Under the pieces are notes generated by a model. It was not told the origin of the DNA and did not search any database. It was given only the letters and a program-made list of their open reading frames with translations. A DNA stretch of 64,000 nt from Sipunculus nudus. Its lineage: Eukaryota; Annelida; Sipuncula; Golfingiida; Sipunculidae. Where the stretch lies: assembly GCA_026874595.1 (NCBI GenBank), contig CM049306.1, positions 21,011,019 to 21,075,018 on the forward strand, written 5' to 3'. Both the position numbers and the translations under genes were made by a program. Every line of letters begins with the position of its first letter. Within the stretch, counting starts at the first letter, position 1. Of this stretch, positions 1 through 64,000 are shown in pieces.

Positions 1-725
1 ATGTTGCTTAATTGTGATTTCAACCTACTGACCTCTTCTTGTTTTGTTGCTAGCTGACTCATATAATCTGTGACTTTGTTCCGTTCCTCACGGAGGAGAA
101 CAAGAAGATCGCTAACAGTTTTGTCCAATTTCTCGTGTTTGTGTGGTGCCGTCTCTGGTTCCTTCATGGCAGCTTGGGAATAGCTCTCTTTTGTGATGGC
201 TGGCACTGCCTCTAATTCCTGGGGGTGGACAAAATCGTATCCCTCAACATCTGAACCTGATGAATCTTCCGTTTTGTTGGCTTTTATCTTTGATCTATCA
301 AACAGCGTTACGCTCGATTCCAAACTTGTACTACCTGGACTCTTAGTGAAGAGCTGCGTATTTAAATCGTTATTCAATGCAATTAGCTGGCCTCTCTCCT
401 TCTCTAGACTCTGGTTAACTTTCTCCAGTTTCTTCAGTGCATCCATTTTTTCTGCCATTGTCTGTTTCAATATGGTGTTTTCTTCAGCTATTTTTTCGTA
501 ATCTTGTCTTAGTTTCTGTTTTACATTCTGTAACTGCCCAATGTTTTGTGACATGTCTTCAGTCAACCTGCGTACATACTCAATGTCTGTGTTTGACTGG
601 TTGGTGCTGCTTGCACAGTAAGTGGCCATTTGGTTTACAATCTGCTCATGCTCCTGCAAGGACTCTAGCTCTGCCATCTGGTGGTAGTTTTCCTCACTAA
701 CCCTGGATCCAGTTTTCCCTTCATC
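1..725 (-). CDS. Optineurin-like exon 5 (partial), coiled coils around a LIR-like linker
   Basis: The frame is open for 241 codons from acceptor ACATGCAG to the window edge. It codes for a first coiled coil (QKLRQDYEKIAEENTILKQT and following heptads), then a Ser/acidic linker with SSGSDVEGYDFV, then the start of a second coiled coil (LVLLREERNKVTDYMSQLA). The linker position, between coiled coils, matches that of the LC3-binding motif of vertebrate optineurin. The exon is cut by the window edge. Confidence 0.75.
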
Positions 726-3700
726 CTGCATGTAATATTCAAGAAAAAACACCTTTAGTTGTATAAAAAAATATAATCTGTTACTTTCTGACAACAAGTA
801 ATGTCTTTTTTTTTTTTGTTTCAAAGTGTACCACTAAAATAATTATACGATGCCCTTATTTCTGTAGTGGTAAGAAACAGATAAACAATTAAGTCATCCA
901 AAATGGGGACACACACCCTGCACAGAAGATTTTGCTCATAGACAGTGCACTGAAATGTTAGAGATATATATATCTTTCCTTTAAAAGTTTTTCCCATATC
1001 TTGGAAACAAACCCTGCCCAAAACTCTATACACAAATGTCAATATCCATCACCATGCTGTAAGTTGTGTTACTATCATCTTTCAGGAAAACAGCATATTG
1101 TGTAAGGTCATTGTCCTCTGTGACCTCACAGTTTGTGCTCCACAGACGGCCATATGGTCATGGTTTAAGTATTGATATAAGTACTATTGGTAAATGATGC
1201 TGCCAAAACGTATAAAATGCTCATCCCAAGGTTATATATGCTGAAAATCTTCTCCAATGATATTTTTTTCTAAACGTAAATGAAATTAGTTTCAAAACAA
1301 TTACCAGTACCAAAAAAATTAAGAAAAAACTTTTCCTGACCATAAATGAGATGCTGTTAAACTCATTTTTGACCAATGACATTTCATGTTACATGCCCTA
1401 AATGATTATTATTAAATGCCTGGTGTACTTTCCATTACAAATGTGTTGATACTGGCACACCTGTCAATGTCAGTGTGACTTTTGACTTTGTATCTCAACA
1501 AACAGGTGCACTGATACACCCCTTTTTCCTACAACATCACGCCATTATACTTTTTTACAATATATTTTCAAGCATTCATGGTCCTCCTAAGTTTTCAGAG
1601 AGAAGAGTTCATACTGGTTGAAGGGAAGTAACAGAACCAGTGACTAACCATGCTGCCGGCTGACTGGGTAAGTTGCTTTCTTAGCAAGTCCAGCTGACTG
1701 GTCAGCTCTCGAACTTGCTGGTCAGTGATGGTCTTGTTGTCTAGTAACAGTTTGTTAGTTCTTTGTAACTCTTGTAGCTGTATCCTCAGACCTGATACCT
1801 GTAAAACAGACAAAAATACCTCTGTATCTACAGATTAATTTCATATGAAAGTAAAAACACTTGATTTTAACTTTTACAGAAACAAGAAAAGCAAACTAAT
1901 GGAACTTACATCACCTGCTTGGGATTCTATCAATTTAACAATTGTTGCATTTGAAAAGCAATCATCCAGGCTAATTCTAGGGGCAACCATTGTTATAAAT
2001 TCAATTTCAAATGAAATTGGATAGGGATGTAATTTTTACTCAAAATTACAGAACTGTCTTCAAGTTTAAAGACTGAAAGATCATCAGCTCTTACCAAAAT
2101 GCACGATGTCATTTTATAATGAGCTGAAAATAAGTCCAATCTCCTCAAATTTGTACAAGACCTCTACCAGGAGATGAGAAGTATTATGTTTTAAACTTGG
2201 TTAATTGTTTTGAATGTCAGAAACTCTATGCAAAACATTCAGTTTTGCGTTTGGTAATTTTTTAAGAAAGATTAGGATAACATCCGTAGACTAACCAATT
2301 AAATTTAGAGGTCATCTGAATCACTGTAATGTGTTAGTAATTCAAAGGATATTCTTCCATTGTAACATACAGCAATTATATTACAATAGAACTATTATGA
2401 CTTGCATACATCTGTGCACATATCTGAGGATTATTTTGATGTATTGGCTTTAGAATTTGCATGTGGTTCATCCCTAGATAATAGGGGGCTTTATATGGAT
2501 GTAACCTGGGTTGGGGTTGGTGAACTGTGACAGCTGTGTATTTGTAAACAGCCAAGTTTGATGATGATTGTCCTGGTGGAGGTTTGTGGTCTCTGACTAC
2601 TTCTTTTTTCTTCTCTTTATACTTTACCTGCTGATAAAGGCCAAAAAAATAAAAGGTATGGTTCTCAGGCACCTCCCGTGTCAAGTTCAAACCCCCGCAT
2701 CAAAAATCTTATTTTGATTTTCAATGGAAACTTCCCTACCTCTGCTTCTACAGCCCCAGGCAGGGCTGATCTTGCTGGTCTTACAGCTTGAGCAGTCCTG
2801 AGCTGCAGCTGGAGGTCTCTCATGGACTGTGAGAGAGCAGTGTTCCTCGCTAACAGCTCTGCTTTCTCCTTCCTGAGGCTGGTCACCAGCGTTCGTGCTT
2901 GGTTGAACTTCTGGATGATCTCTTCTCTCTCCTCCTCCATTGATTTCTTCCATTCAGCAACCACCTCACACTGCTCCTTCATCAGGGAGTTGTTCTCCAA
3001 CATTGTGTCTAGAATTAAAGGGACATAATTAGGGACAATATTATGCCTGTTCCTTCCCAATATAAGTTCAGTTTTGCTTTATGAAACAAAGGTTTCCCAA
3101 TAAACCATCCCAGCACACAGTCTCAGTACCTTCCTCTCAGCTCCTTAATACTGTGTTATGTTTCTACATGTGAGTAAACACTGACCATGTGTGTCTGTTA
3201 ACCATAACAAGGCTGTGTGACTGGAGATCTGATTTACGCAAGATAGATAAATATCAAACAAGTAGTCCAAACATGAATTGAGGAATGTTCCTGTTATGAT
3301 TATGTTGGCACCAGTGATATCACCCAGTCTATTTTTTTAACACTTATACAGGACTGGGCCAGTTTCAGTACATTTTATTTCAAAGAGAAGATGCTATTTT
3401 TCATGTTGTAAACCTGAACATGTAATTTTAGCATTTACATGTTAAATGCAATACAACAAGGAATTTTGCATAAATCTGCATTTTACTGCTGAGCTTTAAA
3501 GTGTCTGATTTTTAAAAGCAAATGCAGTTTTGAACTGCAATCTCAAAATAATAATCAGAGCAATAAAAAAAAGAAGAATCATTTAATAATTGTTCAATAA
3601 GATTTTCTACAGTGACTAGTTTCAGCAGCTACACAGAACAAGTTATTCCTCATAATATACAAAAGAAAATACATGATGGGGTATTATACGAGCTGTAAAG

Positions 3701-5800
3701 GGTGTCACCAGAGGACTGTGACTTAGTTATTGTATGGCATATTCAGGTAAGGAGTAAAACCAGATGATTGTTTTGATAAATAACGGTACATTTACATGGG
3801 AGTATCATGTTCAGATATTAGCGTGAGAACTTGGTTAGAAGAGCACCAAGTCGGCATTAAAGGAAGTGGTGATTGGCCAAAAGACCATCAAGACTTGTGA
3901 TGTCAATAAGCATATTTAAGATGTGATTAAGACGAATTTCGTGAGAAGTGCCCGATCAGTGCACCAGTTCATGTAGCCTGACTATATCTGCAGTCCAGGG
4001 GCGGCAGGTCTGCATGCATCAGAGTTTAGACAGCTGAGAGATGATGTCTTTAAAGTATAAGGGTAGATTATAGGTGTCTGAGGAAGGCCACAGTTATTTA
4101 TCTGTAACAGATGTCAGAGCGAGTATCGCATTTTGGTAAATGGTAATCTGGTGAATTTACACCTGTTGTGAGCTCTTCCAGGAACAGACTGAAGACATTA
4201 TTTAAATGCATAACTGTGGAGGAATGTGGTGATTTTACACTTACTCTTAAGATCCTGATTTTCCTGCAGCAAACGATTGACAACTATGCGAGCATCCTCC
4301 GCTGTCAAGTTGCTGAACATGGATGACCCTCGACTGCTGCCCAACTCAAGCCCCTCATTGGCTGCTTGAGTTCCCAGATCCCCCATGTCACCGTATGATT
4401 GTCCAAGCCCCGTTGGAGATCGACTGGATAGGTGTCCTACCCCATTATTCATCATTTTGTTATCTCAGTGTAGCTCTGAAACATATTTAAAATTATACTA
4501 AAAAACATGTTAAATATACTATTACTGATCAGTTTCATGTAAGCTGTGAATTTTATACATCTTAGCACTACTAGGATCATTTTTATTAATGGTAGTACTA
4601 TTGGTTTCATTTACTTTAACCATTAGTTTATCACAGATATCTTTCTGACACCTTTATATATTATTTTATTTACAAAGCGGAACATGTCTTATCATTTAAT
4701 GCACGATAGTCACGCAGACCGTGATCTCTACATTATACATGCAATCACATCCTGTTTTTCTGGATTCCCCAATCCCAATATGGAATAATAACCAATGAAT
4801 TTTTTTTAAGGAACTGAAAGCCAGTGAGGCTTTCCTGCACTTTTATTTTTTTTTTAATATCTTTAATCTAAATGGATCGCGTTTTATGTATACTCAGGGC
4901 TGCAATGGAGAGCAGCAACCATGATATACTCTTGTCACTGAATGTATTTACCCTTAACAAACAGTATCTTATCTTATCTTAGCAAGCATTCAAATACAAA
5001 GGAGGGCAAATTCTTATATATCAGACTTCTGTGTCAATTTATCAAAATGAAAATGCTAGCTCAGTCTACCTTTCACAATTGTACAGATATTGTAACAAAT
5101 TGTATGGCCATATCTATCAGTACCCATAAATGGTTATGTATACCTAATGTTAATAAACCAGTTAGGATTGACCATAGAATAAATCCAACACTGTCTTGAT
5201 ATGAGCGTATATCGACAGACAATATGAAGAAAAGAAATCATTTAATGAAGAAGTAAGAGGCAGATACAAATAAGTGACAAACTCGATACAGGCAGTTGGA
5301 CATAAACACGTGTGATGCCTCAGGGAAATGCGTGAGTTATACTTAAGTCGTGCCACCAGTTATAATAATAGCAATAATTGTTGTACTGGAAACAGTATAT
5401 TAATTACTGATTAACACTTTTATAAATAATATTCTAAATTAATAAAATAATACTTGACAAATCATGGTATGATGGATCATGTTGTAATATATGAAGATTA
5501 CCCTTGTATAATCTAAATTCATGAATTTCCACAATATGGATTGACCAATATGTGAGCATATAACATAAACATGTAAAATAGGTCAGTATCCCCCCCCCCC
5601 CCCCCCAACACACATACATACACAACAGAAAGCAACTCACCTTTTAGTTATTGTTAAATTCGCCAAAAACATCAATCTTTGTTTCCAATGGTTATTATTC
5701 TTTACTCATGTATCAAAATTTAGAATTGCCAGCGTATTACTTAGTTCACCAATGAAGGAAGTTATGCGCAGAAAACGGAACAGGGAACGCAGGGATTACC
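1..5800 (-). CDS. OPTN: Optineurin/NEMO-family gene, 5' part (gene model)
   Basis: Coiled-coil adaptor of ubiquitin-dependent NF-kB signalling and selective autophagy. Coding exons on the minus strand are 4455-4245, 3008-2740, 1798-1649 and 725 to the window edge; all join in phase with GT/AG sites, giving about 451 residues. Residues about 58-122 match the family's N-terminal NEMO domain: LLQENQDLK, then a heptad-rich stretch including KEQCEVVAEWKKSMEEERE and KFNQARTLV, as in human NEMO and optineurin. Later exons are coiled coil with a Ser/acidic linker carrying a possible LC3-interacting motif (YDFV), which favours optineurin over NEMO. The ubiquitin-binding UBAN region and zinc finger would lie beyond the window, so OPTN versus IKBKG is not settled. 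Confidence 0.78.
1649..1798 (-). CDS. Optineurin-like exon 4, coiled coil
   Basis: The exon is exactly 50 codons, phase 0 to 0, with acceptor TTTTACAG and donor ATG|GTTAGT. The peptide starts VSGLRIQLQELQRTNKLLLD and continues as a leucine-heptad coiled coil, then ends in a short Ser/Gly/Ala tail. Being phase-neutral, it could be skipped without a frameshift. Confidence 0.7.
2740..3008 (-). CDS. Optineurin-like exon 3, NEMO domain
   Basis: The exon has 269 nt, phase 1 in and phase 0 out; acceptor AATTCTAG and donor GAG|GTAGGG. It codes for the core of the NEMO-domain coiled coil (MLENNSLMKEQCEVVAEWKK, then KFNQARTLVTSLRKEKAELL). In optineurin this region binds TBK1 and in NEMO it binds IKK kinases; that function is taken from the family. 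A Gln/Arg/Ala stretch ends the exon. Confidence 0.8.
4245..4475 (-). CDS. Optineurin-like exon 2, first coding exon
   Basis: The acceptor TTTCAG precedes the exon; the start is two consecutive ATG codons at 4455 and 4452. It codes for a Ser/Gly-rich N-terminus and then the start of the NEMO helix (ARIVVNRLLQENQDLK). It ends A|GTAAGT in phase 1; the split codon joins the next exon as Asn. Confidence 0.75.
5641..5800 (-). other. Probable 5'UTR exon of the optineurin-like gene
   Basis: On the minus strand a strong donor AAAAG|GTGAGT lies at 5641/5640, phase-free, 1.2 kb upstream of the first coding exon, whose acceptor lies before its ATG and so demands a non-coding exon. The upper boundary (transcription start) is not visible; 5800 is a guess. 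Confidence 0.4.
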
Positions 5801-5802
5801 TC

Positions 5803-5812
5803 GGGAATTCCC
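5803..5812. promoter_or_regulatory. Palindromic NF-kB consensus site
   Basis: GGGAATTCCC is a perfect palindromic kB motif (GGGRNNYYCC). It lies just upstream of, or at, the predicted first exon of the optineurin/NEMO-like gene and about 1.36 kb from the predicted ASB start codon on the other strand. Binding is an inference from sequence only. Confidence 0.45.
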
Positions 5813-5819
5813 CTTACTG

Positions 5820-7169
5820 TCAGAGGCACCGTCTTGTCAATCAGATCGTTCGCTAACATTTCGGTAGATGTCGCTACCAGTACGGAAAGGTGTGTTTCAT
5901 TGGACATGAAATTGTTTACAGTTAATTGTCACCGGCAGTGTTTTCAATGTGGGTTCAATGAACGAATGCCAGATATAACACCCTAATATAGAAAAAACTG
6001 CTGATAAATATGAATATCAAAAACAAATATTAAAATACGATATTGGAAGTACCACTAAGTTATACAGTTAGTGAGACAGATCACGGCCTTTGAATTCATG
6101 GAGATGTATGCACAATAACAATCACGGAGCAAAAAAGATCAAAACACATTAATTTATTCTAATTTTATTATTTCATTATTATAATCAAACGGCTACAAAA
6201 ACAGTCACGTTTGTAATAACACATGTTTGTAATTATAGGCCTACATGCGTAGGTACTACGATACATTTATAAATGCAACAGCATTTAAAAAAAAATGAAA
6301 AATATGCTTTCATACATTACCTTTGAATTTATAAATTAACGGTAACTTTAGTATAAACATCACTCGGGATAAGTTATGGGTTTGAACTGTTATAAATTAT
6401 TTTTTAGGTCCTTTATGGACTTAAATGATGGCAATTCATTTAATTTATTTTACATAATAAATAAAACCAGCATTTGAAAATATGATTTAGCTTGCATTGA
6501 ATGTGTATTGGAAATAGGAGAGAACTCATTCTGTTAATGTAAAAATTTATATAGCTTTATTCAATTGTCACTTTGGAAATTAACATAGAAACTTTTTGAT
6601 ATCCATTAATTTTCATCCCACATATTTGAACTATAACAACAATACTATATATAAAGTATTTCCAAACCCAAATGTAGCACATCGGCCACACTATTTCTAA
6701 TTGTTTAAAGTTTATTAGGTATGTATAGCCTGGTGTTATTTTACTTAATACATGTACTTGATAAACCTAAAATAAAGTTAATCGGCGTTTTTATTGATCA
6801 TTTTAAAATTCTATTTACTTTTAAGGATGACTGTGCACATTTTCATATGACCTCGTGTATATACCCGAATACCCTAAACAATAAAACAAGCAGTTATTTA
6901 AATCAGATTAGCAAATATAAAGATTCAATAATCTCTGCTTTAGGTGACAGTCCGATACTGGGTTCGACTGAGGCTGCGATATCAGCTGAGTCAACGGGAC
7001 CAGTAAGCCATTTAACAAAGGCCAGATGTGGGCGATTGGTTAGAGTACGCTGTCAGTTCATTGGTTAGTGATTGGAGTACGCCCGGCTGGGATTTGAAAC
7101 TACAGTTCGCCTTGGCGTCTGGCGCTATGTCCGGAGTTTGAAATTATATATCCCTGTGAAAACAGGAGG
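5820..7169. other. Divergent intergenic region between optineurin-like and ASB genes
   Basis: No coding exon was recognised. This stretch separates two head-to-head genes and should hold promoters for both. An AT-rich core lies at 6140-6720. A stretch around 7025-7115 resembles a degenerate tRNA-derived element (A-box-like GATTGGTTAGAG, B-box-like GGGATTTGAAAC), but the match is weak. Confidence 0.4.
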
Positions 7170-7185
7170 ATGAGTTCCGTGTCCA
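7170..7185 (+). CDS. ASB gene, tentative first coding exon
   Basis: ATG AGT TCC GTG TCC A is followed directly by a perfect donor GTAAGT. Its phase (1) fits the acceptor at 12085, which needs one preceding base, giving [14 protein letters not shown]. It implies a 4.9-kb first intron. No other exon that ends in phase 1 with a start codon was seen nearby, but a different start cannot be excluded. Confidence 0.5.
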
Positions 7186-10100
7186 GTAAGTACCTGTCTA
7201 TACGAGTCAAAGATTGTGTAGAGTTTGAAATATTTCTGAAAGTTCCCGCCATTCGGGAAATATTGGACGAGTGAGCGATAATACGTGTAACCTATTTAAT
7301 ATCTCGGCAAATTACGTGTTGTGGGACACATTTCTGCTATTTTCGCTCATAAGCGCGTGAAATATTTTCTTAGAAACACAACAGCCAGGAAGTATGACAT
7401 ATAATGCTCCCCTTCCAATAAATATTGGGCTGAATGACTGTAAAATCACGTACAAACGCGGGTCCAAAATTGTAGCTGGATGACCGACTCGCGGGACAAC
7501 TTGGGACTGATCTGACTTAACTCAGTCTACACTGTGTACACAGGGCCACGCAACTGGCCACTGATGTCTGTGGTTTCAGACAGAGCTGACCAGTGGCAGT
7601 TACATAATCTGTCAGGACAATACAAGGGTTACTTTCTTTAAAAGTACATGAACCAATAGGGAATGTAGATAACTCCTCAAAAGTGGAGCTGGTTTCAGAA
7701 ATACATGGTTCATATGCAGCACTTTCTTCCCATATGATGGATATATTATGTAAACATTGCAATTAGCAAAAATACTTAACCTGGCACATGACCTTGTGGT
7801 AAATGTATAATTAAGAGTTTTTTTTTCAAAGGTTATTTTACTGCCTTTAGCGCATTATTTCCACAATTTTATTATTCTTAAAATATACATATTTCCCCTA
7901 TATTACTGAATTTTAATTTAGTTTATTGTTTGCATCAAAGATTGTAAAATAGGCCTTAGAAAAAGATCCCTCTAAAACATAAAATACACTTTTAACCATT
8001 TTATCAGGATGTGCCAGTGGAATTGAAACTTTGTAAACAGTGTCATCAAGTTGACAACAATCCCCACCCTAAAATGTCAGAACTACATATAAACAGCAAT
8101 CTTAAGAAATAAACCCTCTGTCTTCTCTAAATTTATTTTTTTTCACAAGTATACAACTGCGGTAAACATGAAGTTTAGGGTTTTTTTATCCAAGGCTTTC
8201 ATGTAGGCTTGTACTTATATTTCAGTACTCTATATATACTATTTATTCTGTTGTATTTAGGAAAGTTATATTTATAGAAAAAGGGCTATTTATGTAATAA
8301 TATATTTTATAAGAAATAGAGTATCAAATTTGGGTATAAATCAGGTCTTGGCCATTGTTTACACAGTGACATCTATGACATTATAAATAATATGATGGCC
8401 AGTGATTTAATTTTGTGGTGAATAAGACATGTTGGCACACATGCTGAAGTGCAGTTATATTCCTTCAATAATGACAATATGTTACCCTGATTACTACTTG
8501 CATATGTACACTTTGTAAGTTTATAGAGTAATTATGATGTTTACAAAATGGGTGAATGAACGTGGAAAAGGATTCGATAAACAAAAATCCTAAATTCATT
8601 CTTACCAAAACCTATGGTGAGCAAACTCCAATGGCATTGGTAGCCAGATGGAGAACTAAGAGTAAGAATTGGGAAATCAGAAAGCAGTGTCACCAGTTTC
8701 CTCATGCTGCGATGTCATGTGAGGAAATTCCTATTCATATGAAAACATGTGACAAATATGCCCCATAACGACTGAAGAAGTTCTGAATATTTAAAATGAC
8801 TAAATGGCTTAGGCAGAACCTAAAATGATTATCTGAGGCTGTTTAAGGCAAAACGTAGTCAGAGATTGCACACCTGTGGCACACTTTGATGCCACAAATT
8901 TTAAGTTTTAGAAGAATTTCATCTATTGAATCAGGGCTGATTTTTTACACATGGCCAGGTCCTTGGAGGTCTTTTTTTGTTATTAAACTCATTTAAAGGC
9001 CTTTGTGTGAAGTGAATAGTAGTTATTTTTTTGTTAAATTTAGGGCTTGAAATGGGAAAAAAAGATGAACAATTTTTGATAACACTTGATGATCACCTCA
9101 GTTTGCTACATCTCTGGGGTTGTATGTGGTGGCTAGAATTAAAGGTATATTCCAGTAGAGGGTTTTAGGCAGTGCAAATTAGGGACCATGTCATATGAAC
9201 ATGTGATCCTTTTGGTTTGACATTCTGGAGCTCATGTACAGCCTGTTTATTTGATCCTGTAATTTGATGTACTGATTGTTACATTGCGCCAGCTGTCTGA
9301 TTACACTTACATTTGTCACCCCTATGATGAGGGCATCCATAAACCCACCAAACAATATATAAATTTGATGAGTCATCTGAAGCTGTAAATGCTGACACCA
9401 GTAATGCTACTGATATAGCATGCTCCAGTATGTTTTGTAAAGTATGGGTTATGTTCACTGCACAGTGTGCAGTGATATCAGTTTCTCAAGCATTCATTCA
9501 TATATATGCAGGTTTACATCAGTGCAGGGATAGTGTTGGTGTGAAATGGAGGGGCTTTTATTCAGCAATTGTTTTTGTGATTTGGTAATTTTGAATCTTT
9601 AGAATCATGCCTAATATTTTATTAATCCTTTTAAACTATGATAACATTTTACAGTTTCAGGATTTACTGATGTGTGTGACCTATAACATGTTCAGTAAAA
9701 GCTACAACACAGAGATAAAAATATTCCATTTTAAATCAATTTAATTGAATATAATTAATATTTAATTGCATTCACCCCACCTATGATTATCTGGTGTGAA
9801 TGGTATTTGATCCTGTTAACTTCTGTGACTTCTTCCCTGTACATTTACAGAGAAATTTGGTGCAATGACCACCCTGCTGTCATGACCATCCTGAGAAAAT
9901 GACCACATGTTTTGGCCCGGCAGATCTTGATTGGGCTGATTATTGACTATAATTGATGATCAGTTAGGTTGAGGCAAATGATCTTGTTGATCGATCTTGC
10001 AGTTCATGATTGCAATTTGTGCACAAAACTAAGCTGAGGACAAGATGTATGCTTTTATGTACATGTATTTTGCAAGCAAACCTGAGAAAAGTATGTTCCC

Positions 10101-13100
10101 CAAGGAAAACTGAATATGAATTACATACAAATATTTTTTTATTTAAAAAAAGTTGAAAAACTATCAACAGTACAAAGTGAAATATTATTTATTAAAATTC
10201 TCATTTATCGTTCCATTGACCCTATTTTCATGACAATCTGGCGAACCTGGCCACTTTGGTTTCACTGTGTATGATTGGTATTCAGTCATAATGTGAGTAC
10301 TAAAATAAGATTTAAAAAAGGTTTTGTGACAGCCCTATTAATAGTACGGTTCTAAATTTTATAATCTGTTAAAATTGAAACTAATGTTGACCAGTTGGCA
10401 TGATAAAAACAGGAAGTGGTTACTTTTATTGACTTCAGATTAGAATACTCTACCCATTGATAAAACAGGATTATCAAGGAAGACCCTGTGTAATTTATAT
10501 TTGAACCTGTGGGTGATTTTGGGAATAAAATGAGTCATTTATAGAATTGAGCAGTGTGTGATGTAAAGATTATAAAAAGCACTATCGTCAGGTACTGGTT
10601 TGTCAAAACAAATCATTGATGTATTGTCTGTTGTTTTGTTATTTCATAACATATTTTACTTTAGCTGATCAGATGGTTTGTCATAATATTAAGTACTAGA
10701 CAAAAATGCATGTATTAAATGGTATTGTCATAAAGGTGCTGTTGTTTCTAATGTAATTGTGAGAGGCCAGAACTGCTTTTATTTAATGATTGTACCTCCT
10801 GTCAGAGCAAGACAAAAAATGTTGCAGTGATCTGTTCAAATTCATGCATGTGCATAGATATGTGTGATAGGATGTAGCCTCATAAAAAAGGGGTCATGAC
10901 CTTAAGGAGAGTGACCTTGACCTTGAATTTTCTCATTTTGCATGAAAATCACATAAAGGATTAAATATATCAAGGAAAGTCTGAAAGATTATTCAGATTG
11001 ACCAAAGTCTATAGATAGACTAGTGGCACCACTGATAATCCTTTTCTTGTATTTGTGTTGTTTACTACCCTCATTGCCACTTGACAATGGTGTGATAAAT
11101 ATAATTAAACAAATTAATTTGCCAATTTTCTTTCATATTGAGCACATGAATGGATATGGGTCATAGAATGCAGCCTTTATAAATTTGGGTCATAACCTTT
11201 ACTGTGAGAGATGCTTTGACCTTGAATAGTTTTGAATTTGGTGAAAATGCACCAATCATATTTTTCAAATGGATGAATGGGTCTTTCTGAAAATCAGAAT
11301 AAAAGATTTGGGATAGGAAGTCAACCTTGAAAACTGGTGATTTGCAGAAATGTAAGATTTTAATGAACCCTGTAACTTTTTAAATGATGCATATGTTTCC
11401 CTCAAACTTAATACAAGAATTGTTTCAACCAAGTTCTTGGAAATGTTTGAAAACCTGTGACCTTAACCTTGGTCTTTAGGGTCATATATGCAGAAGTAAA
11501 GGATTTTTGTGATTGCCATTGAAGTTTTGCACGTTTCCCCTCATATTTTAAAAACAAATTGTTTCATTTTATATTTTTATGCAGATATCAATGCTTTTAT
11601 AGTTTCTCCACATTCTTAGTCAGTTTTGGTTGTAAGTTCTTTAATCACCTTTATCATTATCTGTGTAACAACACAATGACGGAGTGGGATTCTCCTGTTC
11701 CGCACATTCTTCTTCTTGGTCTCCTTACCTGTGGTCCCAGATGAAAAACAAACAGTCCCATTCCCTTGCACTTGGCCATATCCTTGACTGGATGGTTGCT
11801 AGTTGATAATTGACTAAATCCTTGATAGTTGTACCTCACAAGCTTAGAAGGGACATAATGTGAAATATCATCAGTCAGAGATGTGTTTAATGGCATCTGA
11901 TTAGCTGATTGTTGTAGAATCAATGATAAAATTTATATCATAATAGGTATTGTATCATAAGATAATGTATCTTCACAGCTTTACTGACAAAAAAACATTC
12001 CTTTTGAGAATATATTTACTTTCTGTATCATGAGCACTGGGGGCATGATGATACTAATGTAATACATGTGTTTGTGTATTACAGGGAAACAGCCAGAAGA
12101 GAAGTTGCTGGCTGCTGTCTACAATGGTGACACGCAGAGTGTGGCCAGTCTGCTGAATGAGACTGATTCCCATCACCCCATATTCCTGGGTGGTCAGCTG
12201 CTGTGTGCAGCATGCAGTATTCCTCAAAGTAAGTGTACTCAAAACACAGTCTCATGAGTTGTGTGCAGCATGTATGAACCCTAAAGGTGCAACCTACACA
12301 GGATCCATAGGATCCAATAGACCAGACACACAACTGATTGCAACCCATAGAATTCCCTTTGTTAAAGATACAGACACAGCCTTATGCAGCCCATAGGATT
12401 GTTAAGAGTGTAACTAACACACAGACACAACTGTGTGCAACATAGACACACAGCTGTTTGCATCACATAGGATCCCCAAGAGGACAACATATAGACATGA
12501 CTGTCTGCAGCCCATAGGATTTTTCTGAGTGTAAGATAAGGACACACAAAGACAGCTGTGTATAGCCCATAGGATCCCTCAGAGTGGAACATACAGACAC
12601 GGCTGTGTGCAGCCCATCGGATCCCCCAGAGTGTAACACAAAGACACAGCTGTGTACAGCACATAGGATCCTCGCGATTGCAACATGGACACACAGCTGT
12701 GTGCAGCACATTATATCCCTCAGAGTGCCATATAGACACAGCTGTGTGCAGCACATTGTATCCCTCAGAGTGCCACATAGACACACAGCTGTGTGCAGCA
12801 CATTATATCCCCCAGAGTGCAACATAGACACACAGCTGTGTGCAGCATCAAGGCTCACCAAGAGTGCAACATAGAAACACAGCTGTGTGCAGCACTTGGG
12901 ATCCCTCAGAGTGCCACCTAGATGTCCAGGTGTGTCAAGCACATAGGATCCTCCAGATTGTAACATAGATGCACAGCTGTGTGCAGCACCAAGGATCCCC
13001 CAGAGTGCAACATAGGCACAGCTTTGTGCAGCACATAATATCCCCCAGAGTGCCACATAGACACACAGCTGTGTGCAGTACCAAGGACCCACCCAGAGTG

Positions 13101-16100
13101 CGACATAGACGCACAGCTGTGTGCAGCACTTGGAATTTCTCAGAGTGCCACATAGATGCACAGTTGTGTGCAGCACCAATGATCCCCCAGAGTGCAACAT
13201 AGACACAGCTGTGTGCAGCACATTATATCCCCCAGTGTGCCACATAGACACGTAACTGTGTGCAGCACATAATATCCACAGATTGCCACAGAAAGTCATA
13301 GACACACAGCTGTGTGCAGCACCAAGGATCCCCAATAGTGCTACATAGACACCAAGCTTTATGCAGCACCAACAATCCCCAAGAGTGCAACATAGATGCA
13401 CAGCTGTGTGTAGAACCTCAGATCCTCTAGATTACAACATAGACACACAGCTGTTTGCATCCCTTAGGATCCCTCAGAGTGCAACGTAGATGCACAGCCA
13501 TGTGCAGCACATAGGATCCCTCAGAGTGCAACATGCAGATACAGCTGTGTGCAGCTCATAAAAAATATGAAATATGATATAATATGATAGAATCCCCCAG
13601 TGTAATTTTCATACACAGCAATGTTTGCATGGCCAGGATCCCTCCAAGTGTAACATTAAGACCGCCATATGCAGCCCAAAGGACCCCTCAGAGTGTAGCA
13701 ACGAGCATAGATTATGTATTGACGATCTCCTTCCTCTCATAACCGCTATTATAAACAGCTCTGGAGACTGGATGTGTGCCAAAAGACTTTAAGACTGCCA
13801 GGATAAAACCACTCCTGAAGAAACCAGGACTTGATCCAGACATTCTTAAGCACTACAGGCCAGTGTCCAACCTCCCGTTGTTTTCTAAGATTCTGGAGAA
13901 GGTTGTTGATGAACGTCTGGGGCACCATCTGCAAATAAATACTCTCTACGAGTCCTCACAGTCTGCGTACAAGAAGTCTCATTCAATAGAAAGAGCCTTT
14001 CTTAAGGTACAAAATGACTTTTTCAAAACTCTTGATGCTGGTTCTGTGACTGCACTGGTAATGCTGGATCTTTCCGCCAGATTCAATTCAATAGACCATC
14101 AGACACTTCTGGATTGCTTTGAAAGTCATTTTGGTATTCAGGGAAAGGAGCTAGCATGGGTATCATCCTACTTGAATAATCGGTGCCAGACTGCGTCAAT
14201 ACATGGCAAGTTGTTTAAAAATGTTTTACTACAGTATGGAGTACCGCAGGGGTCGGTCCTAGGTCCCAAGATGTATGTGATGTACACAAAACCACTCAGT
14301 GATATTATTCGTCAACATGGATTAGGTCATCACTTCTATGCCGACGACACTCACGTGTACCTGTTTTTTAAGCCTGCAGACACCATGTCTCAAGAATACG
14401 CTATAAGTAGGATATAGCTGTGCTTAGTAGACATTCAGTTATGGAGAACAAGACGTAAGCTTAAGCTGAACAGAAAGACAGAGGTTATGATCTTTGCATC
14501 AAAACAACCAGGGTAAACTGGAGAACTTTTCTATCAAAGTGGGTGGTTCCGTTGTTGCAGCTACATCACACGTAAAGGATCTTGGAGTGATGTATGACTT
14601 GGCAATGGCCACGGAAAGACATGTTAATAACATCTGCCCTTCAGCGTTCACTGAACTTCGTAATATTAGTCGCATCAGACGGTACCAGACAAATGATGCT
14701 ACTAGATCTTTAGTTAATGGACTAGTAACATCGTGATATGCTCAGTATTCTCCAACCCAAAACTCTCTCATTCTAGTCTCTCCTGGTGTTAGAACTGCTA
14801 CTTACGGCAATAGATGTTTTAGTTGGAGTGCATCTAGTCTGTGGAAAAAACTACCATTCCATGTCAGAGACTCCAGTTTAGTTGACACTTTTAAATAGTG
14901 TTGGGACGATATGGGTTTTTGATATCATAATAATTATTCAAATTTTATCGCGTTATACTGTGATATCGCGATATTTTTAATTATGTATAATGGCATTAAT
15001 AAGCCATTAATAATGATATTTATAACAACTGCCTTTAAAGTCTTGACTTTATACAAGGGGTTAAGTATTAATATCATTTATACCTATTGGCCAGTACCAC
15101 AGAATGACTCATTAAGTGATGTAAGTTGCATGAAGGTCCTGCAGGTGTGCAAGCTTGAGGCACGGGAAGTCCTGCCCCCATCGTCGAGTCACGCTAGTCA
15201 GAACTTTCCATCAGTTTTCTATAGCTACATAAAAGCCGGAGAATCCCAGCAAATTTTCAGAGAGCGTGTCATACCAGTCATGGCTAAATATACCATCCCA
15301 ATTGTATATGGCAAAATATGCAACCCGTATGGAATGTTCGATTCAGTGGTGACACTTTTATGTTGACATTTTCGTTCCATGCAATAAAAGCATAAACATG
15401 TGTATTTATTGCTCTTTCATTATAATGTTATTTTCTCCTGGAATTCTCAAGCTTTTGTCCACTCTGATTCATCCTGCTACTTTCGGACATTTCCGACTAA
15501 TCCCGAAGTCTGTAAGCACACGGTTCCACCAACACGCGTGTATTCAAATACATGTGGTTTATAAAAATAAATGTGATTCTTTGAAATAAATTTATTTTGA
15601 ACTTCAAGGGCTTGCTTGTGAACCAAAATCCTGAACAAACATTGATATTGTGATATCGCGATAATAGGAAAGTTGACAGTGATAACCGTAGCTGTCAGAT
15701 ATCGTTATAATACCGTATACCGGTAACCGTCCCAACCCTACTTTTAAACACTCTCTTAAGACACACTTATTTTTAACATACTACAATGAGTCTTAATTCT
15801 AGTGGGTTTTCCCCTATCTTTTTTAGTATATGTTCTAGGTAGATTTCTTTTACGATTTCTTTTATGTAAAGTGCTTTTGAACATACTTAATGTATGAAAA
15901 GAGCGCTATATAAATGTGGTATATAATAATAGACAGACAGCTGCATGCTGTCCACACATACAAACATGGCTGTTTAACATTCAGACACAGGTGTGTGTAA
16001 TGAATTTCTTAAGAACTATATCTCAAGTGGTACAGGAATACATATATACCTGTTCTAGTTTTACAGCTCTAGTTTCCATAATTAGTCACAGAAAGCGAGT

Positions 16101-19100
16101 TACATATTCAGTTTGAGTGATAGTATTTGAGTTTTTGCCTTTAAATAAATACAGCTTAATTGATTGATCATTCATTCATTGTAAGATATTCAAAATATCT
16201 CTCCAGGCTGTTATTATTGAATATTAATATGAACTTTGACCTCATTACTTAGGTAATTCCAAGATAGTACAACAACTGTTGGAATTCAGCTGTGAGGATG
16301 GTGACGCAGAGGCCCAGGTCTACAAGGACCTGGCTCTCTATGTTGCAGCTTCAAGGGTAAGGGGTCATGCATATTCATGAGTCATGCATAGGTATTAATC
16401 CCCATATATGGCACCTCTGCTTTTGTGCTGGTATGTACTCTAGTGCAGCACCCTCAGACTATATCCAAACACCTTTGACCAAATCTATCAACAATCTTTT
16501 CTGCCAAACCTGCTGGTTTATGTAGTAAGCCATTTTTTATTCAGATGATAAAAAGGATTTTTTATTCAGATGATGAAAAGGATTTTTTATTATATTATGT
16601 AAATGTTAAAATGTTAAGGTATTTGTGCAGTATATATGAAGAGCTCATTCAAATTTGGTACTTCCAAAATATTGGAACCCTGATAACCAGTGATTGGTTA
16701 CTGACCTAAGAGAGAGGTTATGCAAGATCCAGTCCATCTAAGATAGACCATCAGACTCCACAAACTCCAAAATTATCACTTCATCAGGCGTCATATTATT
16801 TTCTGAAAACTGTTCAGTGAACGGTCACAAAAGGTTGGAATAAGTCTGTGGGTGCCGCAGCTGTTGTGTAGTATGATGTAGTATCAGCGTTTTTCCGCAT
16901 GCCTTGCTTAAACAGCCTTGTCTCGTGCCTTCCATAGGCAATGCTGCCATAGTACGCCTTCTCTTGGACCGAGGGTGTGATCCCAATGAGACTGATTCAA
17001 GCATGTATCGCAACACTGCTCTGCATCTTGCGGCTTCCAAGGTTAGTTGTTAAATTCTCAGTTTCTGTGGCACCATGTTTAAAGCTGGGGTTACAGTACC
17101 CTTGTTAGCAAACCAACAGGAGTGGTACGATATATCAGTATATCTATCTGATGATGAGGTCCAGTGTGATTACTGGTTGATATTATAAGAAATGATATAA
17201 TTATGAGTGGCTCTGTTAAGGATTGATATAAAAAATAAGATTTAACAGGAATATAAATTAAAATCAGTGTTAATATACAGTTTTCCTTAACTGGCACAAC
17301 ATACTAAAGTTTTTCATATGAAACAGAAAAACGGAGAGGCAATCAAGAATTTTTAAAGCAAACCCAGTGCAGTTTAACATCTGGATTTTTTTACTGCTCT
17401 GAAATGCACTAATATAGTCATGGATTACCTGAAATAGAAAGAATGTAACAAATAAATACAGCTTTAATCAAGCAAATTAATAAATTAAATAATACTTACC
17501 AGCCAAGCTTTTTGATGAAAAAGCATTGCAGTTAACGTAGTCTGTAGATTTAACTGGTCAGTTTACTTCTTCCAGAGAGTGCAGTTTCTTAATTCCGATA
17601 ATTTTGATAATCATTCATGAACCTGAGTCCATCATTGATACTGGTATATATATGTTTCTTCAAATATCCATCCATAATTTTATTGATAATATTTAACCAA
17701 TGTAGATAATAATTATTTAGTATTTCTCCTAAAAGCCAGCACATTTTGAGGGGCAAATCTGTAATTTGAGAACTTTCCTCAATTATATGTAATAACTTTT
17801 TTCAATTTAAGTAACATTTATTCAATAAAAAATGCCACTTGAAACTAGGATTAAACAGAAATTCAGGTACAGAGTTGCACCTTTTTTGGCAAGTGATAGC
17901 TTACTTGTATAATCCGGGAAAAAATCCAGATAAGAATTGGATGAAGTCATGACTAAGAAACAGAGTTTTTGTTTCTTTGGAATTGGATGGAAATTAATCA
18001 GTAATTAAATTTGTGTGTTTTTTTTTAAATGTTCAGTTCTAATTTAGTAACAGGCATGGGAATCAAGTAGCCATGTTATGATGATAATGAACCCTACTGC
18101 TGACATGGTGCCACATGACACATGCTTTCCACTTATTTATACTCTTTGGTATCTGGTTGCTGAAAACGTACATAATAAATTTCCTTTTAGTTTGTCTGAT
18201 CGGATTGGAAGAATTTTCCCCTGTGTTTGTCATGTGGAATACTAACCAGTTTTGAATGTAAAAGAATAATCTTAAAAAATTGTCCATCTGAATAGCAAAA
18301 TATCACAATTTTTGCAAAATTGCAAAAGTTTTGGTCTAGCTCTTAAACTATGATCACACCAGTCTGTGTTGCCTCAGGTTGGCACAGCAAAAGTTGAAAG
18401 GTAGCGATTGTACAGGGTTGGATGCATTTGCAACAGTAAGAAAAAGGATTAAATTTATTTGCCTGTCTTTATTTTTCTTTGGACCCTTCCTGTAAATGGT
18501 CAGTATGGGACAGAGAACAAGTCTGTGTCTTCTGTGTGCTTTCTTCCTTCTTTTATTGAGTGTCTGTTGAGTTCTGTGTTTTCTTTCTGCCACCAGCTAT
18601 AGCTGTTTTAATGTGCCTGTCATCTTCTTACTAAACATAGTAATACTGCTTGCATGGGTGGTTTTAACATTGCTGATGACTGTGCCTTACTTTAAATGTA
18701 TTAACATAGTGAAACATTAAAGCACTGCTTTCCAGTTATTGCTTATAAAGACTCAATAAGCATAGTAATTTCATAGATCAAAAATGGGTATAAAATAAAC
18801 TATTCTTTTTCCTTATTGTGGCAGTCTGAATATTTTATGTTTAATTTTTTTCTTAAAATTAAAATTGTTATGCTGTGCAAATTTTCAATAACCTGGATGC
18901 AAAGTTACATATATAGGTTATTCATTTGATAGATATGAATAAAAGTTTTATGATTGTTATAAAGACGGTGTACCAGTAATGTCAGATATTAGGCATTGTT
19001 GGTAGCATGTATTGGTAATTTAGAAATCTTTGCCAGAATCTTGTTGAAAGTAAGACCAGTTATTGACTGACATGAACCTGACTGTTACATGATGAACATA

Positions 19101-22100
19101 TCAAATGGAAGAAAATTTGAGTATTTTCATATGGTTTTCTTATATATGACCTTAAACTACCATGATGTAGATTGTTAAATCTTGAGGTGACACGAAATAT
19201 GCTTGTAGACATTTAGTCTATATTTCTATCCTGCTATGAATGTATCATCAGGATTCTAAATTTGTTTGAAAAGATCATGCCAATAGGACATAAAGATTGC
19301 AGGTATCACAGGCCCACCAGGATACTTGCAGGCCAATCATCCTCTGTATTTGTGCATTTAAGGATAGAAATCTGTCATCTGTTTTTGTACTCTGAAGAAA
19401 TTGCTGAAAACTGGAACTTTAAGGGCAATGACTGATACTTGTCAAAACAAAACGTAATTTCATTCAGTCCAAGACAACAATTTCACTATCAAGAACACTT
19501 TATTAATACAAAAAGTAATTTCATTCAGTCCAAGACAACAGTAATGAATATCTCTATCCATCACATTTTTTCAAAACTAGAGTAATTTCATTCAGTCCAA
19601 GACAACAATATCACTATCCAGAACACTTTATTAATACAAAAAGTAATTTCATTCAGTCTAAGACAATAGTAATGAATATCTCTATCCAACACATTTTATC
19701 AATACAAAAAGTAATTTAATTCAGTCCAAGACAACAATTTCACTATCCAGAACACTATAATTACAAAAAGAAATTCATTCAGTCGAAGACAACAGTAATG
19801 AATATCTCTATCCATCACATTTTTCAAAACTAGAGTAATTTCATTCAGTCCAAGACAACAATATCACTATCCATCACATTTTATCAATACAAAAAGTAAT
19901 TTAATTCAGTCCAAGACAACAATTTCACTATCCAGAAGACTATTAATACAAAAAGAAATTCATTCAGTCAATGACAACAGTAATGAATATCTCTATCCAT
20001 CACATTTTTCAAAACTTAGAGTAATTTCATTCAGTCCAAGACAACAATATCACTATTCAGAAAACTTTATCAATACAAAAAAAAATTTCGTTCAGTTTAA
20101 GACAACAGTAATGAATATCTCTATCCATCACATTTTATCAATACAAAAAGTAATTTAATTCAGTCCAAGACAACAATTTCACTATCCAGAACACTATTAA
20201 TACAAAAAGTTATTTCATTCAGTCCAAGACAACAATTTCACTAACCAGAACAATTTATTAATACAAAAAGTAATTTCATTCAGTCCAAGACAACAGTAAT
20301 GAATATCTCTATCCATTACATTTTATCAAAACAAAAAGTAATTTCATTCAGTCCAAGACAACAATATCACTAGCCAAAACATTTTCTCATACTTCGTAAC
20401 CACACAGGATAAATGTGCCATAATCTGGTGACTGCTTATGGGTCTAGCTTTCCAAATTTTTACTTTTGAATATGGAAAAAAAGTCGCATAAATAACAAGT
20501 ATTGCTATGTTAGGAGACAATATGACCCAAAACTGTCATGTTGTGTGTTTGTAAGCCTTGAGGTGCTGTACTATATCTGTTGATCCAGAATGGATTATGG
20601 TATGATTGTGTTTTAAGCAGGGGTATTATTTTACTTCAGGGCGATCCAGACATAGTCCAGGTCTTGTTAGATCGTGGTGCAGACATTCTCGGAACAAACA
20701 GATTTGGTGTGACCCCATTGCATTCAGCTTGCCGTCATGGTAACACAGGTAACTAAATGTGCATCGTGACATCCAAGCCTTCTGCTGAACCACCACTCTG
20801 ACTATTTACAGTCAATATAATCTCCACATTGGGTAATGGGTACCCTGTTCATATATACTGCTTACAGGTAAAAATAACCATTTCCTGGCAAAACAAGCAG
20901 GGAACCAACCTCAGTGTTATAAATTGCTTTTGTTGTTGGTCACTTAATCACAGTGGAACATGCTGTCAGGTCACATTTCATTACATGGACATGTTCAAAA
21001 TACAATTAAATGAAATTAGGAGTTTTTTCCAACTTCAGAAAATCCGAGGGTTTGTCCACCAAAATATTTTAAAAATTTGCTTAAAAAATTAGATTTAATA
21101 TCCACACATCTGTTGCAAAGATGAAGAAATAATGATTTCTGACTCATACCTGCAGGAGTTGTTGAAGTTTTAGTCAAGCGCGGAGCACCAGTTGACTACA
21201 AAGACAGTGGATCCAGCTCGCCACTCTACCACGCTGTCACACACGGCCATACAGACATTGTCAAAATATTGATAAAAGGTGAGGCATTTTTCAGGGAATT
21301 TGTCTGGTCTGTCAGGCATTTATAAATACTGTCATTAGCTTCATATTCGCCAGGTTAAGATGTCACTATTTTCACTTTGTAGCAAACCTGTGAGCTTATG
21401 CTGTGGAGTAGCGTCGTCCATCTGTCATACACAGTCATCTGTACCTTCATGCCACTCACCTTTCAGTTTTTGTAGAATAGATTAATGCCCATTTTTCAGG
21501 AGTGATTTGCAGTATTGGCCTGAAATTGTGCATATTTATAGAGCTTGGGCTCCTCCATCTTGTACTTAAGACTGGTGGCACCATCTGCAATCCTTTTCCT
21601 GTAGCATCCATCCGTACATGTATTTTGGGTGAAATTTCTCATATCTGAGGAGTGGGTCAAGGGATTGTTATGTAAATTTGGCATGTTCATCTATCTTGGA
21701 AAGTTTTCTGGTAAAGCAGACAGCTGGCGCCACTTACTGTTCCGTTTTTGTAGGTAAATTAATGCCCGTTTCTCAGGAGTTATTTGCAGTATTGGCCTGA
21801 AATTGTGCATATCGATAGATCTTGGACTCCTCCCTCTTGTACTCAAGACTTATGGCGCCATCTACAATCATTTTCCTGTGGCGTCTTTTTGTACATGTGC
21901 TTCGGGTAAAATTGCTAATATCTCAGGAGTGGGTCAAGGTTTTGGTCTGAAATTTGGCACGTTTATCCATCTTGGAAAGTTTTCTCATAAACCAGACAGG
22001 TGGCACCACTCCCCTTGCAGTTTTGTAGAATAAATTAATGCCCGTTTTTCAGGAATGATTTGCAGTATCAGCCTGAAATTGTGCATATCCATAGCGCTTG

Positions 22101-24576
22101 GACTCCTCCATCTTGTACTTAAGACTGGTGGCGCCATCTGCAATCATTTTCCAGTGGCATCCATCTGTTCATGTGTTTTGGGTAAAATTTCTCATATCTC
22201 AGGAGTGGGTCAAGGTATTGTTCTGAAATTTGGCATGGTCATACATTTTGGAAAGTTGTCATGTTAACCAGATAGGTTGCGCCACTTAGCTTCTGGCTTT
22301 CATAGAAAAAAATAATGCCCTTTTCTTAGGAGTGATTTGCATTATTTGCCTGAAATTGTGCATATCCATAGCTCTTTGACTTAATCTTTGTACTCAAGAC
22401 TGATGGTGCCATCTACAATTGATTTCCCATGGCGTCTATTCATACATGTGCTTTGGAGGAAAATTGCTCATATCTCAGGAGTGGGTCAAGGTATTGGTCT
22501 GAAAATTTGGCATGTTCATCCATCTTGGAAAGTTTTCTTGTAAACCAGGAAGGTGGCCCCACCTACCTTTCTGTTTATGTTGAATAAATTAATGCCCTTT
22601 TATCAGGAGTGATTTGCATTATTGGCCTCAGGTGGTGCAACTTACAATCATGATTACATGGCAGACACCCATCTCACCTTATTTCCCCCTTACCACTCAA
22701 TCCATGCCTCACTCCACATGTACTAATCTGATTTTCGCGGATACATGTAGTCGCTTTCGACAAACTGTATCAAGTTGTTTTATGCATCTCTGCACATAAC
22801 TGAAGAGTTGTTTGAGGTCTGATATGTCCATACATCTTTAATGGCTTTCTTGTTCACAATACTGGTGGTGTCACTTATATTCATTTTTGTGTTTTGTGCG
22901 CCTATGCGTGTATTTCAGCAGTGACGTTTGTGTAATTTTTGCATGGATTCCGGTTCAAAATGTTCAGTGCTTGCATTGTACATATACATGTCACACGTGC
23001 TTGAAAGGAACGGTCCAGCATGGAAGCATTATACCTGATATATATCCCATTGCACAGGTTCGCATTAGGCCTGTAAGCCTTGTTCATTGTGTCATGAGGG
23101 TTCTGATCTTGTGATCTCACCAAACAATAACCTACCCAGATTCTGAACATAATTATATGAACTTATTAATATGAAATAATGGTACAGAATCTTGTAACAA
23201 ATGGAAGGGGACTAACGTGAACATCAGATGAGTAGAAAGTATTGTTCAGTATTGGCATATAATTTGAAAGATTTGATATAATTTGTTATAGCAATCTTTC
23301 ATTAACGGGTTAAATATAAGGTCTGTTATTATTTACAATATCGATCATTTGCCTTTTAACATGTCTTTGACAATAGGCCTCTGATTCACGAAGGTTTTAT
23401 TTTCACAGTTAATTTCCCTTTTGTGAATATGTTGTATAGGAAACCCTCAAGAACAAAAAGGGAAGTTCAGTATATGTTCCCTTTAAAAAGATACATACAT
23501 GGAACAGGTTGTTTGTATTATTGAAAATTTAAGATATTTAATAAGTTGTTGATGATTGCCAACAATGTTTAATATGCAATATTTAGTCTGTAGAAAATTC
23601 TCTCTGACCCTTTAACTTATACATAATTATGTAAGATATTATTAGATTCATTTAGTAACATTTTGTGCTTGTTTTTGCCTGCATCGTTGTGATCTTATTA
23701 TTAATAACATTTGTAAACCTTGATTTCGAAAATGCTTGAAAAGCCCTTGAAATTTGCAAAGGGAAAGATGTATGAACCCTGTTCTGTGCTTGTTGACCTT
23801 TTTACCAAGTCCTTGTTCTTCTGCTATGTGCGGCCAGACCAGTTCAGCCTTGTTCTCCTGACCACCATTTTGATGGTCTTTAGGTATCTGCATTTTTACC
23901 TGCAGTCCTATTTTGTTCTTCTATCTTTCAGTGACACACTGACATTTTCCCTGTTTTCTGATTTCAGCTGGTTGTGATTTGGACATTTTATCTGCAGGCC
24001 TGTATTTGTTCTTTAATCTTTCTTTGACACACTACTTATTTCTGATTGCATGAATTATTTAAACACATCATGCTACTGATGTTTTCCTGTTTTCTGATTA
24101 CAGCCGGTTGTGATTTGGACACTGTTAACGACGAGAAGCTCAGCTGTTTGGACCAGTCTCTGGTCTATAACCACAGAGATATCACAGCCTTTCTACTTAA
24201 AGGTGGCTGTCAGATAGAGAAAGCCAAAGGACACATTTATTATTCAGGACATTACTGTAACACTGTGCTGTACTCGCTCATACAAGCCCGGGATATGGAG
24301 AATATCCGACTACTGATTGAGTGTGGGCATAAAGTCACAAAGCAAGGACTACAGCAAATGTTAAAAAATCCCAACTCCATTCAGGAGAGCCAGGACATAC
24401 TGGGACTTCTACGACACGCGTCCAATGTGCCACGCACACTTAAAAGTTTATGTCGTATCACAGTGCGACGGGTGCTCATTAACAATCGGCGGGCCAACGG
24501 GGGCAGTCTGGACAGACAAATAGAGAGGTTGGGCATACCTCTAAAACTGCGCAGCTTTATGTCTATGAGAACATAA
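7170..24576 (+). CDS. ASB: Ankyrin-repeat SOCS-box (ASB) protein (gene model)
   Basis: Predicted substrate receptor of a Cullin-5/Elongin-BC ubiquitin ligase; target unknown. Exons: 7170-7185 (tentative), 12085-12228, then either 16253-16356 or 16938-17041, then 20640-20748, 21156-21278 and 24104-24576. Using one of the two 104-nt exons gives 969 nt, or 322 residues, a normal ASB length, and every junction then stays in frame. The ankyrin repeats run from about residue 10 to 245 with [31 protein letters not shown] and [10 protein letters not shown] motifs. The C-terminus is a SOCS box: BC box LKSLCRITV, then a Cul5-box-like [11 protein letters not shown]. Only the family is recognised; the orthologue number is not. 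Confidence 0.87.
7186..12084 (+). other. ASB gene intron 1
   Basis: No exon was recognised. The stretch 10880-11480 contains several copies of GTGACCTTGACCTTGA-type text (an old interspersed repeat that also occurs at 49.1-49.4 kb). A region at 9850-10260 carries degenerate 'TGACCACC' motifs of another old repeat. The rest is AT-rich unique-looking DNA. Confidence 0.4.
12085..12228 (+). CDS. ASB gene exon 2, first ankyrin repeat
   Basis: Acceptor TATTACAG, donor A|GTAAGT, phase 1 in and phase 1 out. It codes for [32 protein letters not shown] and [11 protein letters not shown], a first, divergent ankyrin repeat plus the first half of the next. Its last 45 bases and donor are similar to the unit of the minisatellite that follows. 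Confidence 0.85.
12235..13697. repeat. 47-bp minisatellite in ASB intron 2
   Basis: About 28-30 diverged copies of a unit with period about 47 bp (range about 44-53) share CAGCTGTGTGCAGCAC, then GGATCCC, then CAGAGTGCAACATAGACACA. The unit resembles the 3' end of exon 2 plus its donor, at DNA level and in frame as protein (QLCAA..IPQS against [12 protein letters not shown]). A LINE interrupts the array on its right; degenerate copies seem to resume at 15935-16000. Long ORFs on both strands here are by-products of the repeat. Confidence 0.9.
13698..15935 (+). mobile_element. 5'-truncated CR1/L2/Jockey-like LINE, decayed
   Basis: The reverse-transcriptase domain is recognisable: [33 protein letters not shown] (motif A, with Asn where Asp is usual in AFD), [11 protein letters not shown] (motif B), [12 protein letters not shown] (motif C with YADD). 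The usual C-terminal region continues at 14494-14880 and, after the hAT insertion, at 15741-15780. The reading frame is broken by a frameshift near 13760 and stops at 14415 and 14512, so the copy is dead. The 3' end has the GCGCTATATAAAT-type tail. The exact clade is not certain. Confidence 0.85.
14896..15740. mobile_element. Non-autonomous hAT-type DNA transposon inside the LINE
   Basis: The 845-bp element is bounded by imperfect terminal inverted repeats (TAGTGTTGGGACGATA on the left; TAGGGTTGGGACGGT read inward from the right) and a perfect 8-bp target duplication, CTTTTAAA, at 14888-14895 and 15741-15748. Eight-base duplications and TAG/CAG ends are typical of hAT. Palindromic TATCGCGATA boxes occur near both ends. 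No transposase was seen; the 127-codon ORF inside shows no known domain. Removing the insert restores the LINE's coding text. Confidence 0.85.
16253..16356 (+). CDS. ASB gene exon 3a, ankyrin repeat, alternative to 3b
   Basis: The exon has 104 nt, acceptor CATTACTTAG, donor AGG|GTAAGG, phase 1 in and phase 0 out. It codes for [13 protein letters not shown], then [17 protein letters not shown]. It is a divergent ankyrin repeat (LALYVAAS replaces the usual TALHLAA). It joins in frame to exon 2 and to the 20640 exon, but not to the next 104-nt exon, where the frame hits a stop five codons in. Confidence 0.82.
16938..17041 (+). CDS. ASB gene exon 3b, ankyrin repeat, alternative to 3a
   Basis: The exon has 104 nt, acceptor CTTCCATAG, donor AAG|GTTAGT, phase 1 in and phase 0 out. 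It codes for [19 protein letters not shown], then [13 protein letters not shown]: a canonical ankyrin repeat. It aligns without gaps to exon 3a over 34 residues (shared N, IV, LL, C, Y, AL, AAS). It splices in frame from exon 2 and into the 20640 exon. Confidence 0.85.
17042..20639 (+). other. ASB gene intron after exon 3b
   Basis: No exon was recognised in 17.04-19.44 kb, which is AT-rich. The right third is occupied by the minisatellite at 19.45-20.39 kb. Confidence 0.4.
19450..20395. repeat. Minisatellite with two alternating unit types
   Basis: About 15 copies share GTAATTTCATTCAGTCCAAG. Two versions follow: a short one (CAACAATTTCACTATCCAGA) and a longer one (CAGTAATGAATATCTCTATC). Unit lengths are about 57-71 bp, and the two types partly alternate as a higher-order repeat. 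It ends 245 bp before an ASB exon. Confidence 0.9.
20640..20748 (+). CDS. ASB gene exon 4, ankyrin repeat
   Basis: Acceptor TTTACTTCAG, donor G|GTAACT, phase 0 in and phase 1 out. It codes for [20 protein letters not shown], then [16 protein letters not shown], a canonical ankyrin repeat with TPLH. Confidence 0.9.
21156..21278 (+). CDS. ASB gene exon 5, ankyrin repeat
   Basis: Acceptor ACCTGCAG, donor G|GTGAGG, phase 1 in and phase 1 out. It codes for [20 protein letters not shown], then [20 protein letters not shown]. Confidence 0.9.
21450..22660. repeat. Tandem array of a 277-bp unit in ASB intron
   Basis: About 4.3 copies. The marker ATTAATGCCC recurs near 21482, 21759, 22037, 22307 and 22587, so the period is about 272-280 bp. 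Each unit contains CAGGAGTGATTTGCA, CTTGTACTCAAGACT and CTCAGGAGTGGGTCAAG. No coding potential is kept between copies. The text resembles widely dispersed invertebrate repeats. Confidence 0.85.
22661..24103 (+). other. ASB gene last intron, right part
   Basis: No exon was recognised in 22.66-23.94 kb. The interval 23945-23985 is a near copy of the final exon's acceptor and first codons (see findings). Confidence 0.4.
24104..24576 (+). CDS. ASB gene last coding exon, ankyrin repeats and SOCS box
   Basis: Acceptor TTTTCTGATTACAG; phase 1 in; it ends at TAA. It codes for [20 protein letters not shown] and further degenerate ankyrin repeats ([24 protein letters not shown]). The SOCS box lies at about 24427-24573: [17 protein letters not shown], then a basic loop, then [14 protein letters not shown]. 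In the BC box the spacing L-x3-C-x3-V is intact, so Elongin B/C binding is expected. Confidence 0.93.
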
Positions 24577-27500
24577 CAGCCACTGTGCTAATATCCACCA
24601 GTGTGTTATGTGTATCTGATGCATTTATGAACCACAGTCATTGCCTTTGTGCTTCGCAGGAAAGATAGTCGCGTCCTGAGGATACTCCAAACGGATTACA
24701 GAAAAGTGAGGTGACATTCGATATTACGCTTCACTTAAGACATAATACCCTCTGTCCGCACCAGGGGGCACTTGGCATAGATTATGACTGCCTGCCTTCA
24801 TGAATATTCATGAGGGATGGTACACAGAGGGCAGCTTTGTATAGTAGATTTTCAGGATGTATAGTTTGTAGACATTGCAGGATATTTCATGAATGATATT
24901 TGCTAACACAAACCCAAAATTACAACAAAAATACATTGCTGCACCAAGTTACATCAAAATATATATCACAGACAGATATGAAATATTCTCATGAACATCT
25001 AGCCATTTGTTTGAAAAGAAAGTATTTTTTAAGCTGGCATGAAAATCAAATCACCAGGGTTTAAAAAGTTCATAGTTGAATTTAACAGGGTCAGGTTTTT
25101 AAAATGGGTACATTTAGCTTGTTTTTTTTTTTGGTTATGAGGTTAATATAGTTAGACCACCGCAATATTGGTCGCATTCCCAACAAAAGCCCCTCTGTGG
25201 TTTTAGGTAGTTAACAATTTTACCACCAAGGGGTCTGTTACAAAAGCCTGACTTAAGTCATGTTGAGGACACAAGTCCAGAGGTATATTTCTGTCTTCAT
25301 GGTAACCATTCTGACATCACAATGGCAACCCCAGCCTGAAGTCCAAACATTTTTTTTTGCTACAGACCCCAGGGTAAGGCAAATCATCATCATTCATGTG
25401 CTGCAACATTTATACCACTCCTGATTGTTTAGAACTAAACTTGCCGTTCACATGATGTGGTTCATTACCACAATCCTTGCTTTAATTCATGCTCTGCTTA
25501 GTATAAAATAATGTGCAAATCCTAAATATTCCTGGGATAAGGTCAGTATTTTTAGCATCTCAGTATATACTTTTCATATATCATATTATGAGAAAGTATT
25601 AAAGTTACCATATCTTGCCTGTCCAGTATGTGATGTTTGAGGCAATAGATATCCTTAGTTGTCACCAGTGGATATATTTGCTCCATATATCCTCTGATGT
25701 CATCAGTTTAGGTATTTGGTCCTTAACCATTGTTACCTAGTGCTGTTGAAAACACTGTTCTTTATTCCCTTAGGATCCCTGTTGAATTTTGAAGTATCAA
25801 AAGTTTAAAATAGATGGTTTCATAATAGTTTCAAAGTAATTTTGTGTCAATTTTGTATCATCTGGGTTAAACAGTGACACACGCAAGAAATAAAAAATAA
25901 ATACCTCCTAGACATGTTCTGTATGTCGGGTAAATTTGGGGTCGTTGCAAACAGATGGCCGTGGGTGATGGATTGATGAAAATTTTCTGAACAGCGCCTT
26001 CAGTTATCAAAGTCATGTACAAGACCGCGCTAAGAACGTTCGTATCGAATGTTTTAATTTAAATATTGCCATTTGGGAGCCAGCGTAAAGTCAAGCAATC
26101 AGTTCCAAAGTTCGAGAGGTATGTTGAAATTACCTTAGAACTGAAAAATGGGGAGGCCACAGGCATGCTGAACAACCGCTATGCGTACATATTTATATTA
26201 GTTCCTCTTCCATCTGGCAGAGGTCAGTACCGGTCAGAGACTGCGCAGTGGCCCAGGACAAATGACAAAGGTTCCCCACTCGGGGGCGCGACTAGTTCAT
26301 TGCAACTATTTAATGTTGGTAATACCATTAGTTTTATTATTTTCCCGTGTAATATTCGATGATATCAGGGATCACCAAACTACAGAAAAATAAACCGCGT
26401 CCCCGCCAATTCATTATACAAGCAAGAAGACACATTCGTTAGGAAGAAGTTTCTTGTGCGACATGTGCTACAACTGGACAGTTTGGCTTAACATCCATGC
26501 GAGTGTTCATGAGTAAAATCGCTTTTAAGATTTTATACAAAACACGTCCCTCTGTCCAGTTGCATATCTGGAGAAAATCCTCATAGGAGCGATTTTCTTG
26601 TCGGGCAAATTTTCTCAGTCTGCATAAACTTAGGGATTTCTGACAAAATAACGTCAGTCTAGAGCCTTTCTTTTTTGGAGTGAAATAATCACATTTTAGC
26701 CACAGAAACACGCACGAGTAATGAATAGCATAAGATGATAATAAAGTTACAATTGCTGTTGATGTTTAACATATCAGTAATTATCATAGAATATTGTTTG
26801 TTACCTTAACAGTTTGCTATCAGATGGAGGGGCTGGAGCCTAGTACCTCATTTAGGTAATTTCAGTATGAAGCCAGGTGCCATGGTAACGTTATTGCATC
26901 ATAATGGTTACCATGGTCGTCATGATTAATCATACGTGTAGGACTGGTTAAAATTTGATTAAAACAGATCAGTCTTTATTTGGATACAACTTATTTGGAA
27001 TAATCCGTGGTTTATCCTTACCTAGTCCGGCAATTTGTTAAAGAGTCACGGAGACCTGTTAAGATCCTCGTTTCAGTAGTGATTTCATGAGACGTATCCT
27101 TCAGTAAAGGATTCATAGTGACGTAATATTGTTGATGATGTTGTTGTTAGTCTTGATAGATTTTAACATTGGTTTGTGGTCTGTTCAAATCACTGAAATG
27201 AATATAATAATTATTTTTCTTCTGTACTACCAGGAGTACTTTTCCAGTATCTGTATGTACATGTGTATGGACCATCTTCATCATTGGAGTGATTGGATCA
27301 CGTTCTGTCAAAGTATCTCATCATTAACCCATTGTATAAATGATTTAATTATGTTATGGGTTTACAATGATACATGGTTTTCTAACTAAAATAATACCTT
27401 TTACATCATGTTAGGACTTGGGAGAGAATATATGACGTCGGAAGTACACTCAGAATGAGTATTTAAACTGTCTTAGAAAAAATGCAAACTCGTTGTAGAG

Positions 27501-28295
27501 TCGGTGGTATCCACATAATGCTATCATTGTCTTCTGTTGCAAGCATATTCCCAGTAACTAATTTATTAACTATATATAAATATGCACTGTGTATTACCAA
27601 TGCTTGGAGAAAGGGTTTTTCCACATACTAGGTTGACAGCTCGAATATTATTTATAATGAGAATAATACTTTCACTGATAGTTACCATTAACCTTTTCGT
27701 ATTGGTCCATCCTTTGTCGTAATGGCGGACCTGTTTATTTTCTGGTGAGATCATTTCATATCATGAAATTGAATTAACAGGACTTTCCTACTATACCAGC
27801 GACATCTATCTGTGCATCGACAAACTAAGTTATATCTCATAAGATTAAAGTGAAAAAAAAACTCTTTTTCTTTAATGATGTGGCTCCCGTCGTCATCTCC
27901 GGTTTGAATTTGATGTCACTTGGCAGCCCCCACGATGAGAACATTAGTTTACACCCACGCAGACGACCATAAGTCATGGCCTTGGAAAAGCGCGTTAATA
28001 CCTTTTTGCCATTGGAAGTTTCGGCGTTAGGGTTTCTGTTCAGAGGTCACCACCGCCAGTTATAATTTACAATGATACATTAATACCAAGTAACGATCTG
28101 TGCAGAACTCACTGTTTAATAGTTCTGTACTAGCCAACCAAAACTCGAGTTTTTGGATTTACTGGCATGCCGAAAATATTGTCGAAGGTCAGAGTTGTTC
28201 CTGCTGTCTTTACAAAGTGGTCGCGTTTCATTTCTCCTTGTCCATTTCATTCAACAAGACGGATGAAATGGATTAGTGGGAAGAATTTAATGAGA
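24577..28295 (+). other. ASB 3'UTR, then intergenic DNA
   Basis: The first polyadenylation-like cluster (AATAAAAAATAAA) is near 25889, so the 3'UTR may be about 1.3 kb; this is weakly supported. No gene was recognised beyond it. Open frames at 26066-26362 and 26439-26711 have no recognisable domain. Confidence 0.35.
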
Positions 28296-28300
28296 TAGTG

Positions 28301-28575
28301 CCTTAAGCTAAGATTCCAAGTTCACGGAATGCGGACCCAGCATGCGGACTGCAAATAAAAGGCGATATTGTCCAAATAAATAGGTGAGATTCCATATTTG
28401 CGGAACCGGCATGCGGAATGCGTAACCGGCAAAACGAATCGCCGCATGTGGCGATGTTTGCCGGTCCCCCATGTTATCCCGGAGCGACACGTAGAACTTG
28501 TGCATGTTGCCGTGCCGGTACATACGAAATCTCTCATCACGCATTCCGTGCATATGGAATCATGGCTTGAGAAGT
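28301..28575. mobile_element. Fold-back (TIR) element with internal subrepeats
   Basis: The left end, TTAAGCTAAGATTCCA then CACGGAATGCGG, is inverted at the right end, which reads inward TCAAGCCATGATTCCA, then GCACGGAATGCG. An internal half-copy (GAGATTCCATATTTGCGGAA, then GCATGCGGAATGCG) lies at 28385-28425. The interior is more GC-rich than its surroundings. No target duplication could be fixed, so the superfamily is open. Confidence 0.55.
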
Positions 28576-28599
28576 GTAACGTAACCAGAACAGGGGAGC

Positions 28600-31340
28600 G
28601 GGGAACGATCTTTTTATGTTATAGCAGTTTTGTGAAAAGGCTATATTCTGTTCTATATGACAAGGCACCATTAGGCTACCACGTTATAAAAGATACTGTA
28701 TATCTAAAATGGGTAGTTTAGACTCGGTTGCGGTAAATCTGAAAGTTCAAAGCTGAATCGCTTTTCCAGATAATCTTAGTAGTATCACAATGGTGAAATC
28801 CTTAGGGGTCAATCACCTGTATGTCTTAAGCTTCTCAGAGATGAGGTCAGAAATGGTTCCATCCTCAGAACCGATCCAAAGCATCCATTCTTTAATTAAT
28901 TGTTACTGTCATGTCCACAGAATATTAGTGATGTTGTAATATGGGAGTTTGACTCGGACCGGCCAGTAGCTTCATTTGATTCCATGCTGTGTCATAAATT
29001 CTTGTACGATATGGTCTGGAGACTTCTGCTGCCGAATACAAATATCCAAGATCTGTTAATTAAATATGCTGGAGTATATCCCCCAGCAGTGGTGAATGTG
29101 CGTTAACGTATATGTTAAGAGGTCTGCGTGTTGTAGCTGTATTTTGTTATCATTGCCATTGCCTGTGTGTAATTAACGAGTCAAACATGTAGCTGCTCTC
29201 TCTCTCTCTCTCGTTTGTCCTCTGATGAGCAGCGGTTTCAGGGATTTTCAGTGCAGCTATGTTTACAGACACATAGCTAGCTAACATTTCCGCCGTGCCC
29301 GGGATATTTCCACCATGTGGAACGGTATATATTTTACAAAATTGTGGTCTGATATTCACAAATCTTCGTAAGGTTAGGGCATGGCAGTTTTTTTTTTTTT
29401 TTTTTTGGGGGGGGGGGGGGGGGGTTGGGGGGACACATTAGGTCCAAAATGAGACTTGATGACGCCACGTCATGGCGCACGTGATGTCTTAAAGGCTGCT
29501 AGGTATGAAATGGTTCGATAAGCGTTTCAGCGCTAACTTATGCCATATATGGATTCATGCTAGCTTAATTCTCGTTATTCCTATCCCACGCGTAGTGCTG
29601 ATCGGCCAGTGCTTTAATTTGTCGATAATAAAATCAAAGAACTCATACTGGTAAAACTGTTTTCTTTAATTGTTCTGCTTTGCAGCAACAAAACAAAAGT
29701 CCATTAGATATGTATATATTTATACTAAAATATGACTAATCATAAACGTAACTGAGGCCCGAAAGAAATCCGGTAATTTTGTACTGCATATTACGCATGC
29801 GCAGCTTTCGCCTCCGGGCCTTGTGGATATTTAGTTAACCAAGGCGTAAGGACATTCGACTGCTTGGCTTTTTATTCCAAGCCGCCTCAAAGGGGGTCAC
29901 GTGTAATTAAAGCCGGCGGCTTACTATTTTATGAAACTGTTATCGACAACCTGGTCATCAGTAACAGCATATATGTTATCAAATGCCCAGCAGATAAATA
30001 GGGTCTTCATCATAATCAGGGGGGTCACATATGGTTCTTGCCAGATGGTTTCCGTAGAAAATCCCGTGCGGGAATATACTGCTGGGTGCCAGACAGGCAC
30101 AGAATTTATTTGTATATACGATAGCTTGATGATCTGTCCGGAATAGAATTTTATTTCATGTCTTCGTCCATCTACTTGGTGTACACTTTCCATATTTTTT
30201 TTTTGCATGGATGTACAGTTCTGAAATGTTAATGAGAGCATGTGTAGGTATCAGAGGAAACAATCACCGCTCTTTTTAAAAATAAAATGTATTACTAGAC
30301 TTGTTTTTACTTCATTTTATCGATGTGCGGTGTTATAAGGCAACTGTGATAATGACGACATCCGAAAACAAAGGCCATTGAAAGAACGGTAAAAGCTTTC
30401 ATGTGGTGTGTTTATCAGTGTATGTGTGAGCCCCGTTATGATATGAAGGTGCATTGCTCTGATCTGTCTAAAATTATATCTTCCTGATAAAACAAGGTAT
30501 CAATCAATAATTCTCACACGAAAGTTCTGACCATGATATGTGCACAGGGACGGATTTGACATTAAGAGCTTCTTAAAAAATCATCTTTTATAGAGCAATT
30601 CTTGTCCCCCTTTCACTCTCCTGCATCCAATTTGTCCTGAAAATGTTGAGCATGTTGGATCTTTGATCGCTACCACTGCCATCTGCCGGAGATTACATGA
30701 ACTTAAATTTGCCACATTTATCAATCGCCTCTGAGAAAATCTGCAGTGTTTGCTTCATATGAAAAGCAGAGATTGCTGAGATTCCATACTTTGTCACATA
30801 TTGCCTTGAGTTGAATTATTTTTGTAAGACGCCTGCGTCTCACTTGTCTAGTTACCATAGTGAAGATATCAGTGGAGGGTTAACGGAGAAATCCATACAA
30901 CCAGATTATATCTGAAATGGAAAAAAAATCAATTTTTAAATTAAAAAAGTATTTGGTAAAAAATTAACGTCTAATTATCTCTCATTGACTTAAATTTATG
31001 CAACAGAAACAGACAATAAAGTATAAATTTACATGGATTTGAGTATTCAAAAGGAAAGGAAAAACTTTTCCAAACAGTATGTGTTTCAAATTAAATATCA
31101 ATGTTTATCTTCTGAATTTCTGCGGCCAAGTTTCCTGTGAAAAGATAATTTTGAAAACTTCCCTTAAAAGTTATGCACTGAATACTTTGTGTGCAAATAT
31201 CTCGAACAGTGTATATATATATCAATATATATTTTTATGTATATATATGTGTGAGTGTGTGTGTGTGTTTACTTCCAGGTATTCTACCGGTATTTCTTTG
31301 ATATGAGATCCCACATATCACAGGTTTAATAATGTTTCAT
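28600..31340. other. Intergenic region, no confident gene
   Basis: A possible plus-strand exon lies at 28921-29106: acceptor-like TGTCCACAG, then an open frame with WEFDSDRP and DMVWRLLLPNTNIQDLLIKY, ending in TAA; it is unrecognised and unproven. An NRF1-type ACGCATGCGCAG at 29793-29804 may mark a promoter. A T16/G18 homopolymer lies at 29391-29425. A candidate last exon of the Shisa-like gene A (minus) starts near 31133 after a good acceptor (CTTTTCACAG) and is short. Confidence 0.3.
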
Positions 31341-31350
31341 AGCAACTTAC

Positions 31351-31573
31351 GCAATGAGCAACCACGAAGGGACTAAAGCGCCACCTGCCGACCGTAGTTG
31401 TTGACAGTCCAATTGAGTCATGTTTTGGGTACTTTCAGGTATCCTCTCCCAGTAGTCGACGCAACAGTAAGTGTTGGTCACGTGACCGCAGCAATACCCT
31501 CCTGTCCCACAGTCCTCCCCGGGTCTCCAAAACCCACCAGTGTCACAGTAATCAGGGCAGCGTTCCCCGGACA
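31351..31573 (-). CDS. Gene A exon 2, cysteine-rich domain
   Basis: The exon has 223 nt, acceptor CACCATTCCAG, donor GC|GTAAGT, phase 1 in and phase 2 out. Eight cysteines are spaced like those of gene B exon 2 at 37321-37075, which has the same phases. Confidence 0.78.
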
Positions 31574-33759
31574 CTGGAATGGTGATTGCAACAGGAGAGG
31601 TTACCTTGGATTTCTTGCACTACACGTTAAGGTTCATTCTAACGATATCCATTCAGACATAAATCAGTAACCACCAGTGGTAAGAATAGGTTGTAAAATC
31701 AGAACAGATGATTAAAAGAAGAAAATCAACCGAAGATCGATTATTAATCGATTATTTTATGCACCTATATATCCCTGAAATTTGCTGTATAGTATTATAC
31801 TTAATCTATTGACTGATCAAATTCAGCCTGACTTGTACATCAGCTGACAGTTCGAGGTTACGGCCAGGTTGTCGAGGTTACGGTCAGGTTGTCGAGGTTA
31901 CGGTCAGGTTGTTGACGCTTTTTCGCTGCACAAGGTTAATGCTGTCCACTACCCGGGTTCCGTCTTTTTGTCCCTTCTTTAACCCTGACAGAATTAGAAT
32001 ATATTTTTTTCCGGATATAATATGACTATTTTTCATGTGCATACATAATCGTTTGTGATCAATTATTGAAAAAATGGAATCGATTTAATCACTTATGAAA
32101 GATAACGACCAGTCATCGATATATTCGATCAATTTGAACACCTAACCTCTCATACCTGACACGTCACATATGTTTTTAAACTCTGGATACGTATTACCTT
32201 CATATTATCTCAGGCCAATTGGAAGCAGAGGTCAAAGGCTCATTATATTTTATTGAACAACCACGCGTTATCAACTTTAATATAAAATATAAGTAGGTTG
32301 CACAAAACTCCAGTCAGTCAGTTCAAGAAAATGATGTTCCCTGTTAGAAAAGTAATCAAGGTCTATTTCAACGCTGACATGGCGACAGCTCGACACATCC
32401 AGGCTGGCGCAGCTCGTCGATTTTTTCCCGGCGCTCCATGAAAATGAACACAAGATAAATCCAGCGAGTTGATGCAGCAACGCCCTCAGTAACCGGTTCG
32501 TGGGACGGGCTTGCCATCTGGCGTCGTATCGCGTAAGCGTTTGAAAAGTTAGGCGACCAATTTAGTCAATAATGTTATTACATTTGTTTATTGACCAGTC
32601 GTACGTGAAAATTTGGGAGACTGTTTAAAAACGATATGCTCTACTTTGCTGAAATGTATGAAACTTTGATCTTAAATTTCTTCTTTATTCTTTTTACCTC
32701 CGATCAGGCATAAGTTCTTTAAGTTCATTGTTTAAATAACCACTTTCTTTATATCTTTAATCAATAAATGTATACTTGTTGTATGTTTTCAGTCATCTGC
32801 CCATGCAATAATACTTGCCAGTTTTGACCCCCAAAAAATAAAAGGAACCTATGAGTGAAACCAATAGAAGTCCAAATGAAGCCACGTGTGTCACAGGAAT
32901 CTATGAAAGAAACCGTGCAGAGACATCCAAATGAAGCCATATGTGGCACAGAAGTATGTGAAAGAAGCTGTGCAGAATAGAAATCCATAAATGAAATCCA
33001 AAAATCCACAGCGAAGTCCTAATGAAGCCACATGTGTCACAGAAATCTAGGAAAGAAACCGTGCAGAGAAGTCCAATGAAGCCATATGTGTCACAGAAAC
33101 CTATGAAAGAACCATTGCAGAGAAGTCCAGATGAAGCCAAATGTGTCACAGGGCGCTATTAACCACAAAGAAGAGAAACTCCAAACGAAGCCATCTGTGG
33201 CACAGCAGAAGATGTAAACAAAGTAATGTGGGTTTGCAAAACAGAGGTGTATCTTATACACGATATACTTTTGCAATGGTTATTATAGTATATAAAATTC
33301 CCCGTATCCAGATACGTTGTTTTACATGACATTAAAGGAGAAATAAATTAATATGTTACAGGACAAATGAAGCAGGAAAACGCAGAAGAGCTGCCTATTT
33401 ATAAAGCTCAAGTTGTTTTTTTGTATTCCGGATTTTATACCTACCTTGGGTGACCAATGACCATGCATACATTCTTGTGGCTCAAGAACACATTAATTTA
33501 GGTTTAATAAATAATTATAGATGTTTAAGCATTACGTTCTTGAAACACAAGGAATGTTCTCAAACATTAGATAGTTCAATAGGTCATATGTAAATTCCGC
33601 TATAACCGGCCCTTTCATTGATATCAACTGCTAGTTAGGTTCAAGATCTTTTCATATTCGTCCATTGTACTTTTCTTAAACTTCAAACAGTCTCACCTAC
33701 TCACCATTTGCAATAACCAAGGCGACCCATAACAGGCAAGCAATCCCAAAAGAACCCAT
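31351..33759 (-). CDS. Shisa-like cysteine-rich secreted or membrane protein, gene A (partial model)
   Basis: Two exons are clear on the minus strand. 33759-33705 codes for a signal peptide (MGSFGIACLLWVALVIAN) and ends G|GTGAGT. 31573-31351 codes for CPDYCDTGGFWRPGEDCGTG, GYCCGHVTNTYCCVDYW and a final Cys, ending in the hydrophobic GALVPSWLLI at donor GC|GTAAGT, phase 2. The YCCG...YCC core and C-x2-Y-x-D-x-G-x-W start resemble the Shisa ectodomain, with a shifted cysteine. The hydrophobic end may begin a membrane segment or anchor; the last exon is not established. Function unknown. Confidence 0.72.
31853..31912. repeat. Three copies of a 20-bp repeat
   Basis: The unit CGAGGTTACGGTCAGGTTGT occurs three times head to tail with one mismatch in the first copy. 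It lies in the intron of gene A. Confidence 0.9.
32850..33210. repeat. 55-bp minisatellite in gene A intron
   Basis: About six diverged copies contain ATGAAGCCATATGTGTCACA, then GAAAGAAACCGTGCAGAGA. GAAGCCA recurs near 32878, 32933, 33024, 33077, 33133 and 33187. Overlapping minus-strand ORFs are repeat by-products. Confidence 0.85.
33705..33759 (-). CDS. Gene A exon 1, signal peptide
   Basis: It codes for MGSFGIACLLWVALVIAN, an 18-residue hydrophobic leader, then a phase-1 donor G|GTGAGT. The phase fits the cysteine-rich exon. Confidence 0.7.
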
Positions 33760-33886
33760 AACACCTCTGGAGTCTTTTCGTTAACTTGTAAACAAGGTCC
33801 CAACCTCCATTAATACAAGTAACAAGTCTCGTTAATGTGATCGAGTCTTATCTGTTGTTCACAGTGACGGCGCCACAGGAACACAG

Positions 33887-33898
33887 TGCGCATGCGCG
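33887..33898. promoter_or_regulatory. NRF1-type palindrome upstream of gene A
   Basis: TGCGCATGCGCG matches the NRF1 consensus (YGCGCAYGCGCR). It lies 128 bp upstream of gene A's ATG, in a CpG-containing stretch. Confidence 0.5.
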
Positions 33899-33899
33899 G

Positions 33900-36800
33900 A
33901 CGAAGGTCAAGTGAGGCTTGATAATGATAACACACATACACAAGGTAACGGTAGTAAAGGCACCATTATAACATTTTGTGTGACTGGCAGCTATATGGCG
34001 TATTTTCCGGGATATCTGTGTTTCATCCTTGTGAAAGAGATGGTCTATTCTCGATATTCTTAACCACTGGTATCTTTATTTCCCGCGAAATATATTTAAA
34101 ATAAACGTTAATTAAGTCGGAACGGTTTGCACTAGCAACATCGCCAAAGGAAATTCTTCTACTGAAAATAACATCTAGCGAATACACACTTTTACAAAGA
34201 TAACCGGCAGTGTTTCTAAAATAACGAGGGGAATCTTTTCTGTAAAATTTTCTGCAAATTGTTTGCATCGTTAACAAACTGAATTAAAAATGAAATGTTC
34301 TGTGGTTTTGCCCTGATAGGGACAGTCACACCAAAACCCTCTGAGATTTAGCCTAAGATGTCATTAACTTATAAATGTGTTAATGAAACGGCTGAGCATC
34401 TGTTTTGTCGCGGAAACCTTGTCCTGTCGTGAACTATTGTGAAATGGCTTTGTTATTGCACATAAAGAATAATTCCCATGGGCATACGTCCAAAGCAGGG
34501 GAATTACAGGATATGAGAATACGGGGGCAGAGGGAGAGTGGGAGATGGGATATTTCCTTCTCACATAGTGAAGAAATATTTAAAAAAAAATATTTTTGGA
34601 TGTATAAAATGTATCATGATGCAAAATCCGGCTCTGTCTTTTTCTGAATGAAGCGCTTATTGTTCTGTTTCCAAGGTTTTCGGGTCGGAGGGGGAGGGGC
34701 ATGTGCATTGCACTAATGATATACAGTCTCCTAACTTCACAGTCCTAAGAACTAATTAGTGCTAATTATTAAAAGGTTATTAGGAATAATTACCTCTTAC
34801 TGTTATTTGCAAAAATATATATCTTCTGATTGAATTCATGCCTGAAGGATTAAACGAAAACCGTGCCATAGTTTTACTACCACAATGAAATACAACACAG
34901 AGGTTGTTAAATTACTGAATATAACTTTTAATCACTGTTTCAAACAATATGTGAATGTACACGGAACCGTCCAGCAGCTCTTTAAGCGGGTTATCACAGT
35001 TCGTTTTGGCACGCGAGGTAACCTACACTATATAAATCTGCACACTGATATAATGAAGAGAAATAAAAGTAAATAAATAAACTTTTCTTATATTACAGAT
35101 CTTTTTAAGTATAAATTAAAAATGAAATTCATCCTTGTTCTTCTCTGTCACCATGACAATCACGTTCCGCTCCTGATATATGAATATATATGGTAATGAC
35201 CACGAATGAAATCCATTCTCGTTTCTCGTTTCATGCCACCAATATGTACCGTCACCTGGTGTCTGATTAAAGAACTGGCCATCTCAAAGAAAACTGGATC
35301 TCGCTGCAAGGGCAATCGAAGAGGTAAGTGTGAACCTGCAAAGATGAACAGATAGAGTAACAAATTGTGATGAATTGAGTTTCTGCATACATATATAAAA
35401 ATATATTGCAAGAACCATGGACAGACTTAGAGTTGAGTAGAGAGGTCGGGTAACTTGTTTTTTTTTGTATCAGACGGTGGCATTTTGAGACCCTGTATTG
35501 ATAAACCATAAATTTTGTAGGGGGGAGGGGGCTATGGTGGTAGTAGTGGTTATGATTATAATTGTGCTTTTTCCACCTTTCTGGTCCGAAAAAATAACCT
35601 ATAAAATACCATGCAGAGAATGCATAAAAATTAAACACTTTTTTGTGTCATTAGGAGGTTTTGCTAAGTTTTTATGGTGATAAAAATTTATTTGTATTTT
35701 TATCGTTGTTTAGTATATATTAAAAAAGTGTTTTGTTGTTTTTGGTGTATAATGGTATAGATCTTATGATATAAACTTATGTTTTATAAAATATGGAAGG
35801 CTTTGCCGATGACTTTAATGTATGCCCGTCGTAACAATGTCAAGACCAAAGAAAAAAGATTGCCGGTAGAGTAAGTGAGCAAAGAAAGGGTTATGATTAA
35901 ATTTGAATGTTAAAACTAATCCTTAAATCGTTATATTGTCCTTGAAACATTAATTACAAGGCTGTTTATATGATTAGGAAAAAAATGAGACCTGTCTCAA
36001 ATGTGACTGTGAAAGTGGGGGAAATAAGGATAATATAACGTTGCAATTTGCCATAAAGGCAACCCCGTAATAACGTTGCATCGATTCGCTGCCCCTAATT
36101 TCTGTGGCACTTTTTCGTATTGGTAAATGAACACTTAGTCCTCGGCATTAGTGCTAATTGGAGTCCTTTCCTCGATCCCTTCTAATATTTCATAAAAAAA
36201 TGTGTTATATTTGGCCTTGTTTATTTGCACCAGTTCCAAATGGAAGCATGTTTCTATTGCCTCCTAGGAAATTCTGTGTTTACATCGACCATTTAATCAA
36301 AACAAATTGCCATCTCGCTCCGTAACTTTGGTCACAGATTCCGTAGAACAATTTATTATTATTATCTTTCTTTTTGTGTTTTGACAGAGATGGTTACGAT
36401 GGCTGTGTGAGGGTTCTGCTAGTAGTTATAGCTATGGCAGTTATGATAGTGAGAGTGACAGGAGATATGGCGGCATGGGTCACGAAATTATGATGGCGGC
36501 AGCAGAGGTAATGCCTTTAGAAGAGATACAGGGGAAACTAACGTAAAAATCACAGAAGTCCTGAGTATGACGACCGTGTGTGGATATTAGATAATTATGA
36601 GAAATCGACAATAATCAGATGTTGTGTACGATGATATTGTAATCGTCACCGTAATAGTTATCATAACAACAGTATCATTTCAATGTTTACTTAGCAAATT
36701 CAGTGTTGTTTTAATGTTATTAATATTAATAGTTAATAAACTCTTTTTAATGACCTTAAATATCTTAATAATCATGATTTTGATGATGACGACGATGGCG

Positions 36801-37070
36801 ATGGTAACATCAAGAAACATGATTGTGAAGAGGATTAACGGAATGTAAATAACTTAAAAGGCATTTTTGTGTCAATTCCGAAAAAAATATGTTGAAGTCT
36901 TCATTAAATTACGAATGAGATAGGCAAGTCGCTTAGTTCGGAATGCTGAAGAAATATCTGAAAACACGTATGGGCTATAAATAACAGCACTTGTAGTCAA
37001 ACCTATCGATAAAGAATAATTTTGGTAAGCAATTACAGAGTCATAATAAAAATATCAGGTTTACTCGTGC
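33900..37070. other. Interval between genes A and B
   Basis: Mostly non-coding. A possible terminal exon of gene B (minus) is at 35598-35556: acceptor TATTTTATAG, phase 2 compatible, adding a short hydrophobic and then basic tail (WLFFRTRKVEKAQL) before a stop; this is weak. A broken Gly/Tyr/Ser/Arg-rich coding relic lies at 36385-36545. Confidence 0.3.
36385..36545 (+). pseudogene. Relic of a Gly/Tyr/Ser/Arg-rich coding sequence
   Basis: After an acceptor-like TGTTTTGACAG, three successive frames give pieces of one low-complexity text: RDGYDG, then SSYSYGSYDSESDRRYGGMG, then NYDGGSRGNAFRRD. This composition is typical of disordered RGG-type tails of RNA-binding proteins. Frameshifts separate the pieces, so it looks like a decayed exon or retrocopy. 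The parent gene is not identified. Confidence 0.35.
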
Positions 37071-37074
37071 TTAC

Positions 37075-37321
37075 CAGAGAAGATTGGCTGACATGTAGAT
37101 CACGTGACCAGTGTTCAGGCCTGCCAGGTATTTTTCTCTAACCTGAGAGCATTCCTCCACAGTCAGGTTACCCGGGAGATCGTACAGGTGTTCAAAGTAA
37201 TCTGTACAACAAGTCCGGTCAGTGGGAGACCCGCAGCAGTATCCCATGTCCCCGCAGTCCTCCACCTCTATGAAGTGGCCGGTCTGATTACAGTAGCTCG
37301 GACAGTGCTCACTCAGTGTTC
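37075..37321 (-). CDS. Gene B exon 2, cysteine-rich domain
   Basis: The exon has 247 nt, acceptor GTGTTTATAG, donor TG|GTAAGC, phase 1 in and phase 2 out. Its eight cysteines include YCCG and TCC pairs. Confidence 0.78.
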
Positions 37322-37557
37322 CTATAAACACAAGCTATAGTCTTTAGAATCTTAACAAAGTGATCCCATACTCTAAGATATGATAATCATGGGCTCATGA
37401 CATTGGATCTGTGACATGTAGTTCATATGTCACTAACGTTTATGTATGTTTTTCTCTTCATGCTAATCTAACTAACATGTTACAATGACACCACTTCTGT
37501 TACTGCTGCTGTTGCTTCTACTACTACTACAATAACTACTACTGCCTCTACTACAAC

Positions 37558-37613
<56 letters not shown>

Positions 37614-37957
37614 CGAAGAAGAAGAAGAAGAAGCAGAAGAGTAGGCAGAAAAAGATCATTAATATTAATTAATAATAATAATAATAGAATTTCACTCCAG
37701 TTTATTTGTGATACTGAATAATATTTACTTTTTATAACTTACTCTAGTTAGTTTTTATATTAGAGGCTTGCACAGAATGCCTGAATTTTGGAAATGAGGT
37801 CTGCTTTAATTGATTGAACTTTTTTTTTTTATTTTCCATAACTCCATAAACAAATGGTGTAAAAGTCCGTGCTTGTGCGATGTAAAATCAACTCACCTGT
37901 AAATGAGAGTAAGAATACCAATAGTAAGAGTAATACTGGAACTAAATATCCCTTCAT
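37075..37957 (-). CDS. Shisa-like cysteine-rich secreted or membrane protein, gene B (partial model)
   Basis: Paralogue of gene A in the same orientation. Exon 1 is 37957-37897: signal peptide MKGYLVPVLLLLLVFLLSFT, then donor G|GTGAGT. Exon 2 is 37321-37075: CPSYCNQTGHFIEVEDCGDM, GYCCGSPTDRTCCTDYFEHL, NLTVEEC, then the hydrophobic GHVIYMSANLL at donor TG|GTAAGC. Exon phases (1, then 2) and cysteine spacing equal those of gene A. NLT is a possible N-glycosylation site. A membrane anchor probably begins at the end of exon 2 and continues in an exon not identified with confidence. Confidence 0.74.
37557..37637. repeat. (TAA)n then (GAA)n microsatellite in gene B intron
   Basis: About 18 TAA/AAT triplets are followed by about seven GAA triplets. 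Confidence 0.95.
37897..37957 (-). CDS. Gene B exon 1, signal peptide
   Basis: It codes for MKGYLVPVLLLLLVFLLSFT, a strong hydrophobic leader, with donor ACAG|GTGAGT in phase 1. Confidence 0.75.
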
Positions 37958-38116
37958 ATTGATTTTGTGTTCAAAGATCAAGCCTTGAACACGACTCACA
38001 TTCAAGCTTAGATTTTCATGCGCCCAGCTTATCAGGAAACAATATATGGTCTATCAAATCCCCTTGCGTGATTTAATCATGGAGCAACCGGATGTTAAAT
38101 AATTCCTATGGGTACA

Positions 38117-38128
38117 ACGCATGCGCAG
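38117..38128. promoter_or_regulatory. NRF1-type palindrome upstream of gene B
   Basis: ACGCATGCGCAG lies 160 bp upstream of gene B's ATG, a position like that of the NRF1-type site of gene A. Confidence 0.45.
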
Positions 38129-38129
38129 G

Positions 38130-39235
38130 TATGGGAGCGCTCGTTCTTGTGAAATTTTGCTCAGTGAAGCTTACCCGCTTTATTTGTTCGCCTGGTGTAT
38201 TGTGTTTATTCAGTAGGAGAAAATGGAACCCCTTGCGGAATAATAAAGCAAACACAGGTCAACAGGAGTTGCCATGTTTGGTTGAGGAGAGTAAACATGG
38301 CTCCAGTTAAGCTGAGCTGTGCCCTGTGTAGGGTCTACATTGGCAAGACATGTTTGCCATTAGATATACTGAGGGAAAGACCTGCACGCATATCGACAAG
38401 CAAAGTCAAAACAGGGGAAAAATTGCCGATTGGCGGATCACTTGTTTCGAAATTCTTGTTTATGTAAAATTGGCGTATATCTGGGCATGCGGGTACTCTA
38501 AAGTCTGTTCCACGTAGGGGTGCCCATTGGAACTTTGTAATATTTTCATAAAGTGCACCTCCAAACAATGAGATGCAATGGAAAAATAAGGCAAAGGCAT
38601 AACAAAATTGAATTGAAACAAACCTTGCAAACTATTTTGGGAATGCAATTAAATCAAGATCTCATATAGTAACTCTGAAACGGTCTTATTCTCAACTCTT
38701 TTCGTATCGAAGATCGTCAAAGTCGTTGGTTATATGCTCAAATAACTACATTTAAAAGCTGCTGGTTGGTCATTTTGTGTCAAAGATATATTCTAAAATG
38801 TAAAACTATCAAAGTTAGGCTTTTTTTAAAACCTTGTAAAAGTCTATTGGCGACTTTTTTTCTCACATTAGGCCTTCATCAACTTTTTTTTTTAAATTGT
38901 GGCATTATAATGAGAGTTTGTGAATAAGAGAGAATATTCGATTAATTTCAATAATTGCCTAATCCAATAAAGGAAAAGATTACGGATTTATTCCATGCTT
39001 TGTATTTCAAAGGGCTCACTCGAACTGTTTCAAGACAATTTGCAATGAGCTCTTAATGTGCGAGGGCGGAGGTTTTCTTTTACAATTAGTAACTGTCCAT
39101 TTTTGTAATAAATACCGTATATATTATAAAATGATTTATATTTAAATCTTAATATATTTTAAATGGATTGTACAAGTAGTTATAATTGTCATTATTTTAA
39201 ATATCAAGGGTTTTAGTCTATATCATTTGGTGTTA
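38130..39235. other. Intergenic; small plus-strand ORF with good start context
   Basis: A 56-codon frame starts at 38298 in the context AAACATGG (MAPVKLSCALCRVYIGKTCL...) and ends near 38467. It lies just beyond gene B's promoter in divergent orientation. No family was recognised and no clear donor follows, so it is listed only as a possibility. The rest is AT-rich and empty. Confidence 0.2.
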
Positions 39236-39239
39236 TCTT

Positions 39240-39495
39240 TTAATAATCTGTGCTATTTTATGTAATGCGCCTAGGGTATGTTGCGCAACATAAATAACCT
39301 TATGCATATAATAAGTAATACTAGGTGGTGGCGTTTTGGTGTCTCTAAAGGTGAAGGAATCCAGAGAACCAGGAGAAACCAACGTCCTTGGTGGGGCCAC
39401 CACAACCCACTTTCATAGCCCGACGGGAATCGAAACCGTGGGTCGCAGCAAGAGTGCCGTGTTTCTTCTCCTCTGCCAGACCACCAATACATCGT
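39240..39495 (-). mobile_element. tRNA-derived SINE
   Basis: On the minus strand an A-box-like TGGTCTGGCAGAGG (about 39483-39470) is followed by a B box GGTTTCGATTCC (39437-39426). Next comes a conserved-looking body with GGTTTCTCCTGGTTCTCTGG, similar to the central domain of SINE families known from molluscs (from memory, not checked). The tail is ATGTTGCGCAACAT then GCGCATTACATAA. Target duplications were not resolved. Confidence 0.6.
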
Positions 39496-39499
39496 CCAT

Positions 39500-42400
39500 T
39501 AAAAGATTCAACCCGGTCCTGTTACTGCTACGAGGAAGTGTCCAATACCGTACATGCAGAAAATTTGCAATTAACTAGTTTGTACATACTATTCTTTCAT
39601 TTTATATAATGAACAGATTGAAAACAATCATAATTATCATAAAACACTGATGTGCATCCCTTGGTTGAACGGCCTCTAAGTTAGCAGATGTCTGATGTAA
39701 AACAAAAAACCTGAATAATTAAAGTTACCAACTTAATATTAATAACAGTCATGCACGGATCTGAGACAACAAAGTAGTGTCAGGGTTTGTAACAGTCAGT
39801 TCACTCAGATGGCGATGTTCTTTTATATATAAACTCCTGGACGCAGACATAGAATAGGTTTACAGTCCTTGCATTCTCGATAATTTGTCCTAAGTTTCGG
39901 CATTTTGTGATCTATTTAGATAACTGAGTGCAGAAAGTTATACCTACACATATATTTATGGGTCAAGAACATTCAGGTAAATATTGGGGATGGAATTTTT
40001 CATGGCAGTGTTTACATCTGAATGCTCCGAACCTGCCTAACGGGAATGCGGACAATTTTATAGATTTGTTAGGCCAAGCAGTAAATTTACTTCACTCTGT
40101 GTTTATAAACTATTATGGAAATTAGGTAAATGAAAATTACTTGTTTGTTTAAGGTTTTACATACGTAAAAAATCAGTATCCGGAATGATACAATTTCGGT
40201 TTTATTCATGAAATCAATAACATGCTACTCTACATATTCTACACGCCTAACACATGCACATAACATGATTCTGGCATCATAAATCCATAGTTAAGTTAAA
40301 ATTGACATTTTTTAAAATAAAATCTTTATTTTTTCACATGTTATACTATAAATGGAACAATGAAAATAAAACAAATAATTTGACATATTTTTAAAACTTT
40401 TACCATCAAATAGTTCATCCTATGTGGTCAGTTTGTCCCATTGAAAGTTCTGTCAAAATATGTTTAACATTGTGTTACATAGCTATTTTAATTTTCAGTC
40501 TAAAATTATAGAACTCAAGGGACATCCATGAAGGTATTATTGGCATACAGGTGCATCGAGGGACCTGAAACAAACAAATCACACCTTGTAAGTTTCAGTG
40601 TCACAGCTGGTTTTAATGATTCAAGTGATTTAAAGTAGACCAAGCCATGTCAATTTCACACCTCATGACCCTTGTGCGATGTCGATATCACGAATAGTTC
40701 TAACTCAGGTTAGGATTCTGCTAGCAAACATGGTTTTACACATTCAGTGACTTCACTTCATCGTAGATACCCACCCAATTAGCTAAAGTCAGTCCACGTT
40801 TTTTCTATATTAACTGATCAAACGCCAGCATGACCTTTTATACTTTATATGTGTCAAAAATGGATAAACCACTTTCATATTTAAATTTTTCGATGTCACA
40901 TTTTGTTTTCTTAACGTATATTATGTACCTAAAAGTAAACAGATGTAGTGGCTTTGGCTAGGGTGTACCATCATCCATATAATAATTTCGCCGTATAATA
41001 ATTTGCTAGCATTTTTTTTCAGGTAAGAGCGGCTATCAATTAAGATCGAAAGCTAAGGGGTTGAATAAAGACATTGAAGCGTCTTCAGCGGACTCTCTGA
41101 GTTACTGGAGTCACTTTTATTGTAAATATTCTCAAATATATCTGGTTTCTGTAAAAATTAATGGAGTTAAACTTTCATAATCTTGTCAATGCCATTCTGA
41201 AGTATTGAGTGATTGTAAATTGATATTATGATCAAATATTTAATTCTGGTGTTCCAATGTAAAGTTAACAAATAAATCATGAACGAAACATAAATATTGT
41301 ATCAGACAATGCCCAAAAAACCAACAGGTTTGAAATGTATTTACTGTAACGCGCCTTATATTCTTGAAAATTATCTGGAAACCTAACAAAATGAGGTGGG
41401 ACTATAGGAACAATTTACTTTGAATATTAGTGCATACAGGTGTGTCGAGGCACCTGAAATTAACAAAAGATTTGAAAGTTTCAGTGTCACAGCTGGTGTT
41501 GACCACCAAGGTCATTCTGTTCAGTGAAATTGATTTCGTCCCCTCATGTGTTCCGTTTAATCAAATATTTCTAGTTAATCGTCAGTTTTTAATGTTCATT
41601 TTCATCACACCCACACACCTAGTCCAAACGTGTATATCCTTTGATGGTCACAGATTAAGGTATCATTATCGTCAAAATCACCTATATCTAAAACCATAAC
41701 TAAACACGTTTTCTTGTTTTCCCTCTATTCTGTGTATTTCTTATTGAAAAATAAATCATCATTTTTTATTGAATCAAATTTCAACTATTCAGTTTTAGGG
41801 TAGATAGAAACATGATAGAGGGGAAAAATTTTTTTTAGATATTTTCATATTATTTTATATTAGTTCACTAAAAAGTGGCTTACTGTTACTGGGTGCTTAA
41901 AATATCGTACCTTTTAAAAACTAAAAATAAACAAAATGTTATAAAATCATTAGGAAATGAATGAAAAATTTTAAAAATATGTATACCGTGAGAAAGATCA
42001 CTGTACCAGGTTAATAATAATGTATACTTTTTGGGGTCTAATATGAATTTAAAACAACTTTTGTTTGATTATAGATTATACGATAATTATAAACTGAAGA
42101 AAAGTTGAGCCAGCTTATTTTATAGCCTTCAAGAAACCAGAGCTAGACAAAACATTAGCTACTATCCCTCATCCTACGCTAATATTGATAAGATTGTTAT
42201 CATCAGTTGGTCACTTGGGGACGGTTCCGCCATCTAGCGGATGCTCTCATGACCGCTGGCTGCCATGCTGTCTCCACCAGAGGTCGCCCCACTACGCTCT
42301 TTCCTTCTCGATCACACTTAAACAGTTCTTACGAGAATCTGACAGGATTAATACATTGAACTTTACCTAACGATAAATATGCTGACTTGTTCAACTGAAT

Positions 42401-45400
42401 TTACTGTATTAATACAGGCAAAGTTCAGTGCACTGGTCACTCTCTTTAGACATGTTCGTAAATGTTCACATTATACTGAATTAAGGTTCAAATATAAAAC
42501 ATTAACTTACAGGGTAAGAATGAATCTTTCTGCCATAATGAAATGTAGTTTTACGATAGCCCACTACAATGTGGCTTGATCCTAACCGGTGTATAAACCA
42601 TCTCATTTTTTTTTTTCATATTTTTTCTCCTATATAATTTCACATGGAAAAGAATGAAAAACTCATAAATACATACACATTTGAAAAGCACTGTACTGTG
42701 TGTACTTTGTAGACTTAGAATAATCTTAACACAGCGTTTTGGGGATTTTGCCAGGGATGCTGCTTTAAAAGCAGTGATTCAAAAGGTAACGATTTGAGAT
42801 AAATCGTTTAAGAAATTATTAGAATAAAGTCACAGGTTGGTTAAACGCATTTTACAAAACCTGCATTTATAACATTATTTTAAAACGCATACACCTAAAT
42901 TATTTCTAGCATTTGCATGTGGATAAATAATTTCAGCGTGCAGTAAAGGCTGGCCAAGTCGATAAACTTCAAGGTCAAGTAAACGTATGCCAAAACTCAT
43001 TACATTATCATATAACAAAATACTTATAAAAGAAATATTAATATAGATATTAAAAATAAACTGAAGCCAATTCCTGGTAGAAAACATTTTTTATTATTTA
43101 TTTTTCCACCAAAAACATTAGGTTGTGTTATTTGTTCAAACACTATTGGCACATCTATGAGAGCTGTCAACTCGGCAGTGAGGCCATCGAAAAATATCAA
43201 GATCTCATCAAAAGCTTGGTATATCTGACAATGTCAGCTCCTAATAGTCAGGACAGAATAAAAAAAAAAAAAACAAGTATTGCAGGATTTAAGTTATCTA
43301 AATTTTGCCTGTGACGTCACACTTTGCACCAGCCATTCACATCAGGGGCCAGCCTCTGTTCTGGATGAAAAGCATACATATAACACCGCCATGTGCTATA
43401 AGGTTTACCTATTTAACACATCTGAGCCAAAGAATTTGTGGTATAATGTAACTTTGTCTCATATATCAAGCAAAAATTTGCGATTCCTGCAATTTACTGG
43501 ACAGGCCGTTAGAATGAGCATCTACAGAAGTTCTGAATGTTTATCCAGACATTTTATTTTTTACATATGTTAGTGCTGAATATAATTAGGGGCGGATCAA
43601 GGATTTAGGAAAAGGAGGAGTCCAACCCAGGAAGCCTAATAAACAACTTCCCCGTGTCCGGAAAAGGGGTGGGAGGTCCGGACTGCAAAATTGGTCTGAA
43701 ACCCTTAAAAATGGTTGCAGCTGCTATCCGCTTCTGATAATTTCTGACGGCTTGGAAGGTCTATACGTGAACTTTAAAAATGGCTTTTATAAACCGTCCC
43801 TCATTATATTTTGCGTCTCTGTGTCTCATTATAGATTAAATTGTCAAGTTGAATACCTTAGAAATCTAACCGTGTGATCTATAGCGAAAATAAAATCGAA
43901 GCATAGTATTCTGACAATTTCCAGCCAAAATACACAAAAGGGCAAACATAGGTACCAATGTCAACACAATAATCAAAAGAAAACAACTCTTTGAGAACAA
44001 TATCGTTCCTGGTATCAGTATATACTTGGACTAAATCAGTTTTCGCGTGAAATTTACAAAACATGCATGGTTCTAAAATTAGCATAAGGTTGTTTGACAA
44101 CTCGCCAGCCTTTCCGCTTACTATCCTGATCTGAATGATGGCTAGACAGAGTACCATTAATCTCAGTTGCAGAAGTCTCTTGTAGAATTCAAATAATGCG
44201 CAATTCTACTATGGAGCAAGTCAGTAAAATCTCGATATTATGACCATCAATTGGACCTCGATAAAAGGGTCGCATTTCGAGGTGGTCGTCCAAGCGATGT
44301 CTTATATTAGGAGCAAAAAAAAAAAAAAAAAAAAAAGAATCGGGACCGTGAATAAGTGATCGTTATTTTGAGGTGGTCGTTAAAGAGAAGTGGTCATTAA
44401 AGGATTTCCCTGTATATCCATATGACTTTTACTGGAAAGTTTATATTCGGCTATATCGCGGCACGTGTACGTAGCAAGGCTTTGACACGTTAAGCTCTGC
44501 ATATATCTTACACGCCGTACAAAGGCTTTGAAACCGCAACACAATGAATGGACGAATGAAAAAATGAATGAATGAATGAATGAATTAATTAATTAATTTA
44601 TGGATGGATGGATTGATGGACGGATAAATGGATGGACGGACGAATGAATAAATAAATGTAAGAACGAAATAATGAGTGAACGGACGATGTTTACCTTAAA
44701 AGAATTGTACACCACAGTTTCATTCTTCGATAAGTGTGTGAATTGCTCATAAGACATATATCATAATTTATGTATATGTTTATGTGTGTATGTGTAGGTC
44801 AGTATTATCTGAAGCACTAATGAACAAGAACCCACTACAATTTGGTCCAATTTAAACAGGAATATTTAATACAGAGCGCCCTCTACAGGGAGTGACCCTC
44901 GCGTTTGGCATTGTGTTTTACTTGATACCGTTACACCATTCCACGATCACTGTAATCTTTGATAAAGTTTGTTGGTTTTACAACAAGTATTGTGGTAAAA
45001 TGACAACATTAGATACAAATATAAACTTAAAATAAGTTTACACACACAAGGTGGCCTATAAACCGATCCAGGGCACACAGCAAAATTAGAGGCATTTTAA
45101 AGAACCACAAAAACTGCACTTAGCCTAAAGATCAATGTTGCGTTTCATATTTAGGTCTTTGTGCGTTACATATATACAGCGGCACTCAATTTTGTACATC
45201 TCATATGTAAGTACAGCAGATACATAAAACAACCACAAACCACGAGTTATGTTGGATGAAACAACAAACGGACGTCCCCGATTTACGCCCAGATATTGTT
45301 GGAGTGGGACTGTGCCAGCCCTTTTGTGAACGTTAAAGTGCTAAAAGCGAGTTAATGTGCTGTTGGTGATTTTTTAAATTTTATGCTATGTTCATGCCTC

Positions 45401-45716
45401 ACGAGTCACAGTGGTACACACTGTGTGTGAGAATTCTATACACAATGCAAGTGACAGCTGGTACGTGGATTGTAGCCCGCATGCTGTATATTTCAGGTGT
45501 AAAATAACACGATTAGTGCAGAATCCCCGAATCTGGGAAATAAACAGATACTTGTGGAAAATGGGTCTGCACCAAGAAATAATAGTCGTTATATAATGTA
45601 TATATAATGATTTTTCATTGAATTAGCAGTACTTGTTATTTAATGTATTTTATTATTAATTTAAGTATCATATTTTTCTCCATGACATTCATATATGCTC
45701 AGCATTGTGCATGTAG

Positions 45717-45766
<50 letters not shown>

Positions 45767-46930
45767 CTATATAATTATATTCAGAGATCTATAAATGCTA
45801 TGTCAGACACAACCCAAATGATTAAAAGCAAATGATCATGTTTTTGACTTAGTACCCAATTTTCACTCAACTAAGTAATATCATTTTAAATATTTGACTT
45901 CATGCCTGCCGTAACACACGTTTTGATTGAAATAAACAGTAGATATATATGTGACATTGCATTTGTCCGTGTATGGAGGTACCAGTCACGATCGTTTGGA
46001 TTTATGATTTTTGACACGTACTTTATATAAAGATTGGCTGTAGGCGCAGTAGCACTGTTATAAACTACTATACTTTTCGCAGAGCTGATATTTAGGATGA
46101 TCAGTTTCCTGTAGGGCACTGCGCCCAAACAGCATCACAATGATTTATAAACTCAAACACGTCATACTCTATATGTGAGACATGATCATAGCTGTGGGTG
46201 TTTTGACGAATTTCTCGGTTTTATGGGAATGAACCACATTGTTGACTGTGTTTCCGGAGAGTGAAAAAGTTTTCTTTCTCCCAAAATGACAGATAGCACG
46301 TTAATGGTAATGCTCTTCTGGTTCAAAGGTTAGGGTCATCGGTCATGCGGTCATGGGCAGAAGTTCAATGACCGTTGAAGGGCGCTGCCTCCACTGAACA
46401 TGGATTGGTTAACTATTTAGCCACGGATGGATATCAGCCTTGAAAGCCACCATCTGTTGATTTTATATACTTTACATATATATTCTCTGCAATAAAAATG
46501 TGGGCTTATATAAGCCAATAACTGACTATTACTAAATTGAGACGTATATGTATGTGACAAGGCTAAATTCAAACGATTTATGTGTAAAAAAATACCTTTC
46601 TTTAAATAAATGGAGGTATTACTTAAATTAATTGCAACAGCTCTGTTTGATAACCTTTGACCTAAGATATCTGAGCGAAAGGACGGGACATTGATATTTG
46701 TTGGTATGTCCGTCCGTCAGTTGGGCATAGATCTTGTTCGTAATGTCATGAAATCCAGACAAGTCCTGAATGTTCCTCTGTGGAAACCCAGAATATGACC
46801 ACTGCTACCTAATATTTCCGCAAAACGGGGGCGATAACACAGAAGCTTTGACTAACTTTCAGTAAAAATGCATGCAAAAAGGACACATTTCTCTAGAACG
46901 GCCTGAACAATTAGTCATGTTGACATCGAA
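39500..46930. other. Intergenic region, no gene recognised
   Basis: It holds a related sequence pair at 40545-40620 and 41430-41500 (shared GTTTCAGTGTCACAGCTGGT), a degenerate repeat with 'GAGGTGGTCGTT' motifs split by an A22 tract at 44240-44415, tetranucleotide (GAAT/GGAT) runs at 44545-44660 and an (AT)21 tract at 45723-45764. Short ORFs show no domain or splice support. Confidence 0.4.
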
Positions 46931-46946
46931 TTTTAACTATTGCATA

Positions 46947-47035
46947 TACAGTGATGTAGGGCTCGAGTCTAGACTTGGACTCGGAATCGAGTGGCCTTAA
47001 CTCGAACTCGGTTGGGAGACTCGGCTACATCACTG
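46947..47035. mobile_element. 89-bp hAT-like MITE
   Basis: The ends CAGTGATGTAG are inverted, and the interior is built from CTCGAGTC/GACTCGG-type near palindromes. An 8-bp direct repeat, ATTGCATA, flanks it (46939-46946 and 47036-47043). Both features fit a miniature hAT element. Confidence 0.65.
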
Positions 47036-47049
47036 ATTGCATAAGGCTC

Positions 47050-48560
47050 TCAGCATTTTCTGCACATCCCGAAAGTTTTTTGAATTATGAGTATGACATA
47101 TTACAGCCATTGGTCAATTCTTTTGCAGAGTAATTTGGTACCCGGTAGACATCAAGACAGGTCAAGAAATGACCTCACAGAAAACCCGAAATTATATGTT
47201 TCTATATGGCCTAAATCTTCATTTTACAGAACAAAAAGACGGATTTAAGGTTGTCTTTTGATACAAACAGACAATTTCTCATCCAAGATGAACTGCAATA
47301 TATCTTCTGTGTCACACATATCAGCACAAATGTTTCATTGAATATTAAATATGTGACTGGTATGTTTTGATGCAAATGGCACCACCTAAATTGACCTGCT
47401 TTACGCTTAAATTGTATTTTCCACCTTATTTCCCGTTGCGACTGATTACATATAGCCTTACTATGTCATTCATTCTTTTAAAATGCAACAGCGCATGTAA
47501 AACTAAATAAGTATAAATTGATTTCTTTTATTTGGAAGATGACGGAACTTCATATTTCTCTCATCAAAAGTATGAAGATTTTAAAGTTTTCATTACATCA
47601 TTTAAAGTCTTTTTACAAATATCTCATGCAGGAATGACTGTAACTATGGGCACGACATTTAAGAGGCATTTTTTTTTCATGTGACTGATATGTGAATGCC
47701 AACTGCAAATGTCGCCATCTTTGTAAACCTTATTTCTGAGAGCCAAAATGTGGTCACCACTCGGATTTTAATTATACTGTATATACACGAGGCATGTTGG
47801 TGACATAATATAAAAAGCATGGTCTGAAACACAACATTTACGTTGATGAATCCCGAATCTATATACATGTTGTAACAGATCCAACCGCCAACTTGGCCAC
47901 CCGGCATCCAAAGCTGCAGCTCGGGTTTCCAAGATGCTTCTGCGAAATCCACGAGAATTTCTTATTTATATCCCCCCCCCCCCCCCAAAAAAAAAAAAAA
48001 CTTTGGTCAGAGTATTACCGCATGTCTTTGGGTAATGACAAATTTTCTCCTTATAGTCAACTTTTGCGCGTGTATCAAGATAGTCTTTTCGTCAAGGAGA
48101 AATGTGCCTAGCAGTAACCAGGTCTGGCAAATTATATGATACGCAATATGTAACAACGTATACTTGCACAACTTTGGTACACTCAGTGGTAATTCCTAGA
48201 CTTGACTGAATAGAGAATAGGCTGTAGTATGATGTTGTATTATATATTTTTAAATCACCATATTTTTAGCTGACTACACGAACTAACTGGGTTGATTTTG
48301 TGTCAGGTAAGTGCCATAGTCAAGGACAAAACACATCCGAAAATATAAATTCTTCAAGATGTCAGCTGCTATATAATGAATGAACCTAGTAGGCACACCA
48401 CACATCAAGTGTCCTCTAGTTTACCTCAAAGAATATGTTCAATAATGTTCTTAGCAGCTAGACGCCACGCATATAGTATACAGCAAAATAGAGTATGTTT
48501 TTAGAAAATAACCAGGACGTTTCATCTGTGTTGCATATTATTACTATTGTTTTATTTCTA

Positions 48561-48591
<31 letters not shown>

Positions 48592-49654
48592 TATTTAAAA
48601 AAAACCGATATTTTCTATTTTTCGGGATTAGTTAAAAAAATAACGGTTTAACCTAATCATAGTTTCCTGTTCCGTAAAGCAAGGAAATTAGACATATGAA
48701 ATGATTTAATTTTTTCCCCATATTTTTAGATTGACAAATGACAGCAATTGTGTCAGTTTCTTATCTGTGATATCATATAGTGTCCCGAAACCTCACATGT
48801 TTATGGATCATGACTAGTTTTATCAATTCCCAAGGACTGGTAGCACCACCTGTATTTTATTTATATTTTTCACGCATTTCCCCCTATATTTTTAGACTGC
48901 CAAAATACAGCACGGTCCTGAAATCTGATGTGTTTATTATCCCCCCCCCCCCCCGCCCCCCTGCGGGGATGACAATGTTTTCATTGCCTTCATCTGTCGT
49001 CGTCAGTCTTCGTCAAACCTGCGGAATTTTAGGATTATTATGACCCCCGCAACATTTGCAAATTGTTTCTTTAAATTTGACACACCAGTTGTTTCCGTCA
49101 TGTTCTTGAAAGAGATTGAAAACTGGTGACCTTGACTTTGATCTATGAGAGCAAATCAGCCGAATTAATGTTCATCATCTTTACGATAACTTGTGAATGT
49201 GAACTTATATTATATCTCCAAATTTGATAGACAAAATCTTTCAACCATGTTCTCAGAAGGTTTTGAAAACTGGTGACCTTTGCCTTGATTTTGTTCTTTT
49301 CTTGTACAACCTATATAAACCAGTCATGGTTGGATTCAGTCTGCACAAATGTGTGACCCATTAATAACGGAAAAACCCTGTGTCAGAAGGTCAAAGGTCA
49401 AGATCACATCTGAAGTTAATCTCAGTATGGTTTCAGATGATAAAATTCCTTTGTGAATATTCGGCTAAACTTTCATGTTGGTCATCTAAGCGTCATGAAC
49501 AACAATATGCCACTTGTTGTATAATTTTGAAGAGTGATCATAAGACCCTGAGTCGCTTGTTCAGAAAGAGAGGCAACAGCTTTCAGTATGACCCTTAGCA
49601 GACAACTAAATGTAGAAAGTTTCTGTTAAAATCCCCTAGGAACCAAATATTATG
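47050..49654. other. Intergenic region with low-complexity tracts
   Basis: No gene was recognised. Poly(C)/poly(A) at 47973-48000, (ATT)n at 48558-48594 and poly(C) at 48943-48962. The stretch 49080-49420 carries AACTGGTGACCTTGAC-type text related to the repeat in ASB intron 1. Confidence 0.4.
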
Positions 49655-49664
49655 TGTGACCTTT

Positions 49665-49666
49665 AT

Positions 49667-49704
<38 letters not shown>

Positions 49705-52700
49705 TATTGTGAAAATAATACATAACATACATACATGCAACATATATAATACATTACATAGATACATGACGTAACAAATTACAAAACAATAACAAATGAA
49801 TCCAGAACGTGTTATACATTATGTAAATGAGATGGAAAAACAAGTTTATAATAACAAAGTATAATATTATTATCATAAAGATTTTACAACTGCCAGGTAG
49901 CAGTTTACTTTTTTGTCCATGTTTGTTGATAGAAAAAAAAGTGATACATACATAAAAATAACAAAATACTGTTATGTCTTTAAGATGCAAACAAGGTTGG
50001 ACCATTTATTATTATGTTGGTTGAGTTTACCTCTTTTGATTGCTATCATTCTTTCTATTAAATATATTTCATTTATGAATTGCAAAAAACCCTTCAAGTC
50101 TGGTTTCTTACTGTAACATCTGCAATTATATATATATTTCTTTACAACAAGAGAAAGCATATTCAGCCAAACATATTTACTATTACCAAGTAGCACATTG
50201 CCATTTGATGGTTTAATGGTCACTCTGTTTGAAGATTTCGCATTTAAGGTTCTCCAAATGTCCGTCCACAGTATCATTGTAAATGGGCATTCGCAAAAAA
50301 TGTGTTCAAGAGTTTCATCTTCTTCTTTACAGAAGGTGCATTTGCTTGTATCAATAATACGTATTTTATGTAGAAAAGGGTTTAATGTAAGTTTTCTATG
50401 TAATATATAATATTGGAACATTCGTAATTTTGATGATATTGTGGTTTTATAAAGTTTGGAGAAACCCTGGTAGACATTGTCTTCCAAGATGTTTAATTCG
50501 TCTGACCATTTTTTTAATGCTTTTTCAGGTTTAACTATATGCTTGTTAACAATACTATTGTATATCTGTTTTGTATTTTCTTTGTTTAGAAATTCTTTTA
50601 AATTAATGTCTAATTCTATTGGTGCTAGCATATCTTTATCATACCCTTGGATAATTAGTTTCCACTTATTTGGTATTGCTTTTAGTAAACTAGCATAACT
50701 GAGAAAATCAATTTTACATCTGTATTTATTACATATTTCTTTATAACTCATGAACTGTAAGTTTGTTTGTTTTAACAGATCTTTAATGTATAAAATTCCA
50801 CTATTATACAGATTTTTATATAGTAACGTTTTGTTTTGTACTTTTATATGAGAGTTAAACCAAATACATTGCGACAAGATATCTTCACATGAATCTGGGT
50901 TATAATAATTATAGTCACACCAATAATTCATAGTTTCCTCCCAGAAAGGTGCATTACAAGTCATTATATCTTTAACATCTTCACATGCTAAGTTACAGTT
51001 GAATGATGCCTCTCTAAGTTTATAAAATCCAAAGACTATTTTTCTCCAAGAATTCTGTGGGTTTTTATTTAGCAATCTTTTAATCCATGTTAATTTTAGT
51101 GCGGCGTTTTTGGAAGAAATATGAAACATACTTAAACCCCCTTTTTCCACAGTTGCAATTAATGTTTGTCTTTTTATTAAATCTGCTCGTTTACCCCATA
51201 TAAATTTATAAAGACGAGTTTCTATTTGTTTCATAAAGGCTCTAGAAGGGGTAGGTAACACTGATAAATGATATATTAATTGTGAAAGTACACAAGTTTT
51301 AAGTAAATTAATTTTGCCGAGCGGTGTCAGTTTTCTACCATTCCAAATGGATAAAATGTTATTTATTTTTTCATTGACAGGTTTGAAATTTGCATGTGAT
51401 ACATTCTCCAAAGAAGGAGAAACATTCACTCCCAACAACGTCACACCGACCTCAGAGTATGTCACACCTAATTTTTTTATAAGATTTTTGTTCAAATGAT
51501 TACCCTTTCTCAACGGCATTAAAACTGTTTTATCTTTATTAATCTTAAGGCCAGAAATTTGTTTGAAATTTTCGAACAACTGTAGTGTTTCCTTTATACT
51601 CTGGTGATCATTTACCAAAACTGTTGTATCGTCTGCATATTGTATTATTTTACTTTCCTTATTATCCACAGTTATACCCTTTATACTTTCTTCTGATCTT
51701 ATTGCAATTGCTAATAATTCTATACTTAGTATAAACAAATATGGTGATAATGGGCACCCTTGTCTTACCCCTCTTGTAACCGAGAAAAAAGGTGAACTGT
51801 GTCCATTATTTATTACACAACTTGAGATATTTTTGTTTACAGTTTTTATCATGGATATAAAGTTAGCATTGAAATTCATTAAATTTAAAATTTTATATAA
51901 GTAATCCCATTCTAAAAAATCAAAAGCTTTTTCAAAGTCTATTGCCATTAACATTGTGTCTAATTCATTATGAACAGCATATCTTATGAAACTTGTAATT
52001 TTACTTATATTTTCCCCTATGTATCTATTTTTCATAAAACCTGTCTGATCTTCGTGAATTAAGTCTGGTAAAACACTTTTGATTCTGTTTGCTATAGTTT
52101 TAGTAATAATTTTATAATCTGTATTTAGAAGTGTTAATGGTCTCCAGTTTTTAACATATAACAAGTCTTTTCCTTTTTTTGGCAACAAACTAATGATCCC
52201 TTGTCTCTGTGTCTGAGAAAATTGACCTACTTCGAAGGAATACTTAATTGCTTTAAGAAAATAGTATTTAACATCATTCCAAAAGAATTTGTAAAATTCA
52301 GCAGTGAGACCATCACTACCTGGGGATTTATTGTTTTTCATCTCCTTTAAGCTGTTTAATAATTCTTCCTCTCCTAATTCATCTGCCCAATCTTTGTTGA
52401 TCTTAGGTATTTTATCAATAAACTTTACAACAAAGGAATTGAAATTTATACTACTAATATTTGTTGAAGTATAGAGTTGCTTGTAGAAATTTTCCATACC
52501 TAACAATATTCCTTTTGGGTCACATACTATTTTACCATTTATAATCAACTTATTTATAATTTTTCTATTATAATTACGTTTCTCTAAATTAAGAAAATAT
52601 TTAGTTGGCTTTTCTCCTTCTTCATACCATCTAATTTTACTTCTTAATATTGCTCCCTTTGTTCTTTCTTCCATCAGTTTTTCTAGTTTACATTTGACAG

Positions 52701-53593
52701 AGTCTAGTTTATTTTTATTTTCATATGAAAAGTCTAAGTTTTGCAGTCCATTTATTTCTTTTTCCAATTCAGCTACTTTACATTTAGTTTTCTTTTTAGA
52801 ATAAGTGCAATAACTAATAGTTGAGCCCTTTATGACAATTTTAATTGTATCCCAGAGTAAACTTGGGTTTGTGCCCTTATTATCTGATACTGTGTTTTTT
52901 ATAGTTTGTTTAATCATTTCTACATAATCTTGATCTTGTAATAATGAACTATTGAATTTCCAATAACCTGGACCTCTAACTTGTTGGTGATCTTTTATAC
53001 ATAAGGTAATACCATTATGATCGGTTCTATATCCTGGCACAATATTTGTAGACTCTATAAAACCTATAAGTCCTAATGATATTAAAAAATAATCTAATCT
53101 ACTAGCTATCCAGGTTGGGTTAGTACGTGCCCATGTGTATTTCTGAGTATATTGGTTACAATGTCTCCAAATGTCAATTATATCTAATTCTTTCATCCAT
53201 TCATTTATTTGTTTACGAGTTTGGTTATAAGGGCAATGATCACTGCCAGTTCTGTCTATGGAGGGATTTAAAACAATGTTCCAATCTCCTCCCATTATAA
53301 TACTTTCATTTCCGATATTTTCAATTCTACGGAATAAATTATCAAAGAAGATCTCCTCTGAATTATTAGGTGCATATAAATTACATAGTGTTAATCTTTT
53401 ATCATTTAGAGTAATATCTAAAATAATAAACCTCCCATTATCATCATTGATTACATTGTGTATATCAAACGATACATGATTTTTTATTAATATAGCCACA
53501 CCTCTCGAATTATTGCTTCCACTGTTAATAAATAAACTATGACCCCACTCAGCTCTCCATCGGTTAAGGTCTTCAGGTAGACTGTGCGTTTCC
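49665..53593 (-). mobile_element. 5'-truncated L1/Tx1-like LINE, recent insertion
   Basis: On the minus strand a poly(A) tail (T run at about 49669-49702 on plus) marks the 3' end. The 5' end is truncated inside the endonuclease at its ETHS motif. Flanking copies of TGTGACCTTT (49655-49664 and 53594-53603) form the target duplication. The element is about 3.9 kb with a single long open frame and no visible decay, so insertion was recent in evolutionary terms. Confidence 0.92.
49972..53592 (-). CDS. LINE ORF2: endonuclease and reverse transcriptase
   Basis: The frame is open from the truncation point to a stop at 49972, about 1206 codons. Order: APE-type endonuclease lacking its first residues (ETHS; SRGVAILI; GGDWN; YRTDH), then a linker, then reverse transcriptase (LLPKKGKDLLYVKNWRPLTL; MAIDFEKAFDFLEW; GVRQGCPLSPYLF; QYADDTTVLV with YADD), a thumb region, and a C-terminal CTFC-x10-H-x3-C knuckle. 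Motif style fits the L1 superfamily, Tx1-like. It has no native promoter because of the truncation. Confidence 0.93.
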   Translation of the reverse strand, partial: ETHSLPEDLNRWRAEWGHSLFINSGSNNSRGVAILIKNHVSFDIHNVINDDNGRFIILDITLNDKRLTLCNLYAPNNSEEIFFDNLFRRIENIGNESIIMGGDWNIVLNPSIDRTGSDHCPYNQTRKQINEWMKELDIIDIWRHCNQYTQKYTWARTNPTWIASRLDYFLISLGLIGFIESTNIVPGYRTDHNGITLCIKDHQQVRGPGYWKFNSSLLQDQDYVEMIKQTIKNTVSDNKGTNPSLLWDTIKIVIKGSTISYCTYSKKKTKCKVAELEKEINGLQNLDFSYENKNKLDSVKCKLEKLMEERTKGAILRSKIRWYEEGEKPTKYFLNLEKRNYNRKIINKLIINGKIVCDPKGILLGMENFYKQLYTSTNISSINFNSFVVKFIDKIPKINKDWADELGEEELLNSLKEMKNNKSPGSDGLTAEFYKFFWNDVKYYFLKAIKYSFEVGQFSQTQRQGIISLLPKKGKDLLYVKNWRPLTLLNTDYKIITKTIANRIKSVLPDLIHEDQTGFMKNRYIGENISKITSFIRYAVHNELDTMLMAIDFEKAFDFLEWDYLYKILNLMNFNANFISMIKTVNKNISSCVINNGHSSPFFSVTRGVRQGCPLSPYLFILSIELLAIAIRSEESIKGITVDNKESKIIQYADDTTVLVNDHQSIKETLQLFENFKQISGLKINKDKTVLMPLRKGNHLNKNLIKKLGVTYSEVGVTLLGVNVSPSLENVSHANFKPVNEKINNILSIWNGRKLTPLGKINLLKTCVLSQLIYHLSVLPTPSRAFMKQIETRLYKFIWGKRADLIKRQTLIATVEKGGLSMFHISSKNAALKLTWIKRLLNKNPQNSWRKIVFGFYKLREASFNCNLACEDVKDIMTCNAPFWEETMNYWCDYNYYNPDSCEDILSQCIWFNSHIKVQNKTLLYKNLYNSGILYIKDLLKQTNLQFMSYKEICNKYRCKIDFLSYASLLKAIPNKWKLIIQGYDKDMLAPIELDINLKEFLNKENTKQIYNSIVNKHIVKPEKALKKWSDELNILEDNVYQGFSKLYKTTISSKLRMFQYYILHRKLTLNPFLHKIRIIDTSKCTFCKEEDETLEHIFCECPFTMILWTDIWRTLNAKSSNRVTIKPSNGNVLLGNSKYVWLNMLSLVVKKYIYNCRCYSKKPDLKGFLQFINEIYLIERMIAIKRGKLNQHNNKWSNLVCILKT

Positions 53594-53603
53594 TGTGACC
53601 TTT

Positions 53604-53939
53604 TTCCTTTGGTTGTCTTATATATAATATGGTCTGCAATAATTTGTCAAATTCAACTTAGCAGCATAGCCCATGGTCAATTTTTATATATATAGCTAAA
53701 TTAAAATAAATAACTGAAGAAACTCTAAGAAACATACGTGACGTAATTTTTGATTGCAATATTTGTAAAGAGGGAGGAGTTTGCTTTTTCCAACTTTCAT
53801 ACTTTAATTTGGCATGTATGTATCGTATTCACGGCCATAAAAACACTCACTGTTAGCTAATACTTTTACTTTTGTAGAATATGAATAGTTTTTGTCACTG
53901 TTACTCTTATTTAAACTGTATATCTACTTTGCTCAGTGT

Positions 53940-53982
<43 letters not shown>

Positions 53983-54168
53983 AATCTTATCTGAGCCATC
54001 TCCTCACACCTGATGTACCTGTTGGATAAGCGCATCTCATCTCATTTCATCTTATCTCAAACCAAGATGTCAACAGTCAACAATTCAATTTAAAAGGCTC
54101 CATGATTATCATATGAAGTCAATAAACCAGAATAATGAAAAAATAAATAGCTAAAAGTAGTCAGAGAC

Positions 54169-54223
<55 letters not shown>

Positions 54224-56990
54224 TTAGTGTATATTATGTAAGCGCACGAAATGTATGAATGCAAACTCAGAAAAATGTCATGGTTAACCAACTCGATGGC
54301 TGCTTAACATGCAGGGCAATTCCGCACACCAGAACAATGGCCGCCCGAATATTCCAGTGAAAGTCTCACGCCCTTGTTTACAAAAAACAAAATGACCTAG
54401 CTTACCATATTTTAAGAATCCTTCGAACAAATCCATATTATTGCAAACCAGATTACCTGAAAAATTTCACCAGAATCCGTCTTTAAAACACCAAGTAAAG
54501 TTGATAAACAAACAAGGGACCACTTCTTCTGCTTCCTCGATACGGCTTTTAGGGTTATATCCTTAAAATATAAGTGAAAATTGAACCTCACGGGGTATAT
54601 ATAAGGTTACACAATTAGGGATATATACCTGAATATCATCATAATACCATTCAGTCGGCATATTGCAGTGTTCTGGTCACTTGCTGAGCTATGTGTCGAT
54701 AAAACAGGGTACACCCACTTAACTCCTCAAAGGTATAAATCGGAATACATGAGATTAAATACTCATTGTGTTATTCTAGTAAATTTCACTTGTTATATAT
54801 TATCACTTATTTCTCACATTATCATATGAAATAAAGAATTGAGTTATATATTAAATACTATCGCTGTTACCATATTTGCCTTGAAAATAATGGTTGTCTA
54901 TTATTATTCAATACCTTCCCCCTTTTATTAAACGCATGGTTATAATGTGATAAAATAATACGAGTTGAGACCATAGGAAAGCGTTGCACCTCCTCCGTGT
55001 CGTACATATGGTTATAAGGTTATTTTTTTTTTTTCAGAAAATGTGAGACGACATAAATATTTTTTCATTAAAGGAAATCATAGAAGACGGCATCAAAAGC
55101 ACTAGAAGAATTACAAAGTGACACTTTGATAAAAGATTATGGGAATGTGAGAATAAAGGTACCAGTTGTTGTGGTTTTGGTCGGATAGGAACAGATCTGA
55201 AGGAAATCTATCAACCTACAATGGACCAGTGCCCTCCTCAGTGGCAACCTGTCATATTAGTCTCCGAGATACATGTATATACAGGAAAATTGATTCGCAC
55301 CGCGCATATTTGGTTACACAACCCGAGTTACTGACCGGAAAGTGCGAAACCTGTATGTATGATAGTCCGTAAGTGCACGTTACCTTCTAGTCCGCATACA
55401 GCAACGTTCTGGTCATTTGCCCAGGTATGTGGCGTGGCCCTCGGGACCCTCACGTTGCCCTCCCAAGGGATTTCTAGGTAAAATACGGACGTGAGCATAC
55501 CAGTGTCTATACATTCTAAATACCGGTCTTTATTCTTTCAGAGACGCATCAGGCGGGACGTATTGAATCAAGCATGCATGGATTGCGAAGGGTAATTATA
55601 TGGAGGAATGGTTTCAAGACCACTCGCCCAAACACCTGTTTAATTGAAGTACCGGCAGATGATAAATAAGTGTTCTTATTTTTGTTTGCGAACCCGTATT
55701 TATGAATAATGAGAAGGCTGGGACAAAGTTCACTTTTCATACCAATGAAGCTACTTTAATCTAGATTTCCTTGGAAATCTTTTCTACAGAGAGTTTTTTT
55801 CTTTGAGCAACAGACCTAGAAACTGAAAGATGTCTATATATCCATGGGACTCAGCAGGGGCCAACCAATACAATTATAAGTCCATTCAGATTTTTAGTGT
55901 AGAATTTTCATTGTACTTAGTATTAATTCAAAGTGTTATATTTATCTGCATGAAACAAATATCCCATGGATGTTAAATGTTAAATAAGATATTATATCCG
56001 TACAAAATTCCTCATAAAAAATGTTCATATCACACATACAGCAGCAATATAGCTTTTCCTGGTGGCAATCAGACACTCTTTGTGGTCATCTTATTTATAT
56101 ATAGGTCATTTCCTTGATTGTGATCATATATAGGATCATATATAAAATACTTTGACACACTTTACCGCGTAAAAAAATCCATTGTACTTCATATTTAAAA
56201 AAATCAGATGACATTTAAAAATTCAAAAATTCGGAAATTGAACTTTTCGTGATAATTTCTGTTTAAATTACATCCCCTCTACAGAAAAAAATAATCTAAT
56301 TCCCGTTGTTCATTTTTCATTGTTTAGAGATTTTATATTTTACATTTTTCTTAAGAAGAAATATATATCTATTTGTCAGGGCAAGTCTGGTTCTGCAAAA
56401 GAGCGTGACATTTAATATTTTAGCGTTCATTTTTCCGTGATAAATTTCATTTCGTAACATATGTCAATATTTTCTTACACTTTTTTCACTCTTTCCCCGG
56501 CGGTGTGTTTGTAGCAAACATATTTCAGTCTCAAATTAAGGCATCAGAATGTTAAAACATCCAGCTATATCCAACAAAAATATAAAAACGTAGCCAAGGC
56601 AATGATTTATCATTATCTGTAGCCATAGAAGAAGGAAATCTGAAATCAAGAGTAGGTGTTTATCATACGATATCCTTTTAATCCTCAGACCCTGCATCTG
56701 AATAACAGCAATGATCCTGCAGATACGGAGTGAAATTCAAAAAGCCTGACTCCAAAATCCAATGACGTTTTGCAGTGAGATAGATTTAAGCCTGTCCCTG
56801 TTTAGAACACACTATTTCATTTGGTATTCTTCAATGATTTAAGTCATGCAAATGAACAAAAGTACGCACAATCCCGCATAAATTCCAGGCAAGGCAGGGG
56901 AACTTGGACTTTACATTCAAGCTTGACGGCCATCTCATTTCACGCAAGCGCGCTTGAGTTTTGTTAGTGTTACCGCAGCACAAGCTTGTA
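53604..56990. other. Intergenic region, no gene recognised
   Basis: (AT)n tracts lie at 53942-53979 and 54172-54221. A duplicated phrase (GTTCTGGTCA.TTGC) occurs near 54670 and 55410. No exon with splice support was found. Confidence 0.4.
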
Positions 56991-56997
56991 CGCTGAA

Positions 56998-57007
56998 TAT
57001 ATATAAA
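56998..57007 (+). promoter_or_regulatory. TATA box
   Basis: TATATATAAA lies about 25-30 bp before a GC-richer, purine-rich stretch that looks like a first exon ending in a strong donor. Confidence 0.45.
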
Positions 57008-57029
57008 CACCAGGCCACAGAGAGAGGCC

Positions 57030-57183
57030 AGAGTGAGAGCGAGTCTAGCAGACGACAGTTTCGGCACACGGCGCGTTTTCGATCCTACGGAGCTCACAGC
57101 GTTTGGTGAAAGATATTTCGTTCAATATTACCCACAACAACAGTATCATGTAGGCGTTAGAGACTCCTGTCACAAGACTCAGA
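57030..57183 (+). other. Probable non-coding first exon of a plus-strand gene
   Basis: It begins about 25 bp after the TATA box and ends at overlapping strong donors (AGA|GTGAGT at 57183, or GTAAGC five bases later). Its only ATG is followed at once by TAG, so it would be 5'UTR. The coding exons of this gene were not identified and may lie beyond the window. Confidence 0.4.
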
Positions 57184-60100
57184 GTGAGTAAGCTCTTTAT
57201 GTTTTTAATTAATACGGCACATTTGTAATCAGTTGAAAGTTTAACATATGCGGTGAGCTGTCCCGCACGAGTACGCCTGGTTCATTGTACTGTTTGATCA
57301 GTTTGGCCAATACCAGGTCCTTGCGTTATGCTAGACGTGAATAGCCCGATGTATTTTATAAGGTGTTTTCGGTTTCCTCTATACGTAGCCTTATGCTTAC
57401 AAATATGCACACGTGTACTTTCTCTTTTTTATTCAGAACCAGCATGTCCTATGTTAATTTATATATTAAAAGAATACAATGTATTTTTTGGTAAGGAAGT
57501 GGATGATACGGTTCAGGTAATGTTTTTAATTGGGTCTTCTCAATTTACGTTCCCGCAATATTAATTAAACCCCTCACATTTCAATATACAATACCTTAAA
57601 CCCCCCCCCCCCCCTTCCCATTTTCCTGATGAAAAGATCCTGTTTTTCCTTGACTAAAGGTGTATTAGGATATTTACCTAGATCCAGTTGTGGTTCTGTT
57701 GTAACACAGACATTTTACAACAGAGCAACAACTGGGTCTAGATAATTACAAATACTTGTTGTTATATGTATAGTTCTATATAGTTTAATATACAAGTTGA
57801 ATCAATAGTCGCATTTTTATTTATTCTTTGAAGTAAATTATTAAATGATAATAATAAACAGTATTAAACACTTTTGTTAATCATCGCTGACGTCCCGAAA
57901 ACCAGAATCAAATCTGAATTGTCTGTTCGACTTTTTTTTTTCATCAAACGTTTCTCCCTCCTCCACCCCCGCCCCGGCCCATTTCAAAAGGAAATCGATC
58001 CTTGGTTGGAGTGTTAGACTGGTGGAGCTTGCTTATAGATAAATAAATATCGACATTAACAAGTATAGGATCTGATACATGCACCAGTTCCAAAATTTAC
58101 ACATTGTGTTTATTACCATTTGCCTTATACATGTGACCAGAGTATTAGCCATGAAGTTATAACTATAAATGTAAAATAATGTGTCTGTATTTCTCTATGT
58201 TGCCATATATTTGGTAATACTTTTAAAGGAAGTACGCTAGTAATAGCACATGAACACAAACCATGAACAGGTCTGTATATCGACTTAACACCAGCTATAA
58301 GGAATAGTGTAACACCGCTGCACCGTGTTATAGGCACAGCCTAATGTTTATTTTCCGACCCAGAGTTGATATAATCATTGGTTGTGTTATTTTTCAAGTC
58401 TTCGCCATACTGCTGGTATACACATTTAAGCCTCTTCAGCTCAAAATATAACCAGGATATTGTGAACCATACGTATACCTGATGTTGATCAAAGGTAGAC
58501 ATTCATGTAGGTATGGATTGTATCACCTTACATATAATATACATGATATGATCAATATATAGCGGGGTGCAGGCGACAGTTCATCCGATAACGCACACAG
58601 TCATCATGCAGTGAAAGGTGCCAATATATACCTGTGTGTGTCATATATAACAACACATCGTATTCGCGTATACAGTGTACGTCAGTTTTAATGATTCAGC
58701 CAATATCATAGTTTTATATATGTATCTGTCAGGAAAAGTTATTTATTTTTATTGTAACAGCTGCATCGCAGTATAGGTTTTTACAATATGTACCTGCGTA
58801 TTTTGAGATGTAACTGCCAGATATATATTGTAACAATTCATTTGAATGTTGAAAATAAAATTCAAATCGACAAAAGTACTTATGTATAGACAGTGCACAT
58901 TTGTAATATTGATATGTAAGACACAGTAGAACCTCCGAATCATGGATAACGTGTACTGTAACTATTACGGTAAAATATTTAATAATTCATTAAAAATGAA
59001 ATTTTCAATGTTAGTCTGAGTTTTTCAAGTTTAACTGATGCACCAAATATGGATAAGGGGTGTAACCACGCTGCTTGTACCACACGTGTACAAGACCATT
59101 ACAGCTGTGTACAAAACGGAATGTGAAGTAACGAGAGATTTGTTGATTTTGGCCGCATGCAGCGCTTGCCGTGCTGTAGAACTTTACTAATAAGAAGTGG
59201 TGACACACTCAGATCTAAACATAACTCCTTATTTGTGTACGGGTATTGTAAAAGGTTAAGTTCCTGCATTTGATCATAAATATTTGGGTGAGGTGGTTTG
59301 TGACTAGCTAAATTGTTGTGCCGCTTGAACGTCATAATTGTTAACATCTTTCCGACACATTTCACAAATTTTATAAACATTTTATTGATAAAACGTCCCA
59401 TTGTATTATAGGACTGGCTGGGCTTACTCACCAAAGAACTCCAACACAACTTTACAAGCGTCACGGGTTGGTGTAAATCTGGAAACTGACTGCCACATAG
59501 CTTTTTATACAAGTGCATTTACCTTTATTTTTCTGTTTATATGACGATGGAAATGATGGAAATGACAGGCAAAATGGAGTTATTTCGTTAATGTTTCATA
59601 TATTCACTCTACAATGTATAATGTACGTTCTTTCACTGCGGGTTATTGTATATATTTCCGGAGAAAAACAAAGGTGGCTTTTATTTGTTTCTTTTATTTG
59701 TACTTTGATTTACCGTTGTAAAAGGTATGTTGACAATTATTTAAGGACAATTTTTATGTCCAAGAATGAGAAAATTAAGGATCTGTCATACAGAATCCGA
59801 GCTATCCATTTATAGTTTAACGCCTCAGTGGTGAACTTTGAGATTACTAAAGACATTTGTGCTGTAGGTCATTGCGTGCTGGAGGTCTTTAATAAAACCG
59901 TCAGTCAGCGACCTTTAATCTGGTCTGATTACTTCCAGAATAAAATCAGTAACAGGTGTGTCGTGGTACATGCGTTTAACCGCTGAGATCATTACGGTAA
60001 CAGGGCGCCATGCTACCGAAAATGATCCAAATTGCCATCAGTTTGGACATGTTGGGATGCCCTTGGAAAGGAGCCAAACATCCGGAATTGATATGGGCGT

Positions 60101-61984
60101 TGGTGGATTGGACAATTTAAGCGAGAGTTTTGTGCTTGCGATCCAGAAAAAACGATGTCAGTTTACATTTCACTAGTATTACTGATAATTTTATAAACCT
60201 TCATATAATTTTTTATAATATTTTATACATAAACAGGTCATGGAGGTTCACATGCACATTTCAAAATTTACGCTCAGTTGAAGAGAATTACGCTCATATA
60301 AACGTAAATTCAAATAGATAATATTATTTAATATTTTACACTGAATAATGTTAGCAATGATACAAATGATAACGGTAATAATGATAATACTCATTGGAAG
60401 AAGAATTATCTAATAAGTTTCCTACATATTATTCGGTTAAAGCAAATTTCAAACTAATAATTATAAATTTTAGCGAAATTATAAACCAAAATGAATAAAC
60501 ATCAGTGCAGTGAATACAACTGATGTCATGTGTGCTGGCAATGCTGGCCATTACGGTGCACCTATCACAGCCCGTCTGTTTTTCACATGGTGGTTAGCTT
60601 TCACCCCGGTGGGAGCCCGACATCACAGGATCACGAATCGTTTACGGCGCTGTATAGGAGCATCGGGTCGTGTACCGGGTCCCGCTGGGGCGGGGTGTGC
60701 GATCTATAGTGCTGCATGTGTTATGTACAATAGGAACACTGCAGGCATTATCCGTAACATCAGAGGGTATGATACTGATGTACGTCTTGCATATCAATTC
60801 AAGCAATATGTTTGTATTGGTACAAACACACATATAAGATATATAGAGAGAAAATATCATGTGCAAATTCGTGAATAATAACGTTAATTTCTGTTCCAAT
60901 TCTATGTCATCTTGTGTGATCTTAAAACAAGACCCATCGGTTTACTTTAGGTACATTAAGTTATAGTGACGTACACAATATAGGCTACTTCTACAACCAT
61001 GATGCTGTTTGTGATCCCAGTCAAAGGAGAGAACAAAACATTGACACACAGTGAACACTCTATTCAGCATAAGAGTACAGACATGCGCATGATCTTAGAT
61101 GGCACTTTCCTCCTTATTTTCCTTGAATTATATTTTCCTGGTTTCACTTAAGTTATTATATATCCAGTTTTCCTAATATAGGCGAATCTAATGTCAATGT
61201 CATCTTTGGACAGTGGCTGGAGGACTAGACATTGTGTGATCCTACTGAAAGCAAGATAGCTTCTCAGGATCCACTTAAATGATAATGTATACATCACGTT
61301 TGCTACATGTTGCATAGCTCGGCTATAATGAATGGGTTGACCGCTGGTCAACACAAATAGAAACATGTGAAGCATCCCACACATACGTAGACCACGATAC
61401 TTGATGGGGAGGGAATTCAAGTCACTAAAGTATTCCTTGTCACATACTCTTCCGCCTGCTCTCTATATAAACCGTGAGAACATACTCTTTGGTAAAGGGC
61501 TTACATATGACGTCACGTGGTCTTTAAAGGTTTAACTGAAGTGTCGCGAGAACGAGAGTCAACGAGACATTATTCCACTCTGACCCCTGGCGGAACAGAC
61601 ATTTATCTATGTTTAAGGTCACGCCTGGTGGTCAAATAGCGAGTTCTTTGAACCGCGTGACCTCGCAAGAACTTTGAACTCTTTGTCCCGGAGGGTTTTT
61701 ACATATGTTTACGTTAGTAAGCTTACATGACGTCCGAACAGGTCATAGTTATTAGCTGTTACCCCCGAGAGCGTGGCACTGAATCTATTATCCTTAAACC
61801 ACAATATGTATTAAACAAGGCAGCATTTCATGCTTAATAGGTCTGTATATCCCGGTATACAGGTCTGGATTCAGCTAGCATGATTAGCTTGTTATGGATC
61901 TGTGCTGTTCCCAAGGTACGGTTCAATGATATATGCCAGTGTGCCATTGGTGCAAGACGTATATAATAGCCGTCTTGTTAGTAG
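57184..61984. other. Intron or intergenic DNA
   Basis: A poly(C) tract lies at 57600-57614. Open frames at 59099-59518 (minus, 139 codons) and 60510-60878 (plus, 122 codons, more GC-rich than its surroundings) have no recognisable domain, hydrophobic segment or splice support; either could be chance. Nothing else was recognised. Confidence 0.35.
61958..61967 (+). promoter_or_regulatory. TATA-like box
   Basis: The sequence GTATATAATA lies downstream of a CCATTGG (CCAAT-type) motif at 61944-61950 and upstream of an exon-like stretch ending in a good donor. It competes with the idea that the stretch is an internal exon. Confidence 0.3.
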
Positions 61985-62099
61985 CTAAGGCTAAAGCCGG
62001 TTGTAGTGTGCGACCAGCAGGATTTTCCGTGTGATGAGTATGACTGTATTGACAGACACTGTCCATCGTGTGAACACTTAAAACGTCGGTGTTTAGAAG
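61985..62099 (+). CDS. Possible cysteine-rich exon, BAFF-receptor-like spacing
   Basis: The frame is open from 61985 to donor G|GTAAGC at 62099/62100: CDQQDFPCDEYDCIDRHCPS, then CEHLKRRCLE. The stretch Y-D-x-I-x3-C-x2-C equals the [FY]-D-x-L-x3-C-x2-C signature of the BAFF-R, BCMA and TACI cysteine-rich domains. There is no in-frame ATG (stop TAG at 61982) and only a weak acceptor, so it would need an upstream coding exon. It may equally be a non-coding first exon. Confidence 0.28.
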
Positions 62100-63863
62100 G
62101 TAAGCACAGCTACAGAATTTATTTGTAAAGGATCGTTTACTAGTGGCTGGTTAGGGTCTGCATCGTGATGTATTAAATTACATCGATTGATCTTTATTAA
62201 ACCATTACCTGTAGCCACTTCGGTCAGTTTTCCCATCGTCGCCTGTTTATCGATTTATGATGTCTGCCCCTATGAAATGTGTGTTACAATTGGCTTTGTC
62301 ACTTATCAGGGTGTTTAAACATTTGTAAAACTGAAAAAAAGAAACCTGTGGGGGTTATATTATATGCTGATACTTTTATTTTCTGAAAATAACATTTTGT
62401 GATTTTAGAAGTCATTTTCTATGTGTATACATGTCCTCGGTTGCCAGTTTCCCGATAAAGCCTAGAGATAAGTGTCCCCTTTTCCAGTCTGGAATAAGCC
62501 AGATAATTAGATAAAAATGGCACAAATTAGGGGAAATTCAGGGAATTTGATTGTCCAACAAGAGAAAGTGGTCATATATTTATATACTAATTTTTCTCTG
62601 TATAATTATATTGACGGTTGGCACTGGTGGCTTTTTACTGTAGAAATTCTGTTCGCAGTGCTTGCGTAAATACAGTTGCTACATACAATATAAAACAGAT
62701 AACAAATATTTTTGTTTCCTTATATTTACTACAAATATGGTTCTTTCCAACGACATTAAACATGTTTTAAACTTGATGTATAATGAAAAAAAGTGCTGGA
62801 ATTTTTAAATTTCATCATGGAAGTTTTCGAAGAAAATTCATAAAATCCTTTGAATCCTACTGTGCATGCACCTAAAGATAATTTACAAATGAAAATTTAT
62901 AGGCAAGATCTACAGAATTGTAAAGTTTGGAAAACCACCGAAATTAAAAAATAGTGTAAATTACATTTTTCTTAATGTATAAATTAAAAGGTTTTACCGG
63001 TATGTACATAACTGGAAAGAAGTTTCAAGGTTGACGCCGCTATTTTAAATGGCGGTCCCTTGATTTAGCATAAGTTTATAAAGCAAAAGAGTGGTATATT
63101 AATTCATCTTCCTTGCAGAAATAATGCTATGAGTATTGCATTTATGATCATAAGATGAATCAAGGATCAGTCATTATTGTAATTATCAACTTCATGATAA
63201 TAAGATATATGGACTTCCGACCGCACAAAGGTGATGTCACAAATACTCCTTCTTGCATAAACAGAACAAAGGGGCCGGTTACGTACACCATAGAAATGAA
63301 CTTGCTAACACATAAGTATAAATTCCTTGATGCATTATAGCCCAATATACGCTACAGCGGTATGAAGCTTTCACGATGGTATCAGTCTATACAGGTACGA
63401 TATTATCAGCGTTGCTGAGTGTGAGTTATCTATGTGTATAAATAAGTATTGCTTCCCTTAATAGGTGTGCCAAATGATTTGAATTACCGACTTACAAAGG
63501 CCGAGACGGGGAAATCATGCCGGGAGGTAGAGAATTTTAATGCTACCTCGCCATGCAAAGTCTCTCTCCCTCGCATTTCACGGAACCTTGCTTCGCAATA
63601 ATACAAATACTTTGTTAAGACTCCCGCAAGTGTTAGTCAGTGTTATATTTGAATACAGAATATCCAAAAAGGACGTTGCTCCTAAATTAAGAGTGCTTTC
63701 CGGAATGATTCATTTGAAAAAAAAAAAATGTATCATTGCTAGCGACAACTTCGATACGGGAGATACAGTTTCTACAACCGTGGCCATTTAAACTTTAAAT
63801 TGTCTTCAGAGAAGTATGCCCTACCTGTACTGAGGTAGGAAACAAAATTTGTGATTGAATACC

Positions 63864-63915
<52 letters not shown>

Positions 63916-64000
63916 CTTTTAATAGGCCCCGTTGTCAGTTAATGGATTCCTGCAACAATGTCCTAATCCTTATTTTAATATTTGATATTCAAACAAGTGA
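62100..64000. other. Right end of the window, no gene recognised
   Basis: AT-rich DNA follows a strong donor at 62100 and may be intron. An (AT)n tract lies at 63866-63913. The 83-codon frame at 63540-63791 has no recognisable domain. Confidence 0.35.

Follow-up and report, generated by a model that had tools for sequence, protein, structure and literature searches.

Candidate mutually exclusive exons in an ankyrin-repeat and SOCS-box gene of Sipunculus nudus

Results and Discussion

Two neighbouring internal exons of an ASB-like gene, hereafter A (16253..16356, + strand) and B (16938..17041, + strand), are best read as a pair of mutually exclusive exons derived from tandem duplication, a reading that we hold to be probable. 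The gene lies in a window of 64,000 nt, that is, the whole stretch of DNA that was analysed, which is part of a contig of a 1.43-Gb genome. Both exons are 104 nt long, are entered in phase 1 and left in phase 0, and have GT-AG ends. Joined translation revealed that A alone or B alone keeps the frame, whereas A followed by B, B followed by A, or neither of them shifts it; when A precedes B, a TAG is met as the fifth codon of B. Because an exon of 104 nt running from phase 1 to phase 0 puts a second copy of itself out of frame, double and empty transcripts would carry early stops. The first-pass annotation of this DNA had pointed out the coordinates of the two exons, their lengths and phases, their gap-free homology over 34 residues and a TAG five codons into the second one, all of which were reproduced here. 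Its proposal that the exons exclude each other agrees with the exact signature, the specific duplication and the apparent constraint on A, but has to be qualified, given that joint inclusion may be possible through an alternative acceptor at 16915.

If A and B are indeed exclusive, only transcripts holding a single one of them would give a full protein, while double or empty transcripts would run into early stops and presumably be removed by nonsense-mediated decay. Both exons would be used and would give two proteins that differ by a block of 34 residues but have the greater part of the ankyrin stack and the SOCS box in common, and these proteins might have different partners.

Gene structure and encoded protein

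The gene model was built from genomic sequence alone, with exon borders set by eye. The coding part of exon 1 (7170..7185, + strand; 16 nt, phase 1 out), which rests on joined translation and for which both the ATG start codon and the exon itself were picked by eye, precedes exon 2 (12085..12228, + strand; 144 nt, phase 1 in and 1 out), whose acceptor and donor score 8.7 and 9.4 on an approximate scale. A, the divergent copy, or B, the canonical one, is then followed by exon 4 (20640..20748, + strand; 109 nt, phase 0 in and 1 out) and exon 5 (21156..21278, + strand; 123 nt, phase 1 in and 1 out), both supported by joined translation, and by exon 6 (24104..24576, + strand; 473 nt), which holds the SOCS box and the stop codon. 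The six-exon readings 1-2-A-4-5-6 and 1-2-B-4-5-6 are each open over 322 codons by joined translation, which bears out the earlier claim that either exon alone keeps the frame.

The Pfam Ank_2 score of the 322-residue protein is 183.7 bits with exon B and 130.4 bits with exon A. Together with the motifs TALH in B and LALY in A, these scores agree with the original description of one copy as canonical and the other as divergent. The Pfam SOCS_box domain scores 32.2 or 32.1 bits in the B and A forms, respectively (cut-off 23.5), and in both forms a SOCS box comes after several ankyrin repeats, the arrangement taken to define ASB proteins. By eye, a 10-residue stretch of the protein may represent a BC box, fitting its pattern, and LGIP differs at one position from the LPxP of the Cul5 box. 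The gene product is a probable ubiquitin-ligase targeting protein of ASB type, which would be expected to bind Elongin B/C and CUL5 and to ubiquitinate a substrate. The gene is called ASB-like here on the basis of its domains rather than of orthology to a numbered ASB. No named ASB occurs among the 60 listed of 458 matched chains, and comparison of the C-terminal part with solved structures gave three weak matches (best E 0.0067), none of them an ASB.

Several other features were observed in and around the gene. A neighbour gene encoding a coiled coil and a NEMO-type N-terminal domain occupies about 1-4500 on the - strand, head to head with the ASB-like gene; the domain (PF11577; 25.0 bits, cut-off 23.2; E 1.9e-5) lies in a 137-residue frame at 2665-3078. 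The intron between exons 2 and A contains a reverse-transcriptase remnant (13755-14417, + strand; RVT_1, 77.5 bits), and introns of the gene hold tandem arrays at 12552-13560, 19442-20389 and 21451-22628, with periods of 47, 61/129 and 277 nt, respectively. A block of 48 alignment columns, which includes the exon 6 acceptor and the first bases of that exon, has a second copy 137 nt upstream (23938-23985 versus 24075-24121, + strand; four mismatches and one gap); if the upstream acceptor were used, a stop would soon be met, as judged by eye. Farther along, a 1224-codon frame running from stop to stop (49972-53646, - strand) resembles, by eye, the endonuclease and reverse transcriptase of a LINE.

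Tandem duplication of one exon

A and B are identical at 12 of 34 residues in an ungapped alignment with a BLOSUM62 score of 70, a value reached by none of 200000 shuffles (mean -26.6, maximum 36). Since shared ankyrin ancestry alone could conceivably explain such a likeness, each exon was also scored against all remaining 34-residue stretches of the protein; the best scores were 13 for A and 24 for B. Moreover, the aligned repeat positions 55, 90, 123, 156 and 189 give a spacing of 35 at the A/B unit and of 33 for the next three. The A-B score, which far exceeds that of any other stretch, and the unusual spacing of 35 together indicate that A and B are duplicates of one exon, that is, a tandem exon duplication. 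The likeness is also specific in the window, where 33 stretches of the + strand consist of AG, 104 nt open in the A/B phase and GT; besides B itself, only A resembles B (70; next -12). A six-frame ungapped scan found no third exon copy in the window, the next best stretch (10058-10159) scoring 30 and containing an internal stop. Similarity between the introns flanking A and B was considered but not retained, local alignments giving scores of 20 and 18, figures that come with no formal control.

Splice sites and joint inclusion

Splice scores are approximate, being computed from approximate frequencies and not with a trained model. On this scale, the acceptor of A reaches 4.4 versus 7.6 for that of B, and the donor of A 9.1 versus 7.7. 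The acceptor of A is weak, as 550 of the 3415 AGs of the window score equally well, which counts against an exclusive pair. With the main splice sites, joint inclusion and joint skipping are both predicted to be unproductive. The exception is an alternative AG (16914..16915, + strand; score 4.5) located 22 nt upstream of B, through which A and B could be read in one frame. Altogether, 30 A-B joints would restore the frame (GT or GC donors at 16280-16599, acceptors at 16700-17034). The best one combines A's own donor with AG 16915 and creates a seam of eight new residues, PCLVPSIG; the next two rely on weaker donors within A, at 16301 and 16292.

A and B might be ordinary serial ankyrin exons, joined either through 16915 or after correction of a one-base error of the reference at the end of A. 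Ankyrin genes commonly contain serial homologous exons, the 16915 joint ranks first among the in-frame joints with an acceptor about as strong as A's own, and an extra G would produce the seam SRGNAAIV, by eye as canonical as the seam SKGDPDIV between B and exon 4. We nevertheless find this explanation unlikely. The 16915 route would insert eight residues into the loop between two repeat helices, a base error would have to hit exactly the end of A, and duplication of a phase-asymmetric exon is expected to leave two copies of the same length and phases. A one-base reference error behind the frame clash, already considered in the first-pass annotation, is a real, if improbable, possibility. As for the acceptor, a frame-restoring open AG (score of at least 4.4, at most 150 nt upstream) is found by chance at 60 of the 547 acceptor-like sites of the window; at such a rate, 16915 neither favours nor rules out joint use of A and B.

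Mutually exclusive use, the preferred reading, raises the matter of how joint splicing would be prevented. The intron between A and B spans 581 nt, which leaves room for joint splicing and counts against an exclusive pair; at this length, crowding of the branch point was rejected as an exclusion device. Incompatibility with the minor spliceosome was rejected likewise, the strict donor motif RTATCCTTT having no match in the ASB-like gene and three in the window (2344, - strand; 41634 and 56670, + strand), no more than expected by chance. For intron pairing of the docking/selector type, the best duplexes, at -42.4, -44.3 and -38.0 kcal/mol, do not stand above shuffles, whose means are -40.1, -41.5 and -39.7 (12 shuffles each; 1000, 581 and 1500 nt of introns; one genome, no covariation). 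No dedicated device was seen, which counts against an exclusive pair and leaves frame and nonsense-mediated decay as the only enforcement visible here. Such enforcement is usual: 377 (60%) of 629 human clusters hold exons with lengths not divisible by three (PMC5740500), and U2AF1 provides a further instance (PMC5224494). The signature of equal length, phase and homology predicts exclusive exons well, though not with certainty. In a survey of fly X-chromosome genes, non-exclusive exons bearing this signature occurred in 6 of 1705 genes, a low rate that favours the pair, but of 65 predicted internal exons no more than 26 had previously been annotated as exclusive, which counts against it (PMC3228551).

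Selection on exon A

The weaker acceptor of A, the drop in Ank_2 score that it brings to the protein and the early stop that results when it is included beside B could also mean that the regular exon is B, with A being a rarely used one, a relic or a poison exon whose inclusion mainly leads to decay. This explanation seems doubtful to us, as A has an open frame and a strong donor (9.1), and a poison exon would need neither protein constraint nor an exact phase match. The codons of A and B also speak against it, being identical at 19, 24 and 12 of 34 first, second and third positions, respectively. In simulations of neutral decay of one copy, matched to the observed third-position divergence, at least 24 second positions were kept in only 2 of 5006 runs starting from B and in 5 of 5142 starting from A, hence second positions have been kept beyond neutral decay. 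A two-branch simulation reached at least 23 second positions in 37936 of 45349 matched runs with both copies constrained, in 1736 of 53875 (3.2%) with A neutral and in 179 of 60446 with both neutral. All simulations used a simple mutation model, and the two-branch figures depend on accepting residue changes at a rate of 0.15, which was set arbitrarily. That a neutral A fits 3.2% of the matched two-branch runs counts against an exclusive pair. Overall, silent sites have strongly diverged while second positions are mostly kept, which argues that exon A has probably been under protein constraint for most of its existence, with later disuse possible.

Relatives and known systems

A search of the same genome with the B protein gave at least 209 matches (124 of 754 candidates scored). 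Among the matches listed, those outside the ASB-like gene are weak, the best one reaching 80.5 bits and 43% identity, so that this protein search revealed no recent full-length processed copy among them. Two of these weak matches are reading frames free of introns, 343 and 329 residues long, that look by eye like ankyrin-SOCS proteins. Viral contigs gave four pattern matches, none of them a relative. Among the papers listed by searches of the open full-text literature, none showed an ASB gene with such an exon pair.

Parallels exist with other genes. Exons Ab and 3 of U2AF1 are likewise duplicated neighbours used exclusively, and transcripts that hold both exons or lack both contain stop codons and are eliminated by decay (PMC5224494). 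A and B, known from genomic sequence alone, belong to another protein family, and the copies are far more diverged (12 of 34 identical) than those of U2AF1. In Drosophila TrpA1, the exclusive exons 10a and 10b tune the response of an ankyrin-repeat protein, but what they encode is no ankyrin repeat but a segment lying between the repeats and the membrane part (PMC11471635). Splicing also varies the repeat-encoding exon modules of the leucine-rich repeats of NLRP3, altering its function; these modules are used or left out, whereas A and B would be exchanged as homologous blocks (PMC6642158). Finally, ASB9, a substrate receptor of a CUL5 ligase, combines ankyrin repeats with a subsequent SOCS box, as here, and its substrate touches the N-terminal repeats, most strongly at helix 2 of the first (PMC7280518). 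By eye, the swapped helix 2 of the present gene belongs to the second repeat-like unit, not to the first.

Functional implications

Exchange of one ankyrin repeat had been suggested at the outset. The exchanged unit does have the length of a repeat, but by eye it straddles two of them, half and half, comprising helix 2 of one repeat, the hairpin, and then helix 1 of the repeat that follows. The block sits near the N-terminal end of the ankyrin stack. The 12 residues identical in A and B fall mostly at core positions (I, V, L, L, A, L, A and A among them), while differences affect the hairpin and much of the outer faces of the helices. It is plausible that each isoform has a different partner. 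Alternatively, the A form may merely be a less stable stack, which is conceivable because TALH is replaced by LALY and the Ank_2 score falls from 183.7 to 130.4 bits. We tentatively suggest, as a possibility on the less likely side, that A or B could be selected according to tissue or stage, which would exchange the substrate-facing block of the ankyrin stack and switch the substrate of a CUL5 ligase, giving one gene two sets of targets.

If both isoforms are made, the gene would encode a receptor that exchanges one repeat-length block while the remainder stays constant. It would then serve as a natural domain-swap experiment to locate the substrate-choosing part of an ASB protein, one readily testable because the A and B proteins differ within 34 residues only.
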